A stretch of 64,000 nucleotides of DNA, from assembly GCF_014489515.1 (NCBI RefSeq), contig NZ_CP060782.1, positions 2,480,001 through 2,544,000 on the forward strand. Reading direction: 5' to 3'. Each line of letters begins with the position of its first letter. Position 1 is the stretch's first letter. Both the position numbers and the translations under genes were made by a program. This DNA is from Sphingomonas sediminicola. GTDB lineage: Bacteria; Pseudomonadota; Alphaproteobacteria; Sphingomonadales; Sphingomonadaceae. Under the pieces are notes generated by a model. It ran no database searches. It worked only from the letters and a program-made list of their open reading frames with translations, and was not told the DNA's origin. Of this stretch, positions 1 to 64,000 are shown one piece after another.

Positions 1-2
1 TC

Positions 3-350
3 CGGATGGGCGATGAGCTCGGCGGCCATATTGTTACCGGGCATGTCGATAGCGTCGGCGAGGTGATCGGCGTCTGCCCCGAAGGCGATTCCACCCGCAT
101 CGGAATTCGCGTAGACCGGTCTCTCGCCCCCGCGATTGCCCAAAAGGGGTCCGTCTGCCTCGATGGAGTGTCACTGACGGTCAACGACGTTAGCGATACC
201 GAAGACGGGACGCACTTCTCCGTAAACATCATCCCGCACACTGCGCATGAGACGACATTGGGCGATATTAAGAAGGGGCGACAGCTCAATGTCGAGATTG
301 ATGTGATCGCCCGCTACATCGACCGGATGCTTGCCACGCGCGCACAATAG
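3..350 (+). CDS. ribE: Riboflavin synthase alpha chain, C-terminal part
   Basis: The 5' end lies before the window. This enzyme dismutates two molecules of 6,7-dimethyl-8-ribityllumazine to riboflavin in the cytosol. What remains is most of the second lumazine-binding repeat: the GGHIVTGHVD motif at its start, then CLDGVSLTVNDV and the C-terminal IARYIDRM helix. The two-repeat architecture is typical of RibE, and the neighbours ribB and ribH fit. Nothing looks broken in the visible part. The gene stops 55 bp before the HTH-RibB fusion, and that gap holds two palindromes. Confidence 0.93.
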   Translation, partial: RMGDELGGHIVTGHVDSVGEVIGVCPEGDSTRIGIRVDRSLAPAIAQKGSVCLDGVSLTVNDVSDTEDGTHFSVNIIPHTAHETTLGDIKKGRQLNVEIDVIARYIDRMLATRAQ

Positions 351-391
351 GAACATCACTGTTCCTTCTTTCTATCACACTGCAATGTGAT
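350..391. promoter_or_regulatory. Two palindromes between ribE and the HTH-ribB fusion
   Basis: Two perfect inverted repeats lie in this short gap. GGAACA-TCAC-TGTTCC is at 350-365 and begins on the last base of the ribE stop codon. ATCACA-CTGCAA-TGTGAT is at 374-391, ending 14 bp before the next start codon. Spacer lengths (4 and 6) suit dimeric DNA-binding proteins. The following gene carries its own helix-turn-helix domain, so autoregulation is an attractive inference, not something the sequence proves. Confidence 0.5.
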
Positions 392-405
392 TATGTGCGC
401 GCTTC

Positions 406-1686
406 ATGAGCACAACTCTCATCGACAGGCTGAACGCCATCATCGAGACCGGCGAGGTCAGCCGCGCCGCCCTTGCCCGCGCCGCGGGGCTTCACCCCAA
501 TTCGCTGCGCAAGCTCGGCCATACGGACTGGAATCCGACGGCCGACACTCTGGTGCGGCTGGAAAAGCTGCTTCAGCGTGGAAACACGGAAGTGTTGGTC
601 GGGACCGAGGCGATCATCGATGAGGCGCGCAACGGCCGGATGTTCATCCTGGTCGACGACGACGACCGCGAGAACGAAGGCGATCTCGTCATTCCGGCCC
701 AGATGGCGACGCCCGAAGCGATCAACTTCATGGCCCGGCACGGGCGAGGGCTGATCTGCCTGGCCCTGACCAAGGATCGCGCCGACGCGCTCGGTCTCCA
801 GCCGATGGTCAACAACAATCGCAGCCGCAATGAGACGGCCTTCACCGTTTCGATCGAGGCGAAGGAAGGCATTTCGACTGGCATCAGCGCCGCGGACCGC
901 GCACGCACGGTTGCCGTTGCCATCGACGCTTCGCACGGACCGGACGAGCTCGTATCGCCGGGGCATGTTTTTCCGCTGGTCGCAAAGCCCGGCGGGGCGC
1001 TGGTTCGTGCCGGTCACACTGAGGCCGGCGTGGACATCTCGCGGCTGGCCGGTCTGAATCCCAGCGCGGTCATCTGCGAGATCATGCGCGACGACGGAAG
1101 CATGGCTCGCCTCGATGATCTCATGGATTTCGCCCGGACCCACGGGCTGAAGATCGGCACGATCCGCGATCTCATCGCTTACCGTCTGAAGAAAGACCAC
1201 ATGGTCGCGCGCGCCGCCTCAACCGCGTTCCGGGCGCAGAGCGGCGCCGAGTGGCAGGCGCAGGTCTTCCGCGACAAGGCGACCGGGGAGGAACAGCTCG
1301 CGCTCGTGCACGGCGCACTCGACGTAACCCGCCCGGTGCTCGTTCGGATGCATAGCCTGGACCTGTTTGCCGACGTTCTGGGCGAAGCGAGCCAGCGCTC
1401 GGGATTGCTCCAGGGCTCGATGCGGATGATCGAGAAGGAAGGCGCGGGCGTCATCGTCGCGCTCCACGCGGCCGCACCGGGATCGCTCTCGCGCTCGGCC
1501 GATCTGCGCGCAGGCAAGCCCACCGAAGGGCCGGCTCTTCGAAGCTACGGGATCGGGGCACAGATCCTCGCGGCCCTCGGCATCCATCAAATGATCCTGC
1601 TTACGAATACGCACCAGTCGCCGGTCGCGCTTTCCGGCTACGGCCTGGAGATCGTCGAAGAGCGCGCGATCAGGGCGGGGAACTGA
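406..1686 (+). CDS. ribB: HTH-DHBP synthase (RibB) with degenerate GTP cyclohydrolase II-like tail
   Basis: 426 aa in three parts. Residues ~1-60 look like a Cro/XRE-type helix-turn-helix ([20 protein letters not shown]). Residues ~65-265 are 3,4-dihydroxy-2-butanone-4-phosphate synthase, which makes the four-carbon riboflavin precursor from ribulose 5-phosphate; the acidic loop [11 protein letters not shown] and the GHTEAGVD motif are present. Residues ~270-420 resemble GTP cyclohydrolase II, but where that family has its three zinc cysteines (HSECLTGDxFGSxRCDC) this protein reads [18 protein letters not shown], without any cysteine. The tail should be inactive as cyclohydrolase, so another RibA is needed elsewhere. 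It sits 4 bp before ribH. Confidence 0.9.
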
Positions 1687-1690
1687 CGTC

Positions 1691-2113
1691 ATGGCGACAA
1701 TCCTGATCGCAGAGGCGCGCTTCTATCCGCACCTCAACGACATGCTTCTCGCCGGAGCGCGCAAGGCAATCGAGGCAGCCGGGCATAGTCACGAGACGAT
1801 CGCCGTGCCGGGTGCGCTGGAGCTTCCGGCAGCGATTTCGCTCGCGGCGAAGAGCGGGCGATTCTGCGCCTTCGTCGCCCTGGGCGTCGTTATCCGCGGC
1901 CAGACCTATCATTTCGAGATCGTCTCCGAAGAGAGCGCGCGTGCGCTCATGGACCTCACGCTGGCCGGCTTTGCCATCGGCAACGGCGTCTTGACCGTGG
2001 AAAACGAGAGCCAGGCGATCGAACGCGCCGATCCTGGACAAGGCGACAAGGGAGGTCACGCCGCGCGCGCCGCCCTTGCCTTGCACGAGCTTCGAGAAAA
2101 GTACGGGGCCTAG
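1691..2113 (+). CDS. ribH: 6,7-dimethyl-8-ribityllumazine synthase
   Basis: 140 aa, the usual length of the subunit that builds the lumazine synthase shell. It condenses 5-amino-6-ribitylaminouracil with the RibB product. Visible landmarks are ARFYPHLND near the N-terminus, [25 protein letters not shown] (with the conserved His) and GNGVLTVEN. It follows ribB by 4 bp and is probably co-transcribed. Its TAG stop overlaps the stop of the convergent OYE gene in the tetranucleotide CTAG at 2110-2113. Confidence 0.96.
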
Positions 2114-3197
2114 GCCGCTTCCGCTTCGTCGAGGGTGGGATAATCAACGTATCCCTCGGCACCACCCGAATAGAAGGTGCCCACATCGCCCGGACTTAGG
2201 GGCGCGCTGACCGCCAACCGGTGGACGAGGTCGGGGTTCGAGATGAACGGGCGGCCAAAGCTGATGCCGTCAGCAATGCCTTCCGCCATGCGCTCTCGCG
2301 CACTCGGCCCGTCATAGTCGCTGTTGAGCAGGATCTTGCCCGAATAGAGCGGACGCATGAACGGGCTTACGGGCTCGGTCGGAACAGCTCCCGCCGAGGT
2401 CGGCCGATGCGCCTCGCGTAGTTCGATCCAGGGCACCTTTAATTCTTCAAGCCGCTTTGCGAGCGCCGCGAACAGAGGAATAGGATCGGAGTCCTCGACG
2501 CCTTGCGTGTAGACGTTGGGCGAGAAGCGGATGCCGACGCGATCCATGCCGATCGCCTTGCCGACCGCTTCCAGGACCTCGGTCATGAAACGCAAGCGGT
2601 TCTCGATCGAGCAGCCATATTGGTCGGTCCGGAAATTGGCGCCGTTGCGAAGGAATTGGTCGACCAGGTAGCCGTTCGCGCCGTGGATCTGCACGCCGTC
2701 GAATCCCGCGGCGACCGCGTTGCGCGCGGCCGAAGCATAGTCTCCGATGATCCGGCGGATGTCCTCGAAGGTGGCTGCACGTGCAGCGACGTAGGGCTTC
2801 TTGCCCTCATAGGTGTGCGCATAGTCCGGTGCGGTCGTGGTCGACGAGCTTACCGGCTGGCGTCCGCCAAGGTCGGGGTGAACGAGACGCCCCATGTGCC
2901 AAAGCTGCGCGACGATCCGTCCGCCGGACCGATGCACGGCGTCGGTGACCAGCTTCCAGCCTTCGATCTGCGCATCGTTCCAGAGACCCGGCGCGTTGGG
3001 CCAGCCCAGCCCTCGCGGCTGATCCCAGTCGCTTCGGAGATTATAAGCCCGGCACTCGCGCGTTGGGCATAGTAGGCGGCCATGAGCTCGTTCGGCACGG
3101 CATCGCGGTTGGAGCGGGCGCGCGTCAGCGGTGCCATCGCAATTCTGTTGGGAAGCTCGAGCGCGCCAAGCTCGAGCGGATCAAAAAGAGTGGGCAT
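2110..3197 (-). CDS. Old yellow enzyme-type alkene reductase (NADH:flavin oxidoreductase), frameshifted
   Basis: FMN-dependent TIM-barrel reductase of activated alkenes (OYE/NemA group). The N-terminal part begins [11 protein letters not shown] and contains [13 protein letters not shown]. The rest, in another frame, has [11 protein letters not shown], the [13 protein letters not shown] active-site region and [14 protein letters not shown] near the C-terminus. The reading frame breaks near 3009. Restoring one base turns a nonsense stretch into the typical [11 protein letters not shown]. Together the pieces make about 362 aa, the family length. The break is probably a sequencing error, but a real pseudogene cannot be excluded. 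Confidence 0.85.
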
Positions 3198-3364
3198 TCG
3201 GGTCCTTTCGTTGTGGGTGAACCCTCTCCAGCAGTCGGCGGCCCAAATAGATTTCCTCGGTTCCTTTTCAATTCAATTCGCGGCTTGAGTCCATAAGTCT
3301 GCTTTATGGCCGACACATGCAGTTCCGGCTTTGATGTGCACGGTGAAGGCCCTAATCACCGCTT

Positions 3365-4257
3365 GTGAACCGGCCTCATCATCACTCCTTCGCATTCCCT
3401 GCATTGCTGGTCGGCAGCAGTCTGCTCGCCTTCGGACCCTGGCTCGTTCGCCTGTCCGAAGTGGGGCCGGTCGCTGCGGGCTTCTGGCGCCTGTCGCTGG
3501 CCCTGCCGTTCCTGTTCGTCATCGCGAAGGTTGCAAGGCAGCCCGTGCATTGGCCCGGCCGAGCGCTTGGGGTGATCATTGCGTTCGCGGCTTTGTTCTT
3601 CGCATCCGACCTCGCGGCCTGGCACGCCGGCATTCACATGACGAAGCTCGGCAATGCGACTTTGTTCGGGAACGTGGCGAGCTTCGCCTTCGCGGGCTGG
3701 GGCTTGTGGCTGGCGCGCAGCTGGCCTTCACCCATCCAGGCTGTGGCCCTGACCCTGGCGGCGCTCGGCGCGGCACTCCTCATGGGCAGCAGCGCCGAGC
3801 TTTCGCTCCGCAATCTTCATGGAGACATGCTCGCCCTCTCGGCCGGGCTTCTCTACGCCGGCTACCTGATCGCCGTTGAGCGCGCTCGAGAGAAATTGGC
3901 GCCGATGCCTCTCCTGTTTCTGGCGAGCGCTTTCGGAGCCGCGATGCTCCTGCCCTTCTCGCTGCTGCTCGGAGAGAAAATCATTCCGGACGACTGGACG
4001 TTCGTGGTTGTCCTCGCGATCAGCAGCCAGGTGCTGGGGCAGGGGCTGCTCGTTTATGCGATCGGGGCGCTGCCGCCCTGGTCGTCGGTCTTACGCTCCT
4101 GACGCAGCCGGCCATCTCGGCTCTCGTTGGATGGATGGTCTATGGCGAGACCCTTCAGCCGTTTGACTGGTTGGGCGCTGTAGCGATCGCGACGGCCCTG
4201 GTGCTCGTCCGGCTTCCGCAGCGGGGCTTGCAACCTGCCGTCCAAGGGACGAGTTGA
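3365..4257 (+). CDS. EamA/DMT-family transporter, frameshifted near the C-terminus
   Basis: Inner-membrane permease of the drug/metabolite superfamily with two EamA repeats and about ten hydrophobic helices; the substrate cannot be told from sequence. The first repeat starts FPALLVGSSLLAFGPWLVR and the second covers LSAGLLYAGYLIAVERAR. The open frame stops at 4102, but adding one C to the CCC run at 4076-4078 continues it as LVVGLTLLTQPAISALVGW up to 4257, completing the last helices. The corrected end is 6 bp before the coq9 start codon. Confidence 0.85.
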
Positions 4258-4263
4258 GCCTCC

Positions 4264-4914
4264 ATGCAATCGGAGCCGAGTCCACTTCACGAAATCCGCG
4301 AGAAGCTGGCGCTCGCCGTCGGCGAAAATGCCGTGTTCGACGGCTGGACTCTAGCCGCGGTCGATGCCGCCGCGGGCCAGGTGGGGATCAATACGGCACA
4401 AGCGCGGCTCGCCATGCCGAAGGATCGGGCCGGCAAGATCGACCTGTACATCCAGGCCGTGGATCGGGAGCTCGAGGCCTGGTTCACCCCGGCGCGGCTT
4501 CAAGGTCTGAAAATCCGCGAGAAGATCCGGGCGATCGTCTGGAAGCGGCTGGAGATCATGGCGCCCGCGCGTGAGGCAGTCCGCCGCGCGCTCTCGATCC
4601 TTGCCATGCCGCAGAACGTTCCGGCCGGCCTCAGGTCAGGCTGGCGGACGGCCGACCTGATGTGGCGCATTGCCGGCGATACGAGCACGGATTTCAATCA
4701 TTACACCAAACGCGCCACGCTTGGGGGCGTCTATGCTTCGACCCTTCTGGTCTGGCTCGACGACCAATCCGAAGGCTGGACCGAGACCGCGGCCTTCCTC
4801 GACCGCCGCATAGAAGACGTTATGAAGTTCGAGAAGTTCAAGGCGCAATGGAAGGGACAGGAGCACTTTAGTGTGTCCCGTTTCCTTGGCCGTCTTCGCT
4901 ACCCGGCGCGCTAG
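4264..4914 (+). CDS. COQ9-family ubiquinone biosynthesis protein
   Basis: 216 aa. COQ9 proteins are lipid-binding accessory factors of ubiquinone synthesis that help the COQ7 hydroxylation step; bacterial members are mainly alphaproteobacterial. The TetR-like helical fold and the C-terminal COQ9 domain are visible: DLMWRIAGDTSTDFNHYTKR, then LGGVYASTLLVWLDD and a terminal amphipathic helix (AFLDRRIEDVMKFEKFK). The gene follows the EamA transporter closely and could be in one transcript. No defect seen. Confidence 0.9.
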   Translation: MQSEPSPLHEIREKLALAVGENAVFDGWTLAAVDAAAGQVGINTAQARLAMPKDRAGKIDLYIQAVDRELEAWFTPARLQGLKIREKIRAIVWKRLEIMAPAREAVRRALSILAMPQNVPAGLRSGWRTADLMWRIAGDTSTDFNHYTKRATLGGVYASTLLVWLDDQSEGWTETAAFLDRRIEDVMKFEKFKAQWKGQEHFSVSRFLGRLRYPAR

Positions 4915-4961
4915 CGTGGAGAGGCAATACGTAATCCGCCCTATGGCGCTCTGCCTCCGTT

Positions 4962-4979
4962 ATTGATAATCAGTTGCAA
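4962..4979 (+). promoter_or_regulatory. Possible Fur-like iron box before feoA
   Basis: The sequence ATTGATAATCAGTTGCAA directly precedes the feoA start codon and resembles the AT-rich, partly palindromic GATAAT-containing Fur sites of proteobacteria. Iron control of feoAB is common in the family. The match is by eye only and is imperfect, and it lies where the ribosome binding site is expected. Confidence 0.35.
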
Positions 4980-4980
4980 G

Positions 4981-5247
4981 ATGACCGCGCACTTCAAACC
5001 GGAGTCGATCTCGCTCGACCAGCTGAAGATTGGCGCGCGCGCGTCCATCGCATCTATCGACTGGGACGCGCTCGAGGAGAGCGAAGCCTGCCGCCTGAAA
5101 CACTTCGGCTTTGACGAAGGCGTCGTCGTCGAACCGCTCCATCTTGGCCCGTTCGGCCGCGATCCGCTTGCGATCCGCGTAGGGCGGATGACCGTCGCGA
5201 TCCGCCGTAGCCACGCTCGCGCAGTGCGCGTGAACATTCCCGCATAG
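4981..5247 (+). CDS. feoA: Ferrous iron transport protein FeoA
   Basis: 88 aa SH3-like small cytosolic partner of the FeoB iron channel. Typical features are LDQLKIGARASI at the start, KHFGFDEGVVVEPLHLGPFGRDPLAIRVG in the middle and the C-terminal VAIRRSHARAVRV strand. I chose the ATG at 4981; a TTG six codons upstream is in frame but would overlap the putative iron box. FeoB starts 4 bp after the stop, so the two are an operon. Confidence 0.93.
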   Translation: MTAHFKPESISLDQLKIGARASIASIDWDALEESEACRLKHFGFDEGVVVEPLHLGPFGRDPLAIRVGRMTVAIRRSHARAVRVNIPA

Positions 5248-5251
5248 GATT

Positions 5252-7099
5252 ATGACCCCGCTCCCGCTCGTGGCGGTCGCCGGCAGCCCTAACGCCGGCA
5301 AGAGCGCCCTCTTCAACGCGCTGACCGGGGCTCGCCAGAAGGTCGGAAACTATCCGGGCGTGACCGTCGAGCGCCACTCCGGCCGGCTGACGCTTGCGGA
5401 TGGACGTCCGGTCGAACTTGTCGATTTGCCCGGAGCATACAGCCTCGATCCGGCCAGCCCCGACGAAGCGGTCACACGGGACGTTCTGCTGGGAAAGCAG
5501 AAGGGCGAGCGTGCGCCTGACGCGCTGGTTATCGTCGTCGACGCATCGAACCTCGACAATCACCTGCGCTTTGCGCTGCAGTTGATCGAGCTGGGCTTGC
5601 CGACGATCGTCGCGCTCAACATGGTCGATCTCGCCAAGCGCGACGGCCTCCAGCTGGACCCGAAGCGCCTCGAAGCCGAACTTGGCGTTCCGGTGATCGA
5701 GACGGTGGCTGTCCGGAAGCGCGGAATCCAGGAGCTGCAGGCCGCGCTCGACGACATGATTTCGGCTCCGCGGTGCGGCGTTCACGAGCATGCGCCGTCC
5801 GATCTCATTCCATTGCAACGCCGCGCCCGTGACATCGCCAAGGCCGCCGTTGTCAGCGAAAGCCCAGTTCGCCGCTGGACTCACCGGCTGGACGGTGTCC
5901 TGCTCCATCCGATCGCGGGGCCGGCGATCCTGGCCGCGGTGCTGTTCGTCATGTTCCAGGCCGTCTTCGCGTGGAGCGAGGTTCCGGTCAGCTGGATCGA
6001 GAGCGGAATAGCGCTGATTGCTCAGGGCGCGGCGGATGTCCTTCCCCATGGATTGCTGCGGTCACTGATTGTTGATGGCGTGATCGGCGGAGTCGGCGCA
6101 GTGGTCGTCTTCCTGCCGCAGATCCTAATCCTTTTCTTCTTCATCCTGCTGCTCGAAGCGAGCGGCTACATGGTCCGGGCCGCCTTCCTGATGGACAAGT
6201 TGATGCATGGCGCCGGACTGTCGGGACGCGCTTTCATTCCATTGCTGTCGAGCTTCGCCTGCGCGGTTCCGGGAATCATGGCGACCCGGACGATCGACAA
6301 TCCCAAGGACCGGCTGACGACAATCCTCGTTGCGCCGTTGATGACATGCTCGGCCCGGCTGCCGGTTTACACCCTGATCATCGCGGCGTTCATTCCTGAC
6401 CGGACCGTGGGATTGGGTGTTGGACTCCAGGGGCTTGTGATGTTCGGGCTCTACGTGACCGGCGTCGGTGGCGCCTTGCTGGCAGCGCTGACGCTTCGCA
6501 GAACCGTCACCAAGGGCGGCGGCGGCGCATTCATGATGGAGCTGCCCAAGTACCAGATGCCGCAGCTCAAGGACGTCGTGATCGGCCTTTATCAGCGTGC
6601 CCTGATCTTCCTGAAGCGCGCCGGCACGATAATTCTTGGAACGACCGTCCTGCTCTGGGCGCTGGCAAGCTTCCCGCAGGCAAAGCCGGGCGAAAGCCAA
6701 ATCGAGGCGTCGATCGCCGGAAAGATTTCCAGCGGCATCGAAGTTTTGGTGAAGCCGATCGGGTTCAATCGCGACATCTCGCTGGCGCTCCTCCCGGCCA
6801 TGGCCGCGCGCGAGGTCGCCGTTAGCGCGATCGGCACCGTCTATTCGATTGATGCGGGCGACGACCAATCGGCCAATGTCGCTCTCGAGGACCGGCTTCG
6901 CGGACGCTGGTCGCTTGCGACGGCCCTCGCTTTCCTGGCGTGGTTCGTGTTCGCACCACAGTGCATCTCCACCATCGCGGTCACCCGCCGAGAAACGAAT
7001 GGCTGGAAGTGGCCTGCGTTCATGGTCGGCTATCTTTTCGCCCTCGCTTATATCGCAGCCGGCGCAACCTACTGGACGGCGGTCGCGCTGGGATTATAG
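5252..7099 (+). CDS. feoB: Ferrous iron transport protein FeoB
   Basis: 615 aa. Inner-membrane Fe(II) transporter with an N-terminal GTPase. The G domain shows GSPNAGKSALFNALTG (G1), the switch region NYPGVTVERHSG, DLPGAYSL (G3) and NMVD (G4). The membrane part follows from about residue 215, with two Gate-type halves (FACAVPGIMATRTI and LLPAMAAREVAVSAIGTVYSI) and about eight to ten helices. It is shorter than the E. coli protein, as in many alphaproteobacteria, and lacks a long C-terminal extension. No FeoC follows. Confidence 0.96.
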   Translation: MTPLPLVAVAGSPNAGKSALFNALTGARQKVGNYPGVTVERHSGRLTLADGRPVELVDLPGAYSLDPASPDEAVTRDVLLGKQKGERAPDALVIVVDASNLDNHLRFALQLIELGLPTIVALNMVDLAKRDGLQLDPKRLEAELGVPVIETVAVRKRGIQELQAALDDMISAPRCGVHEHAPSDLIPLQRRARDIAKAAVVSESPVRRWTHRLDGVLLHPIAGPAILAAVLFVMFQAVFAWSEVPVSWIESGIALIAQGAADVLPHGLLRSLIVDGVIGGVGAVVVFLPQILILFFFILLLEASGYMVRAAFLMDKLMHGAGLSGRAFIPLLSSFACAVPGIMATRTIDNPKDRLTTILVAPLMTCSARLPVYTLIIAAFIPDRTVGLGVGLQGLVMFGLYVTGVGGALLAALTLRRTVTKGGGGAFMMELPKYQMPQLKDVVIGLYQRALIFLKRAGTIILGTTVLLWALASFPQAKPGESQIEASIAGKISSGIEVLVKPIGFNRDISLALLPAMAAREVAVSAIGTVYSIDAGDDQSANVALEDRLRGRWSLATALAFLAWFVFAPQCISTIAVTRRETNGWKWPAFMVGYLFALAYIAAGATYWTAVALGL

Positions 7100-7126
7100 C
7101 TGTCCGCCAAGCACAAGGAGAGTGAC

Positions 7127-7612
7127 ATGGCGGGCGTGAACAAGGTGATCCTGGTCGGCAATCTCGGCGCGGATCCGGAGGCCCGTTCACTGAACAACGG
7201 CGGTGAAGTCGTGAACATGCGAATCGCCACGTCGGAGCAGTGGAAGGACCGCGACGGCAACCGCCAGGAGCGGACCGAGTGGCACAATGTCGTCATCTTC
7301 AACGAGAACCTCGGCCGCGTCGCGAAAAGCTATTTACGCAAAGGATCGAAGGTTTATCTCGAAGGTCAGCTGCAGACGCGCAAGTGGCAGGATCAATCCG
7401 GCAACGACAAATACACGACCGAGATCGTGTTGCAGAAGTTTCGTGGCGAGCTCGTGCTGCTGGACAGCCGCGAAGGCGGCGGAGGCGGCGGCCGCGACTT
7501 TGGCGGTGGCGGCTACAGCGACGATTTCAGCGGAGGCGGCAGCTCACAGGGTCAGAAGCGCCCGCAGCCCGCGGCGTTCGATACCGATCTCGACGACGAC
7601 GTTCCGTTCTAG
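7127..7612 (+). CDS. ssb: Single-stranded DNA-binding protein
   Basis: 161 aa. Tetrameric OB-fold protein that coats ssDNA in replication, repair and recombination. It starts [18 protein letters not shown], has the [12 protein letters not shown] and [12 protein letters not shown] segments, a Gly-rich linker at ~118-140 and the acidic tip DDDVPF that docks partner proteins. A good ribosome binding site (AAGGAG) precedes the ATG. The stop overlaps the corrected stop of the convergent YceD gene by 4 nt (CTAG). Confidence 0.97.
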
Positions 7613-8129
7613 GAATCGCTCCGCTTTAGCTTGGCGAGGGCGGCGAACGGGCCGGCTTCGGCTTCGCTAAGCACCCCGGCTTCCTTCAGCGCAGCTTCCG
7701 CCCCGCGCTGCGCGGATAGGGATCGAGGCCTAGCGCCAGCGTGTCCGCAATCGCGCCACCCAGGTCGATGGCCGATCCATCATGGAAAACAACGTCGCAG
7801 TCCGCTTCGACAAGCTCGACTTCTTCGTCGGAGCCGCCACCGCTCGTCGGCTCGGGCAGGAAATAGATGTCGAACGCCTCATCGGCATGGGCGTCGATCG
7901 GCTCGCCGGTGACCGCGCAGCTCTGACACAGGCTCGCCCTCAGCCGCCCTCGCGCGCGGATGATCTCGCCCTTGCGGTCGAGCGTGGCATGAGCCTCGAG
8001 CCGGTCGAGCGAGCGCAGGCCCAGCCGGTCCGCGATCTGACGCCGCTCGCCCTCGTCGGCGCTGATATCGATACGCTCGCCGTCGCGAATCTGGTTGAGC
8101 GGAAGCCGGTGCGCGAAGGTGTCCGTCAC
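7609..8129 (-). CDS. YceD/DUF177 family protein, frameshifted near its C-terminus
   Basis: Members of this family are small metal-binding proteins linked to 23S rRNA or ribosome-related processes in bacteria and plastids; the exact role here is unknown. Visible features are the [19 protein letters not shown] segment with its CxxC, and the acidic C-terminal half. The open frame ends early at 7686. Adding one C to the CCCC run at 7701-7704 (plus strand) extends it to a stop at 7609-7611 with an [15 protein letters not shown] tail, and that stop makes a CTAG overlap with ssb. The start is GTG, overlapping the upstream chaperone gene's stop. Confidence 0.82.
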
Positions 8130-8641
8130 CGCATCCTCCCGTCGGCAAGCTCTTCAAGGCTAGAATCGCTCACTCGCTGCCACAGCTTTCGCAAGGCCGA
8201 TTCGCTATACGCCAGAGCGTCGATTTGCGTCGCCTCGTTCAGATAGAGGCTCTGCCGCACTTCCTCGGTCCATGAGTCGTGGCTTTCGACCAGCACCCGC
8301 CAGCGGTCCACGCGGCCTCCCACAGCGCCGACGAGGCGCCGAACCTGCTTTCCAAGCGTCGGATCGCCGAGACCCATCTCTCGGATTTCGGCATCGAGCG
8401 ACTCGACCAACCGCTCGGTGAGGGCGACACTCGCTTCCTGGCCCGCTTCGCCCTCGCGCTCCAGCTTGACGGTAAACAGAGCAATGATCGTCGCGAGCAC
8501 TGCAAACCGCCCGTTGACCGTATCCGGGACTTCGCCCTCCACGAACCAGCCGGTCCGGCGCGCCTCTGCGACGGCAAGATCGAACAGGCCCTGCCCGCGC
8601 CTGGGATTGCCCGTTAATCGTGCGAACAGGGCGCTAAGCAT
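8126..8641 (-). CDS. Ubiquinol-cytochrome c chaperone family protein
   Basis: About 171 aa from the ATG at 8641. The family (CBP3-related) is tied to assembly of the cytochrome bc1 complex in mitochondria and alphaproteobacteria. It is helical, with FDLAVAEARRTGWFVEGEVPDT, GRFAVLATIIALFTVKLE and REMGLGDPTLGKQVRRLVGA as recognisable blocks. An upstream in-frame ATG exists, but the chosen start gives the family N-terminus (MLSALFARL). It overlaps the YceD gene by 4 nt, so the two are co-translated. Confidence 0.86.
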   Translation of the reverse strand: MLSALFARLTGNPRRGQGLFDLAVAEARRTGWFVEGEVPDTVNGRFAVLATIIALFTVKLEREGEAGQEASVALTERLVESLDAEIREMGLGDPTLGKQVRRLVGAVGGRVDRWRVLVESHDSWTEEVRQSLYLNEATQIDALAYSESALRKLWQRVSDSSLEELADGRMR

Positions 8642-8743
8642 AGGACTCCTCTGGTTGCGGCTTGCGCCTTGGGGCGCGGCCCGCATATTGAGGCGGCCTC
8701 GCGGCTCTGCAAGCGCCGGCGGGATTCGGGAGAAGGTTCAATC

Positions 8744-9208
8744 ATGAAGTCTGCGGTTTTCAACGGCGTAGCCGCCTGCGTTGGAGCGGTGATGCTGGCC
8801 GGTTGCGGTCTCAGCGTCCGCGAGCACCGTGGATATGTGATCGACGAGCAGCTGACCAGCGCGGTGCAGGTCGGCGTCGACAACAAGCAGTCGGTCGAGA
8901 AGACCCTCGGTGAGCCGAGCTTCACCGGCACCTTCGACCAGAACGACTGGTATTATGTTGCGCGCGACACCCGGGCCTTCGCTTTCCGCAACCCGCGGGT
9001 GACGGACCAGACGGTCATCCATGTCCGTTTCGACCCGACCGGCAACGTCGCGTCGGTCGAGCAGACCGACGAAAGCCTGATCGCGGCGATCAACCCGAGC
9101 AACGACAAGACCCCGACGCTCGGCCGCTCGCACGGCTTCTTCCAAGAGTTGTTCAACAACATCGGGACGATCCGACAGCCGGGTCTGCCGGGACGCCAGG
9201 GCCAATAA
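8744..9208 (+). CDS. bamE: Outer membrane assembly lipoprotein, BamE/SmpA/OmlA family
   Basis: 154 aa lipoprotein. A signal peptide ends in the lipobox LAGC (Cys ~21), so the mature protein should sit in the outer membrane as part of the BAM complex. The SmpA/OmlA domain shows VGVDNKQSVEKTLGEPSFTGTFDQNDWYYV. The ATG at 8744 was chosen because it gives a clean signal peptide; an earlier in-frame start at 8669 does not. The gene is divergent from the chaperone pair. Confidence 0.9.
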   Translation: MKSAVFNGVAACVGAVMLAGCGLSVREHRGYVIDEQLTSAVQVGVDNKQSVEKTLGEPSFTGTFDQNDWYYVARDTRAFAFRNPRVTDQTVIHVRFDPTGNVASVEQTDESLIAAINPSNDKTPTLGRSHGFFQELFNNIGTIRQPGLPGRQGQ

Positions 9209-9261
9209 TCTCCTTAGGCGCCAATCTTCCTAAGCCCCGCGCTTTCGCCTAGTCGGGGCGC

Positions 9262-10029
9262 ATGACCGCTACGCCCGCCGGCATGACCTATGCCGATTAC
9301 CTTGCGCTCGACCAGCTGCTCAATGCCCAGAAGCCCTTGTCGGATCTGCACGATGAAATGCTTTTCATCGTCATTCACCAGACCAAGGAGTTGTGGCTCA
9401 AGCAGATGCTGCACGAACTCGATCTGGCAATCGGGCTGGTGGATCAAGATCAATACGCGCCTGCCTACAAGGCGATGTCCCGGATCGGCCGAATCCAATC
9501 GGTGATGACCTTATCGTGGGATGTGCTCTCGACGCTGACTCCGGTCGATTACATGAAATTCCGGCACGTGCTGGGCACATCGTCCGGCTTCCAGTCGGCT
9601 CAGTTCCGGGAGCTCGAGTTCAAGCTCGGAATCAAGAATCCCGCGTTCCTCGAATATCACAAGGATATCCCCGAGCTCGCGGCCCGGCTGAAGGCAGCGC
9701 TGGAAGGCCAAAGCCTGCGTGACGCCAGCCACGACGCGCTCGAACGCGCTGGCTTCGACCTTGGCGACCGCTCCGAAGAGGCAATCTCTGCAGCCTGGCT
9801 CGAAATCTATCGTAATGCCGATCGGTGGTTCGAGCTGTACCAGCTTGCCGAGAAGCTCGTCGACATTGACGACGCCTTGTCGATGTGGCGGTTCAAGCAT
9901 GTGCTGACGGTCGAACGGATCATCGGCAACAAGCCGGGGACAGGCGGATCGGCCGGTGCGCCATATCTTCGCTCGACGCTGGAAAAACGGGCATTTCCCG
10001 AGCTCTGGTCGATCAGGACCGCACTCTGA
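9262..10029 (+). CDS. Tryptophan 2,3-dioxygenase
   Basis: 255 aa heme enzyme that opens the indole ring of L-tryptophan to N-formylkynurenine, the first step of the kynurenine route. Landmarks are TYADYLALDQLL, LFIVIHQTKELWLKQ, SGFQSAQFRELEFKLG and the C-terminal SMWRFKHVLTVERIIGNK, whose His is the heme ligand in the family, followed by GTGGSAGAPYL. Its stop overlaps the kynureninase reading frame, which indicates a translationally coupled pair. Confidence 0.95.
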   Translation: MTATPAGMTYADYLALDQLLNAQKPLSDLHDEMLFIVIHQTKELWLKQMLHELDLAIGLVDQDQYAPAYKAMSRIGRIQSVMTLSWDVLSTLTPVDYMKFRHVLGTSSGFQSAQFRELEFKLGIKNPAFLEYHKDIPELAARLKAALEGQSLRDASHDALERAGFDLGDRSEEAISAAWLEIYRNADRWFELYQLAEKLVDIDDALSMWRFKHVLTVERIIGNKPGTGGSAGAPYLRSTLEKRAFPELWSIRTAL

Positions 10030-11177
10030 GCTTCAAGCCGCTCTTCGCGCGAAGCCTCGGGGCCGACCCGGCTCGGCTGCACATGGCCGCGCACAGCCAT
10101 CATTTGTGGCCCGACGCCAGCTTCGAAGGGCAGGTGGAGTGTTGGGAGGACGCAGCGCGCCTTGCCGACCGCAAGTGGGACCGGATCATGGACGAGGTGT
10201 GGCCGGAAGCGCAGGGCCATGTCGCGAACGAGCTCGGAACCGGTGCACCCGACGCGATCGTGTTCGCGCCAAACACGCACGATTTCCTGATTCGGCTCGT
10301 CGCCGCTGTCCCTCGGCAGAATCGGCAGGTTAGGATCCTGACCAGCGACGGTGAATTCCATAGCGCGCGTCGGCAATTCGCGCGCTGGGAGGAGTGCGGC
10401 GAGGTGACGGTCGAACGCATCGCGGTCGAGCCCTTCGAGACTTTCTCCGATCGCTTCCTGGAAGCTGCGCAGTCGGGAAAACATGACCTGATCTTCGTGA
10501 GCCAGGTGCTGTTCGGAAGCGGCCGCCGCTTCGATCGCGTGGACCAGTTGGCGGAACTCGCGAGCTCCCCCGGCCCGTGGGTCGTGGTCGACGGTTATCA
10601 CGCGTTCATGGCCATCGAGTCCCCATTCGACGACGTCGCTTCGAGGTCGGCGTTCTACGTCGGCGGAGGCTACAAATATGCGATGTCGGGGGAGGGCTGC
10701 GCCTTCCTTCATGCCCCTTCCGGTTATGGCGAACGTCCGCCGCTAACCGGCTGGTTCGCCGAGTTCGAAGATCTGACACTGCCCCCCGGAGCAGTCGGCT
10801 ATCGCAAGGACGCGATGCGCTTCATGGGCGCGACATTCGACCCCTCGGCACTCTACCGGTTCAACGCAGTTCGCCGCATGCTTTGGGAAAACGGACTGAC
10901 GACTGCGCGAATCCACGCGCATGTCAGCCGGCTCCAAGAACATCTGCTCGACGCGATCGAGGGGAGCCGGTTCGGGGACGCCGAGCGATTGAACCGGCCC
11001 GGCGATGCCCGCTTTCTCGCGTTCCGGACGCCGCAGGCCCAACGCTGGTCCGGCGAGTTGATGGCGCGGAATTGCGTCACGGACGTGCGCGGGGACGTTC
11101 TGCGCATCGGGCTCGCGCTCTACCATGACGAGGATGACATCCACGCCTTCGCGCGGATGGCTGGAGACCTAACCTAG
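10026..11177 (+). CDS. Kynureninase-like PLP enzyme (class V aminotransferase fold)
   Basis: About 383 aa. Kynureninase cleaves kynurenine to anthranilate and alanine. The homologous part starts LSFKPLFARSLGADPARLHMAAHSHHLWPD; the PLP region is FYVGGGYKYAMSGEGCAFLHAP, with the Schiff-base Lys in GYKY. The start is uncertain: the in-frame ATG at 9885 lies deep inside the dioxygenase, and the homologous N-terminus begins at a CTG at 10026 that overlaps the TDO stop. The stop overlaps that of the convergent TetR gene in CTAG (11174-11177). No formamidase is seen nearby. Confidence 0.85.
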   Translation: MSFKPLFARSLGADPARLHMAAHSHHLWPDASFEGQVECWEDAARLADRKWDRIMDEVWPEAQGHVANELGTGAPDAIVFAPNTHDFLIRLVAAVPRQNRQVRILTSDGEFHSARRQFARWEECGEVTVERIAVEPFETFSDRFLEAAQSGKHDLIFVSQVLFGSGRRFDRVDQLAELASSPGPWVVVDGYHAFMAIESPFDDVASRSAFYVGGGYKYAMSGEGCAFLHAPSGYGERPPLTGWFAEFEDLTLPPGAVGYRKDAMRFMGATFDPSALYRFNAVRRMLWENGLTTARIHAHVSRLQEHLLDAIEGSRFGDAERLNRPGDARFLAFRTPQAQRWSGELMARNCVTDVRGDVLRIGLALYHDEDDIHAFARMAGDLT

Positions 11178-11866
11178 GGCCTCAGCCCGCTCTGCAGCAG
11201 GTGGTTGGCGATGCGAGTGACTTCGGCCGGTGACTCCTTGCCCCAGACTCCGAAGCGCAGCCCCAGGAACACGTTCATTCCCATTAACGCCCAGGCTTCG
11301 ACCTCCGTCGCAAGCTTGGACTCCATCGCGACGACCTCCCCTTTATCCTTGCCGGCCTGAAGCCGCGCCGCGATGCGGTCGGCAGTCGTCACATAGTGCT
11401 TCCTGAAGCCTTCTGGATCGACGAACTCCGCCTCGTCGATGATCCTGTAGACCTCCCGATGCGTGCGGACGAATTCGAGGAAGGAAATAAGCGCGCGGCC
11501 TTCTCCCTCCAGTGTGTCGGCCGACCCGGCGAGGACCGGAGCGACGTGGTCGCGGACCTGCGCTGACATGTCGCGCACGACTTCCTGGAACACCGCCTCC
11601 TTGCTGTCGAAGTAGGTGTAAAAGGTGCCAAGCGCGACGCGGGCGCGGCTGGTGATCCCGACAATCGAGCCTTCGGAAAAGCCCTTCTCTCCGAACTCTT
11701 CCAGCGCTGCGTCGAGGATCTTGCGCAGCGTGCGCTGGCCGCGAGCCGTGCGCGGAGCCTTGCCTTCGCTGGCCGGGCTGGATGCCTCGGGATTGCGAGC
11801 GTCCGCGCTGCCTTCGGCGTCACGAATTCCGGCCAATCCTTGTCCCCCAAATCGACCAGCCATCAA
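11174..11866 (-). CDS. TetR/AcrR family transcriptional regulator
   Basis: Up to 230 aa. The N-terminal ~40 residues are a disordered Pro/Ala-rich extension. The HTH region (~45-90) reads ILDAALEEFGEKGFSEGSIVGI ... VALGTFYTYFDSKEAVF, the TetR signature. The C-terminal ligand domain is helical. The gene lies between the tryptophan-degrading pair and the divergent TonB receptor, 81 bp from it, so it may control uptake or catabolism of the kynurenine substrate. That is inferred from position only. Confidence 0.9.
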   Translation of the reverse strand: MMAGRFGGQGLAGIRDAEGSADARNPEASSPASEGKAPRTARGQRTLRKILDAALEEFGEKGFSEGSIVGITSRARVALGTFYTYFDSKEAVFQEVVRDMSAQVRDHVAPVLAGSADTLEGEGRALISFLEFVRTHREVYRIIDEAEFVDPEGFRKHYVTTADRIAARLQAGKDKGEVVAMESKLATEVEAWALMGMNVFLGLRFGVWGKESPAEVTRIANHLLQSGLRP

Positions 11867-11947
11867 GGAAGTTGAAAGCTGGTTCAGGTTTCAGTATGAC
11901 CCAAGGTTGAACGAGGCGCAACTACCGCCTCGGGAGAGGGGACTGAG

Positions 11948-14269
11948 ATGATTCGCGCCGACCGCTTTGGACGCCTGCTGCTTGCTGGCGTCGCCGGACT
12001 TGCCATTTCCACGCCGACCTGGGCTCAAACTGCCGAGCAGGCCAATGCCGAAGCGCAGCAGCAGCCTCCCGCTCCGGACGCGACCGCAGCGACCGACAAT
12101 GAGGGCCAGGATACCGCAACGGGCGATATCGTCGTCACAGCCCGTCGTACCGACGAACGGCTGCAACGCGTTCCATCTTCCATCTCCGCCTTCAACGAGC
12201 GGGCTCTCGACCGCATCCAGGCGCAGGACACAACCGGCCTGCAGGGCGCGGTACCGAACCTCAACATCGTGCAGGGCCGCGGCTCGTCCAACGCAACCAA
12301 CATCTTCATCCGCGGCATCGGCCAGCCGGACGCGTTGCAAACGTTCGACCCTGCCGTCGGCGTCTATGTCGACGACGTCTATCTCTCGCGCATCCGCGGC
12401 AACCAGCTCGATCTCCTCGACGTCGAGCGGATCGAGGTCCTGCGCGGACCGCAGGGGACGCTCTACGGCAAGAACACGATAGGCGGCGCCATCAAGTTCG
12501 TGTCGCGCAAGCCCGGCCAGGATGTGCGCGCCGAAGGAAGCCTGACGCTCGGATCGTTCGATCAGATCGATGTCCGTGCGAACCTTTCGGGGCCAATCAG
12601 CAACCAGCTGGCGATCGGCGTTTCGGTGATGCGTTCGACGCGTGATGGGTTCGTCGATGATCGCAACGATGATCGGGAATACAACAACCGGGATTCGGCC
12701 GGCATTCGCGGCGCCGTGGCCTTTACCCCGGCGGACACTGTCCGCGTCGATCTGACGGCCGACTACAGTCAGGACGACGCCGCGCTGAACGTTGGACGTC
12801 CGGTCAACAATCTCACGACCTTTTCGGGAGGAACGCTGGTCGTCACCGACCCGGTCGGCTCCGGCAAGTACAAGTGGAAGGGCGAGACCACGCCCGGCTT
12901 CCCGAACTCGACAAAGCTGAAGCACTACGGCTTCGCGGGCACGATCACCGCCGACCTGACGGACCATTTGACGTGGAAGTCCATCACGGCGGTGCGGAAG
13001 CTCAAGACAGACGACTTCATCGACATCGATGCAACCCGCTACGAAGTCGGCGATGTGTTCGTCGGCGTGGACCAGGACCAGTTCAGCCAGGAAATGCAGC
13101 TGGCCTACACCAGCGACCGGCTGACGGGCGTTGCGGGCGTCTATTACCTCAAGGAGAATGTCGGCTCGCACCAGGAAGCCTATGCCGACGACCTGCTCGG
13201 CCCGCTGTTCCTAAACAGCGGCTTCCTACGCACCATAGACGACGACCTGACGACCAAGAGCTACGCCGCTTATGCGAACGCCAGCTACGAGGTGGTTCCA
13301 ACGGTGCGTCTGTCGGCAGGTATCCGCTACACTAAGGAAACGAAGGATTATTTCCGGACCACGAGCTCGTTCTTCTCGCTCCTTCCCGCATTCAACGCGA
13401 CCTACATATTCGTTCCTCCGAAGGGCAAATGGAACGACACTTCGCCGATGGTCAGCCTCGACTGGCAGGCGACGCCTTCGACCATGCTCTATGCGCGCGT
13501 TGCAAAGGGCTTCAAATCGGGCGGGTTCAACGGCCGTGCGAACACCGTCGCGGAATCGACCAAGTACGATCCCGAGACGGTCTGGTCTTACGAAGCCGGC
13601 TTCAAGACGACGCTTGCCAAGCAGCTGCGGCTGAACGGCTCGGTCTTCTACAACGACTACAGGGACTTCCAGGCCCGCGTCTCGGGGCTCGACGACGATC
13701 CGGTCACCGGCCTGCCGTCGCCGAAGCTGTCGGTCCTCAATGCCGGCAAGATGCGGATCCAGGGTGCAGAGCTCGAAGCCTCGTGGACCCCTGTCCGCAA
13801 CCTGCTGATCGATGGACAGCTCGGTTACCTCGATGCCAAGTACAAGGACTTCGACGACGTCCGCTTCACCAATTTCGGTGGCAGCCGTGCGTTCCAGACG
13901 CCGGCCTTCGCGCCGAAATGGACGCTCCGCCTGGGCGGTCAATACACGTTCGACCTTGGCGGCACGGGCGGGATCACCGTTGGCGGCCAGACGCGCTACC
14001 GCTCGCGCGCAGCGCTGGCGGTCGACAACACGCTCGTGAATTCGGCCACGAAGATCGAAGGCCTTTTTCAGGACGGATACTGGATCCACGACGCCCGGAT
14101 CGTCTGGGAAAATGCGAGCAAGAAGTTCGCGCTTGGACTGTACGGCTACAATCTGGGTGACAAGGCGTACAAGACCGATGGCCAGGAGTTCTCTAGCGTC
14201 GGTAGCATCCGCACCGTTTATTACGGCGCACCGCGGACGGTCTCGCTGAAGTTCACGGCCCGCTATTGA
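11948..14269 (+). CDS. TonB-dependent outer membrane receptor
   Basis: 773 aa. Signal peptide ends near residue 27 (WAQT), then a Gln/Ala-rich spacer, a likely TonB box in GDIVVTARRTDERLQ and a plug domain with IFIRGIGQPDALQTFDPAVGVYVDDVYLSR and VEVLRGPQGTLYGKNTIGGAI-type sequence. The remainder is a 22-strand barrel ending in an aromatic residue-containing strand (SLKFTARY). It belongs to the sphingomonad group with small-molecule substrates. Neighbouring TDO, kynureninase and MFS genes suggest import of tryptophan or an indole/kynurenine compound, which remains an inference. Confidence 0.95.
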   Translation: MIRADRFGRLLLAGVAGLAISTPTWAQTAEQANAEAQQQPPAPDATAATDNEGQDTATGDIVVTARRTDERLQRVPSSISAFNERALDRIQAQDTTGLQGAVPNLNIVQGRGSSNATNIFIRGIGQPDALQTFDPAVGVYVDDVYLSRIRGNQLDLLDVERIEVLRGPQGTLYGKNTIGGAIKFVSRKPGQDVRAEGSLTLGSFDQIDVRANLSGPISNQLAIGVSVMRSTRDGFVDDRNDDREYNNRDSAGIRGAVAFTPADTVRVDLTADYSQDDAALNVGRPVNNLTTFSGGTLVVTDPVGSGKYKWKGETTPGFPNSTKLKHYGFAGTITADLTDHLTWKSITAVRKLKTDDFIDIDATRYEVGDVFVGVDQDQFSQEMQLAYTSDRLTGVAGVYYLKENVGSHQEAYADDLLGPLFLNSGFLRTIDDDLTTKSYAAYANASYEVVPTVRLSAGIRYTKETKDYFRTTSSFFSLLPAFNATYIFVPPKGKWNDTSPMVSLDWQATPSTMLYARVAKGFKSGGFNGRANTVAESTKYDPETVWSYEAGFKTTLAKQLRLNGSVFYNDYRDFQARVSGLDDDPVTGLPSPKLSVLNAGKMRIQGAELEASWTPVRNLLIDGQLGYLDAKYKDFDDVRFTNFGGSRAFQTPAFAPKWTLRLGGQYTFDLGGTGGITVGGQTRYRSRAALAVDNTLVNSATKIEGLFQDGYWIHDARIVWENASKKFALGLYGYNLGDKAYKTDGQEFSSVGSIRTVYYGAPRTVSLKFTARY

Positions 14270-14309
14270 TGCTAGTGACGGCGGCGGGGCTTGCCGCTCC
14301 GCCGCCGCC

Positions 14310-15586
14310 ATGCCAGCGGCGACCGCAATGACTGATCCTTCGACCGGCGAGCGCGCCCTCCGGACCCGCGTGCTCCTGCTTCTGCTGTTCGCCTACATTT
14401 TTAATTTCATCGACCGGAACATCATCGGCGTCCTTGCCGTGCCGATCCGCGAGGAGTTCGGACTTTCCGATACGGCGCTCAGCACGCTCGGCGTCGCCTT
14501 TGGCGTCTTCTACGCGGCCATCGCAATCCCGATCGCCTGGGCGGCCGACCGCAAGGGCCGCGTCAGCATCATCGCCGCGGCGGTTGCGCTCTGGAGCTTG
14601 TTCACGGCCGCTTGTGGCGTCGTGCAGAATTACACGCAGCTCGTCGTTGCCCGCATGGGAGTTGCCGTCGGCGAGGCCGGCGGGATCGCGCCGTCCTATT
14701 CGCTCATCTCCGACTATTTCCCACGCGAGAAGAGATCGAGGGCGTTGGCTTTCTATTCGCTCGGAATCCCGATCGGTTCGGCGCTGGGCGTCTTCTCCGG
14801 GGATGGCTGGCAGCTCATCTGACTTGGCGCAGCGCGCTCATCATCATCGGCCTCGCCGGCCTTCCCGCGGCTCTGCTCATCAAGCTGCTGGTTCCCGAGC
14901 CGGAGCGCGGGCGCTTCGATGCCGCTCCCGTCCAATCCGAATTGCCATTTGGCGCGGTCGCGAAAGCAGTGTTCTCCATTCCGAGCTTTTGGCTGCTTTC
15001 ATTCGGGGCCGCATCCGGGTCGATCCTGGGCTACGGCCTGATCTTCTGGCTCCCGAGTTTCTTCAACCGCAGCTTCGGCCTCGCGGTCGAGGATGTGGGC
15101 TGGTTCTATGGATCAATCGTTCTCGTCGGCGGAGCGCTCGGTACCTGGCTGGGAGGCTCGGTCGGCGACCGGATCGGTCCCAGGCGCCCGGGCGGCTATG
15201 CCCTCATTCCAGCCGTATGCTTTGTGATCACAGCGCCGACTTTCGCGCTCGGGCTCTTCGCTCCGAACCTGTGGATTGCATGGCTGCTTTTCACGATCGG
15301 CCAGATGCTCGCACTCGCTTGGCTCGGGCCGGTAATCACGGCGGTCCAGCACATCGTCCTGCCATCGATGCGCGCCACGGCCTCGGCCAGTTTCCTCTTC
15401 ATCAACAATCTGATCGGAATCGCATTCGGAATCTATTTCCTCGGCTGGATGTCCGATACGCTGAAGGCCGCTCACGGAGCGGACTCGCTCAAGTTCTCGA
15501 TCCTCTACGGGCTGGGCTTCTACTTGCTCGCCGCTCTCTTCTACCTGTTCGCCGCAGTGCGCCTCAAGCAGGACATCAAGTCCTAA
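14310..15586 (+). CDS. MFS transporter (spinster-like), frameshifted
   Basis: Twelve-helix permease of the inner membrane. The first half shows FAYIFNFIDRNIIGVLAVPI and the loop AADRKGRVS; the second half, in another frame, includes LGTWLGGSVGDRIGPRRPGG. The frame breaks at the GGGG run 14799-14802; one more G joins the halves as ...GVFSGGWLAAHLTWRSAL, giving about 425 aa, the usual size. It follows the TonB receptor and could move the same substrate across the inner membrane. Probably intact in the organism. Confidence 0.88.
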
Positions 15587-15660
15587 CCTAGCCTGCAAAC
15601 GGCAGAAATCTGCGGTTCAGCCTGGTGCCGTAGGACGTTCCCATTCAGTCCCGAGGAGTG

Positions 15661-15685
15661 GAACGGGCCCGTGACAGGGCCGTTC
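15661..15685. terminator. Hairpin between the MFS gene and the repeat protein
   Basis: GAACGGGCCC and GGGCCGTTC can pair with one bulged base around the loop GTGACA. There is no T run, so this is either a weak terminator or a structured leader of the next gene, whose ribosome binding site (AGGAG, 15701-15705) follows. Confidence 0.35.
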
Positions 15686-15712
15686 TAGCTGGGAACCAAT
15701 AGGAGATTAGTG

Positions 15713-17098
15713 ATGAGGAAGCTCATCCTTGCAGCCGGTGTCGCGGCATTTGCGATGGCCGTTCCGGCAGCCGCCAAGCCCGACAAGGGCGGCGGAGGAC
15801 ATGGTGGCAACGCCCAGGCCCAGCGTGGGGGCGGCGGAGGCCAGCAGGTACAGCGTGGCGGAGGCGGTGGTGGCCGCCAGATGCAGATGCAGCGCGCCGA
15901 GCGCCATGGCGGCGGCGGCGGGCAGCGTGCTTTCCAGATGCAGCGTGGTGGCGGTGAACGCCAGGCGCAGCGCATGGAACGTCGCAGTGGCGGTGAACGC
16001 CGATTCGCCAACTTCCAGTCGAACCGCAACGAACGCCGCGCACAGCGGGTCGAGCGCCAGAATCATGGCAACCGCGACTTCGCGCGCATTGACAATCGCG
16101 GCCGCAACGCCGCTCGCGTCGAAAACCGCGATCGGATCGGCCACGACCAGCGCATGGCGTTCGACCGCGGTCAGGTCCGCGGCGACCGGCGCGAGCTGGC
16201 GCGCGTGAACAACATTGACGCCGCTCGTTATCGCGACGATTTCCGTCGCCATTCGGAATGGCGCGACTGGAGCGACGGCGATTGGGACCGGCACTATGCC
16301 TATCGCGGCATCCCAGCAGCCTATGTCGGCTGCCCTCCGGGCCTAGCCAAGAAGTCGCCGGCCTGCGTGCCTCCGGGCCTCGCGAAGCAGCACTACATCG
16401 GCCATGCGCTGCCTTCGTTCTACGCGTCGAACTACCTGCCGCTCGGCCTTCGCGACATCTATCACGACAACGATGACTATTATTATCGTTGGGGCGACGG
16501 GTACGTGTATCGCGTCGACCGGGGCGACAATCTTATCTCGGCACTGCTGCCGCTGATCGGTGGCGGTTACGGCGTCGGCCAGCAGTTCCCGTATTACAAC
16601 CAGCCCAACTACTACGTGCCCGACTATTACCAGTCGTTCTATCCGGACACGCCGTACGAATATTATCGTTACGACAACGGCTATGTGTACCGGCTGGATG
16701 CGGGCTCGGGCATGATCGAGGACGTCATCCCCCTTCTCGATCGCGGCTATGGCCTCGGGCAAATGCTCCCGGCAGGGTACAGCTACTACAACGTGCCGTA
16801 CCAGTATCGGGACTATTACCGCGACACGCCAGAGTACGCGTACCGTTACGCTCCAGGTGCGATCTATCAGGTCGATCGCGACACGCAGCTGATCACGGCG
16901 ATTTCGTCCCTGCTGACCGGTGGACTGTCGGTGGGTCAGCCGCTGCCGGCGTCTTATTCGGCGTACAACGTCCCGTTCGCCTATCGCGACCGATATTACG
17001 ATAGTCCGGACGCATGGTATCGCTACAGCGACGGCTACATTTACCAGGTCGATCCCACGACCCAGCTGATCACGGCGATGGTCCAGGCCCTCGTCTGA
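15713..17098 (+). CDS. Secreted Gly/Arg-rich protein with tandem Tyr-rich repeats (RcnB-like)
   Basis: 461 aa with a signal peptide (cleaved after PAAA, ~22). Residues ~25-100 are Gly/Gln/Arg-rich low complexity; ~100-200 are rich in Arg, Asn and Asp. Two short copies of CPPGLAKK/VPPGLAKQ follow. The C-terminal half contains about three and a half tandem repeats of roughly 60 aa, each with Y-R-x-x-x-G-x-x-Y-x-V/L-D, a hydrophobic LI-xxx-LL stretch and a Tyr-rich PYYN/YNVPY segment. The last repeat is cut after LITAMVQAL. RcnB/DUF1236-like periplasmic proteins carry one such unit. Function unknown, probably envelope-related. Confidence 0.75.
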   Translation: MRKLILAAGVAAFAMAVPAAAKPDKGGGGHGGNAQAQRGGGGGQQVQRGGGGGGRQMQMQRAERHGGGGGQRAFQMQRGGGERQAQRMERRSGGERRFANFQSNRNERRAQRVERQNHGNRDFARIDNRGRNAARVENRDRIGHDQRMAFDRGQVRGDRRELARVNNIDAARYRDDFRRHSEWRDWSDGDWDRHYAYRGIPAAYVGCPPGLAKKSPACVPPGLAKQHYIGHALPSFYASNYLPLGLRDIYHDNDDYYYRWGDGYVYRVDRGDNLISALLPLIGGGYGVGQQFPYYNQPNYYVPDYYQSFYPDTPYEYYRYDNGYVYRLDAGSGMIEDVIPLLDRGYGLGQMLPAGYSYYNVPYQYRDYYRDTPEYAYRYAPGAIYQVDRDTQLITAISSLLTGGLSVGQPLPASYSAYNVPFAYRDRYYDSPDAWYRYSDGYIYQVDPTTQLITAMVQALV

Positions 17099-17120
17099 TT
17101 TTGGAAGATATGGATCGCAG

Positions 17121-17147
17121 ATGGCCCGGCGTGCGTTGCCGGGCCAT
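17121..17147 (+). terminator. Hairpin terminator after the repeat protein
   Basis: A perfect 10-bp stem, ATGGCCCGGC with GCCGGGCCAT, closes a 7-base loop 23 bp after the stop codon. The following TTTCGTT is a short T-rich tail, so intrinsic termination is plausible though not classic. Confidence 0.6.
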
Positions 17148-17177
17148 TTCGTTCTCAGAATGAATATGGAGGAGGCA

Positions 17178-17759
17178 ATGACCTTCAGACTGTTTGCCGT
17201 GACAACGGCCGCGCTCGCGCTTGCAGTCGCCGGCTGCAACAAGACTGACACCACCAATGGCGCTGCGCCCGACCAGCCAGCGCAGGCCGCGAAGGCCGCG
17301 GGCGATCAGACGATCGCCGCGGCGCTCGACAAGAATGGACGCTTCTACCAGGCGGCTCATGCTGCGGGACTGGATTCCACCCTCGCGGGTCCGGGGCCGT
17401 ACACCGTGCTCGTTCCTCGCGATGAGGCGTTCGGCAAGGTCGAAGGCGCACTCAAGGATTCAGGCAATCCCGAAAACCGCGCCGAACTGACCCGCGTCCT
17501 TACGCTGCACATCCTGCCGGGCACCGTACTTGTCGATGACCTCGCCAAAGCCGTGGACAACGGCAAGGGCAAGGCACTCATCCAGACGATGAACGGTGAA
17601 ACCCTCACCGCGACCAAGGATGGTGGCAAGGTGGTCCTGACGGATTCTTCGGGTGGGAAAGCCACCATTGTCGACGGCGACCAGAAGCGCTCGAACGGAG
17701 TGGTTCAGTACATCGACACGATCCTTACGCCGTCGGCACAGGCCGCCCCGAAGAAGTAA
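17178..17759 (+). CDS. Fasciclin-domain lipoprotein
   Basis: 193 aa from the ATG that follows a strong GGAGG site. The signal peptide ends in the lipobox AVAGC (Cys ~21), so it is probably membrane-anchored in the periplasm. After a short Ala/Asp spacer comes one FAS1 domain: FYQAAHAAGLDSTLAGPGPYTVLVPRDEAF (H1 box) and GVVQYIDTILTP (H2 box). FAS1 proteins act in adhesion or surface structure. An upstream in-frame start at 17121 lies in the terminator hairpin and is unlikely. Confidence 0.9.
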   Translation: MTFRLFAVTTAALALAVAGCNKTDTTNGAAPDQPAQAAKAAGDQTIAAALDKNGRFYQAAHAAGLDSTLAGPGPYTVLVPRDEAFGKVEGALKDSGNPENRAELTRVLTLHILPGTVLVDDLAKAVDNGKGKALIQTMNGETLTATKDGGKVVLTDSSGGKATIVDGDQKRSNGVVQYIDTILTPSAQAAPKK

Positions 17760-17847
17760 GCGGTCCGCATTAGCCTTTCCTGCTTCCAAGCAGCCGAACG
17801 CTCGCTATAAACGAAGCGAAATCGGCATGTTTGGGGCAGGACGACGC

Positions 17848-18951
17848 ATGAAAGCGACGATTGAACGGGCGACACTCCTCAAGAGCCTGAGCCACGTCCA
17901 GTCGGTCGTGGAGCGCCGCAATACGATTCCGATCCTGTCGAACGTGCTGATCGAAGCACGCGATGACGGATCGATCCGCCTGATGGCGACCGACCTCGAT
18001 TTGCAAGTCGATGAAAGCATCCAGGCGAATGTATCGACGGCCGGCGCGACGACCGTCTCCGCGCACACCTTGTTCGACATCGTCCGCAAGCTTCCGGAAG
18101 GGAGCCAGGTCGAGATCAACGCCGCCGAGGGCAAGATGCAGCTCTCCGCAGGCCGCGCGCGATTCAACCTTTCGACACTGCCGCGCGACGACTTCCCGGT
18201 AATCGCCGAAGGCGACCTGCCGACCAAGTTCGAGCTGCCGGCGGCGACGCTTCGCCAGATCATCGACAAGACGCGCTTTGCGATCTCGACCGAGGAGACC
18301 CGCTACTATCTGATGGGAATCTTCCTCCATTTGGCAGACGACCAGCTGAAGGCTGCGGCAACTGACGGGCACAGGCTCGCCCGCGTGACCGTGCCGAAGC
18401 CCGATGGAGCGGACGGAATGCCGGACGTGATCGTCCCGCGGAAGTGCGTTGCCGAGCTTCGCAAGCTGCTTGAGGAACTCGAGGGTACCGTCGAAGTCTC
18501 GATGTCGCCGACCAAGATCCGCTTCGGCCTCGGCAGCGCTGTCCTGACCAGCAAGCTGATCGACGGCACGTTCCCGGACTACAACCGGGTCATTCCAACC
18601 GGAAACGACAAGCTTCTTAAGCTTGATCCGAAGAGCTTCGCGCAGGGCGTCGACCGTGTGTCGACCATCGCCAGCGAGAAGACCCGCGCGGTTAAGATGA
18701 ACGTCGATCGCGACAAGGTGACCCTGTCTGTTACTTCGCCCGAGAGCGGCACGGCGACCGAGGAAATCGCGGCCGATTACGGCTCCGAAGGAATCGAGAT
18801 TGGATTCAACGCCCGATACCTGCTCGACATCCTCGGCGAGATCGATGGCGACACGGTCGAGGTCCACCTGGCCGATGCCGCGGCTCCCACTCTTCTGCGT
18901 GAGAACGACAAGAGCCCGGCGCTCTACGTCCTCATGCCGATGCGGGTGTGA
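17848..18951 (+). CDS. dnaN: DNA polymerase III sliding clamp, beta subunit
   Basis: 367 aa ring-forming processivity clamp. The N-terminus MKATIERATLLKSLSHVQSVVERRNTIPILSNV and C-terminus [15 protein letters not shown] are characteristic, and three clamp domains fit the length. The chosen ATG gives the usual N-terminus; an earlier frame extension overlaps the upstream gene. The downstream small gene starts inside the stop region (GTGTGA), and recF follows, as in many bacteria. Confidence 0.97.
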   Translation: MKATIERATLLKSLSHVQSVVERRNTIPILSNVLIEARDDGSIRLMATDLDLQVDESIQANVSTAGATTVSAHTLFDIVRKLPEGSQVEINAAEGKMQLSAGRARFNLSTLPRDDFPVIAEGDLPTKFELPAATLRQIIDKTRFAISTEETRYYLMGIFLHLADDQLKAAATDGHRLARVTVPKPDGADGMPDVIVPRKCVAELRKLLEELEGTVEVSMSPTKIRFGLGSAVLTSKLIDGTFPDYNRVIPTGNDKLLKLDPKSFAQGVDRVSTIASEKTRAVKMNVDRDKVTLSVTSPESGTATEEIAADYGSEGIEIGFNARYLLDILGEIDGDTVEVHLADAAAPTLLRENDKSPALYVLMPMRV

Positions 18952-19268
18952 CGGTCTGCCGTCTTTGGCGCGGGTGGACGACACCCGAAAATGCAGCAGC
19001 CTATGAGCGCACTGTTCGCAGCGAGGTCATCCCTGCGATCGAGGCGCTAAAAATCCCCGGCTTCCGCCACATCGACCTGATGAAGCGCGACCTTGGCAGC
19101 GAGGTCGAGTTCATGACCTGCATGTGGTTCGACAGCATCGAGGCGATCAAGGCGTTCACTGGCGAGGATTACAGCGTCAGCCACGTACCGGCTGCGGCGC
19201 AGGCGTTGCTTTCCCGCTTCGACGCTCGCGCTGCCCATTTCGAGGTTCTCGACCGCCGCGAGCAATAG
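18948..19268 (+). CDS. Antibiotic biosynthesis monooxygenase-like small protein
   Basis: 106 aa with a GTG start overlapping the dnaN stop by 4 nt. The pattern [41 protein letters not shown] and [22 protein letters not shown] matches a ferredoxin-like alpha/beta barrel of the ABM/YgiN type, but no catalytic residue can be assigned. Its place between dnaN and recF suggests co-transcription rather than a replication role. Confidence 0.75.
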
Positions 19269-19285
19269 AGGCTAAACCGGCTCAA

Positions 19286-20344
19286 GTGCCCGTAAGCCGC
19301 CTCGCCCTCACCGATTTCCGTTCCTATCCGTCTGCGCTCATCGAGCCCGGTCCGGGGTTCGTCCTGCTGTCGGGCGAGAACGGCGCCGGGAAAACCAACC
19401 TCCTCGAGGCCGTGTCATTGCTAAGTCCCGGCCGCGGACTGCGTGGAGCCGCGCTATCCGAAATGGCCCGGATCGGCGGAGGCGGAGGGTTCGCGGTAGC
19501 CGCGCGGCTCGGCGACGTCGAGATCGGAACAGGGACCCAGACGTCAGCGCCCGAGCGCCGGCAGGTGCGGATCAATTCCGCGCCGGCGTCCGTCAACTCA
19601 CTCAGCGAATGGCTGTCAGTGCTTTGGCTGACGCCGGCGATGGACCGGCTCTTCCTTGGCTCGGCTGGCGACCGCCGTCGGTTTCTCGACCGGCTCGTTC
19701 TCGCTCTCGAACCGAGCCATGCGCACCATTCTTCGCGATACGAGGCGGCGATGCGCGCGCGCAACAAGCTGCTGGCTGACGATGGATTGCCCGACCCGTC
19801 CTGGCTCGGGGCGCTCGAACAACAGATGGCGGAGCATGGCACGGCGATTGCCGGAGCGCGCTCGCGAACGGTCGCCGAACTCGAACATCGGCTGGAAGGT
19901 GCGCCGGACGACCAATTCGCCCGCGCGGCAATCCAGTTGGACGGCTGGGATCAGGCCGATCTTGCGGCGCAGCTTCGCGACAGCCGAAGCCGGGATACTG
20001 CCGCCGGCCGCTCGATAATTGGGCCGCATCGGCAGGATTTGCTCGTCAGTCACCGGGCAAAACAGATGGAGGCTTCCCGCTCCTCAACCGGCGAACAGAA
20101 GGCGCTGCTCCTCGGGCTCGTGCTGGCACATGCCGAGGTGGTCGCCGAGCGCCGTGGCGAACCGCCCATTCTGCTGCTCGATGAGGTCGCCGCCCACCTC
20201 GATCCGAAGCGCCGCTCGGCGCTCTTCACCCGCCTCGAAGGGCGCGGCCAGGTGTGGATGACGGCGACCGAAGCGGCGCTGTTCGACGGCGTTGGAGAGG
20301 CTAGCCGTCTCCATGTCGAAGGGGGCGCTGTCCACCGTATCTAG
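19286..20344 (+). CDS. recF: DNA replication and repair ATPase RecF
   Basis: 352 aa SMC-like ATPase that loads RecA at gaps with RecO and RecR. Walker A is [15 protein letters not shown] near residue 35, the signature region is [17 protein letters not shown] and Walker B is [12 protein letters not shown] use the GTG at 19286, which gives the family N-terminus ([13 protein letters not shown]). The longer open frame would overlap the upstream gene. Confidence 0.95.
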
Positions 20345-20479
20345 ACTTTTCGTGTTTTACCTCTATATTGCACTGCAGCACGAAGCGCTTTTCAAGCGGC
20401 GTGAACGGTCTCGACAAGTTTGAGGACCCGGCCCGCGCTTCGATCGATTTTGCTCTCCAATTCACGCGGGCGCTTTTTT
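20344..20479 (+). promoter_or_regulatory. Promoter, leader RNA and terminator-like hairpin before the DEAD-box gene
   Basis: TAGACT (20344-20349), a 16-bp spacer and TATATT (20366-20371) form a fair sigma-70 promoter directly after recF. About 55 nt into the predicted transcript, GCCCGCG (20431-20437) can pair with CGCGGGC (20465-20471), followed by GC and six T (20474-20479). This is a terminator-like unit inside the leader, 50 bp before the helicase start. It could end a short independent RNA or attenuate the helicase gene. All inferred from sequence. Confidence 0.5.
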
Positions 20480-20528
20480 GACCCCCTCGGACCGCGCTTT
20501 GCGCGGCCGTTTCATATTGGAATTACCA

Positions 20529-22000
20529 TTGTCATTTCATAATCTTGGCCTGTCCAAGCCCCTTCTCGACGCGCTTGCGGCGAAGAATTATTCGCAGGCG
20601 ACGCCAATCCAGCATCAGGCGATCCCGACGGTCCTGACCGGCCGCGATCTCCTCGGCATTGCACAGACTGGTACCGGCAAGACGGCGGCGTTCATGCTGC
20701 CGTCGCTCGACCGCCTGGCAGCCAATCGCAACATTCCTAAGCCGGGCCAGATCCGGATGCTGGTGCTTGCGCCGACCCGCGAACTCGCTTCGCAGATCGC
20801 GGTGAGCGCTGAGACCTATGGCCGCTTCATGCGGCTGTCTGTCGGCGTCATCTTCGGCGGCGTTCCCAATTCGAAGAGCGTGCGCACGGTCGCGCGCGGT
20901 CTCGACGTCCTCGTTGCTACGCCGGGCCGCCTGCTCGACCTCATCGACCAGCGCGCGCTCAGCCTTCGCGATCTCGAAATCCTCGTCCTCGACGAGGCCG
21001 ATCAGATGCTCGACCTCGGCTTCATCCATGCGCTGAAGCGCATCGTCGCCTTGGTCCCGGCAAAGCGCCAGACCTTGTTCTTCTCGGCCACCATGCCGAG
21101 GGCAATCAAGGAGCTTGCCGACAAGTATCTGACGAACCCGGCCGAGGTTGCGGTGACTCCCGTCGCCAAGACCGCCGATCGCGTCGATCAGAAGGTTGTC
21201 ATGGTCAACCAGCCGGAAAAGACCGCTCTCCTGACCATTCTCTTGCAGACCGAAAAGGTCGAGCGCGCCCTGGTCTTCAGCCGAACCAAGCATGGAGCCG
21301 ACAAGATCGTCCGGATGCTCAATGCCGCAGGGGTCGCGGCCAGCGCCATTCACGGCAACAAGAGCCAGGGCCAGCGTGAGCGGGCGCTAGCCGAGTTCCG
21401 TTCAGGTCAGACGCCGGTCCTGATTGCGACCGACATTGCCGCGCGCGGGATCGACATCCCGGGTGTCAGCCATGTCGTCAATTACGACCTTCCCGAGGTC
21501 CCGGAGCAATATGTCCACCGTATCGGCCGGACCGCTCGCGCGGGCGCCGAGGGCAAGGCCATTGCCTTTTGTTCATCGGAGGAGCGCGGACTGTTGCGCG
21601 ACATCGAGCGGCTGACGCGTCAGAAGATCGAAGTTGCTCCGCTTCCGGAGAACTTCGTCCAGGCGGCTGCCGAACTGAAGCGGCTCAAGCCCGCTCCCAA
21701 GCAGGCCGAGGAACAGCCGCGGCGTTTCCACTCGCACGGCATCAAGGCGGACCGCCGCTTCGACGGCCAGCGCCGCGAGCAGCGCAACGAGCGTTCCGGT
21801 GAACGGTCAGGCCAGCAGCGTTCGGGTCAGCAGCGGCCGGAACATCCCGCGCAGGCCAGCAACGGACCGATCGACCGCAGCAGCAGCGTCATCCGCACCG
21901 CGCCGATGGCCATGCCGCACACCGTCCCGAAGGCGGCCGCCCGAAGCGTCCGTTCCGCGGCGGGCGCGGTCGCCCAGGCGGCCGTCAAGCTCAGGGCTAG
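20529..22000 (+). CDS. DEAD-box RNA helicase (RhlE-like), frameshifted at the C-terminus
   Basis: About 490 aa from a TTG start that gives MSFHNLGLSKPLLDAL. All helicase motifs are present: ATPIQHQAIP (Q), AQTGTGKT (I), PTRELASQI (Ia), VLDEADQMLD (II), FFSATMP (III), ARGIDIPGVSHVVNYD (V) and HRIGRTARAG (VI). The tail is Arg/Gln-rich. Adding a C to the CCC run at 21926-21928 changes the end from an Ala-rich frame to EGGRPKRPFRGGRGRPGG with a stop at 21998-22000, typical of RhlE RGG tails, and makes a CTAG overlap with the M20 gene. The uncorrected frame ends at 22016. Confidence 0.92.
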
Positions 22001-23394
22001 TTCGCGTAGGCCTTGATCAGGTCGTAGAGATAATCTCGGCCGACGTAGAGCGAGCGGACTTCGATCCGCTCGTTCAACCCATGGGCTCCATTTCCATCGG
22101 GATCACCCCAGGCGCCCGGCACCCCGTATGTCGGTATGCCGGCTGCGCCTAGGAAGGTCGCGTCGGTGTAGCCGTTAGCCATCGACGGAACGACGGGGAC
22201 GCCGGGGAAATATTTTGCCGCCAGTCTTGCGGCAGGCTCCATGATTTTCGGATCGAGCGGCGGAGCTGGGGGTGATGGGCGAAGCGGCGGGATGGCCGTC
22301 AGGTTTACACCCTCATCGCCGATGACCTTTGCGAGCTCCGAGCGAATTTCGTCGACCGAATGTCCGGGAAAGATGCGGCAGTTCACGAAGGCGCCGGCAC
22401 GCTGCGCGAGCGCGTTCTTGGCGTGCCCACCGTCCAACATCGTGGCGACGCAGGTCGTCCGAAGATTGGAGTGGAGAAACGGGTCCTTGTTGACGATCGC
22501 TTCGGCTGCCTTGTCGGCCTGGTTCGATGAAAGCGCGACCATGGCACGCCCGACTTCGTCCTTCCGTCCGGTTCCGGATTCGCGGAAATAGGCTCGCGTC
22601 GTCTCGCTCATTTCCAGCGGGAATTCGTAGCCCTGCAAGCGGACAAGGGCCTGCGCGAGCTGATAGATTGCATTGTCGGGCCTCGGCACAGAGCTGTGGC
22701 CGCCCGGGTTTCGAGTCTCGAGGCGGTAGGTCGCGAACGTCTTTTCGCCGACCTGCATTGCCTGTTCGACAACCCTCCCCTTGCCGTCGGTGGTCCCGCC
22801 GCCGCCTTCGTTAAGCGCGAATTCGGCATCGATCAGGTCGCGCTTGTTCGCGGCCAGCCACTGCGCGCCATTGAAGGCGCCGTTGGTTTCCTCGCCGCAA
22901 GTGAGGGCGATCTTTACCGTGCGCTTCGGCTTGTATCCCGATTCCTGGAAGCGGATCAGTGTGTCGACCAGGGCGGACGCCATGGCCTTGTCGTCCAGCG
23001 AACCGCGAGCATAGAAATAGCCGTTCTCCTCAATCAGGGTGAAGGGGTCGCGGACCCAGTCTTCCTTCTTCGCCTCGACCACGTCGATATGGGCGATGCC
23101 GAGGATCGGCTTCAGCGTCTTCGAGGTGCCCGGATAGATGGCAACAAGACCGCCCTCCTTCGGATGAGCGGGATCGACAAACAAGGTGATCTGGCTTTCC
23201 GGGAGGCGGGCTTCTCTCAGACGCGCAGCCATGCGTTCTGCGGCCAAGGTGCAGCTCCCACTGCTAAGCGTCGTATTGGTTTCGACCAGCTCCTTGTAGA
23301 GGGCCCGATACTCGACCTGGTCGGGCCGGAGCGCCTGGGCTGAAACGGTCTGAGCGGTAAATGCGAGCGCGATTACAGCGGCGGATCTAAGCAT
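21997..23394 (-). CDS. Secreted M20 family metallopeptidase
   Basis: 465 aa with a signal peptide (MLRSAAVIALAFTAQTVSAQA). Zinc-site motifs of the M20/ArgE-CPG2 family are visible: GIAHIDVVEAKKEDW (His), RGSLDDKAMASAL (bridging Asp), CGEETNG (catalytic Glu and ligand) and the dimerisation domain starting PGGHSSVPRPDN. Likely a periplasmic di- or carboxypeptidase. The start gives a clean signal peptide; a start 14 codons earlier does not. Divergent from gyrB. Confidence 0.92.
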   Translation of the reverse strand: MLRSAAVIALAFTAQTVSAQALRPDQVEYRALYKELVETNTTLSSGSCTLAAERMAARLREARLPESQITLFVDPAHPKEGGLVAIYPGTSKTLKPILGIAHIDVVEAKKEDWVRDPFTLIEENGYFYARGSLDDKAMASALVDTLIRFQESGYKPKRTVKIALTCGEETNGAFNGAQWLAANKRDLIDAEFALNEGGGGTTDGKGRVVEQAMQVGEKTFATYRLETRNPGGHSSVPRPDNAIYQLAQALVRLQGYEFPLEMSETTRAYFRESGTGRKDEVGRAMVALSSNQADKAAEAIVNKDPFLHSNLRTTCVATMLDGGHAKNALAQRAGAFVNCRIFPGHSVDEIRSELAKVIGDEGVNLTAIPPLRPSPPAPPLDPKIMEPAARLAAKYFPGVPVVPSMANGYTDATFLGAAGIPTYGVPGAWGDPDGNGAHGLNERIEVRSLYVGRDYLYDLIKAYAN

Positions 23395-23494
23395 CTTGCC
23401 CCCTGCTTCGCCGCCATGGGAGGGCAGCGGCGACACGCTTCACCTTTCACGGCTGGCGCGCAAGGGCGAAGCTCGAAATCTCCGGAAGAATTCC

Positions 23495-26075
<2,581 letters not shown>

Positions 26076-26434
26076 GGAACTGCTCTCAACGGAACCGATA
26101 ACTACGATTTCGGAAGCGATTAAGCCGGTTGCGGAAGCATTAAAGCCGGAATTGGGGCGTTTTCGACGGGCCGGTGGGTGAAATCGCTGGGCCTCGCGGG
26201 AGTTCATCCAAGAGATGCTGATCGGCCTTGCGAGTGGTTTGGGCCGGGTTTGTTCTGGAATCAGCCGATTGTCTGTCTCGTTCAGGCGGTTGGCTGTTCC
26301 GGACAACCAATAACCTGTCTCAAAGATAATTTGCGCTTCGGAAGCAATTAAGGCGTCTGGGAGGCCGAACTTGGCCGTTAGCGGACCGTCCGCTGCAGAG
26401 GGTCATTGCACAATTGCAGCCTTCGGCATGGCGT
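26076..26434. repeat. Gene-free stretch with three near-identical 17-bp repeats
   Basis: No gene is seen between gyrB and the convergent LysR gene. A 17-bp word occurs three times in direct orientation: CGGAAGCGATTAAGCCG at 26111, CGGAAGCATTAAAGCCG at 26132 and CGGAAGCAATTAAGGCG at 26339. A related word, CGGAAGCGATAAAG, occurs on the minus strand just after the second tniQ gene (about 57465-57480). Role unknown. Confidence 0.5.
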
Positions 26435-27334
26435 TTAAACCTGCGAATTAATTTCTCGCGCTAGTTCGACGAGAGCACGGAAGGCCGCCGACGGGTTTCG
26501 CCTGCTTGGATAATAGAGGCAAAGAGGCGGGACATTCAGGGCCCAGTCCCCCAGCACCTCGACGAAGCGACCTTTCTCGATATCCTCACGCACATCGGCC
26601 TCCATGAAGTAGCCGAGGCCGACGTGGCTCAGCACCGCCATTCGGGCCAGCGAAGCCTCGTCCAGCGTGAGTGGGCCGCCCACGTTGATCTTCACTGTCT
26701 TGCCGTCCTTCTCGAACTGCCACGGGTAAGGCGCGCCGTTTGGTAGACGAATGCAGATGCAGCGGTGTTGGGATAGTGCGCTCGGCACCTCGGGAACGCC
26801 CGCGGCCTGGAGATAGGCCGGTGTCCCGACGACGACGTGACGGCGAGCCGACTGTAGCGGAACGGCGATCATGTCGTGGGGCACCAGGTCGGCCGCGCGA
26901 ACTCCGAGGTCGAACCCCTCGCCGACGATGTCGACCAGCCGTCCCTCCGTGACGATGTCGACATGGACCTGGGGATAGCGTTCGAGGAACTGCAGCACCA
27001 GAGGCATCACCGCCTCACGGGCTGCGGTCGGAAAGCTGTTGATGCGGATGGTCCCGGACGGCACTTCCTGATGCGAACGCGCGATGTTCATCGCATCGCC
27101 GATGTCCTGAAGTGCCGGCCCGACCTGGTCGACAAAGCTTCGACCCGCATCGGTCAGCGAGACGCTCCGCGTCGTGCGATTGAAGAGACGCACGCCGAGC
27201 TCCCGCTCCAGCTTGGCAACGGCATTGCTCAGTGCCGTCGTCGACACGTTAAGTTCGAGTGCGGCGGATCGGAAGGAGCCGCGCCGGGCGATTGCAAGAA
27301 CGGCCTGCAGGCCAAACAGTCCCATCCGGGACAT
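26435..27334 (-). CDS. LysR family transcriptional regulator
   Basis: 299 aa. The winged HTH is at ~1-60 ([60 protein letters not shown]), followed by a periplasmic-binding-protein-like effector domain. I start at the ATG at 27334, which gives the standard LysR N-terminus; the longer open frame adds 49 unrelated residues. It is divergent from the NTF2-like/SDR pair and probably regulates it. The inducer is unknown. Confidence 0.92.
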
Positions 27335-27452
27335 TGTCCCTCCTATCGCAACAGCACGTCCTGCTTTGTCCCGATTATCGAAGGGAAGGCAAGCGTCTAA
27401 GTGAGGCTCGACCAAGCTGCCACGTGCGGCGCCACGGCCGGAGGACCTCGAC

Positions 27453-27782
27453 ATGACCATCGATCTGCCAATCCCGATCACGCGTTACTTCGCGTTCGAC
27501 GCAGCGCGCGATCTCGACGCCCTCGCCACCTGCTTCACGGACGATGCAACGGTGAAGGATGAGGGCCAGGTCTACGAGGGGTGCGAGGCAATTATTGCCT
27601 GGAAGCGAGGAGCGGGCTCGAAATACAAATACACGGTCGAGCCGTTCGCAGTAGCCACGGAGGGCAACCGCACGATCGTGACGGGCCACTTGGTCGGCAA
27701 CTTCCCCGGCAGTCCGGTAGACCTGCGCTACGGCTTTCGCTTCGACGGCGACCGCATTGCCGACCTTGAGATCGGGGCGTGA
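27453..27782 (+). CDS. SnoaL/NTF2-like small protein
   Basis: 109 aa of the NTF2-like cone fold: [39 protein letters not shown] is the typical N-terminal half, and the C-terminal strands end [11 protein letters not shown]. Such proteins are either small isomerases/hydratases or ligand binders; no catalytic pair can be assigned. Its stop overlaps the SDR start (GTGA), so they are translated together. Confidence 0.85.
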
Positions 27783-28594
27783 TGGTCATGAGCGCAAGCA
27801 AGACCATGCATTGGGCAGATTCTTCCGAGTTCATCGGCAAGAACGTCGTCATCAGCGGAGGAACGAAGGGTGCCGGCGGAGCGGCTTTTCGTCGCTTCCA
27901 GGCTGGCGGAGCAACGGTGATGACGGCAGCCCGGTCCGAGCGGCCGGATTTCGTCCCCTCGGACCTCTTCGTTCAGGCCGACCTCGGGACGGTCGACGGG
28001 GTCGAGCTGTTCGCCGCGCAGGCACTGGAACGGATGGGAAGGATCGACATCCTCGTCCACGTCCTTGGCGGGTCGAATTCGCCGGGCGGTGGGTTCGCGG
28101 CGCTTCAGGAGAGCCATTGGGCAAGGGAGCTGAACCTCAACCTGCTGAGTGCCGTCCGGCTTGACCGGGCACTTGTACCCCGAATGGTCGCGAAAGGCGC
28201 AGGAGCGATTATTCATACCGGGTCGATCCAGCGCAAGCTGCCATTGCCCGAGTCCACGACCGCTTATGCGGCCGCCAAGGCAGCGCTGGTCGCCTACAGC
28301 AAGGCGCTATCCAAGGAGGTCGGCCCAAAGGGCATTCGCGTCAACGTGGTCTCGCCGGGCTGGATCGCGACGGAGGCAGCAAAGGCGCTCGTAGAGAGGA
28401 TCGCCGCCGACGCGAAAGTGGACGAGCAGGAAGCCACCGGCAGGATCCTTGCTTCTCTTGGCGGGATCCCACTCGGGCGGCCGGCTCGGCCCGACGAAGT
28501 TGCGGAGCTGATGGCCTTCCTCGCGTCCGATCGTGCCGCCGCCATCCATGGCGCCGAGTTCACGATCGACGGCGGGACGGTCCCGACCGCCTGA
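27779..28594 (+). CDS. Short-chain dehydrogenase/reductase
   Basis: 271 aa Rossmann-fold oxidoreductase. The nucleotide motif is VVISGGTKGAGGAAF, the catalytic Tyr and Lys are in STTAYAAAKAALVAYSKAL, and the C-terminus shows GRPARPDEVAELMAFLASDRA and EFTIDGGT. The GTG start overlaps the NTF2-like gene. The substrate is unknown. It belongs to the stress/detoxification-like group of genes that runs to 30.3 kb. Confidence 0.93.
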   Translation: MMVMSASKTMHWADSSEFIGKNVVISGGTKGAGGAAFRRFQAGGATVMTAARSERPDFVPSDLFVQADLGTVDGVELFAAQALERMGRIDILVHVLGGSNSPGGGFAALQESHWARELNLNLLSAVRLDRALVPRMVAKGAGAIIHTGSIQRKLPLPESTTAYAAAKAALVAYSKALSKEVGPKGIRVNVVSPGWIATEAAKALVERIAADAKVDEQEATGRILASLGGIPLGRPARPDEVAELMAFLASDRAAAIHGAEFTIDGGTVPTA

Positions 28595-28670
28595 CGCCCG
28601 ATCATCGAAAGCCCTGGCGGCATTAGAAGAGAACACTGGCGCTATCGCACTAACTGGAAGGAGAAAGCAG

Positions 28671-29501
28671 ATGGGATACGTAACGACGACGGACGGCGTA
28701 CAGATCTTCTACAAGGACTGGGGCGCTAAGGACGATCAGCCGATCATGTTTCACCATGGCTGGCCACTCTCCTCTGATGACTGGGACGCGCAGCTCCTCT
28801 TCTTCGTCAACCAAGGTTACCGCGTTATCGCCCATGACCGGCGCGGCCACGGGCGTTCGGAGCAGGTGCCGGGCGGCCACGACATGGACCATTATGCTGC
28901 CGATGCTGCGTCTGTGGTCGATGCGCTCGGTCTTCGGGATGTTGTTCACGTCGGTCACTCCACCGGCGGCGGTGAAGTCGCGCGCTACGTAGCTCGGGCA
29001 GAGGCAGGCCGCGTAGCGAAGGCAGTGCTGATTGGGGCGGTGCCACCGATCATGGCCAGAACCGACGCCTACCCGAATGGACTTCCAATCGAGCTGTTCG
29101 ACGGGTTTCGTGCGGCGCTAGCTGCAGACCGGGCGAGCTTCTATCACGGTCTGGCATCCGGCCCATTCTATGGCTTCAATCGCGACGGCGTCGAAGCGAA
29201 GCCCGCAGTCATCAGCAACTGGTGGCGCCAAGCGATGATGGGCGGCTCGCTCCCGCACTATCAGGGAATCAAGGCCTTCTCCGAGACGGACTTCACCGAC
29301 GATCTGAAGGCGATCGATGTTCCGACGCTGATCCTGCACGGCGACGACGATCAGATTGTCCCCATCGACCAGAGCGCCAAGCTTGCCATTGAGCTGCTCA
29401 GGAAGGGCGAGATCAAGATCTATCCCGGTTTGTCCCATGGCATGGCCACCATCAACGCGGACATCATCAACGAGGATATTCTCGCCTTCATCACCGGGTG
29501 A
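28671..29501 (+). CDS. Alpha/beta hydrolase, non-heme chloroperoxidase type
   Basis: 276 aa. Catalytic triad positions are visible: nucleophile Ser in GHSTGGGEVARY, Asp in ILHGDDDQIVP and His in YPGLSHGM. The N-terminus GYVTTTDGVQIFYKDWG and the oxyanion motif HHGWPLSSDDW match the perhydrolase/chloroperoxidase-like group. The ATG at 28671 has a good AAGGAG site. The protein lacks a signal peptide, so it is cytosolic. Halogenation is not implied; esterase or perhydrolase activity is as likely. Confidence 0.92.
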   Translation: MGYVTTTDGVQIFYKDWGAKDDQPIMFHHGWPLSSDDWDAQLLFFVNQGYRVIAHDRRGHGRSEQVPGGHDMDHYAADAASVVDALGLRDVVHVGHSTGGGEVARYVARAEAGRVAKAVLIGAVPPIMARTDAYPNGLPIELFDGFRAALAADRASFYHGLASGPFYGFNRDGVEAKPAVISNWWRQAMMGGSLPHYQGIKAFSETDFTDDLKAIDVPTLILHGDDDQIVPIDQSAKLAIELLRKGEIKIYPGLSHGMATINADIINEDILAFITG

Positions 29502-29554
29502 CGCTCGGACGAAGCCTACCTTGTCATCGCAACATCTCGCCTAAGGAGAACGAT

Positions 29555-30316
29555 CATGAAAAACGCCAAAAGTATTCTGCTAGCCGCTGCAGCACTTGGC
29601 CTGTCCTCCGTCGCCAACGGGCAGACGGCCAAGAATGTCGTGCTTGTCCATGGTGCCTTCGCCGACGGATCAGGTTGGAGGGCGTGTATGATGAGCTGAC
29701 GTCTCGCGGTTTCCGTGTCAGCATCGTGCAAAACCCGCTCACTTCATTCGATGATGACGTGGTCGCAACGAAGCGAGTGCTCGCCCGCCAGGACGGGCCG
29801 ACTATTCTCGTTGGCCACAGCTATGGCGGAAGCGTGATCACTCAGGCGGGCGGTGACCCGAAAGTAGTCGGGCTCGTTTATGTCGCAGCCTTCGCTCCAG
29901 AGGTCGGCCAGTCGACCCTCGACCAATATGCAGAAGTCGCTCCCCCGCCGAACTTTGTCCCGGAAGAATCGGCTGATGGGTTCGCGACTCTCAACAGGGA
30001 CAAGTTCAAGGCTGGCTTTGCAGGAGACGCAAGCAACGACGTCGCGGCATTTCTGCGGGATAGCCAGGTCCCGATCGCTATGGCGGCATTGAAGGCCAAG
30101 GTGACGTTCGCGGCGTGGAAGACAAAGCCAAGCTGGGCGGTGGTGGCCACGCAAGACGGAGCAATTGATCCAAGGCTGCTGCGCAGCACGGCGCGACGGA
30201 TTGGAGCCGTCACCACCGAGGTCAAGGGCAGCCATGTCGTGTTCCTCACTCAACCAAAGGCGGTAGCAGACGTGATCGAACAGGCCGCGATGAAGGCCCA
30301 AGCAGCAACGCGATGA
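29555..30316 (+). CDS. Secreted alpha/beta hydrolase, frameshifted
   Basis: Signal peptide MKNAKSILLAAAALGLSS with cleavage after ANGQ, then NVVLVHGAFADGSGW. The frame breaks at the GG of 29677-29678; adding one G joins it to EGVYDELTSRGFRVSIVQNPLTS. The nucleophile Ser is in VGHSYGGSV and the His in KGSHVVFLTQP. The full protein is about 254 aa, the normal size of this EstC-like/salicylate-esterase-like group. Probably intact in the organism. Confidence 0.87.
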   Translation, partial: HEKRQKYSASRCSTWPVLRRQRADGQECRACPWCLRRRIRLEGVYDELTSRGFRVSIVQNPLTSFDDDVVATKRVLARQDGPTILVGHSYGGSVITQAGGDPKVVGLVYVAAFAPEVGQSTLDQYAEVAPPPNFVPEESADGFATLNRDKFKAGFAGDASNDVAAFLRDSQVPIAMAALKAKVTFAAWKTKPSWAVVATQDGAIDPRLLRSTARRIGAVTTEVKGSHVVFLTQPKAVADVIEQAAMKAQAATR

Positions 30317-30368
30317 ACGTCCGCTCGCGGGCTAGAGCGACCGGTCTGTGAGCGTCTGAGAAGGGCGC

Positions 30369-31481
30369 TTATCGGACGTTGCGCATCACCGCGGCGAGCT
30401 TCGATGACGCGGGAGCCAGGTGCCTGGCGTAGGCCAGCGGCTGCCGTGGCGACGTCCAGCGCAAACCCTGCATGATTGCGCCGATGTCGACCCCGGCGGC
30501 GAACAGGTCCTGGTCGCAGCCGACGCGCAGCGAGTGCGCCGACATCTCCTCCACGATCTTGTCCGCCTCGGCCTGCGACAGCTCGCCGCGTTCAACCATC
30601 GGCGCCAAATGCGCGGCGAGCCGTTGCTTGAGGATCTTGGCGACGGCGCTTTCGTGCAGGTGCCCGCGCGGCGAGATACGGTACGATAACGATTGGAATA
30701 CGTAGCCCGCTGTTAGTTCGGCGGCCTCCTGCCACACTGCGACGTGGTGCATCGTCCGGGCCGACATCCACACCCGCGCGCCCTCGCCTTCCTGGTCGGT
30801 CTTCGAGCGCGGCAGGAACAGCGCCGCTTCGCCGCTCGGCAGCGGCTCGAAATGCTCGACCCGCGCCCGGACCACTTCCGAGCGCCTCAGCCCGGCGTCG
30901 TAGGCGCACGACAGCAGGGCGCGGTCGCGCAGGCCGGCGGGGTTGGCGGGAATGCTCTCGAGCAGTGCCAGCAACGAGATAGGGTGAGGCGCGTCGGTGT
31001 GGACGTCGCCCACCTCGCCCTTGATCCGCAGCCCCAGTGCCTGGCGGACCGGCCGGGTGTCGGCTTTGCGGATCTCCTTGAGCTTCCAGCGCACCGTGTC
31101 GTCGACCGGGGAGGGCAGGCCGGCGAGCTGATGGAGGCGCACCGCCGAGGCGACCAGGCGGTCGATCGACGCCTTGGCGCTGCCGGCGCGGGCGCGCTCG
31201 TCGACGAGGATGAAGCAGTCGCCCGGCGCCAGCGGCAACGCCGGGCGGCCGCGGCGCTGCTGGAACGCGTCGATGTGCTTGAGGTCGGAGCGCAGCGCGC
31301 GCAGCGTGTTGGGCGAGGCGGCGCCGGCGAAGGCGGCGATGGTGCGGTGGACGGTCTCGCCGGGGACCTCGGGGCCGAACGCCGCGCGCAGCAGGTCGGC
31401 ACGGAAGCCGTCGGCGGGCGCAACCGGGGCGCCGGGAGCCGGTTCGGCAACGGGCAAAGCAGCGGCCATTGGCGGCTCCAT
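30369..31481 (-). CDS. Tyrosine recombinase / phage-type integrase
   Basis: 370 aa from a start that may also be four codons later. The N-terminal SAM-like domain (~30-140) precedes the catalytic domain. Active-site residues: Arg in DAGLRRSEVVRARVEHF, a Lys strand near RSKTDQEGEG, His-x-x-Arg in AHSLRVGCDQDLFAAG, Trp in GLRWTSPRQ and the nucleophile Tyr in PLAYARHLAP. The gene is more GC-rich than the region upstream and marks the start of the accessory block. No tRNA gene adjoins it, and I could not define attachment sites. Confidence 0.92.
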   Translation of the reverse strand: MEPPMAAALPVAEPAPGAPVAPADGFRADLLRAAFGPEVPGETVHRTIAAFAGAASPNTLRALRSDLKHIDAFQQRRGRPALPLAPGDCFILVDERARAGSAKASIDRLVASAVRLHQLAGLPSPVDDTVRWKLKEIRKADTRPVRQALGLRIKGEVGDVHTDAPHPISLLALLESIPANPAGLRDRALLSCAYDAGLRRSEVVRARVEHFEPLPSGEAALFLPRSKTDQEGEGARVWMSARTMHHVAVWQEAAELTAGYVFQSLSYRISPRGHLHESAVAKILKQRLAAHLAPMVERGELSQAEADKIVEEMSAHSLRVGCDQDLFAAGVDIGAIMQGLRWTSPRQPLAYARHLAPASSKLAAVMRNVR

Positions 31482-31509
31482 GAACGCGGCGAAACGGCGG
31501 TCCGGGTAA

Positions 31510-31556
31510 TAGGACGATAATCACCAGTAAAGGCGATAAGGGTCATTATCGTCCTA
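31510..31556. promoter_or_regulatory. 12-bp inverted repeat upstream of the integrase
   Basis: TAGGACGATAAT (31510-31521) and ATTATCGTCCTA (31545-31556) are perfect reverse complements 23 bp apart, 29 bp before the integrase start. A related GCGATAAG lies between them. The spacer is too long for a usual recombinase core site, so an operator or accessory recombinase site is more likely. Confidence 0.5.
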
Positions 31557-31820
31557 TCTCCGTTCAGCCGGAAATCGGGCCCAAAAACCGGTGTCGGAGT
31601 CGACCCCGAAAATCGCGAACGATTTTGCCGAAATCGTTCCGCAAAACGGCCAGTTCGTATCGTATCCGTAACGAAAATAGCCATTAAAACCGCTGCGTTT
31701 CAGCGACTTGCGCGAAATGTGACGCGCGGCACGCAATGGGACAGAATGGGCTTCCGAGAGCCCGAATCTGGGTCTTTGTGGATGCATCTTGCGCGTCCGA
31801 CGAGCATCTGCGACGCTGCT

Positions 31821-31970
31821 TCCGCCACCGTAAAAGGCGGTGGTGGGGCCTGCTAACCCCTCGGTGCTGTCGACCGGTCGCGAGCTTCGTGGCCGGGTGG
31901 CCGCCGCGCATGTCCAGGGTTCGCCTAAAGGCGGCGGTCCTGGAGCGACAGCCCAGGCTTAGCAGCACCC
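31821..31970. ncRNA. Candidate structured RNA with nested helices
   Basis: Four helices nest without crossing: CTGCTAA (31850-31856) with TTAGCAG (31959-31965); GCTGTCG (31866-31872) with CGACAGC (31946-31952); TCCAGG (31913-31918) with CCTGGA (31939-31944); CGCCT (31922-31926) with AGGCG (31929-31933). A separate 5' hairpin pairs CCACCG with CGGTGG (31825-31843). The strand cannot be fixed. On the plus strand it would lead into the gene at 32010; on the minus strand it lies about 340 bp upstream of the integrase. I do not recognise the family. Open frames here look like shadows. Confidence 0.45.
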
Positions 31971-32009
31971 GGCTTTGCGCCGGCGCCCCAAACTCGAAGG
32001 AGAACTGGG

Positions 32010-32345
32010 GTGCTGTTCTACTTTCCAGCTGAGATCGAACTCACCGACCTGCGCGATGCGCTCGAGCGCTACGCAAGCTTTCTCGACGAAAGCCCGCTCG
32101 AATCAGCTTCCTCCATCCAGATCTCTATGCTGGGGTGGAAAGGCTACGATCGTTACGAACTGCGAAGCCGTGGCGGATGGACGCCGTACGTCATCTTCGA
32201 TCGTCTCCACGACCTCAACAATAAGCCCCTCAACGAATGGGTCCCGCGGCTCTCCAGCGCTCTCTCAGATAACCACGTCGACGAGAAGCACCGCACCGGC
32301 GATTGGCTCGGTCCGAATGGCAACCGAGATACCTCCCCAAGATGA
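32010..32345 (+). CDS. Hypothetical protein, first gene of an antitoxin operon
   Basis: 111 aa with a GTG start after AAGGAGAA. I do not recognise the family. It is a soluble, charged protein (FYFPAEIELTDLRDALERYASFLDE ... SSIQISMLGWKGYDRYELRSRGG) with alternating strands and a hydrophilic tail. Its stop overlaps the start of the MbcA/ParS-type gene by 4 nt (ATGA), so the two are translated together. It could be the partner of that antitoxin, but has no known toxin signature. Confidence 0.6.
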   Translation: MLFYFPAEIELTDLRDALERYASFLDESPLESASSIQISMLGWKGYDRYELRSRGGWTPYVIFDRLHDLNNKPLNEWVPRLSSALSDNHVDEKHRTGDWLGPNGNRDTSPR

Positions 32346-32934
32346 AGCCAAAATCCCGGAGACCGTCGATCGCAAAAACTAGCGACGATCCACTGCGCGA
32401 TTGGGACGAATGGCTTGCGCAGCGTGGCGGAAGGGTCAGCCTCGAGGAAGTCGTTGCGTCGGGCAACCACCTGCTGTTTGCCGGGATGCTCCTCAAGGGT
32501 TTCCGCAAGGCCGCGCGGCAGGCCGTGTTCGACCGGTTCGAACTCGAAGCTGGAAAGCGCGGCTTTTCCCAGACCAATCCTTCGACGGGCTCGTTCTTCT
32601 TCATGATCGACTGCGTCGCGAGCGCCTGGAGGCTGACTGAAGAGGAGAAGCTCGCGCTGATGGGCTTGGAAAGCGCTGCCGACCTCCAAGCGCTCCGCGG
32701 CCAGCCCTTTCAGGACGTTTCGCCGGAAACGTTGGAGCGGGGCGCCATTCTCCTTGATATCTTCATCGCCCTGAACGCGATCCTGCCGCGGGAGGCCGCC
32801 GACCGATGGATCCGCGCGCCGAACAAGGGACCGCTATTCGACGGCAGGTCCGCGCTGGTCACGATGATTGAGGGGGCTTGCCCGCGCTTCGGAACGTCCG
32901 CCTGCACTTGCGGGCGGAGGCCGCCGGGAATTGA
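32342..32934 (+). CDS. MbcA/ParS/Xre-type antitoxin (DUF2384), frameshifted near the end
   Basis: About 197 aa. The C-terminal toxin-binding domain is clear: AADRWIRAPNKGPLFDGRSALVTMIEG. The open frame then runs out of register; adding one G to the GGGGG run at 32872-32876 gives GLPALRNVRLHLRAEAAGN and a stop at 32932-32934, as expected for the family. The N-terminal half is helical, without a strong HTH. These antitoxins normally pair with a RES-domain toxin, which is absent here. Flanked by two unrecognised small genes in the same direction. Confidence 0.75.
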
Positions 32935-32954
32935 GCGGGACACCCGAGGGAGCG

Positions 32955-33317
32955 ATGTCGATGGTGTACCACGATGCCGAACTGCGAGATTGGGCTGTTC
33001 AAAGGTTTGAAGGGTTCGCAACGCTCGTGGGGAGAGTCTTCGGAGACAAGAAGAAGCGCTGGCCCGACGGCCGCCTGGTCCAAACCTCTCCCTTGCTTGC
33101 GCCTCGTTCGGCGAAACAGGGAAATGTCGTCGCCACGCTGAACTCCCACTACCTTCTTGTTGGGCCTCGTCGCAGCCTTCGCGATGCCCTGGCTCAACTA
33201 GTCATCCTTCACCTCGACGAGGCGCAAAGCATCGAGTTTGCAAAGGTCTTCGCGAAACCTCCCAAACCGAACAAAGCCCTTCGTGAACTTGGTCGATCGG
33301 AGCTGCCTTGGGCGTGA
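32955..33317 (+). CDS. Hypothetical protein downstream of the antitoxin
   Basis: About 120 aa (start at 32955 or the ATG six bases later). No family recognised. Sequence runs YHDAELRDWAVQRFEGFATLVGRVFGDKKKRW, then a Ser/Arg-rich centre and RSLRDALAQLVILHLDEAQSIEFAKVF, ending in Lys/Pro-rich KPPKPNKAL. It begins 20 bp after the corrected antitoxin stop. A 30-bp palindromic repeat follows the stop codon. Confidence 0.55.
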   Translation: MSMVYHDAELRDWAVQRFEGFATLVGRVFGDKKKRWPDGRLVQTSPLLAPRSAKQGNVVATLNSHYLLVGPRRSLRDALAQLVILHLDEAQSIEFAKVFAKPPKPNKALRELGRSELPWA

Positions 33318-33321
33318 ATTC

Positions 33322-33353
33322 TAATGTCCGGTTTCGACCCAAAGCGGACATTA
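33322..33353. repeat. 30-bp palindromic repeat, copy 1
   Basis: TAATGTCCG and CGGACATTA arms enclose TTTCGACCCAAAG. It lies between convergent genes and its last three bases form the stop codon of the minus-strand membrane protein. Confidence 0.8.
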
Positions 33354-33767
33354 GGATCCAACTGTTTCGGGCCTCCAAAGCCGCTTCGACAGGACTTGCC
33401 AAATCAGGGCTCCGATCACGCCACCTGCGATCAGCGAGGCTCCCGCTGCGACTTCGAACCATAGCGGACCATCGACGCGTCCCTGTGTATAAAGATAGGT
33501 CGTTTCCACGCCGATCAGTATGAACATAGGCATGATATGCAGCCAGGGATGCCTGCCGGCGATGCTCACGGTGACGATCGCACCAGCCGCCGCTGCCACC
33601 GGCGTCAAGACTCCGGCAAGAGCTATGGTGTTCAGGCTGTCATGGTAGCCGACCCCACCTAGTACGGCTTCCTGTACGAACCACGCACCGGCCACGAAGA
33701 CCAAATAGCCAATCACGATCCCGGCTGCGCTTCGCGCGGCTTTGACCCAGCTGTTTGCCATTGTCAT
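33351..33767 (-). CDS. Small four-helix membrane protein
   Basis: 138 aa from the ATG at 33767. Four hydrophobic segments are visible: SAAGIVIGYLVFVAGAWFVQE, TIALAGVLTPVAAAAGAIVTVS, WLHIMPMFILIGVETTYLY and ASLIAGGVIGALIWQVL. No family recognised. The stop codon is contributed by copy 1 of the palindromic repeat. An earlier start would add a non-hydrophobic extension. Confidence 0.65.
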   Translation of the reverse strand: MTMANSWVKAARSAAGIVIGYLVFVAGAWFVQEAVLGGVGYHDSLNTIALAGVLTPVAAAAGAIVTVSIAGRHPWLHIMPMFILIGVETTYLYTQGRVDGPLWFEVAAGASLIAGGVIGALIWQVLSKRLWRPETVGS

Positions 33768-33910
33768 TGCTCCTTCCAATAAACCGTCCTGCTTCACGTG
33801 GAATCGTTGGACCATAGCCGGTTCAGTGAGGTCGAAGCTTTGGTTTCGACGGACCGATGAGGTTTTCTACGAAGGCGCGGTCGAAGAAAGAGGTTTGCGG
33901 AACAGAGCCG

Positions 33911-33940
33911 AATGTCAGTTTTCCACCCAAAGAAGACATT
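33911..33940. repeat. 30-bp palindromic repeat, copy 2
   Basis: AATGTCAGT and GAAGACATT arms, diverged. It lies in the gap of about 250 bp between two minus-strand membrane protein genes; nothing else was seen in that gap. Confidence 0.65.
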
Positions 33941-34021
33941 CAGAACCGCGCATGTCTGGCCCGGGCACATTCAAGCCCGGGCCTACATTGCGATTAGTGA
34001 CAGGCAGTTCCCCTGACGTCT

Positions 34022-34414
34022 CTAGGCTGGCGAGGCCCAAAGGGACTCACGCAGTCCACGCCACTCAAGCGCTGCGAGGGCTAGCACCGCGACCGCCTGC
34101 CCGCAGACGGCCGCCAAGCCCAAGCCGGTAATGCTTGGGACTAGTCCGAGCGAGACGAAGCTGGCGGCTGCCCAACCAACGTTGCCGAACACGACAACTC
34201 GCACCAGCGTGGGTGAACTCCGCTCGCGTGTCCCCAGCCAAAGAATGAAGAGGCCGACGAGAACGAGCAGAATCGCCGCCTCGGTCAGCATAGCGATGGG
34301 AAGCCCGAAAAGCGGGCTGAGCAAGTCAGCCGTGCCGATCAGCGACGCTGCCATCGCGAGGCAGCTTGCAGCATCCAGCTTCAAGACAGTGCGCAGAAAC
34401 GATGAAAGTTGCAT
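34022..34414 (-). CDS. Small four-helix membrane protein divergent from an XRE regulator
   Basis: 130 aa with four hydrophobic helices: CLAMAASLIGTADLLSPLFG, MLTEAAILLVLVGLFILWLG, LVRVVVFGNVGWAAASFVSLG and AAVCGQAVAVLALAALEW. No family recognised with confidence. It shares a 110-bp promoter region, with a palindrome, with the regulator at 34525, which probably controls it. Confidence 0.65.
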   Translation of the reverse strand: MQLSSFLRTVLKLDAASCLAMAASLIGTADLLSPLFGLPIAMLTEAAILLVLVGLFILWLGTRERSSPTLVRVVVFGNVGWAAASFVSLGLVPSITGLGLAAVCGQAVAVLALAALEWRGLRESLWASPA

Positions 34415-34472
34415 GATCCAATCTCCTTACGACTAATGCGTGGAGCAAAATCTGCGACTTACGGTCGGCAAT

Positions 34473-34493
34473 CCATTACCTGGGAAGTAATGG
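34473..34493. promoter_or_regulatory. Operator-like palindrome between divergent genes
   Basis: CCATTAC and GTAATGG are perfect 7-bp arms around CTGGGAA, 31 bp before the XRE regulator start. A natural binding site for that dimeric regulator and possible control point for both directions. Confidence 0.55.
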
Positions 34494-34524
34494 CGCCCAG
34501 AAGTCCTCTCGACGAGAAGGAGCT

Positions 34525-35361
34525 ATGACCGCTCACGACAAACTGCTCGGCGACCAGCTCAAGAACTGGCGAAAGCGGCGGCGCATGAGCCAGCTGGATC
34601 TTGCCCTGGAAGCGGAGATCAGCAGCCGACATCTGAGCTTCATTGAGACCGGCCGCTCAATGCCCTCACGCAATATGGTCCTACGGATTGCTGAAACGCT
34701 CGAACTTCCCCTCCGCGAGAGGAATAGCCTCTTGCTGGCAGCCGGTTTCGCGCCTGACTATCCGCAGCGAGCATTCGATGACCCGGTCCTCAGCGCAGCA
34801 CGCGCGGCGGTCGAACGGATCATTGATTGCCACATGCCGTTTCCGGCTTTGGCGGTGGACCGTTACTGGAACCTGCTTCACGCGAACGCCGCGGTTCAAC
34901 ATTTGATGGTGGGTGCAGCCGATTATTTGCTCTCGCCGAATGCCAACGTGCTCCGTTTAAGCTTGCACCCAGACGGTCTCGCCGGACGGATACTCAATCT
35001 GTCGGAGTGGAAAGCGCACGTTCTGCATCGCCTCGGCCAGCAAGTGCGCGCTAGCGCAGATTCCAGGCTTGAAGAACTTCTGGAGGAATTGAGGAGTTAC
35101 CCTGCGCCGGCTTCCGACAACCCACATACTTTGTCGGACTTCGTGTCGCCTCTGATCTTCAGTTCTCCACTAGGCAAGCTCTCGTTCCTCTCGACCACAA
35201 CCATATTTGGCACTGCCAACGACGTCACCCTTTCGGAAATCACGATCGAGAGTTTCTTCCCCGCCGACGCTCCAACTGCCGAGAGGCTCACGAAATACAA
35301 TGGTGCGGCGGCTGATAAAGGTCGTGAGGGGGCTTATCGGCTGCAAACGGATGGCGGCTAG
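34525..35361 (+). CDS. XRE regulator with MmyB-like ligand domain
   Basis: 278 aa. The HTH covers ~10-65: LKNWRKRRRMSQLDLALEAEISSRHLSFIETGRSMPSRNMVLRIAETLELPLRERNSLLLAAGFAP, the usual MmyB/MLTR arrangement. The C-terminal PAS-like domain (~95-265) starts FPALAVDRYWNLLHANAAV. Regulators of this type bind fatty acid-like or other small ligands in studied members. It is divergent from a membrane protein gene. Copy 3 of the palindrome overlaps its stop codon. Confidence 0.9.
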   Translation: MTAHDKLLGDQLKNWRKRRRMSQLDLALEAEISSRHLSFIETGRSMPSRNMVLRIAETLELPLRERNSLLLAAGFAPDYPQRAFDDPVLSAARAAVERIIDCHMPFPALAVDRYWNLLHANAAVQHLMVGAADYLLSPNANVLRLSLHPDGLAGRILNLSEWKAHVLHRLGQQVRASADSRLEELLEELRSYPAPASDNPHTLSDFVSPLIFSSPLGKLSFLSTTTIFGTANDVTLSEITIESFFPADAPTAERLTKYNGAAADKGREGAYRLQTDGG

Positions 35362-35389
35362 CGTCCGCTCTCGACCCAAAGCAGACATT
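35360..35389. repeat. 30-bp palindromic repeat, copy 3
   Basis: AGCGTCCGC and GCAGACATT arms. It begins inside the TAG stop of the XRE regulator and lies between convergent genes. Confidence 0.7.
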
Positions 35390-35404
35390 ACGTCGTGAAG
35401 CCTT

Positions 35405-35857
35405 TTAGGATGATCTCGGCGGCAGAGAGTCGGGCGATGGCTCTTCATGGGGACCAGTCATTCGAAATCTCTCGATTGCTGCCCAAGCCTCGTCCGACAC
35501 CGCGACTTTGAACGGATGGCTGAGTAACCAACGAAATCGCGCAGACTTTCGTGCTTCCGCTACGATCCGAGCCAAAAGCTCCGAGGAAGGGTCGCGTAAC
35601 ACGTCTTCGAGTGGTCCACACGCAAGCTGCGCCAAGAACACCGGCTCATCGGACCGCGAAGCACCTAGCGCCACATATGCGAGAGCCTTTTCAGGATCGT
35701 CGGAATGGCAGGTTATTATCTCTGAAAAATCGTCCGTCCATTCACCCTCACCCGCCGCGAAATAAGCGGCATATGCGTCGAGTTGTTGGATCATCTCGTC
35801 GGTGTCATGCCGAGCCAACGCATGTTCAAGTTCATCCGAGTATCGCTTGTCGGGCAT
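35405..35857 (-). CDS. Hypothetical protein, possibly DUF6869-like
   Basis: 150 aa, acidic and helical. LACGPLEDVLRDPSSELLARIVAEARKSARFRWLLSHPF recalls the C-terminal motif of DUF6869 proteins, which I know only from memory; the assignment is weak. No signal peptide or membrane segment. Convergent with the XRE regulator and divergent from the immunity-like gene. Confidence 0.6.
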   Translation of the reverse strand: MPDKRYSDELEHALARHDTDEMIQQLDAYAAYFAAGEGEWTDDFSEIITCHSDDPEKALAYVALGASRSDEPVFLAQLACGPLEDVLRDPSSELLARIVAEARKSARFRWLLSHPFKVAVSDEAWAAIERFRMTGPHEEPSPDSLPPRSS

Positions 35858-35901
35858 GTATCAGCACGTAAGCAAAGGAGGTTTCGAAACCTTCTACGGC
35901 A

Positions 35902-35931
35902 AGAGTCAGATTTCCACCCATTGCGGACATT
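35902..35931. repeat. 30-bp palindromic repeat, copy 4
   Basis: AGAGTCAGA and TGCGGACATT arms, the left arm diverged. It lies between divergent genes, 6 bp before the possible start of the immunity-like gene. Confidence 0.65.
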
Positions 35932-35937
35932 GGCGGA

Positions 35938-36252
35938 TTGTCTGATGCTGGATGGATGACGCTACAGCCGCTCTGGAAGGGCAGTGAAGTGCTCCACAAG
36001 CTGCTTACCGATTATCTCGGTGGCAGGATCGACACCACGCTGTTCTGTGACAACTTCGAACAAGCGTTCAACCTCGACGTTGACCAGCGCGATCTGACGC
36101 CGCGAGAAGAAACTGCCTTCAAACGGCTCTTCGATGAAGTCGTCTACTTCTCACCGTTTCCGGAGGAGCGAGCACGCATTCCGAACTACCGGAGTGAGGA
36201 GCAGATACGCCAAGCCGCCGGCGCTGCCAAAGCGGAGCTAGCGACCGAGTAG
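35938..36252 (+). CDS. Colicin-type immunity domain protein
   Basis: 104 aa from TTG, or 98 aa from the ATG at 35956. The helical pattern LLTDYLGGRIDTTLFCDNFEQAFNLDV ... ETAFKRLFDEVVYFSPFPEERA resembles self-protective colicin-D-like immunity proteins (PF09204). No matching toxin gene is seen in the window, so it would be an orphan immunity gene or have another role. A palindromic repeat follows the stop by 3 bp. Confidence 0.6.
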   Translation: MSDAGWMTLQPLWKGSEVLHKLLTDYLGGRIDTTLFCDNFEQAFNLDVDQRDLTPREETAFKRLFDEVVYFSPFPEERARIPNYRSEEQIRQAAGAAKAELATE

Positions 36253-36254
36253 CT

Positions 36255-36284
36255 AATGGCAGCTTTCCACCCATTCCGGACATT
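36255..36284. repeat. 30-bp palindromic repeat, copy 5
   Basis: AATGGCAGC and CCGGACATT arms. It occupies the gap between the convergent immunity-like and arsC genes. Confidence 0.65.
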
Positions 36285-36296
36285 CGAGGCTTTGGT

Positions 36297-36797
36297 CTAG
36301 GCAGCGTCTTGGTCGCTAGTCCTGCCAATCTCTCGCAAATGGGTTTTCAAGCTCATCTCATCGATGCTCTCCAACGGGAGAGCAAGGAACAACCCGATGC
36401 GCCGCTGAAGGGCGTAGAAAGCATTGCGGAACGCCTCTGCCTGGCGCTCGCCTTCGATTGCCGCAGGGTCTTCAATGCCCCAATGAGCCGTCATCGGCTG
36501 TCCAGGCCAAACGGGGCAAATCTCGCCTGCCGCGTTGTCGCAAACGGTGAACACAAAATCGAGCGGGGGCGCATTTTCGGTTGCGAACTCGTCCCAACTC
36601 TTGGAGCGATACCCGCCCGTCGGAAAACCAAACTCGTCCAGGAGCCGGAGAGCTTCGGGATGGACTCGGCCCTTTGGATAGCTGCCCGCCGAGAAGGCTC
36701 GGAAGCGGCCTGCGCCTTCCTTGTTCAAGATAGCTTCCGCGAGGATGGAGCGAGCGGAGTTGCCTGTGCAAAGGAACAGGACGTTATAGGTTTCCAT
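36297..36797 (-). CDS. Arsenate reductase / low-molecular-weight phosphatase family (ArsC)
   Basis: 166 aa from the ATG at 36797. The P-loop CTGNSARS (Cys10) sits right after YNVLFL, and FVFTVCDNAAGEICPVWPG supplies the second and third redox cysteines of thioredoxin-coupled arsenate reductases. It should reduce arsenate to arsenite in the cytosol. No ArsR, ArsB or Acr3 neighbour is visible, so it stands alone. The longer open frame adds 38 unrelated residues. Confidence 0.9.
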   Translation of the reverse strand: METYNVLFLCTGNSARSILAEAILNKEGAGRFRAFSAGSYPKGRVHPEALRLLDEFGFPTGGYRSKSWDEFATENAPPLDFVFTVCDNAAGEICPVWPGQPMTAHWGIEDPAAIEGERQAEAFRNAFYALQRRIGLFLALPLESIDEMSLKTHLREIGRTSDQDAA

Positions 36798-36901
36798 CGT
36801 GGCGGCCCCATTTTCGGTAGCCCCTTGGCACGGCATAATGACAACCACGTGACCGCCATTGTCTGCATTCCACCCCACACGCACATTCGGCTCGATATTT
36901 C

Positions 36902-37294
36902 TCACGACCAAGTCATCAACAGCAGAATGGCCGTGATCAGGATTGATGTTTGCGATCCGGTCATCCCGACGATCCGCCCCAGGTCATCTGTACTTGGTCG
37001 GGAGAGTCCAATGGCGTGAGCGAACCGGCCAATCACAAGGGACGAGCCAGCGAGATGCAGCCACAATGGCGGGCTGCCAGCGCTTTCGGCAAGCGTTAGA
37101 AGCAAGAGTGCGAAGGGCGTATATTCGGCGAAATTGTCGTGGATCCGGACACGCCGTTCTAGATCTGGATCCCCGCCCGATCCAAACGCTATTCGCTTGT
37201 GTCGGCGGATGAGAATGATCCGGACGCTCAGGACCAAGAACAGCAAGGCCAGCGGGACAGCGTAAATCGCCGTAATTGGGAGCTGGTGCGTCAT
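36902..37294 (-). CDS. MAPEG family membrane protein
   Basis: 130 aa. Four-helix MAPEG protein (eicosanoid/glutathione metabolism family). The motif RIHDNFAEYTPFALLLLTLAE with its ERRVRIHDNFAEY core is characteristic, as is the final helix. Bacterial members are poorly characterised; glutathione-dependent detoxification is possible. Its start overlaps the stop of the next upstream gene by 4 nt. Confidence 0.88.
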   Translation of the reverse strand: MTHQLPITAIYAVPLALLFLVLSVRIILIRRHKRIAFGSGGDPDLERRVRIHDNFAEYTPFALLLLTLAESAGSPPLWLHLAGSSLVIGRFAHAIGLSRPSTDDLGRIVGMTGSQTSILITAILLLMTWS

Positions 37295-37677
37295 CCTTGG
37301 AGCAGGCTTGGCCAGCTGAGGAACAACACGATCGGCCAGGTGAGCACAATCGCGATGAAAGTAATCGTCGGCCCCCACGGGATCGGCTCGCCCGCGCGCC
37401 ACGCATTGGCGGCCGCCGTCGCAAGCCAGAGCGACTTGTAGACGACCTGTAGGACTAGAACGCCCGCCATCGCTCTGGGCCAAGCCAACCCGATCGCCGA
37501 GCAGACCAAAATCCCGGCCCATAGCGCTGCGATCAGCAGCCGAAGCATGCGCGACCCAACGACCTCTGGCCCTAGGATCCGCTGGGCCGGGCCGAACCAC
37601 AGAGTGGCCACGACTGGTACGAGTATAGCGATGTTCACCAGGTATGCGGTGCGCAACAATAGGCTGGCTATTTCCAT
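37291..37677 (-). CDS. Small membrane protein between MAPEG and TspO-like genes
   Basis: 128 aa from the ATG at 37677. Four hydrophobic segments: LLLRTAYLVNIAILVPVVATLWF, LLIAALWAGILVCSAIGLAW, GVLVLQVVYKSLWLATAAA and TITFIAIVLTWPIVLFLSWP. I do not recognise the family. It is immediately downstream of the TspO-like gene and overlaps MAPEG, so the three form one operon. Confidence 0.68.
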   Translation of the reverse strand: MEIASLLLRTAYLVNIAILVPVVATLWFGPAQRILGPEVVGSRMLRLLIAALWAGILVCSAIGLAWPRAMAGVLVLQVVYKSLWLATAAANAWRAGEPIPWGPTITFIAIVLTWPIVLFLSWPSLLQG

Positions 37678-37678
37678 T

Positions 37679-38427
37679 TTATGCCGCTGCTGCCGGAAGT
37701 CGCGCTGCGCGCCTTCGAGCTGCATAGGTCCAGCCCGTCACGATAGCAGCACCGACGAGGCTCACCGTCACTATCGTCCACCGGCATTCACGGCTGTTCG
37801 CAACGGCAATTGCGATCAATGCCCAGACAATCGCCGCTGCGTAAGATGCATTGCCGCGCGACGCTGAAGCGACACAAGCGGCAAGCACGGTTCCCGTGGC
37901 GAGCGCCAGCATAGTCCAGGCCGGCAAACTTAAGCCCCAAAACGGAAAGCCTAGATCGACGGCGATCTCCGTGAAGTTGGCGAAAACCGCAATGGTCAGC
38001 CATCCGGCGTAGAGGCCGAACAGTGGAAGCGCCAGCCAGTCGGCGAATGCCCGGGACTCATCATCGTCCGGACTAACAGCGAGAAGGGCGTAAACGGCCA
38101 ATCCGAGCATCGCCAGAATGGTTGGAACGGTTCCCCAGAATGGGCCGAACCTCGCGAACAGGAGCCAGACGGTCGACAGCAGGAATAGACAACTCGCTGG
38201 CAAGAAGATGCGCTGCAGCAATGGGCTGACGCGCGTCGAAAAGAACTGCGCTCCCGAGTACACGACCCCAAGCCCGTAAATGATTCCCCAAATCGTGAAC
38301 GCGTAATTCGCGGGCACTATGGGTGTTGGTGGACGCCCCGCTCCCTTATCGAAGCCGTCGAAGAAGAGAAGCAATGGCGCCCCGCCTGCGTCAGCGCGAG
38401 GACCAGAAGGATGATCTTCAGGGGCAT
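37679..38427 (-). CDS. TspO/MBR-like membrane protein, frameshifted near its start
   Basis: About 249 aa after correction. The start MPLKIILLVLALTQAG (ATG at 38427) is joined to GAPLLLFFDGFDKGAG by adding one C to the CCCC run at 38380-38383. Many helices follow, with PPTPIVPANYAFTIWGIIYGLGVVY, the Pro/Trp-rich segment reminiscent of tryptophan-rich sensory TspO proteins in their longer form. Ligand and role unknown. The open frame without correction would start in a spurious Arg/Ser-rich stretch. Confidence 0.75.
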
Positions 38428-38510
38428 CCCCTCGGATTGCTCCGCTGCCTTTAGCCAATCCAGATGGCCTTAGGGCCATGGTGGGTTCCACCGCCAAATG
38501 GCCAGCATAT

Positions 38511-38714
38511 TCATTCGTCCCCGAAGATCGCTTCCAGCGGGCGCTCGAACAAGCGCGAGATCTTGAACGCGAGCGACAACGACGGGTCATGCTTGCCGTT
38601 CTCGATGGCGTTGACGGCTTGCCGGGAGACGGCGAGACGTTCGCCTAACTCAGCCTGACTCAACCCACGCTGAAGGCGCAGTTCTCTTACGCTGTTTCTC
38701 AACGTGCGGATCAC
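38511..38714 (-). CDS. Small XRE-family transcriptional regulator
   Basis: 67 aa, essentially one HTH domain: LRNSVRELRLQRGLSQAELGERLAVSRQAVNAIENGKHDPSLSLAFKISRLFERPLEAIF. Its start overlaps the stop of the upstream membrane protein gene by 4 nt. The two palindromes at 39197-39251 lie in the promoter of this operon, so autorepression is likely. Confidence 0.92.
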   Translation of the reverse strand: MIRTLRNSVRELRLQRGLSQAELGERLAVSRQAVNAIENGKHDPSLSLAFKISRLFERPLEAIFGDE

Positions 38715-39181
38715 TCTTGGTTGAAGGACTGGTCAACGAGCCAGCTCAAGATCGCCGCCGGAAGAACTGCAGCGTAAAGAAACACGCCCCAGAACACGCC
38801 ATTAAACTCGTCGTACGTGCTGGGGAACCAGAAGCCCTTGTCGGCCGCAATGGCGGAATAGAGGACTGATACGAGGGCTAGTCCAGTGAAGATCGCATAC
38901 GCGAGACCCATGGCGCGGCCACGGAGCCGAAGCTCGAACTCGTCGAGCGCCTTCACTTCTTCTCCCACTATTCGCTGAATTGAAGAACTGAAGACGGGCA
39001 TGCATGAGACCAAACCCGCGGAAACCAACCCAAAGCCTGCAATGCTGTTCGCAAGTGTGTCAGGTCCGGTCGCCAAGAGCAAAGCACCAGCCGGATAGGT
39101 GACAAGTGACGTTGCCGTCAGAACTCGGAGGAGCGGTATAGATAGTTCGCGTGGACCGTTCGAGGCTCGATAGAAAAGCAT
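38711..39181 (-). CDS. Membrane protein of an XRE operon
   Basis: 156 aa. Hydrophobic stretches: LLRVLTATSLVTYPAGALLLATG, SIAGFGLVSAGLVSCMPVF, GLAYAIFTGLALVSVLYSAIA and FWGVFLYAAVLPAAILSWLV, i.e. four helices with a charged central loop (EEVKALDEFELRLRGRAMG). Pairs of a small XRE regulator with a multi-helix membrane protein are common; the function here is unknown. Confidence 0.72.
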   Translation of the reverse strand: MLFYRASNGPRELSIPLLRVLTATSLVTYPAGALLLATGPDTLANSIAGFGLVSAGLVSCMPVFSSSIQRIVGEEVKALDEFELRLRGRAMGLAYAIFTGLALVSVLYSAIAADKGFWFPSTYDEFNGVFWGVFLYAAVLPAAILSWLVDQSFNQE

Positions 39182-39196
39182 GACGCTCTCCCTTAG

Positions 39197-39251
39197 TGTC
39201 AGGAATACCTGACATACGCGGGATCAAAGGAGCTGTCAACTAAACCTGACA
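39197..39251. promoter_or_regulatory. Two copies of an 18-bp operator
   Basis: TGTCAGGAATACCTGACA at 39197-39214 is a perfect palindrome with a 4-bp centre. TGTCAACTAAACCTGACA at 39234-39251 is a second, imperfect copy, 37 bp away (3.5 helical turns). Both sit just upstream of the membrane protein/XRE operon. Confidence 0.7.
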
Positions 39252-39367
39252 TACTTAATCCGCTCCTGCATTCCATTGTCCATCTTTGCAGCCCTCAGAG
39301 CATCCGTGAACAATTTCGAAAGGCGCATTGCAGCGTCAGCGGAGGGCCTGGTTGAGGCGCGAGGAAT

Positions 39368-40114
39368 TTAGCGCGATGCCGAACGAAGGTCGGCAAGCAC
39401 TCGCTCGACCTTCCGCCATAGGAGTGCCGTGATTTCCACCGGCATTGAGTATCGGGGCAGAAGCTCGCCTATCGGCGCCCGCTCCTCGCTAACGCGTTCA
39501 AACGCGCTCGCCATTGGAATGACCGGCCAATTGGGATGTTCTTCCAACTCCCGGATATGAATTTGTCGTCGCCGATCGACCATTGAAAAGAGTGGAATCA
39601 ATCTAACTTGTGGGCCCTTCGTCCTCCGGAGATGTTCGCTGATCACGTCGAGCGCTCGTCTCGACAGAGCCGCTGGAATTACTGGTACAAGGATCAGGTC
39701 CATTGCTCGCATGATCTGCTCCGACGTTTCGGTCAGGCCGGGCGAGCAGTCCACGATGATTCTGTCGTAGTCTCGCGATAAGTCAGCGGTGGCTTTCGCT
39801 AGCCGCCGCCGTTTTCCAAGATCCTGGAATCGACGCTCTAAGTTTCGAAGAGATGGATCGGATGGGAGGATATCAAGTTTCTTATAGCCTGTTCGTCTGG
39901 CCATCGATGGCAGATCGTCTTTTTCGACGATCCGCGAGCATAGGTCACTACCCGCGCTTTGCTGCCTGAGAATGTACGACGCCCCACCTTGAGGATCGAG
40001 ATCCCAAAGTAGAGTGCGACGGTGGTACAATACTGCGCTCGCCCATGCGAGATTCACCGCGAGTGTGGTCTTTCCCACACCTCCCTTGGCGCTATAGATT
40101 CCAATTGCTGCCAT
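39368..40114 (-). CDS. ParA-type ATPase without ParB
   Basis: 248 aa deviant Walker-A ATPase: YSAKGGVGKTTLAVNLAWA at the start, WDLDPQGGASYILR (A' region) and RIIVDCSPGLTETSEQ (Walker B). It dimerises on ATP and binds DNA nonspecifically in studied members, moving plasmids, chromosomes or protein cargos. There is no ParB-like gene or parS site nearby. It follows the NUDIX gene by 18 bp, which argues for a cargo-positioning role rather than plasmid partition. Confidence 0.88.
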   Translation of the reverse strand: MAAIGIYSAKGGVGKTTLAVNLAWASAVLYHRRTLLWDLDPQGGASYILRQQSAGSDLCSRIVEKDDLPSMARRTGYKKLDILPSDPSLRNLERRFQDLGKRRRLAKATADLSRDYDRIIVDCSPGLTETSEQIMRAMDLILVPVIPAALSRRALDVISEHLRRTKGPQVRLIPLFSMVDRRRQIHIRELEEHPNWPVIPMASAFERVSEERAPIGELLPRYSMPVEITALLWRKVERVLADLRSASR

Positions 40115-40132
40115 TCAAAAAACCGCTCTGCG

Positions 40133-40570
40133 CTAGGCTGGGCCTGATTGAAACCTTCCGGTTTTGATCTCTCGATCAAGCCCAACCAACAAGGCCTGGA
40201 GTTCGCCAGATTCTACCAGTGACGCAGCCTCTTTGAGAGCAAACCAGCGCCGTTCTCGTTGACCTCTTTCAGGCCAATCCTCCAGTTCGATTTCGACGGC
40301 AAATGGATGGACGAGAACGTCCACTTCTACGTTACCGAGCCAATTTCGCTTTGTGTGCCGGAAGCTCCCAAGTGGCTTCTTGCGGACAATGCCCTTGATC
40401 CCTGCCTCCTCAAAGGCTTCGACGGCAGCTGCATCGGCCATCGACTTGCCGATCATCGGCCAACCTTTGGGTATCGTCCAGCGGCCAGATCGGCGGGCAG
40501 TGACCAACAGAACCTCTGGCTTGTGGCCCTTAGTTAGACGCCACGGCAAAGCTCCCGTTTGCATTACCAC
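40133..40570 (-). CDS. NUDIX hydrolase (diphosphoinositol polyphosphate hydrolase-like)
   Basis: 145 aa. The NUDIX box is GWPMIGKSMADAAAVEAFEEAG; the core VEAFEE holds the metal-binding glutamates, while the first box Glu is replaced by Lys and the usual Arg by Val. The RRSGRWTIPKGWP segment is typical of the DIPP-like branch that acts on inositol pyrophosphates, diadenosine polyphosphates or polyphosphate. Substrate cannot be fixed. Co-directional with parA and two tiny upstream genes. Confidence 0.85.
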   Translation of the reverse strand: MVMQTGALPWRLTKGHKPEVLLVTARRSGRWTIPKGWPMIGKSMADAAAVEAFEEAGIKGIVRKKPLGSFRHTKRNWLGNVEVDVLVHPFAVEIELEDWPERGQRERRWFALKEAASLVESGELQALLVGLDREIKTGRFQSGPA

Positions 40571-40673
40571 TTCGACACTCCTCGCGACTCATCGCGCCGT
40601 CAACCACGTCCAAATCTGAGGAAGTTTTGGGACAGAACGATTACTACTGACGTCCGCGCAACAATTGTCTTCC

Positions 40674-40862
40674 TTAGGCCTCGCTAAGCGCGGAATGTCC
40701 GGCGGAGACGGGCGTTTCCGGCCGCTCGACTGCCGGTTCGTATTCCCGCGCGATTTGGAAGAACCTCGCGGCCCTTTCGCGTTCCAGGGTCTCTTTGGCG
40801 AGTTTCCGAAAAATCGACGGCAATTGCTGGCACTCCTTCGGCGTCGCATCCTTGCTAGGCAT
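40674..40862 (-). CDS. Small charged hypothetical protein
   Basis: 62 aa, MPSKDATPKECQQLPSIFRK at the start, helical and charged (KLAKETLERERAARFFQIAREYEPAV). Likely real because it sits in line with the NUDIX-parA genes and has a plausible amphipathic helix; no family recognised. Confidence 0.45.
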   Translation of the reverse strand: MPSKDATPKECQQLPSIFRKLAKETLERERAARFFQIAREYEPAVERPETPVSAGHSALSEA

Positions 40863-40909
40863 AGGACGTCGAAAACTGGAAGAACCTCGTGTGGACCACG
40901 CTCTGGAGA

Positions 40910-41074
40910 TCACCGTTCGTAGCGCTCAAGATGTTTGGTGCGCGTTCCGTTTCTAACGCGGATTCGGTGTCGTTGAAGCGCATGGTTTCCGCAGTAGGCG
41001 CTACCTGAATCCTTGATCACTGCCTCTTTTGAGCAGTCTCCGGCCGCGCAGACGTTCGATTGGCTCGTCGTCAT
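40910..41074 (-). CDS. 54-residue Cys/His protein, possible zinc ribbon
   Basis: MTTSQSNVCAAGDCSKEAVI at the start, then YCGNHALQRHRIRVRNG and a basic tail. Cys-x4-Cys ... Cys-x2-His would suit one zinc ion. A longer frame from 41206 crosses the divergent promoter and is not credible. First gene of the minus-strand group that leads to NUDIX and parA. Confidence 0.5.
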   Translation of the reverse strand: MTTSQSNVCAAGDCSKEAVIKDSGSAYCGNHALQRHRIRVRNGTRTKHLERYER

Positions 41075-41084
41075 GGATGCTTCG

Positions 41085-41109
41085 ATACAGGGTACCGCTA
41101 ACCCTGTAT
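41085..41109. promoter_or_regulatory. Palindrome in the divergent promoter of the CYTH-CHAD gene
   Basis: ATACAGGGT (41085-41093) and ACCCTGTAT (41101-41109) are perfect 9-bp arms 7 bp apart, between the Cys/His small gene and the CYTH-CHAD gene. A shared operator would couple both directions. Confidence 0.55.
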
Positions 41110-41144
41110 AGGAACGCCTCAAGCCGTTTGCGAATTGGGCGTCG

Positions 41145-42591
41145 ATGAAGCACGGAACCAACGGGGAGGTCGAGCTCAAGTTTGAACTAGACGGTCGCGC
41201 AGCCAAGAAGGCCCGTCGCCACCCTCTCCTGTCGAAAACGGATCATCGAACCAAGGTCCAAAGATCGATCTATTTCGATACGGACGACAGCGACGCGTAT
41301 CGGGCAGGCTATTCGCTCCGCGTGCGCGATGACGGCAATAGCTTCACACAGACGGTCAAGACGAACGGGGGATCTGCCGGTCTATTCGATCGGAGAGAGT
41401 GGGAAGCGCGGGTCGAGCAAATCGCTCCCGATCCAGACGCTCTGAGACAGACGCCTCTGGGCAAGATAAAGAAACTGACCCGCGACGCCAAGCCTGTGGT
41501 TTGGTCCGAGGTCGAACGCACGACCTGGCTGATCAATCGCGATGGCAGCATAGTCGAGGTAGCCTTGGACTCCGGGTCCATTCGCGCCGATGGCAAAGAG
41601 GCCCCTCTCCACGAGCTCGAGCTCGAATTGAGGCAAGGGAAGCAAGCTTCGCTATTCGCAATCGCTCAGGAGCTTGGCCGGGTGGTCCCGCTTCACGTTG
41701 GTGTTCTCAGCAAGGAAGAGCGGGGCCGGATGCTCGCAAGAGGCGCCTTTGGTCACGAACACAAGGCGAGAGCAATTGATCTCCGTAAGAAGATGGATGC
41801 CGGGCAGGCGTTTGCAACGATCGTTTATGAATGCATTCGGCATTTTCGCCTCAACGAAACGCTGATAATCGAGCAACGCGATCCGCACGCGCTTCACCAG
41901 GCACGCGTCGCAATAAGGCGCCTTCGGTCGGCGTTCACTTTCTTTAGGCCGGCGATTCAGCAGGGATCGCTCGAACCGCTCCGCGAGGAATTGCGCGGAT
42001 TCATTGCCCCTTCGGTGATGCTCGCAATCTCGACGTTTTCCTGGACACTCACGGGCCGAGTTAAGTGCGAACGCCCGCCGGAAGCTGACGGCGGCCCGCG
42101 ACAAGGCATATGACCAAGTTATCGGGACGCTGATGGCTCAAAGGTCTCGCGATATGCTCTTGGACCTTGTCGAATGGACCGTCTCGGCAAACTGGCGGAA
42201 GGATGCCGCGTCGGCTTCCATCGAAAAGTTCGCAACCCGTCGGCTCAACGCCGCCTGGAGAAAAGTCTTACGGAAGGGCAAAGGGCTAGGCGACCTAGGG
42301 CCGACGCGACTTCATCGGCTTCGGATAAGCCTCAAGAGGATGCGATATGCCGTGGACTTCTTTGCGCCGCTGTTTGCCAGGAAACAGGTTAGCAAGTTCG
42401 GTTCCTCGTTGGAGAAGATGCAGGATTGTCTCGGCCTGATCCACGACGAGATAGTCAGTCGGCGAATTGTTGCCTACTTTGGTCTTGGCGAGATGGGCAG
42501 AATGGAAATGACCACTCGATCGCGGCAGCTCAAGACGGTCGAGACACGCTTCAAACATCTGAAACGCCAACCGCTCTTCTGGAAAAGCTAA
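41145..42591 (+). CDS. CYTH-CHAD protein (polyphosphate-binding type), two frameshifts
   Basis: About 482 aa after correction. CYTH domain (~1-195): EVELKFEL carries the ExExK signature, a triphosphate tunnel fold. CHAD domain (~210-480): DPHALHQARVAIRRLRSAF and RLHRLRISLKRMRYAVDFF are the paired basic helices that bind polyphosphate. The frame breaks at the CCCC run 42007-42010 (expected IAPFGDARNLDVFLDTHG) and at TT 42061-42062 (expected SLSANARRKLTAARDKAYDQV). CHAD proteins associate with polyphosphate granules in studied bacteria. Divergent from NUDIX-parA. Confidence 0.88.
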
Positions 42592-42826
42592 TCCCCGGTC
42601 ACCGGAGCAGCACGATCGCAATCCCGTAGCCCTGACGATGTTCGAGCAAGTCACTGGCGCGGAGAAGAAAGCGGGGCCCGTTGCGGGGGCATGCTTTTGT
42701 CGAGCATTCCAGTAACGAACCCCGGCGTGCAGATACGCACTCTGCTGCGGTGGAAGACCTTACCCAAAGTTAGCGATAGCGTTGCCGAAGGCTGCGGGGA
42801 GGCTTCCCTCCCCCGTAATTCGCCGA
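42592..42826. other. Convergent gap with one hairpin
   Basis: No gene seen between the CYTH-CHAD and PhoX-like genes. GGGGAGG (42796-42802) and CCTCCCC (42807-42813) form a 7-bp stem with a 4-base loop, without a T run on either strand. It may be a weak bidirectional terminator. Confidence 0.4.
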
Positions 42827-44821
42827 TTAGAGCAGATGGTCGTAAGCGCCAAACACGTGGCCGAAGTTCGCGTTTAGTACGATAACCGAGTCATCGATCA
42901 AGTGCAGCGAATCCAGGTTGCCGGATACCCGAACAGCCGCTTTTGGCGAGGCGGATGCGCCCGCAAGGTCGTAGGAATAATAGGTTGCTCCATCGAGCTC
43001 GGTCGTTCCCGAATAACGAAGGGCGGTCGCCCCCGTGATCTCCACGCTGCTTGAGCCGAAGAGGCCGAGCGTCCCGCCGGCGCCAAGCTCGATGATCCCG
43101 TCGCCGTTCCCATCGGCAAGCTGCACCGTCGTCAGGAGGTGGTCCGGGTTGCCTAGGTCGACGATCCGGTCGTTCCCGGTTTCGGCTCGATTATCGAAGA
43201 CGAAATAATCGGGACCGTTTCCGCCCCTCAATTGGTCATTGCCGGTTCCGCCAATCAGCTCGTCCGAGCCATTATCGCCATTGAGCTGGTCGTTGCCTGC
43301 GTCACCCGAGAGATGGTCGCTGCCATTGCCGCCATAGACTAGGTCGTTCCCTGAACCGGCCCGTGCCCAATCGTCGCCGTTGTTGCCGCGGAGCGTCTCG
43401 TCAGCAGCGCTTCCGAACAGATTGTCGTTGTCGTTTCCACCGATCAGGAATGGATCGTCGACATACATGACAAGCAGCTGGCCCTGTTCGACGGTGGCCG
43501 GATTCCCCGTTGCAGCGTGAACCTGAGCGTCGAGTAGATAGGCTCGCGTGTCGCCGTCGCCGAGGAGCGACGTGACATCGACGACGCCGGAACTTTCTTC
43601 GTCCTGAGTGATGAAGTTCGCTCCACCGACAACGAACTGCGCCGGGTTGAAGCGGGCCAATTCGCTGACGGCACCGCTCGCGATGTCATATTCCCAGACC
43701 CGGGCGACATAGGCGTTATTGCCCGGATCCTCCTGGACGATGACTTTGCCGTCTGCGACCGTCAGATTGTCGAACATGTGGCCGCCGAGATCGTCGCTCT
43801 CGACTACGGCCTTGATTGTACCGCCGGTCGTCGGATTGGTGATATCGTTGAACGTCAGCTGATAGACACGCGAGACGCCGGAGAAGCTGTTCGTCGTCGT
43901 AAAGTAGGCGACGCTTGGATTGTCCGGATCCCAAGCGAAATCTTCCGGCCGCAGGAAAGCCGTGACGCCTTCCGCATTGCTCTCCGCCTCGATCTGGGCG
44001 CCCGTCATGTTGCTGACGTCGCCGCTGGCTCCGATTTCGTTGAGAGTGAAGCTGCCGCTTATCGGGCTGCCATTTGACTCGGCGGTCACCCCAGTGACCT
44101 TGATGCCGTAGAAATCGCCTCCCGAAAGGCCCGCTTTCTCGATCTCGGTGCCCGTCGACTGCTTCTGGCCGACGTAAATGTACACCTGGCCGTTGCCGTT
44201 CGGAGGACTGCTATCGTCACTTACGGCAATGATCGTCTTGTCTTGCGCGTAGGGGTTCGCGACGATGTTCTCGAACGCGAGATTGCCAAGAGAAGGAAGC
44301 TCGTAGATCGTTCCGGCGTTCGCACCGGTGACGATCGTTGCGGTCGCACGACCTTCGGGCGTGTTCTCCTCGCCGGTAAGATAGATTCGCACCTGAGTGC
44401 CCAGGCCATCCGCCGAATTGAAGAGTGCTGAAGTCGCCGGCAAGTCGCCCGAACAAAAGCGGTTGAAGGCGGTCGTCGCGTTCACATAGCTGTCGGTCGC
44501 GTCGTCCCATTTCATCACCGTCTTGATGAGATCGTCAGCGCCGACGACCTGTAGGGTATTCGCATCGATAATGAGCTTGTCGACGTAGGCGCCGGTCGAT
44601 CCGTGGTCGCGCACCAGTCCAGCGCTCGACCCCAGCTCGTGGTTGACGAGCACGGTGATCGTGCCGTCGCCATTGTCGAATGCGCCGATGCCATCCGGGA
44701 TTCCACCGAACACGCCGTCGCCCGGCAGAGCATCACCAGTCGTAGCGATCGAAACGATTCGCACGTTGGGCTCGGAAGCGAGCAGGAACGGATCAACGGT
44801 GGTGGAAGGACCGGTAGGCAT
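42827..44821 (-). CDS. PhoX-like (DUF839) phosphatase with C-terminal RTX repeats
   Basis: 664 aa. The N-terminal ~450 residues belong to the DUF839/PhoX beta-propeller group: [35 protein letters not shown] and [19 protein letters not shown]. PhoX enzymes are Ca/Fe-dependent alkaline phosphatases. Residues ~460-550 contain haemolysin-type Ca-binding nonapeptides ([20 protein letters not shown]). There is no Sec or Tat signal, consistent with type I secretion, but no T1SS genes are in the window. Phosphate scavenging outside the cell is the likely role. Confidence 0.85.
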
Positions 44822-44982
44822 CGCCTTACTCCTCTGCTTGGAAAGCAGATTAGCTACGGACGGGCGATTTCAGATCGCCGTTCGGACAGGTGACACGCGC
44901 GAGACCGAATGATGAAAGTTGGAGGCGAGGTGCAATTCGAAACTTCACTCATCGCCAAGAGAATCCGCTCCTGACGGCGCGC

Positions 44983-45378
44983 CTAACGCCCAAACTTGAA
45001 AGCAGTGAAATTTCCGAGAGCGCATATGCGTCCGAACGGAAGAAGAGTGACCTGCTCACCAGATCGGACAAGGTCGCCCTTACAGTAATAGGCAGCATTG
45101 GAATCCGGGATCACCGTCTGACCCGGCGAAAATCCGCAACTGTCCTCTAGGGTGCTAACCCAAATCACCTTGTCCTCCTCATAAAGAAGGACGTGGGGAT
45201 CCGAGTTCGAAATGCGGAAGACCCGACCCGATTCGACCCCGATGCAGCGTTGACTTTTCACCGGCAGTCGGCCTGCGAGCTCAGCCACTCTTTGAGGCGG
45301 AGGCGCTACTGGTTCCGGCGCCCCCTTCGCGCAAGAGCAAGCTAAAAGGGCGACCAGCACGACAGTCTTATTGCTCAT
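44983..45378 (-). CDS. Putative lipoprotein, DUF6491-like
   Basis: 131 aa. Short signal peptide with Cys at LLACSCAKG (lipobox-like). The central part RCIGVESGRVFRISNSDPHVLLYEEDKVIWVSTLEDSCGF and C-terminal GRICALGNFTAF have the Cys spacing I associate with DUF6491, from memory. Probably periplasmic; function unknown. Confidence 0.62.
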   Translation of the reverse strand: MSNKTVVLVALLACSCAKGAPEPVAPPPQRVAELAGRLPVKSQRCIGVESGRVFRISNSDPHVLLYEEDKVIWVSTLEDSCGFSPGQTVIPDSNAAYYCKGDLVRSGEQVTLLPFGRICALGNFTAFKFGR

Positions 45379-45677
45379 TAGAACAATCCGATTTCCCCAA
45401 TATTCAAATCATTTATCAGTCCGCAGAGGGTCTCGGGCCACCAATTCGCAATAGCAAACAAAGAAATGCGACCTCCGGCCCGAAGACGAACAAGATATGC
45501 AGAGCACCCTCAACGACCAAGGCCATGACCGAAACCGGCAGGCGAACCCATCGCCTCAAAATTTCGACCCAGTGCTCCAACCCCAGCTCCTCGCTTGCGG
45601 ACGCGCTGCGAGACTCTTCTCAGTCAAAACCAAGGCGCAGCCATGACCGATGGATGAAAGTTGCGAGACGAAAGGTA
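45379..45677. other. Gap of 299 bp with no gene seen
   Basis: Between the DUF6491-like start and the lipase stop (both minus strand). No convincing ORF, repeat or hairpin was found; it should contain the promoter of the DUF6491-like gene. Confidence 0.5.
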
Positions 45678-46397
45678 TCATTCGCGACTTTCCAGGAACT
45701 GTTCGACTTCCCTCACCACATCGCGCGCCGCTCTGGGAGAGATTGCAAATGCCATATGATGGCAATCAAGCTCGGCCTGCGCGTCGCGCTCATGATCAAG
45801 CCCTCGTGCTGCCCGGGGTGCGATCAGCCCATCGCGCCTGGACCAAATCGCGAGGTGTGGAACGGGCGGCTTATCAGTGATCCGCGGAATCGGTGGATCA
45901 TCGACCTTGTGATTGGCTACCCACTCGTACAGCCGCCAGACATTGTTCTGCTTTGGATGACCGGAGAAAGGGGTGCCGAGGGTTATGACCGCCCTTACGT
46001 TTGCAGCGTAATAACGGGCATACTCGCGAGCATAGAGACCCCCAAGACTCCAGCCCACAATGACTATTGGCCGATCGTGGCCAAGGCCATCGACCCTTGC
46101 TGCAAGAATCTCGATCGTGTCCGGCTTTGCGCCGAAGTTCCATCCTTGCTTCCAGCCATGAACCCTGAATCCCGCGCGAGCGAGTTCGCGTCGAAGGGAA
46201 AACGTGGTCTGATCACTACAGAGGAAGCCCGGGATCACCAGCACAGGCTGTCCGTGCAACGGGCCGAGCGGACCTCGTTTCCGGAATGTGCCAATCATCC
46301 GGCCGAAGTTCCAGAGGAGCTCGCCCCAATTTCCTTGAGATGGTGGGGCGTCGTCCCCCTCCCACGCCGGCTCATGACTTTGCGTCGATCTCCTCAC
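45678..46397 (-). CDS. Alpha/beta hydrolase, lipase-like
   Basis: 239 aa. LVIPGFLCSDQTTFSLRRELARAGF is the oxyanion region; the nucleophile Ser is in IVGWSLGGLYAREYAR; Asp is in IWSRRDGLIAPRAA and His in DCHHMAFAISPRAARDV. It resembles PGAP1/triacylglycerol-lipase-like hydrolases of proteobacteria. No signal peptide. Downstream of the glycosyltransferase, same strand, 38 bp apart. Confidence 0.85.
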   Translation of the reverse strand: MRRSTQSHEPAWEGDDAPPSQGNWGELLWNFGRMIGTFRKRGPLGPLHGQPVLVIPGFLCSDQTTFSLRRELARAGFRVHGWKQGWNFGAKPDTIEILAARVDGLGHDRPIVIVGWSLGGLYAREYARYYAANVRAVITLGTPFSGHPKQNNVWRLYEWVANHKVDDPPIPRITDKPPVPHLAIWSRRDGLIAPRAARGLDHERDAQAELDCHHMAFAISPRAARDVVREVEQFLESRE

Positions 46398-46435
46398 CGA
46401 GTCTCATCGGCTCCCCAGATTGGCAAAACGCTTAC

Positions 46436-47500
46436 CTAGGCCGCTTCGCGAACGGGAGTGCGTTGCGATGTTTCGCTTGCGAGGCCTGTTTCGAACAGGT
46501 CTGTGCAATGCTCCCAAGAGTAACGCCGACCTTCAGCGACCGCGGCGCCCCGGTCGGCGGTGAGAGCGAGATGGATTGCGGCGCCCAAATCTTCATCGAG
46601 CGCCCCAATTCGACGAGACCCGTCATGAACGCCTCGGCCGTCTTCTCCGATAATGTCGAGCGGCCCTGGAACGGGATATGCAGCGACCGGCACGCCGCAT
46701 GCCAATGCCTCGATATTGACCAATCCAAACGTATCCGTCCGGCTTGGGAACACAAATACGTCCGCCGCCGTATAGCAAGACGCCAACTCCGCGCCGTGCA
46801 TCGCGCCCATGAAGACAACTTTGGGGTAACGCCGCGACAGGCTTTCGAGCGCTGGCCCATCACCGACTACGACCTTCGTTCCGGGCACATTGCAGTCGAG
46901 AAAAGCCCCAATGTTCTTTTCTACTGATACCCGCCCGACGTTGAGCAGCAGCGGCCGAGGAAGCCTGAACAATGCAGGATGCGGACAGATGTGGGGGCTG
47001 AACTGGTCGAGGTCCACACCACGCGGCCAAAGATGTGTTTGCGCAATTCCGTGCCGGTTGAGTTCCCTCTCAAGCGTTGCTGTCGCCGAGAACGTGCGTT
47101 CCGCCGCGCCGTGAAAACGCCGCATCACCTTCCAGATCCATTCGGCCGGAATGCCTGTCCGGATCGAAACATAGTCGGGAAAGCGCGTATGGAATGCGGT
47201 CGTGAATTGACGATTGCGCTTCAAGCACCAGCTGCGTGTCGCCCAGCCGATCGGACCTTCGGTCGAGACATGAATACGGTCAGGTGCGATCCGGTCGAGC
47301 ATTGCGGAAACCTGCCGCCCGCAAGCGATCGCGAGGCGAATTTCGGAATAAGTCGGACACGGGATAGTCCGGAACATGCCCGGCTCGATGACGACCACCT
47401 CATGTCCGCGGCGCTGCAGATGCTCGACGGTCGTATCGAGCGACCGTACGACTCCATTTACCTGCGGACGCCAGGCGTCGGTAGCGATCGCGATCCTCAC
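46436..47500 (-). CDS. GT4-type glycosyltransferase
   Basis: 354 aa from the GTG at 47500 (VRIAIATDAWRPQVNGVVRSL, the GT4 N-terminus). The C-terminal Rossmann domain has LLNVGRVSVEKNIGAFLD, VVGDGP and VFVFPSRTDTFGLVNIEALACGVPVAAYPVPGPLDII, the nucleotide-sugar Glu motif. The acceptor is probably a lipid. The longer open frame from 47770 runs into the upstream gene and is not used. It forms a pair with the metallophosphoesterase, 7 bp apart, a recurrent combination in alphaproteobacteria. Confidence 0.9.
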   Translation of the reverse strand: MRIAIATDAWRPQVNGVVRSLDTTVEHLQRRGHEVVVIEPGMFRTIPCPTYSEIRLAIACGRQVSAMLDRIAPDRIHVSTEGPIGWATRSWCLKRNRQFTTAFHTRFPDYVSIRTGIPAEWIWKVMRRFHGAAERTFSATATLERELNRHGIAQTHLWPRGVDLDQFSPHICPHPALFRLPRPLLLNVGRVSVEKNIGAFLDCNVPGTKVVVGDGPALESLSRRYPKVVFMGAMHGAELASCYTAADVFVFPSRTDTFGLVNIEALACGVPVAAYPVPGPLDIIGEDGRGVHDGSRRIGALDEDLGAAIHLALTADRGAAVAEGRRYSWEHCTDLFETGLASETSQRTPVREAA

Positions 47501-47507
47501 GCTGCGG

Positions 47508-48398
47508 CTAGCTGATTCGAGGGATGGGGGCTGCCGCGCTAGCTTCGTTCCGTTTGCGCTCGGCCCAGTTGAGAATCTCCATCTGCCCGTCTGCGTGCTC
47601 AACCAGAGCGGTGCAGCTCTCCACCCAGTCCCCATCATTGTAATAAGTGACGTCGCCGATCTGACGGACCTCGGCAGTGTGAATGTGGCCGCAGACGACG
47701 CCGTTAGCGCCGCGTTCGAACGCCGCACGTGCGACAGCCTCCTCGAAGCTGGAAATGAACTGGACGGCATTCTTGACCTTCTTTTTCAGGAGGCCTGACA
47801 GCGACCAGTAAGGCTTGCCTATCATCCGGCGGCAGCGGTTGAGAGCAGCGTTCAGCTTGAGCAGCATTGAGTATGCGCTGTCGCCAAGGAACGCGAGCCA
47901 GCGCGCATAGAGGACGACGCCGTCAAATTCGTCGCCATGGACGATTAGCAGAGTCCGCCCATCTGCCGTGACGTGCACAGCTTCGGGCAGGATTTCGACG
48001 CCGCCAAAGTGAAGCCCGATATAGTCGCGGAAGACTTCATCGTGATTACCGGGAACATAGATGACCCGCGTTCCATGCTTCGCCATCTTCAACACGCAAC
48101 GGACGATATCGTTGTGGCGTGGCGGCCAGTACCAACCCTTTCGCAGCTGCCAGCCGTCGATGATGTCGCCGACGAGGTAAAGGGTTTCGCACTCGATCGC
48201 CTTGAGGAAGTCGAGCAGTATCTCCGCATTGCATCCAGGAGTCCCAAGATGCGTGTCGGAGATCCAGACGGTGCGGAATACTAGTCTTGGGCGATGAGGT
48301 TCGAAGTGAATGGGTTCCTCAATCCACTTAGGCGTCAGTCGCCCTGCAGCGGAAGCACTCCGACCTACGATCAGATCATTCGGCAGACTGTTGGACAC
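47508..48398 (-). CDS. Metallophosphoesterase, UDP-2,3-diacylglucosamine diphosphatase family
   Basis: 296 aa. Calcineurin-like motifs: WISDTHLG, YLVGDIIDGW, YVPGNHDEVFRDY, VHGDEFD and CGHIHTAEV, i.e. the five metal-binding blocks. LpxH-like family members cleave UDP-2,3-diacylglucosamine in lipid A synthesis, but this longer branch, paired with a glycosyltransferase, may act on another lipid. Transcribed with the downstream glycosyltransferase. Confidence 0.9.
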   Translation of the reverse strand: MSNSLPNDLIVGRSASAAGRLTPKWIEEPIHFEPHRPRLVFRTVWISDTHLGTPGCNAEILLDFLKAIECETLYLVGDIIDGWQLRKGWYWPPRHNDIVRCVLKMAKHGTRVIYVPGNHDEVFRDYIGLHFGGVEILPEAVHVTADGRTLLIVHGDEFDGVVLYARWLAFLGDSAYSMLLKLNAALNRCRRMIGKPYWSLSGLLKKKVKNAVQFISSFEEAVARAAFERGANGVVCGHIHTAEVRQIGDVTYYNDGDWVESCTALVEHADGQMEILNWAERKRNEASAAAPIPRIS

Positions 48399-48511
48399 GG
48401 CACCCTCCCGCCTCCTTGATATGGAACAGAGTAGGTCTGGGCCGTGTCAGCCGAGTTGCGTGACTGCTACAGTCTTATGGCGCCTTATCGCTTGCCCGTG
48501 ATTATTCCGCG

Positions 48512-48541
48512 AATGTCCGCTTTGGGTGGAAAGACGACATT
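48512..48541. repeat. 30-bp palindromic repeat, copy 6
   Basis: AATGTCCGC and GACGACATT arms around TTTGGGTGGAAA. Between divergent genes, 26 bp before the small membrane protein start. Confidence 0.7.
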
Positions 48542-48567
48542 AACGCCTCCCTGCGATTGAGACAAAA

Positions 48568-48738
48568 ATGTTCACGTTCGCCTTCATCGTTTTTCTTTTG
48601 GCATCCTTGCTGGGAGTATTCCTGGCGCACAGAAAGCGCCAAAGGCGTTGGCTCCTAATAACGCTACCCTTCTTAGTTGCGCTGGCTCTTTACGGGATAA
48701 TCGTGTTCGCTTGCTTCTTCGGCAGCAGCTGCCTGTAG
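48568..48738 (+). CDS. Very small two-helix membrane protein
   Basis: 56 aa, MFTFAFIVFLLASLLGVFLA for the first helix, then a basic turn HRKRQRRW and a second helix LPFLVALALYGIIVFACFF. The basic loop between two hydrophobic segments fits a hairpin with a cytosolic turn. Copy 7 of the palindromic repeat overlaps the stop. No strong ribosome site, so confidence is moderate. Confidence 0.45.
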   Translation: MFTFAFIVFLLASLLGVFLAHRKRQRRWLLITLPFLVALALYGIIVFACFFGSSCL

Positions 48739-48766
48739 TGTCCGCAATGGGTGGAAAGCGGACATT
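48737..48766. repeat. 30-bp palindromic repeat, copy 7
   Basis: AGTGTCCGC and GCGGACATT arms around AATGGGTGGAAA. Its first two bases belong to the TAG stop of the small membrane protein; the next gene is convergent. Confidence 0.75.
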
Positions 48767-48817
48767 GGCGCTTGCTCAAATCGAGTCGAACGAATTGGTT
48801 CGCCATCGCTACGGCAG

Positions 48818-49411
48818 TCACTTCTTCGATACCTTAACTTCAGCGTTTTGAACCGACCGTACGGCGTAGCCATTCGGTCCTGCGGCCGCTGTGGCTTTGT
48901 AGCTCTCAATCACTGCCTGACAGGCTGCATCGACCAGTTCCGGCCGCTCGTTTTCAGGATATTCCACGCAATCAGAAACGCGACCGTGTTCATCAACGGC
49001 GAACATCACCTTGGCATAGCCCGACGAGCGAGCCCCTTTGGGAATTTGGTCTACTTTAACCGTAACGTCAGGCGGCCTGAGGTTCGGAGGCGGATCGTCT
49101 CCGACCGCCCATGTCACTCCGGCTCGAAAGACACCCTGGACGGGTGATCCGTCGGTCCACTTCGCCGGTGCCAGCTTCGCACGCTTTTTGATGATGTTGC
49201 AAGACAGACTGTCGAGGTAACTGTCATTGCTGCTGATCTCGACGTCGCAAGCCTGGATTGAGCCGTCGGGCTTCACCGTGACTCGATAGGTCAGCCAGCG
49301 CGTGACCCCGTTGATCTGGTGGTAGGCCGGCATGTCATCGGGCGACCACCACTTGAGGAAATCGATGGGAACCGGAGCGCTCAATTGAGCGGCAAGTGCA
49401 ACCCAGATCAT
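48818..49411 (-). CDS. TonB C-terminal-like periplasmic protein
   Basis: 197 aa with a short hydrophobic N-terminus (MIWVALAAQL) that may be a signal. Two TonB-C-like units appear: WLTYRVTVKPDGSIQACDVEISSNDSYLDSLSC and GYAKVMFAVDEHGRVSDCVEYPENERPELVDAACQAVI. Stand-alone TonB-C proteins are frequent in sphingomonads; whether it contacts a receptor is unknown. Confidence 0.75.
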   Translation of the reverse strand: MIWVALAAQLSAPVPIDFLKWWSPDDMPAYHQINGVTRWLTYRVTVKPDGSIQACDVEISSNDSYLDSLSCNIIKKRAKLAPAKWTDGSPVQGVFRAGVTWAVGDDPPPNLRPPDVTVKVDQIPKGARSSGYAKVMFAVDEHGRVSDCVEYPENERPELVDAACQAVIESYKATAAAGPNGYAVRSVQNAEVKVSKK

Positions 49412-49468
49412 GCGTTCAAGTTTGCATTGGTCTCAGCCATTGTCGATATGCGTCAGCTTCTAGCTTCT

Positions 49469-49498
49469 AATGTCAGCTTTGGGTCGAAAGCGGACATT
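49469..49498. repeat. 30-bp palindromic repeat, copy 8
   Basis: AATGTCAGC and GCGGACATT arms around TTTGGGTCGAAA. Between divergent genes. Confidence 0.75.
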
Positions 49499-49530
49499 GC
49501 GCGTCGTCACCATTTCCATAAGGTTCGCTG

Positions 49531-49866
49531 ATGAACACGGCGACGCTCCGACAGCGCCTAATCGCTATTCTCAACGAAGAAGAGCGACCAAATGTTGATT
49601 GGCATGCCGTTGAGGACCTCTGCACGAAGCTCTCTGACGATCTCGAAAATCACCCCAATCAGGACTGCCCTCACATCGTCCATCACTTCCTGGCGGACGC
49701 GGACATAAGGGCGAAAGATGCCGAATATGGCCGAAAGCAGCGGGTTGAAATCAGGCGCTTTGCCGACACCGGCGAATGCGATGACAGCAAGCCGGTTTCT
49801 GGCCGTGGTTGCTTGGCCGTCGCTATCGTTTGCCTCGGTGCGCTACTATTCTGGTGGCTAAGCTAA
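49531..49866 (+). CDS. Hypothetical protein with C-terminal membrane anchor
   Basis: 111 aa. A soluble helical part (LRQRLIAILNEEERPNVDWHAVEDLCTKLSDDLEN) is followed by a single C-terminal helix, LAVAIVCLGALLFWWLS, typical of a tail anchor. No family recognised. Copy 9 of the palindromic repeat starts inside its TAA stop. Confidence 0.6.
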   Translation: MNTATLRQRLIAILNEEERPNVDWHAVEDLCTKLSDDLENHPNQDCPHIVHHFLADADIRAKDAEYGRKQRVEIRRFADTGECDDSKPVSGRGCLAVAIVCLGALLFWWLS

Positions 49867-49894
49867 TGTCCGCAATGGGTCGAAAGCAGACGCT
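49865..49894. repeat. 30-bp palindromic repeat, copy 9
   Basis: AATGTCCGC and GCAGACGCT arms around AATGGGTCGAAA, the right arm diverged. The first two bases are part of the preceding stop codon. Confidence 0.7.
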
Positions 49895-50478
49895 AGGATG
49901 ATCTGCTCGTTGTCCGGGAAGAGGCAGGGCTAGGGTCTCGCACGGCTCGACCCGACGTTGATCCGCTCACGTATCTCAAAGGCAAGCGCGCAGCTATCGC
50001 AGGCCCGGGCTCAAGCGGCGCAGTAACAAGGCGAGGCCAATCGGGTCCGAGGGCTCGATGAACCCGGCATTCTGCCGGACGGAGAGGATGGCTGCGGTTG
50101 AGCAGGGCTCGCCTGATGGAACGCGCGCCGCCGTAGGCGGCGTTCCTTCCTGATCGCAGAAGATCGTTGGACCCAAAAGATTATCCGAGATGATTTCTGA
50201 GGCAAACGGGATCTTTCTGGAAAAGAAGAACAGGACACCGAGGTTAATCAACCCAAATTGCTAGCGCAGGAACTTGTTGAGTCTGAAACAACGAATGTGT
50301 CGAATCATCAGGAAGATTTCCAGAACCTATTCATTAGAACATCCACAATACTTCCACAACAAACCGATACGCATTCATTCATTGTTAGAACATCGGAAAA
50401 CGGCATTTTGATACTTTGACAAATCGACAATTCGCATCGATTATCACGCGCGAGTTGTTGTGGCAGTTGGAGTAGCAG
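49895..50478. other. Gene-free stretch before the transposition genes
   Basis: No convincing gene. GGAACGC (50118-50124) and GCGTTCC (50140-50146) flank GCGCCGCCGTAGGCG, a strong hairpin. From about 50260 the composition becomes AT-rich, and TTAGAACATC occurs twice in direct orientation (50334-50343, 50385-50394), each after TTCATT. These could be transposase-binding sites near the left end of the Tn7-like element, but no matching inverted copy was found on the right, so the end is not located. Confidence 0.4.
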
Positions 50479-52707
50479 ATGAGTGCGCCGGTCCGACTGA
50501 AGGTTGGGGACTGCTTCGTCCTGGACGGCATGTCTTCGCCGCTATGCCGTGTTCTCAAGGTTACGAAGGCGGGCATCAGCGTGCTCAAGAGCGGCAAGGA
50601 TGAGGATGAGCCCGAGACCATCTCCTTCGGCGAGGTGTTGCAGGCTTATGGACGGCGGAGGTTCCGCATTGGCCCGTAAATCTCGACAGCCTCCAAGCTG
50701 ACAAGGTCGAGATGTTGCAGTCGGCCTTTACCGCTTGGCCGGCGCACGTCAGGAGAGAAGCGGCTCGGCGGTTGGCTTATGTGTCAGAAGTCGACCAGCG
50801 CATCCCTGTTTGCGGGACGATCAGGGCCGCCTGCCTCTCGGCACGCGGCGAGACCTTTTCCGCCCACTTCGAAGCTTGGGAGGCAGAAGAGAAGAACGCG
50901 GCGCTCATAATCCATAGCTCTAGGACCCACCGGAAGGGAGAGAGCTTCGACGGGCCAGCTGTCAAGCACCGGCGGGTGAAACAGCCTTCTGCCCGGACCA
51001 TAGAGAACTGGTACGGCGATTGGCGGGATGCCGGACGCGACATCTGCGCTCTCATTCCGAGCTATCACCGCAGAGGCTGCCGTAGCCCCATTACAAGGCC
51101 AAGGATCGGTCAGGCTTCGACACATATCATTATGCCAAGAAGGCGATCGACGAAGTCTACATGACGTTGTTGCGACCTCCATCCACGGCCGCTTGGGAGG
51201 TGTACAAGGACTGTGTCGAAGAAAGCAGCTTGCCCGCCACCGAGCTGATGTCTGATCGAGGCTTTCGCGATTACATCGACAGGCTCTACACGCCTGAAGA
51301 GCAGTGCATAGCACGCAAGGGCCGGAAGAAGGCCTTCCTCGAGCACGGCATTTTCATTCCACAGGACCTACCCGACATCCCGCTCGATGAGGTGGAGATC
51401 GATCACTGCTTGGTGGACGTCATATTGATACACAAGAACGGGCGGATTGCCGGTCGGCCGTGGATTACCGTCCTTCTCGATAGGGCAACGAGATGCGTTC
51501 TCGGCATTCACATCACCTTCCAGCCGCCGAGCTACCACTCCGTCCGCCTAGCGATTGCCCACTCGGCTTATCCAAAGGATCTCTCGACGTTCCCGTCCAT
51601 CAAACGAAAATGGGCGTGCTTCGGAGTGCCCAAATACTTGATCAGTGATCAGGGCAAGGAGTTCAAATGCGCGAGTTTCAAGGCGACCTGCGCTGCGCTA
51701 GACATCATTCCGGTCCCTCTTCCAGGTCGCAGCCCTTGGCTCAAAGGTGCTATTGAGCGGCTGTTCGGGTACATGGGTATAGCCGTCTTTGACCTGATGG
51801 ACGGCGCAACGAAGTTTAACGACGTCGAGGCCTACCGATCAGCAAAAAGTGCTCGTCTAGATAAGGACGAATTCACGAAGCGGCTCATCCGCTGGATTGT
51901 CGATCGCTATCATCATCGACCGCATCCCAAGCTCGAAGAGCGCTACGGAAGGGGTACGACGCCTGACATGGCGTGGCAGGTTCTGACCTCGCGCTACGGC
52001 ATTCGTTTGGCTCGTGACCCAGAGCAAGTGCATCTCATCACTGGCGAGATCTTCAATTGTCGGATCAGGTCGGATGGCATCCGGATCGGTCCGCAATGGT
52101 ACTTAGACAAAGATGTAATGGAGCGGCTTCGCAAGAGGCACGGACCTGGCAAGGTCTGGCGGGTTCATCGGGACGATACCGACTGGGGATATATCCGTCT
52201 TCTGGATGATACAGGCCGCGTGCCCCACTGGATCACGATACCTAATGCCAACCGCGAGGTCATGAGCGGCGTCTCCAGAGAGCAGTTCAAGATCATCCTC
52301 GACGAAGCGCGCCAGATGACCCGCGAAGGTGCGGAGATCCAGGTTGCCACCCTCGCTCGCGCCAAGAACCGCTTAGAGCGCGAGAGTGCGGCGCTTCAAA
52401 ACGGAGAATACAAGCGGAACAGCACTCATAAATATCTGCTCAAATGGACCAAGTACGGGACCTTGGGACGTTGGTGACCCCGGTCCCGGGGTTCGAGCAC
52501 CAAGTCATCGCCAACGACCAGGACCCCCTGTTGGAGGATGACTCGTTCGAGCTTGCAGCGGCTTGCGAACCGTCGCGCGTCGTCTCACCTGAGCCTAGAG
52601 CAAAGAACGCTGACCAAGTTGGCTTGCCACAAGTCGACGAGGAATCTTTGGATGAGCTGGCAGCCCTCATTGAGGAACGCATGAAGCTTTGGCGGGCTAA
52701 ATCATGA
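50479..52707 (+). CDS. tnsB: TnsB-like DDE transposase, three frameshifts
   Basis: About 743 aa when rejoined. An N-terminal domain (RLKVGDCFVLDGMSSPLCRVL) and HTH segments precede the RNase H-like core. The catalytic triad is Asp in VEIDHCLVD (codon at 51401), Asp in LISDQGKEF (51647) and Glu in LKGAIERLFGYM (51755); exactly 35 residues separate the last two, as in the family. A Mu-type C-terminal barrel follows. Frame breaks lie at CCC 50673-50675, CCCC 51086-51089 and GGG 52465-52467; one base each restores continuity. The tail (ESLDELAALIEERMKLWRA) would be the TnsC-contacting hook. Its stop overlaps tnsC. Confidence 0.88.
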
Positions 52708-53782
52708 TGGTCGGGTACGCACCTGGCGAACTCGAAGCCACCATCGCCAGCAGCCGTCTTGAGCAAAGTATCGTCCAGCACAAGTTGCTCTTCCATGGCT
52801 TGCAACGTCTACGCCTGCACCAGGCACGAAGTCTGAAGCTCTTCGAGGGCTCCTCACAGCCATCGCATCTGCTCATCGTCACAGGCCTCCCTGGGGCAGG
52901 GAAATCAACGTTGCTCAAGCAGCACAAGCGCGACTTTCCCGACGTTGAGACAATCGACGGTCGAATGATGCCCGTAGTGCTGGTCGAAATGCCTTTTCCC
53001 TGCACTCGCAAGGGTCTCGTCGAGGCCATACTCATGGCGATGGGCCATGAGCCCAGCGCCAACTGGAATACCGCCCGTATCGTAGACGAGATCGCTAATT
53101 TCGCGCGGCGGCACGATGTTCTCATGATCGCCATTGATGAGGCAGACCGCATCTTTGGCTCTGAAGCGCCAATATTGGCGAAGTTTCTCGTGTCGCTTCT
53201 GAACAGCCTCGACTGTCAGCTCGTGCTTGCCGGAGCTCCCGAGATTCAGCAGCTCCACAAAGGCTGGGGCCTGGAGAGACGGAAAGAGGTGGATCTGAAC
53301 CTCGATCCTTACCGCTTCAACACTAGAGAGGGCCAGACCGACTTCCGCTCAATGCTCGGGCTGTTCGAAGAGAACATGGGGTTGCCCGAACCATCGCTCA
53401 TAAACTCGCCGGATTTCAGCAAGCGACTCTACCTCGCGTCAGGGGGCAGGTTGGCCTCGTCAGCAAGCTCTTGGTCGAGGCTTTGAGGCGTGCTCACATG
53501 AGGCAGATGGCCAAGATCGATCTTGCACTCCTCGGCGAGGTTTACGTCGCCTTCAAGCGGGGCGACGAGGACGAGGAGATCGAATTCGATTGCGACGCAG
53601 AAACCATTGATGCGGCCGAACCTCTTCCGTTGAGTGACAATCCTTTTCTCTGCACCTCGGCTCGCTTGAAAATCCTGTGGGATGATCTTCACGCCGAAAG
53701 AGCGCGCAAGGCGAGGGATAATGCGAAGCCCGCGGTGAACAACGCCACGATAGGAGCCAAGGGAAAAGGCAAAAGCTCGTAG
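52704..53782 (+). CDS. tnsC: TnsC-like AAA+ ATPase, one frameshift
   Basis: About 359 aa after correction. TnsC forms ATP-dependent filaments on target DNA and links the target selector to TnsB. Walker A is VTGLPGAGKSTLL (~60-70), Walker B is VLMIAIDEADRIFG, sensor-1 is LVLAGAPEIQ. The frame breaks at the GGGGG run 53442-53446; one G gives YLASGGQVGLVSKLLVEALRRAHM. The C-terminal tail is Lys/Ala-rich. The start overlaps the tnsB end as ATGA. Confidence 0.9.
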
Positions 53783-55506
53783 GTGTCACGGGCTCTGACC
53801 CTCAGGCTCCGGCCAAGGCTAATGGAGCCGGCGCATGGCGCCTTCGTCAGGCTAGCGGGCAGGATGGGTTATCGGGCCCTCCGAGATCTTCGACGCCGCC
53901 TTCGATTTTCACTGCACGATCTCACGAAGGGAATGAACGTCGATGAATTTGCGTTTCGAGCAGGCCTAGATCCGGGCAGCTCATGAAGTGGTCTCCGGTA
54001 AGGCGACCGACAGGCCGTCTAGTCGAGCTCCGAGGCGAGCTGATCAGACTTGGGGATTGGTCCACTACGTTCCGACGGCGGTGTGAGCTTTGTCTGAACG
54101 GCGATTTCGAACGAGCGCGATCTCTTGGAATCGACGACCGGGCCTGGGCCTGTCATCGCTTCCACTGGGACGTTCAATCGATTTCCACTTGTCCTGAGCA
54201 TGGCTGCGCCCTGACGGACGATTGCTCCGCCTGCGGCCGGCGGCAGCGTTGGTCCGACCCGTCACTGCTTTATTGCGCGTGCGGCGCCCGGTTGACCTGC
54301 AGACTATTCGCGACCGCTCGCTCCGTTTGCAGCGACTATCTTGCCGGCCGGCTTGGAGTCAGCGACCGCTTAAGCTGCGAGCTACTCGATGCGCTCGACT
54401 ATCGGCATGCGGTTCGTGCTGTGAGGATTTTGAGCTTCGCCGCTTCCGATGCTGGCATCGAAGCTGTCGGAGATTTTTGCACGCCAGCGGACCGCGGATG
54501 GACGATCGCCAAAAATTGGGTCGATTCGATCCCGTTGCTTCTGGACAGTCTCTTAAAGCGCCGAGGTCGTAGAGGCTCGGGCCTCATAGAGGCTTACGGC
54601 AGACTTTATACCGAGACGGACGAGCAAAGCGCAGGGCCGATCTTCTCAGAACAGCTTCTTGCCGCGATTGAGCGGCACGCGGTCCAACACGGCATAATAG
54701 CCGAGAACGAGTGCCGACGTGGGCGACCGCCCCTAGGAACCGTGAGCGTCACCGGCCTGGCTAGAAGACTAGGACGATCATACGAGACGACAAGGTCGCT
54801 GCTGAGGGAGGCCAACGCCATTCCTCGGGGCTCCCGACGCGGTGTGGCATTCGCCATAGAGGCGTCGATTGCCGATTCACTGCCGCCGCGCCAGCCCGAG
54901 AGCGCGACCCAAGTCCTTGGCGTGGGCAAGCGGCAAGCTGCTCAACTCGTTGCCGAGTTTTGCCTGAAGAATAATCTGGGTCGCCCATGTCCCGAGATGG
55001 CTCGGAGGTGGGTAAGCAGCCTCCCAACATATCAAAGCCTTCCGTCTGAAACTGGTCTTCTATCGGACGTGTGCCGAAATCGCGCGGTGTCGCTCGCCAA
55101 TATTTGCCACGGCATCATTGCAGGTCGCGTCCGCTGCACGCGGCTGACTGCGACCGGCGGCTTGAGCGACTTCCGTGTCAGCGTTGAGGATTGCGTGAGC
55201 CTCAAACGGGCATCCGAGTGGACCATTAAGGACGTCAGTCAAAGGTTCGGCGCGCATCATCAAGCCCTACTTGAACTGGTGAAGCTGGGCGTGCTGGCGC
55301 GACACGGGCGAAAGCTGTGCCGAGAGAATGTAGAGGCATTTTTCGCAGAGCATCTAACTACAGCTCAGCTCGCCGAGAGGCTGCATATCGCAGCCAAGCA
55401 GGTGATAGGTTTCGCGGACCGACGAGGCGTTCACCCTGCGTTCGGCCCACCGAGCGTTCGCCAAACATTTTTCCGACTGCAGGATTGCCGTCAACTGAGT
55501 CTCTAG
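53783..55506 (+). CDS. TniQ/TnsD-like target selector 1, one frameshift
   Basis: About 574 aa. The GTG start directly follows the tnsC stop. The N-terminus LTLRLRPRLMEPAHGAFVRLAGRMGY is a TniQ domain; zinc-binding pairs follow: CELCLNG, CPEHGCAL, CSACGRRQ and CACGARL. The frame breaks at GGG 53974-53976; one G gives LDPGQLMKWSPVRR. The C-terminal half has at least two HTH-like segments (VTGLARRLGRSYETTRSLLREA, LTTAQLAERLHIAAKQVIG), as expected for TnsD-like DNA recognition. Confidence 0.85.
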
Positions 55507-55566
55507 GACGGGTGGCGAGCAGTCGATCGAGCGGGTCAACGACATCGTGATCAATGGGAGTGTCTT

Positions 55567-57441
55567 ATGGGAACCCCAAGGCCACATCTGCGGAAGAGAC
55601 CACCACATCTCTTACGAAAGGCCCCTCTCTACATACGGGAGCGAGCGGACGAGGCTCCCGCCTCCATCTGGTGCCGCCTAGCGAGGCGGGCCGGTTATCA
55701 AAATGTCACCGACTTTTTGAATACAGCTGGCGCGAAAGGCGACGTCATGAATTCGCCATGGCGGGAAGAGTCCCTGATCGCGCTCGCAAACGTTTCGGGT
55801 CAGGATTTGGAGACCTTAAAAGCTCGAACGCCGCTGTCCACTGATCGCGGAATCATCCTGAACTCCATCCTGCTGACAGACCACACGCGCTTTCCTCATC
55901 CCGGAGGAGCTTTCATCGATTCAGTCTGTCCCGAGTGTTTGGCCAACGATCTTGAGCACCTCGAGGGCCGGAGGACTGCAGGCCCTATCGTCGTTTCTGG
56001 TGGCCCTCTCCTTTATAGGCTGCCCCTCCATCGGCGGCCCTTGATTTCCCGATGCCCGGGCTGTGGAGACCAGCTCCAAACCCGCAGAGTGCGGGTCGAG
56101 TCTTGTGTCTGTGGGGCAAATTTGGCGCGGTGCTCCGAACTCCAAGCGGAAGTGGCAACGTTGGACGCGGCGTTTGTTGGCTACCTTATGGGTTCTCCGA
56201 GGCCGTCCTGGACTCTCCCATATGATCTTCAGACCCTCTCGGATCTTTGTCTGCGAGTTGGTCTCTTTTTCAGTGACGCTCCGTATCTGGATGTTGGACG
56301 ACACCTGCCGCCTCACGAGATCATGCGGATGTCATCTGAGGCATTCGACCTTCTGCTAGACGCTGACGGAGACCTTTGTCAGGTCATCGGCGAGAAAGCC
56401 GCGCGGAGAGCGGGTCACGGCTTTTCGCGCGTTTTTGGTCCGCTCGCGCACTTTCATGAACAGCGCATACGCAGACACCGCCGCGAGTTGCCGTTCATGT
56501 CTGCTCTTGAGAGGCTATGGAAGGAGATTGTCCTGAACCGCGCCCGTGGTGTGGCACGTCATAATCGTCAGCAGCCGTTGCGCTTTTCGCTAAGTGAAGT
56601 TGCGCTCTTAAACGAGGTTTCTGAGGCGGCGGTTGCCGAAATCGTCGCGGAGCTTACCGAGACAAAAGTCGAGGATTGGTCTCCGGCGGCGATGCTGGAT
56701 GCAAAGCTGATTCAATCAGTCAGGCTGAAGATCGGACATACTGGCACCATACATGAACTCGCCGCGATGTTGGGTGTCGGTTGGAAAGTCGTGCTCCAAC
56801 TGGCCGAGCGTGGAGTTTTTCAGCGCGTGAGCGGGAAGACGTCTACGAAGGCAAACCTGTTCGATCTGAGGGCGCCCCGCGCATTCGTGGCTGCGGCTGC
56901 AGAAGGGAAGCCGACCTTCTCAGAACAGCCGGATGACCTCGTTTCAATAATTACCCGTAGATCTCAGAGCATTGCTGAGATTGTTCGAGCCATTCAGGAC
57001 GGTCAGCTTGAATGTGAGGGCCGGCTGAAAGGAGTAGCTGGATTGGCGGGGCTGCTCGTTAGGGATCAGCAATTGGGTTGGGACTACCGGCAATATGAAG
57101 TCGAGTTCGGCCTACCAATTTACGACGGCGGCGCGAGGCTTATGATGGGGGACTGGGCCGTTAATCGATTAATAGAGGCCGGCTTCCTGGAAATTTATCC
57201 TTCGTCGCGTAATCGCACAAAATCTCACACTGTGACGCGCCGGTCGCTCGAAGCGTTCGCGGAGCGTTACGTCAGTAAGGCCGAGTTGGCGGCCAGATCG
57301 GATCTTGCGCAAGAGATCATCACAAAGCGCATGCGCGTGGCGAGAATTCCGTGCCTCGAAATGAACGGTTCTCGCTTCCACCGCGTTTTCGAGCGCGAGC
57401 GCGCCCTTCACGCTTTAGGACTGAACGAGGAACCCATTTAA
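55567..57441 (+). CDS. TniQ/TnsD-like target selector 2
   Basis: 624 aa, intact. It differs clearly from the first selector but has the same plan: RERADEAPASIWCRLARRAGY at the start, zinc motifs VCPECLAND, CPGCGDQL and CVCGANL, then a long C-terminal part with HTH-like units (SLSEVALLNEVSEAAVAEIV, HELAAMLGVGWKVVLQLAERGV, YVSKAELAARSDLAQEIITKRM). It is 60 bp after selector 1. Two selectors in one element usually mean two target modes, or a heteromeric selector. Confidence 0.83.
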   Translation: MGTPRPHLRKRPPHLLRKAPLYIRERADEAPASIWCRLARRAGYQNVTDFLNTAGAKGDVMNSPWREESLIALANVSGQDLETLKARTPLSTDRGIILNSILLTDHTRFPHPGGAFIDSVCPECLANDLEHLEGRRTAGPIVVSGGPLLYRLPLHRRPLISRCPGCGDQLQTRRVRVESCVCGANLARCSELQAEVATLDAAFVGYLMGSPRPSWTLPYDLQTLSDLCLRVGLFFSDAPYLDVGRHLPPHEIMRMSSEAFDLLLDADGDLCQVIGEKAARRAGHGFSRVFGPLAHFHEQRIRRHRRELPFMSALERLWKEIVLNRARGVARHNRQQPLRFSLSEVALLNEVSEAAVAEIVAELTETKVEDWSPAAMLDAKLIQSVRLKIGHTGTIHELAAMLGVGWKVVLQLAERGVFQRVSGKTSTKANLFDLRAPRAFVAAAAEGKPTFSEQPDDLVSIITRRSQSIAEIVRAIQDGQLECEGRLKGVAGLAGLLVRDQQLGWDYRQYEVEFGLPIYDGGARLMMGDWAVNRLIEAGFLEIYPSSRNRTKSHTVTRRSLEAFAERYVSKAELAARSDLAQEIITKRMRVARIPCLEMNGSRFHRVFERERALHALGLNEEPI

Positions 57442-57573
57442 TGCTTCCGAAAGAGATTAAGAGCTGCTTTATCGCTTCCGCGACGCGGGAGATTGCCTTC
57501 CGAATTCGCGGATCGGCTCCGCTTTTTCGGCTCCGTTGAGAACTGCCTTGGCGAGCCCGGTGTTGCCACAGTC
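57442..57573. other. Junction of the transposon with chromosomal genes
   Basis: No gene. ATGCTTCCGAAAGAGATTAA follows the second tniQ stop, then a second GCTTCCG block. Both match, on the minus strand, the CGGAAGC-containing repeats after gyrB. From about 57490 the sequence is GC-rich. The right end of the element should lie here, but no terminal inverted repeat was recognised. Confidence 0.35.
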
Positions 57574-58344
57574 GTGACCGTTGAATCGTCGATCACCGTC
57601 GCAAGCTACAATGTGCGCAAGGCCATCGGCACCGACCGGCGCCGAAACCCGCAGCGCGTGCTCGATGTGCTCCACGAAATGGATGCCGACATCGTCGCCC
57701 TGCAGGAAGCGGACAAGCGCTTCGGCGGACGCGGCGCGGCCGTGCCGCACGAGCTGATCGACGATCACGGGACGTACAGGCCGGTGTTCTTCGGAGTGAA
57801 GCACCGGCGCGTTCTGGACCGCATGCCGGGCGGAAAGCATGTCGACGCGCTGCTCAAGATCAACACGCGCAACATGGGCTGGCACGGCAACGCCATCCTC
57901 GTGAAGCAGCATGTCGGCGTGCTCGACTGTGCGGCGCTTGAGCTTCCGACATTCGAGCCGCGCGGGGCCGTGCTTGCTGAATTGTTGATCGGCGAGAGGC
58001 CCGTCCGGGTGATCGGCATGCATCTCGATCTCTCCGGAATGTGGCGACGGCGCCAGATCCGGGCGATCCTTGAGGCCGTGGCAAAGCGGCCTCAGAAAAT
58101 GCCCACCATCCTGATGGGCGACACCAACGAGTGGCGCGAAGCGGCGGGCTGCCTCAGGGACTTTGAACCGCATTTCCATATCGCTCCGACCGGGCCGAGC
58201 TTCCATTCGCGGCACCCGGTGGCGGCGCTCGATCGCATCATAGTCGACAAGGAATTGCGGATCGATGCGGCCGGCGTGCACATGAGTCCCTCGGCGCGGC
58301 GCGCGTCGGACCATCTGCCAATCTGGGCGCGGCTCTCGCCTTAG
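57574..58344 (+). CDS. Endonuclease/exonuclease/phosphatase family protein
   Basis: 256 aa from the GTG at 57574 (TVESSITVASYNVRKAIG, with the catalytic Asn region). EEP-fold motifs: DADIVALQEADKRFGG (Glu), MGWHGNAILVK, VIGMHLDLSG, LMGDTNEWRE (Asp/Asn) and ASDHLPIWARL (Asp-His). Substrate may be DNA, a lipid or a phosphoester. It is convergent with rpoN and shares a 4-nt overlap (TTAG) at the stops. A longer start at 57493 would run into the transposon junction. Confidence 0.88.
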   Translation: MTVESSITVASYNVRKAIGTDRRRNPQRVLDVLHEMDADIVALQEADKRFGGRGAAVPHELIDDHGTYRPVFFGVKHRRVLDRMPGGKHVDALLKINTRNMGWHGNAILVKQHVGVLDCAALELPTFEPRGAVLAELLIGERPVRVIGMHLDLSGMWRRRQIRAILEAVAKRPQKMPTILMGDTNEWREAAGCLRDFEPHFHIAPTGPSFHSRHPVAALDRIIVDKELRIDAAGVHMSPSARRASDHLPIWARLSP

Positions 58345-59822
58345 GCGGCGCCGGCCATCTTCCGTTGGCGGCGGCGGTGGATGGATGAGCCGATCCCCAT
58401 CGACTCCCGATATTTGACGACGGTGCGGCGGGCGCAGTCGAAGCCGCGCTGCTTGAGCAGGCCGGCGATGGCGTCGTCGCTCAGCACATCGGCCTCACTT
58501 TCGATGATCTCGCGGATCGCCGCTTTTACCGCTTCGGCAGCAGCGCCTTCGCCCTCGCTCTCGGTCGAGGCGACGCCCGAGCCGAAAAAATATTTCAGCT
58601 CGAACAGGCCGCGATCGCAAAGCAGATACTTGTTCGAGGTGACCCGGCTGATCGTGGATTCGTGCATCTCGATCGCGTCGGCAATCTCGCGCAGGGTCAT
58701 CGGCTTCATCGCGGCGACACCCTTCTCGAAGAAGCCCTGCTGCCGCTTTACGATCTCGCTGACGACCTTGACGATCGTCCGGGCGCGCTGATCGAGCGCT
58801 TTCACCAGCCAGTTCGCGCTGGCCAGACATTCGCTGAGCCAAGCCCGCGATTTCTTGTCCTGCGGTCCGGTCTTCAGCTCCTGATAGTAGCGGCGATTGA
58901 CCAGCAGCCTCGGAAGCGTCGCCTGGTTGAGTTCGACCGCAAAGCCAAGCCGAGTCCGGCGGACGAACACGTCCGGCGAAACGCTTTCAGCTCCCCGGCT
59001 CGAGAACTGGCAGCCGGGTTTTGGATCGTAAGCGCGAAGCTCCCGGACCATGTCGGCGAGATCCTCGTCGTCAACCCCGCAAATGCGCTTGAGGTCGGCC
59101 ATGCGGCCCTTGGCGAGCAGATCGAGATTATCGATCAGCCTCGCCATGGCCGGATCGTAGCGGTCAGCCGCCTTGGCCTGCAGCGCGAGACATTCGGAGA
59201 GATTTCGAGCGCCTACCCCGGGCGGATCGAGGCTTTGGACGAGCCCGAGCGCCTCCCCGACGACCGCGACTGGCTCCTCCGTAGCTTCGGCAATGTCGCG
59301 GACCGGCACGTCCAGATAGCCGGTCTCTTCGAGCATTTCTGCGATGACCCGAGCGAGCTGTCCGACCGTGCCTGACGCGCCATGAAGCTGGTTGAGCAAA
59401 TGTTCGGACAGCGAGTCCGCCGTATATTCCATCCGCTCAAAATCCGGGCCGTCTTCGTCACCGCCGCCACTGCTGACAACGACATCGGCGAAGCTGTCGG
59501 TTTCCAGCGCTTCGCTGTCCCAGTCGAAATCGAGCGGCTGATCGGACGTGCCGTCCGACGAAGTCATCAGTTCATCGGCGCCGGGGACCGCTGGTTCGTC
59601 GGAGGAATCTACCGCGACTTCGGCATCCGCATCCAGGGGCGGGCCGCCCTCGTCGTCGCCGCCTGAAGCCGCCTCAAGGAGGGGGTTCTTGGATATCTCC
59701 TCCGCGATGACCGCTTCGAGCTCGAGGTTCGACAATTGCAGCAGGCGAATCGCCTGCTGCAGCTGAGGCGTCAGGACGAGTGCCTGAGTTTGTCGAAGGT
59801 CGAGGCGTGGGCCGAGCGCCAT
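58341..59822 (-). CDS. rpoN: RNA polymerase sigma-54 factor
   Basis: 493 aa. Region I is Gln/Leu-rich (QTQALVLTPQLQQAIRLLQLSNLELEAVI), followed by an acidic linker (~60-125), the core-binding domain and the DNA-binding part with the HTH LREIADAIEMHESTISRVTSNKY. The RpoN box CARRTVVKYRESMGI is near the C-terminus. It recognises -24/-12 promoters with an AAA+ activator. It follows lptB as in most alphaproteobacteria. The ptsN/hpf genes often found next are absent. Confidence 0.97.
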   Translation of the reverse strand: MALGPRLDLRQTQALVLTPQLQQAIRLLQLSNLELEAVIAEEISKNPLLEAASGGDDEGGPPLDADAEVAVDSSDEPAVPGADELMTSSDGTSDQPLDFDWDSEALETDSFADVVVSSGGGDEDGPDFERMEYTADSLSEHLLNQLHGASGTVGQLARVIAEMLEETGYLDVPVRDIAEATEEPVAVVGEALGLVQSLDPPGVGARNLSECLALQAKAADRYDPAMARLIDNLDLLAKGRMADLKRICGVDDEDLADMVRELRAYDPKPGCQFSSRGAESVSPDVFVRRTRLGFAVELNQATLPRLLVNRRYYQELKTGPQDKKSRAWLSECLASANWLVKALDQRARTIVKVVSEIVKRQQGFFEKGVAAMKPMTLREIADAIEMHESTISRVTSNKYLLCDRGLFELKYFFGSGVASTESEGEGAAAEAVKAAIREIIESEADVLSDDAIAGLLKQRGFDCARRTVVKYRESMGIGSSIHRRRQRKMAGAA

Positions 59823-59848
59823 TGCGCTAAGAGACTAGCGGCAAAGAA

Positions 59849-60622
59849 TTAAAGCGCGAAGCTCTCGCCGAGATAGAGTCGACGAACTTCATGGTCGGCG
59901 ACGAGTGCCTGCGGAGTCCCCGCGAATAGCACCTGGCCATCGTAGATGATGCAGGCGCGGTCGACGATGTCGAGCGTCTCGCGGACGTTGTGGTCGGTGA
60001 TGAGCACGCCGATATCGCGCTTCTTCAGCTCCCGAACCAATTCGCGGATGTCGGCAATCGAAATCGGATCGATCCCGGCGAAGGGCTCGTCAAGGAGCAT
60101 GATCGACGGGTCGGCCGCGAGGGCGCGGGCGATCTCGCAGCGGCGACGCTCGCCGCCAGACAGGGCCATCGCGGCGGAATCGCGCAGGCGCGTCAGCCCG
60201 AACTCTCCAAGCAGTTGCTCAAGCCGGTCATGCCGGGCGTGCGGCTCGGGCTCCGCGACTTCCAGCACCGCCATGATGTTCTGCTCCACGGTCAAGCCGC
60301 GGAAGATCGATGTTTCCTGGGGAAGATAGCCAAGCCCAAGGATCGCTCGCCGGTACATCGGCAGCTCGGTGATGTCCTGGCCGTCCAGGAAGATCCGACC
60401 ACTGTCCGGCTTCACCAGGCCCATGACCGAGTAGAAGCAGGTGGTTTTGCCTGCGCCGTTCGGGCCGAGCAGGCCAACGACCTCACCGCGGTGAACATCG
60501 AGCGAAACATCGTGCAAGACGGCCCGGCGATCATAGGCCTTGGCGATCGACCGGACTTCCAGGCCGCCAACCGCCGCCGCCGGCTCGATGACCGCGCGTG
60601 GGAGGGTGACGGCTTCGTTCAC
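59849..60622 (-). CDS. lptB: LPS export ABC transporter ATP-binding protein
   Basis: 257 aa cytosolic ATPase that powers LptB2FGC extraction of LPS from the inner membrane. Walker A GLLGPNGAGKTTCFYS, Q-loop YLPQETSIFRG, signature LSGGERRRCEIARAL, Walker B IMLLDEPFAGIDPIS and the H-loop VLITDHNVRETL are all normal. A short N-terminal extension precedes the ABC domain. Transcribed after lptC-lptA. Confidence 0.97.
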   Translation of the reverse strand: MNEAVTLPRAVIEPAAAVGGLEVRSIAKAYDRRAVLHDVSLDVHRGEVVGLLGPNGAGKTTCFYSVMGLVKPDSGRIFLDGQDITELPMYRRAILGLGYLPQETSIFRGLTVEQNIMAVLEVAEPEPHARHDRLEQLLGEFGLTRLRDSAAMALSGGERRRCEIARALAADPSIMLLDEPFAGIDPISIADIRELVRELKKRDIGVLITDHNVRETLDIVDRACIIYDGQVLFAGTPQALVADHEVRRLYLGESFAL

Positions 60623-60626
60623 GGGA

Positions 60627-61169
60627 TCAGCCGCCCTTTTTCTGAGGGACGGTGAAATGTCCGGTCACCCGGCCGCCGCTTTGGCCGACGCCGGCAGGGC
60701 CACCATCGATCACTGCGCGTCCGGTATCGAGATCGATCACCAGCCGCTGGCCATTGATCTGCGATCCCTGGCGCTGGAGGACGACATCGCCGACGAGGGT
60801 GATCAGCTTTCGGTCGAGGTCGTAGATTCCGAGAGCGCCCCGCGCGGTCTCGGACGGACTGCGCACCGTCACGCCGCCGCTGGCATCGAGCCGCTTGATC
60901 TGGACACCGCCCGTGCTCGTATAGGCGACCGTCAGTCGGGCAGTATCGAGACTCAGTTCGTCCTGCCTCACCTTCACGTTGCCGGCGAAGATTGCGCGGT
61001 CGGCGCGGTCCTGGACCTCGATCCGGTCGGCGGAAACGTCGACGGGCGCGTTGCTGTTGTGTCCCTTGAGCGCCGAGACGGGCTCCTGCGACTGGGCGAG
61101 GGCCGCTGCCGCCGTGGCGAGCGCCACAGGGGCGAGAAGGATCAGCGGCAATCTGCGCATCGGTCTCAT
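60627..61169 (-). CDS. lptA: LPS transport periplasmic protein LptA
   Basis: 180 aa with signal peptide (MRRLPLILLAPVALATAAAA, cleaved near ALAQS). OstA/LptA beta-jellyroll: APVDVSADRIEVQDRADRAIFAGNVKVRQDEL and GTARGALGIYDLDRKLITLVGDVVLQR are typical. It forms the periplasmic LPS bridge. The first residues overlap lptC by 4 nt; lptB follows 4 bp later. Confidence 0.94.
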   Translation of the reverse strand: MRPMRRLPLILLAPVALATAAAALAQSQEPVSALKGHNSNAPVDVSADRIEVQDRADRAIFAGNVKVRQDELSLDTARLTVAYTSTGGVQIKRLDASGGVTVRSPSETARGALGIYDLDRKLITLVGDVVLQRQGSQINGQRLVIDLDTGRAVIDGGPAGVGQSGGRVTGHFTVPQKKGG

Positions 61170-61804
61170 CTGACTGCCCCCTGCACGATTTTCAAGCGAG
61201 CGCCGCCGTCCAGGACCACAGTTCGGTCATTCAGGTTGGCGCGAAGGCGTGACGCCTCGAACTGACCGAGCTCCATTCGGCCCGCCACGCCGCCGTCGCT
61301 GGTCATGACATTCTGCTTGAGGTCGACCGTCACGTCGCGCGTCACCAGCTGTTCGCCCTCTGGGCCGGCAACCCGAACCGGGCCCTGGACCGTCACCTTC
61401 TGCTGGTCGAGATTGTACTGGCCCTGGTTCGCCGCAACCGTCACGGGCCCCTGCGCAAGGCCGAAGCGGGCGAGCATTCCCCAGATGTCGACGATCGGCT
61501 GCTCGGAAGTTCGCTGAAGCGCGCGGTTGGCGACGATCAGGAATTTCTGCCCGTTATTGTCCTGGCCGACATAGCGCGCCTGCTCCACGCGCATGCGCTC
61601 GGGAGCGTTCTCCACCTGGTTCTTGTCGAGGATGAAGCTCACGTCCCCACTCTTGTCGAGCGGCGCCATGGCCAGGAATGCGATCACGACGCCGACAGCA
61701 CTTGGGAGCGCGACCTTCGCGAACCGCACGATCCTGTCGTGCGAGCTCCCGGGCACCGCCCAACGCTGTTTTACTTCGCGTTCCTGGTTGGCAAGGTCCG
61801 ACAT
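61166..61804 (-). CDS. lptC: LPS export system protein LptC
   Basis: 212 aa. One N-terminal membrane helix (VRFAKVALPSAVGVVIAFLAMAPL) and a periplasmic jellyroll with LPS-bridge strands (GQYNLDQQKVTVQGPVRVAGPEG). It takes LPS from LptFG and hands it to LptA. Overlaps lptA by 4 nt and lies 3 bp after the RNase D-like gene, so the four genes form an operon. Confidence 0.9.
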   Translation of the reverse strand: MSDLANQEREVKQRWAVPGSSHDRIVRFAKVALPSAVGVVIAFLAMAPLDKSGDVSFILDKNQVENAPERMRVEQARYVGQDNNGQKFLIVANRALQRTSEQPIVDIWGMLARFGLAQGPVTVAANQGQYNLDQQKVTVQGPVRVAGPEGEQLVTRDVTVDLKQNVMTSDGGVAGRMELGQFEASRLRANLNDRTVVLDGGARLKIVQGAVR

Positions 61805-61807
61805 CGA

Positions 61808-62428
61808 TTATCCGTCGTGAGCGAAAATGTCCTGTTCCGGCCAGCCGGCCAGATCAAGCAAGGCACGATGGGGAAGGAAATCGAAGCAGGACTGCGCCAA
61901 TTCAACCCGCTTTTCCCGAACCAGGCGTTCGTCGAGCTTTTCTTTCAGCGCATGCAGGTAGCGGACGTCGCTCGCGGCATATTCGCGCTGGGCATCGCTA
62001 AGCTCCGGTGCACCCCAGTCGCTGGTCTGCTGCTGCTTGGAAATTTCGTGGCCAAGAAGCTCGCGGACAAGGTCCTTGAGGCCGTGCCGGTCTGTATAGG
62101 TCCGAACCAGACGGGACGCCGTTCGCGTGCAGTACAGCGGCGCGGCCATGAACCCGAGGTAGGCCTGGATCATCGCCACATCGAATCGGGCGAAGTGATA
62201 GAGTTTGAGGCGGTTCGGATCGCCGAGAAGCGCCTTGAGGTTTGGCGCAGAGTAAGCGCTTCCCTTGCGGAATCGGACCAGGTGCTCGTCCCCGCGGCCG
62301 TCAGACAGCTGGACCAGGCATAGCCGATCGCGCGCCGGATGGAGCCCCATCGCCTCCGTGTCGACGGCAATCGCCCCTTCGAAGCTAAGGCCGTCGGGCA
62401 GGTCTTCTTCATGGAAATGGATGCTCAT
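61808..62428 (-). CDS. Ribonuclease D-like 3'-5' exonuclease
   Basis: 206 aa DEDDy exonuclease: AIAVDTEAMGLHPARDRLCLVQLSDG (ExoI), LYHFARFDVAMIQAYLG (ExoII) and AREYAASDVRYLHALKEKL-type ExoIII with its Tyr. It lacks HRDC domains and is about half the size of E. coli RNase D, as usual in this alphaproteobacterial family. First gene of the rnd-lptC-lptA-lptB group, probably from a promoter at ~62430-62660 shared with the divergent cold-shock gene. Confidence 0.92.
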   Translation of the reverse strand: MSIHFHEEDLPDGLSFEGAIAVDTEAMGLHPARDRLCLVQLSDGRGDEHLVRFRKGSAYSAPNLKALLGDPNRLKLYHFARFDVAMIQAYLGFMAAPLYCTRTASRLVRTYTDRHGLKDLVRELLGHEISKQQQTSDWGAPELSDAQREYAASDVRYLHALKEKLDERLVREKRVELAQSCFDFLPHRALLDLAGWPEQDIFAHDG

Positions 62429-62661
62429 TCACTCGTCCCAAAAATCTTTCATTACGCTCGGATCGCTCCCCCTTTAGCAGACCTTGCGCCGCACTTCTTG
62501 AGGCCATGTCACGGTTCCGCGCTGGAATCACTGGAGAGACACAGTTTTTTGCTGTAGGGTGCTGAACAGTGTGTGAGCAATCATGCGCCTGACCGGTTGC
62601 GCTCTTTGGGCCCAGCGCGTTGGTTTTAAGACATTGTGGGCACAAAGGATTTTAGACGGGC

Positions 62662-63480
62662 ATGGGTTTCGATAGAGGGCGTAAGGGGGACCGCGGTGGT
62701 CGCGGCCGTGACAAGCGCGACGATTTCTTCGGTGGTGAAAGCAGCAGCTACGGCGAGCGCGGCGGTTTCGGAGACCGCGGCGGATTCGGCGGTGGCGGTG
62801 GCGGTGGCGGCGGTGGATACCGCGGCGGCGGCGATCGCTTTGGTGGCGGCGGCGGAGGCGGTGATCGCTTCGGCGGTGGCGGCGGCTTCGGCGGTGGCGG
62901 CGGCTTCGGCGGTGGCGGAGGCGGTGGTTTCCGTGGCGGCGGTGGCGGTGGCGGCTTTCGTGGCGGCGGCGGCGGTGGCGGCGGAATGCCCCCCCAGGTC
63001 GTCGGCGAAGGCAAGGGCGTCGTAAAGTTCTTCAATCCGCAGAAGGGTTTCGGCTTCATCGTCCGTGACGATGGCGGCGAAGACGTTTTCGTGCACATTT
63101 CTGCTGTCGAGCAGGCCGGTCTAACTGATTTGGCCGACGGTCAGCCGCTCGAGTTCACGCTGGTCGATCGTGGTGGGCGTATTTCCGCGACCAACCTGCG
63201 AATCGATGGCGAGCCGATGGCGGTCGAGCGGGCCGAGCGCGCGCCCGAGCGGAAGCTGACTGGCGAAAAGGCGACGGGCGTCGTCAAGTTCTTCAACGCG
63301 ATGAAGGGCTTTGGCTTCATTCAGCGCGACGACGGACAGCCGGATGCGTTCGTGCATATCTCGGCGGTTGAGCGTGCGGGCATGCCGACGCTCAACGAAG
63401 GCGACCGACTTGAGTTCGAGATCGAGGTGGATCGTCGCGGCAAATATGCCGCGGTGAACCTGGCACCGGTCAGCGAATAA
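62662..63480 (+). CDS. Double cold-shock-domain protein with N-terminal Gly-rich RGG region
   Basis: 272 aa. Residues ~1-110 are Gly/Arg/Phe-rich low complexity with RGG, GGF and DRF units. Two cold-shock domains follow: GKGVVKFFNPQKGFGFIVRD ... DVFVHISAVEQAGL (~118-180) and ATGVVKFFNAMKGFGFIQRD ... AFVHISAVERAGM (~205-270), both with intact RNP1 and RNP2 aromatic residues. It should bind single-stranded RNA. In most bacteria RGG-like tails are C-terminal, so the N-terminal placement is notable. Divergent from the RNase D gene; ends at a strong terminator. Confidence 0.95.
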   Translation: MGFDRGRKGDRGGRGRDKRDDFFGGESSSYGERGGFGDRGGFGGGGGGGGGGYRGGGDRFGGGGGGGDRFGGGGGFGGGGGFGGGGGGGFRGGGGGGGFRGGGGGGGGMPPQVVGEGKGVVKFFNPQKGFGFIVRDDGGEDVFVHISAVEQAGLTDLADGQPLEFTLVDRGGRISATNLRIDGEPMAVERAERAPERKLTGEKATGVVKFFNAMKGFGFIQRDDGQPDAFVHISAVERAGMPTLNEGDRLEFEIEVDRRGKYAAVNLAPVSE

Positions 63481-63501
63481 CAGCTCCTAGGGGGCAGAGG
63501 A

Positions 63502-63532
63502 GCCGGCGGGACGCAAGTCCCGCCGGCTTTTT
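63502..63532 (+). terminator. Rho-independent terminator after the cold-shock gene
   Basis: A perfect 11-bp stem, GCCGGCGGGAC (63502-63512) with GTCCCGCCGGC (63517-63527), loop GCAA and then five T. It lies 22 bp after the stop and also ends 6 bp before the stop of the convergent S10 gene. Confidence 0.92.
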
Positions 63533-63537
63533 CATGC

Positions 63538-64000
63538 CTATTGAGCGCTTGCGTAGAAATCCGCGAGGTCGGCCTTGAGCTGCCGTGCAGAGCCCGGGTC
63601 CGTGTACATCATGTGGCCCGCCGGATAGTAAGTGTAGCGGATGTTCGCCGTGATCTGCGGCTCCAGCGCCATATGGCCGATGTCATAATCAGCCCCGAAG
63701 AATGGCGTCGCCAAGTCATAGAGACCGTTCACTGAAAGCAGCTTCATCCGGGGATTGCCGCGCATTGCCGCAGCGAGGTCGGCGCTTGTGTCGACTGCGA
63801 GTTGCTGCCCCTCGACCGACTTGTGCTGGAAGTTCCAGTCCTCGCCGATGCCGGCGTAATTGTTCGGCCGGTAACTGAGCGGCGTCTTGTAGCCGAGGTC
63901 GCGGAACAAATAGTCGTTCAGCGCTCCGGCAAAGGCGCCGGTAATGGCCGCAGCCTGTGCATCGTAGCTCGGCTTCTCGCCTGCCGCGTCGGCGTCCGTG
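63538..64000 (-). CDS. S10 serine carboxypeptidase-like protein, C-terminal part
   Basis: The 5' end lies beyond the window; 154 codons are visible. MKLLSVNGLYDLATPFFGADYDI carries the S10 catalytic Asp, and RYTYYPAGHMMYTDPGSARQLKADLADFY the catalytic His. These periplasmic or secreted peptidases act at the carboxyl end of peptides. The frame is open to the window edge. Confidence 0.88.
   Translation of the reverse strand, partial: TDADAAGEKPSYDAQAAAITGAFAGALNDYLFRDLGYKTPLSYRPNNYAGIGEDWNFQHKSVEGQQLAVDTSADLAAAMRGNPRMKLLSVNGLYDLATPFFGADYDIGHMALEPQITANIRYTYYPAGHMMYTDPGSARQLKADLADFYASAQ

Follow-up and report, generated by a model that had tools for sequence, protein, structure and literature searches.

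A probable TnsA-less Tn7-like transposon with two TniQ genes, inserted downstream of gyrB in Sphingomonas sediminicola

Tn7 (TnsABCD and TnsE) homes to a site past the 3' end of glmS, a conserved essential gene, by means of TnsB, TnsC and a TniQ-domain selector, and produces a 5-bp target duplication. Its ends begin 5'-TGT, and in its different gene order the tns genes are presumably not separated from the target-side end by cargo. Elements of the Tn5053/Tn402 group carry TniA/TniB/TniQ-type genes with a single TniQ and no TnsA, together with a site-specific recombinase, TniR, which is a resolvase of the serine type. The topoisomerase gene parE is a homologue of gyrB. Excerpts of one article (PMC11406308) name the targeting of glmS by TnsD and describe a branch of type I-F3 CASTs that combines a parE-targeting TnsD with a second TniQ. 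Tandem tniQ/tnsD loci, of which 1,048 were counted in the portion of Faure et al. (2023; PMC10293859) available to us, are already published, as is the loss of TnsA accompanied by the gain of a serine or tyrosine resolvase, for which a replicative pathway is predicted in the accessible sections of Benler et al. (2021; PMC8649781). The original prediction for the locus described here, which regarded the presence of two TniQ proteins as unusual, therefore has to give way on that point. Neither gyrB nor gyrase is mentioned in the main text of the former article as available, nor is gyrB in that of the latter, and no report of gyrB homing by such elements was found in the literature searched.

We analyzed a window of 64,000 nucleotides from Sphingomonas sediminicola (assembly GCF_014489515.1, contig NZ_CP060782.1, positions 2,480,001 to 2,544,000), to which all coordinates refer (Table 1). 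Comparison with loci of the same genus delimits an element of 31,458 bp between gyrB and a gene for an EEP-family nuclease. In six of the seven same-genus loci examined, gyrB is followed directly by the EEP-nuclease gene with an uninterrupted junction, hence the whole ~31.4 kb is the insertion. The element is bounded by inverted ends, TCTCAACGGA, both of which begin 5'-TCT, and is flanked by perfect 5-bp duplications, ACTGC. Both ends contain repeats of the CGGAAGC type, to which TnsB may bind. Judged from these sequence features, the attachment site is the 3' end of gyrB. In one genome in which gyrB does not adjoin the EEP-nuclease gene (G009, locus L069), the place holds polysaccharide-type genes according to a reading of its open reading frames, no tns gene was found, and the locus was rejected as a candidate.

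Table 1. Coordinates of the transposon, its genes and its flanks within the window.
Feature	Position	Strand	Remarks
gyrB, host target gene	23582..26075	+	Outside element; three frames in assembly; stop codon 26073-26075
5 bp directly left of element	26079..26083	.	Element starts at 26084
Whole transposon	26084..57541	.	From ends, duplication and uninterrupted junction in same-genus loci
Left end	26084..26355	+	Terminal TCTCAACGGAACCG; three CGGAAGC-type repeats (26111, 26132, 26339), candidate TnsB sites
Cargo	26435..30316	.	LysR regulator (-), short-chain dehydrogenase (+), alpha/beta hydrolase (+), one further ORF
Tyrosine recombinase	30369..31481	-	Phage_integrase and SAM-like N-domain; inside ends; candidate cointegrate resolvase
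Dyad CGATAA-N6-TTATCG	31534..31551	.	Beside recombinase start; candidate crossover site
87-bp stretch	31889..31975	.	Outside listed genes
Cargo	32303..49866	.	HTH regulator, ParA-like ATPase, NUDIX, CYTH/CHAD, RTX-repeat protein, alpha/beta hydrolase, glycosyltransferase, metallophosphoesterase, TonB-C protein, other ORFs
tnsB (DDE transposase)	50479..52704	+	Four frame pieces: 50479-50679, 50661-51089, 51086-52474, 52444-52704; first and last by weak collinear homology
tnsC (AAA+ ATPase)	52704..53782	+	Two frame pieces: 52704-53447, 53444-53779
tniQ1, candidate gyrB selector	53795..55506	+	Two frame pieces: 53795-53977, 53974-55503; type is a clade seen in two-TniQ elements
tniQ2	55567..57441	+	Single ORF, 624 aa; TniQ core, helical C-terminal half, possible winged helices
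Right end	57435..57541	-	Two CGGAAGC-type repeats (57435, 57466); terminal TCCGTTGAGA
Target-site duplication ACTGC, right copy	57542..57546	.	
EEP-family nuclease gene	57577..58344	+	Right flank, outside element

This extent differs from the original prediction, which had drawn a minimal element at 50479-57441 without cargo or resolvase and had tentatively placed its attachment site at the EEP nuclease and rpoN genes. The latter form only the right flank, the conserved neighbor at the insertion being gyrB; about 24 kb of cargo separate the left end from tnsB, and a tyrosine recombinase is encoded inside the ends. The stop codon of tniQ2, 100 bp short of the true right end, is compatible with a self-contained 7-kb unit at EEP/rpoN, but no second transposon end was found near 50.2 kb and the uninterrupted site of relatives joins gyrB to EEP, which leaves that reading hardly any credence. 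AT-rich repeats at 50280-50470 were considered as a transposon end and rejected, as no inverted partner was found. The proposal to compare empty and filled sites is answered by the same-genus loci, and both TniQ genes lie within the element.

The predicted core machinery was borne out. A TnsB-type DDE transposase, with an aligned D, D, E triad and 35 residues between the last two in its core, adjoins a TnsC AAA+ ATPase that contains GLPGAGKST and MIAIDEAD, the expected Walker motifs, and matches AAA_22 and TniB. Two genes match TniQ (PF06527), one above and one below the Pfam cut-off; they are the only matches at E ≤0.001 in the whole genome, and the conserved Cys/His positions, predicted as paired zinc cysteines, align in both. 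The genes are not all intact as was assumed: only tniQ2, among the four tns genes, is kept as a single ORF in the assembly. Five frame breaks, all in tnsB, tnsC and tniQ1, occur within ~7 kb, or 0.7 per kb, whereas conserved genes in the flanks have 0.2-0.28 per kb. Indels from sequencing explain the breaks more readily than decay does, because the single-copy essential gene gyrB is also broken twice in the same assembly. Programmed frameshifting was rejected, since five breaks in three genes, plus those in gyrB, do not fit. The excess of breaks over flanking genes, and the presence in the sister elements L099 and L102 of a tnsA that was not found here, could also mean that the copy is a fossil at gyrB, with tnsB, tnsC and tniQ1 decayed to true pseudogenes and tnsA lost by deletion. 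We consider such a dead element rather unlikely: apart from the breaks in gyrB, the one-contig genome reaches a completeness of only 90.6%, the ends and the duplication are perfect, and alignments with homologues stay collinear through each of the five breaks, albeit with weak matches at two (the first and last tnsB pieces match L099 at E 0.004 and 0.014, weakly but collinearly). Moreover, Glacieibacterium frigidum has a TnsA-less copy whose genes are intact.

Compared with Tn7, the element shares TnsB, TnsC and a TniQ/TnsD-family selector (Pfam, PDB profile), the 5-bp duplication, repeated TnsB-site-like end motifs and homing to a site downstream of a conserved essential gene. It differs from it in using gyrB instead of glmS, in ends beginning 5'-TCT rather than TGT, in cargo that separates the tns genes from the target-side end, and in having no TnsA that we could find. 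By sequence profile, the nearest PDB relatives of TnsB, TniQ1 and TniQ2 belong to I-F3 CASTs; PADLOC labels the TnsB core V-K (4e-27), whereas its PDB profile is far closer to the I-F3 TnsB (1.7e-66 versus 2.2e-37). The likeness to the parE-targeting branch, as portrayed in the excerpts of PMC11406308, extends to two TniQs and a type II topoisomerase gene as target, but the window element has no TnsA; no cas gene was matched among the window proteins scanned, and no exact repeated 23-mer that would mark a CRISPR array occurs inside the element. The absence of tnsA and the presence of a tyrosine recombinase inside the element recall the TnsA-less branches in the sections of Benler et al. (2021) at hand, to which the window adds two TniQs and gyrB homing; two adjoining TniQ-domain genes are likewise shared with the tandem elements of Faure et al. 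(2023), as far as that article was available. Unlike Tn5053/Tn402, with which it has in common TniA/TniB/TniQ-type genes without TnsA and a site-specific recombinase, the element has two TniQs, TCT ends, a chromosomal gyrB site and a recombinase of the tyrosine type; a Pfam scan of 20 protein pieces from the window showed no serine resolvase.

The absence of TnsA was examined at the level of the genome. PF08722 finds none in the whole window genome, although in a genome search it also misses the genuine TnsA of G087. A 10-row TnsA profile, which finds TnsA in 10 of 13 other genomes at E ≤1e-14 (seven of these ten supplied its rows; G740, G741 and G029 gave none), yields at best one 40-aa match in the whole genome (E 0.18). 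With the TnsA of G087 as query, no tnsA remnant was found in the window (best E 0.65). The same profile finds no TnsA in the genomes of G. frigidum, G744 and G745 either.

Elements in five other genomes likewise begin 5-8 bp past the gyrB stop codon, which brings to six, the window included, the elements at this site and indicates repeated use of one attachment site beside a conserved gene. G. frigidum contributes an independent, intact tnsB-tnsC-tniQ1-tniQ2 copy with a GTGGA duplication, which upholds the predicted TnsA-less module with two divergent TniQs; its ends were found by the 5'-TCT rule, an end search with its right-hand repeats having given none. The duplication is AGCGC for G736/L099 and GCCAT for G739/L087, in both of which the gyrB-side end and the tns genes lie on separate contigs; it matches at four of five bases for G737/L102, and only the gyrB-side end is readable for G740/L086. 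For L098 (G738), the post-gyrB sequence gave no match to the right end of the element. In G139, gyrB is followed by an element that belongs to another branch and has a single TniQ, and the same perhaps holds for G166, whose contig ends there. A search of the GTDB genome contigs and of the plasmid collection with the window TniQ2 as query gave no relative that tblastn confirmed; among 296 genomes of the order this query finds, besides itself, only G190 and, weakly, G166, while the TniQ2 of G190 matches six of 385 genomes of the class, the window's included. The wider set of relatives was obtained with a TnsB alignment.

Sphingobium and Sphingomonas contain close and well-sampled relatives, the TnsABC-TniQ elements L026, L027, L089, L090, L095, L097 and L101. 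They have homologous ends, TCTGAGCGGAACCGATTA, with 5-bp duplications in 5/9, but are ~8.5 kb long, contain TnsA and a single TniQ of the TniQ2 type, and use a PAPS-reductase-like gene as insertion site; the two examined for this, L026 and L027, have an extra TOTE-primase/helicase gene. In a tree, one clade unites the first TniQs of the two-TniQ elements. Another takes in their second TniQs and the single TniQ found in the Sphingobium group, and within it the window TniQ2 is a long branch with lower support (92/85). TniQ1-bearing elements sit at gyrB wherever this is readable; elements with only a TniQ2-type protein are inserted in the PAPS-reductase-like gene in seven of the nine loci with a readable left flank. 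The separate clades and the different insertion genes lend indirect support to the predicted two target modes. Side-by-side tniQ1 and tniQ2 genes on one strand, confirmed by the neighborhood search in L081, L087, L098, L099 and L102 as well as the window, five of the six being at gyrB (L098 not counted), would also suit a single heteromeric gyrB selector. That TniQ2-only elements are inserted elsewhere, 5/9 of them with matching duplications, argues that TniQ2 can act alone, and the element behind gyrB in G139, with one TniQ, that homing to gyrB is possible without the two-TniQ set; we therefore regard the heteromer as improbable and keep to two target modes.

The tyrosine recombinase is 60% identical to one inside the G. 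frigidum element, the next best match among 80 selected genomes being 42%. In both elements the gene is accompanied by the dyad CGATAA-N6-TTATCG, which occurs once in the window and in none of 100 shuffles; among 154 loci it is present in only four, copies of the window and G. frigidum places, the pattern having been defined after comparing these two. The recombinase may thus resolve cointegrates. At odds just short of even, it is instead unrelated cargo or a remnant of another integrative element, cointegrates being left to host recombination: it sits in a higher-GC part of the window, at a distance of 19 kb from tnsB, and another 10 of the 80 selected genomes contain weaker relatives, but its closest pair by far consists of two TnsA-less gyrB elements, both with the gene inside their ends and the dyad alongside. 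The link between the recombinase and the absence of TnsA is thin, because the TnsA-less genomes G745 (no homologue) and G744 (only 30-32% pieces) have no close homologue. Among genomes with TnsA-positive gyrB elements, G737 and G739 contain no recombinase homologue, and G740 has homologues on contigs other than the element's; the TnsA-positive G736 and G738 show 41-42% matches at the genome level.

Taken together, we favor as the probable explanation a replicative, TnsA-less Tn7-like transposon of 31.5 kb, put just downstream of the gyrB stop codon by protein-guided homing with TniQ1 as the gyrB selector. TniQ1 would read the gyrB 3' end and recruit TnsC and TnsB, while TniQ2 would serve a second target class. 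TnsB would nick only the 3' strands without TnsA, and transposition would therefore be replicative and produce a cointegrate, to be resolved by the element's tyrosine recombinase at the adjoining dyad or by host recombination. More speculatively, and with the odds against it, a gyrB-homing lineage may have split target choice between two ancient paralogues, with TniQ1 reading the 3' end of the chromosomal gyrB and TniQ2 the PAPS-reductase-like gene found on a plasmid and elsewhere, and two of its branches may separately have dropped TnsA, with the same kind of tyrosine recombinase and dif-like dyad, exchanging cut-and-paste for replicate-and-resolve.

Nearly all bacteria possess the essential gene gyrB, so that its 3' end offers a safe landing site which is almost universal, much as glmS does for Tn7, and the element is useful for asking how Tn7-like transposons choose such sites. 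The clade amounts to a natural experiment, with TniQ1 plus TniQ2 at gyrB versus TniQ2 only elsewhere, in which selector-target pairing is testable; likewise, some sister elements have TnsA whereas others have a recombinase and no TnsA, which makes a switch from cut-and-paste to replicative transposition testable in close relatives.

No Rfam family reaches its gathering score on the 87-bp stretch of Table 1, and the folding z-score of a longer segment that includes this stretch is an unremarkable -1.8. A stretch upstream of the recombinase gene in G. frigidum shares 88.5% identity with it, and sphingomonad plasmids contain similar ones.

The Tn7-like genes of the Sphingomonas sediminicola window belong to a gyrB-homing, TnsA-less transposon with two TniQ proteins and its own tyrosine recombinase. 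In six of the seven same-genus loci fetched (L063-L068, not L069), gyrB is followed directly by the EEP-nuclease gene, and in the window the two genes lie 31.5 kb apart. Filled and empty sites compare as a 31,458-bp insertion versus an uninterrupted junction. The left junction reads GTCTAAGGAACTGC then TCTCAACGGAACCG, the right one CGGCTCCGTTGAGA then ACTGCC, and a perfect 5-bp duplication, ACTGC, brackets the element. Exact copies of the terminal 10-mer number two in the whole window, one per end and inverted (five matches once a mismatch is allowed, which is chance level). The 15-mer CGGAAGCRWTAAAGC, defined from the element ends themselves, has five matches with at most two mismatches, for 0.44 expected; every one of them falls in one of the two ends, and they are inverted so as to face inwards. 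Neither motif was found near 50.2 kb, which places the tns genes at that end of a single element that is farther from gyrB, with both TniQ genes inside it. Both the boundaries and the target site are nearly certain, and they supersede the 7-kb minimal element of the original prediction, which had also raised the case of one TniQ outside the ends.

Coordinates of the element and of associated features
Feature	Sequence	Coordinates	Remark
gyrB	window	23582-26075	frame-broken twice in the assembly
Element	window	26084-57541	
Tyrosine recombinase	window	30369-31481	
Conserved stretch upstream of recombinase	window	31811-31975	
Same stretch	L081 (G. frigidum locus)	3216-3381	
CYTH/CHAD gene	window	41145-42591	322-aa ORF, then 152-aa ORF
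REP-like repeats	window	48738-48771, 49468-49502, 49862-49897	flank small genes
AT-rich stretch preceding tnsB	window	50280-50470	repeated TTAGAACATC, inverted CCACAACAA
tnsB, tnsC, tniQ1, tniQ2	window	50479-57441	ORF listing and Pfam
TOTE-type gene	L027 (TniQ2-only locus)	14710-17157	
TOTE-type gene	L026 (TniQ2-only locus)	16444-18891	
Second, short gyrB C-terminal match	Magnetospirillum genome	G745:C2:1334466-1334801	144-aa open frame

Element ends are readable directly after the gyrB stop in the window and in genomes G190 (Glacieibacterium frigidum), G736 (L099), G737 (L102), G739 (L087) and G740 (L086), a set that leaves out G738 (L098) and G741 (L103). All six start with 5'-TCT, 5-8 bp past the stop, which moves the attachment site from the EEP/rpoN genes, where it had been tentatively placed, to gyrB. 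Exact 5-bp duplications are ACTGC (window), GTGGA (G190, element of 34.8 kb), AGCGC (G736) and GCCAT (G739); in G737 four of five bases match, and the G740 contig lacks the right end. G736 and G739 each have their left end on one contig and their tns genes on another. Repeat-bearing sequence also lies directly behind gyrB in G139, a genome with a single-TniQ element of another branch, and in L105, an Anaerolineae element with two TniQs; the same kind follows gyrB in G166, where the contig ends. As judged from titles and abstract starts, gyrB was not found as a Tn7-like attachment site in the open-licence literature, which, being the only literature covered, is weak evidence of novelty; in PMC12452197 gyrB serves phylogeny.

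Cargo and a resolvase had both been thought missing. Between the left end and tnsB are encoded a LysR regulator, a dehydrogenase, hydrolases, the tyrosine recombinase, a ParA-like ATPase, NUDIX, CYTH/CHAD and RTX-repeat proteins, a glycosyltransferase, a phosphoesterase and others. The recombinase is 60% identical to that inside the G. frigidum element; matches at ≤1e-10 occur in 12 of 80 chosen genomes, these two included, the next best at 42% identity. The recombinase start codon is preceded by a dyad, CGATAA-N6-TTATCG, at a distance of 52 bp in the window and 59 bp in G. frigidum. Defined after comparison of these two, the pattern occurs once in the window, in none of 100 shuffles, and is absent from 150 of 154 loci, the other four being copies of the two places. 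Farther upstream lies a conserved stretch whose window copy is matched on 7 of 72,556 plasmid records (four Sphingomonas, two Polymorphobacter, one Qipengyuania), and next to which lies sequence with a weak resemblance to Rfam c4-a1b1, the targets of phage C4 antisense RNA (below the gathering score in both L081, E 1.6e-5, and the window, 0.016). REP-like short dispersed repeats (TGTCCGC..GGGTCGAAAGC type) have many short matches, mostly of 83-100% identity, across the four same-genus genomes searched.

All four tns genes are present as predicted: TnsB (rve core), TnsC (AAA_22/TniB) and two TniQs, besides which the 2.76-Mb genome has no PF06527 match at E ≤0.001. The TnsB DDE residues, with 35 residues between the last two, line up with intact relatives. 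Yet tnsB is split into four frame pieces, and both tnsC and tniQ1 into two. The density of about 0.7 breaks per kb could speak for genuine decay of the module. The pieces are nevertheless collinear with homologues, as expected of small indels: those of tnsB match residues 106-158, 160-299, 299-751 and 749-823 of sister element L099 (outermost pieces weakly, E 0.004 for the first and 0.014 for the last), those of tnsC also follow L099, and those of tniQ1 follow G. frigidum. Conserved flanking genes are broken too (four breaks in 14.1 kb versus L063, three in 13.5 kb versus L065, two in 10.0 kb versus L068), two falling in gyrB each time. gyrB is essential and single-copy here (a second match reaches only 44% over 71 residues). 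Together with an assembly completeness of 90.6%, this favours sequencing indels over decay. The gyrB breaks call for caution with any gene of this genome that looks broken; the cargo CYTH/CHAD gene also appears frame-broken. The AT-rich stretch is perhaps a tns promoter or operator.

Relatives were collected by TnsB searches and profile-based reading of loci. Five loci carry tnsA, tnsB, tnsC and two tniQ (L087, with tnsA 2.5 kb upstream, L098, L099, L102 and L103, with short tniQ pieces); the L086 contig ends within the first tniQ. The window and G. frigidum, whose four ORFs are intact in the latter, have tnsB-tnsC-tniQ-tniQ without tnsA. In line with the prediction, no TnsA was found genome-wide, our TnsA profile giving only E 0.18 over 40 residues. 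Among 14 genomes it matched ten at ≤1e-14 (seven had supplied profile rows) and found nothing in G. frigidum, G744 or G745; nor was tnsA found near the tns loci of the latter two (L093, L100). In the TnsB tree (51 of 70 hits, ≥430 aa and E <1e-100), the window is nearest L099 and L102 (100/100), and the neighbours of G. frigidum are L086 and L087 (100/100). All four of these relatives are TnsA-positive, so the simplest reading is two separate losses of TnsA, one in each lineage. Loss of TnsA with gain of a resolvase has been described (excerpts of Benler et al., 2021, PMC8649781), and we infer that this element would replicate and then resolve by its own recombinase. A strict link between TnsA loss and this recombinase is opposed by TnsA-less G745 and G744, with no recombinase match and 30-32% pieces only, respectively. 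The G745 genome also holds a second, short gyrB match, possibly a homing relic.

Tandem tniQ/tnsD genes are common (excerpts of Faure et al., 2023, PMC10293859), and I-F3 CASTs with two TniQs and a parE-targeting TnsD are known (excerpts of PMC11406308). The nearest PDB profile to TnsB is I-F3 CAST TnsB (1.7e-66), ahead of V-K (2.2e-37) and Tn7 (1.5e-25); both TniQs are likewise nearest I-F3 CAST TniQs, TnsD being weaker. AlphaFold2 models are middling (window TniQ2, pLDDT 71, pTM 0.43; G. frigidum TniQ1, 72.8 and 0.47), and from each of them Foldseek recovers the TniQ core (E 8.4e-4 and 9.8e-6). Of the HTH-like C-terminal parts predicted for the TniQs, that of TniQ2 is only suggestive, since its BldC, Xis and MerR-like winged-helix rows, some of high probability, have E >0.6.

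In the TniQ tree (37 of 48 hits, ≥350 aa and E <1e-50), first TniQs of two-TniQ elements form one clade (7 rows, 96/88); second TniQs join the single TniQ of Sphingobium-type elements and L108-L110 in another (21 rows, 95/90), window TniQ2 forming a long, less well supported branch (92/85). The Sphingobium-type elements carry TnsA, measure about 8.5 kb and have homologous ends TCTGAGCGGAACCGATTA. Eleven loci were examined, two beginning at the element end; seven of the nine with a readable left flank lie inside the same PAPS-reductase-like gene, six at the same place within one codon. Downstream AGA plus the same five bases was found in five of nine (L026, L027, L090, L094 with two candidates, L101) and not in the other four, among them L097, whose locus ends too early. 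Separate clades and differing insertion sites fit, without proving, the two target modes originally proposed, with TniQ1 as candidate gyrB selector and TniQ2 as candidate selector of another target. One Sphingobium-type element lies on plasmid pTB1 of Sphingobium yanoikuyae. L088 and L091 are contigs of 8,505 and 8,508 bp that start at an element end; each is about as long as the 8.5-kb element in full, which is what the collapse of multi-copy elements would give. In L027 and L026 a fifth gene lies between the ends, encoding a TOTE-type primase/helicase, assigned as AEP-TOTE, ResIII from the L027 copy.
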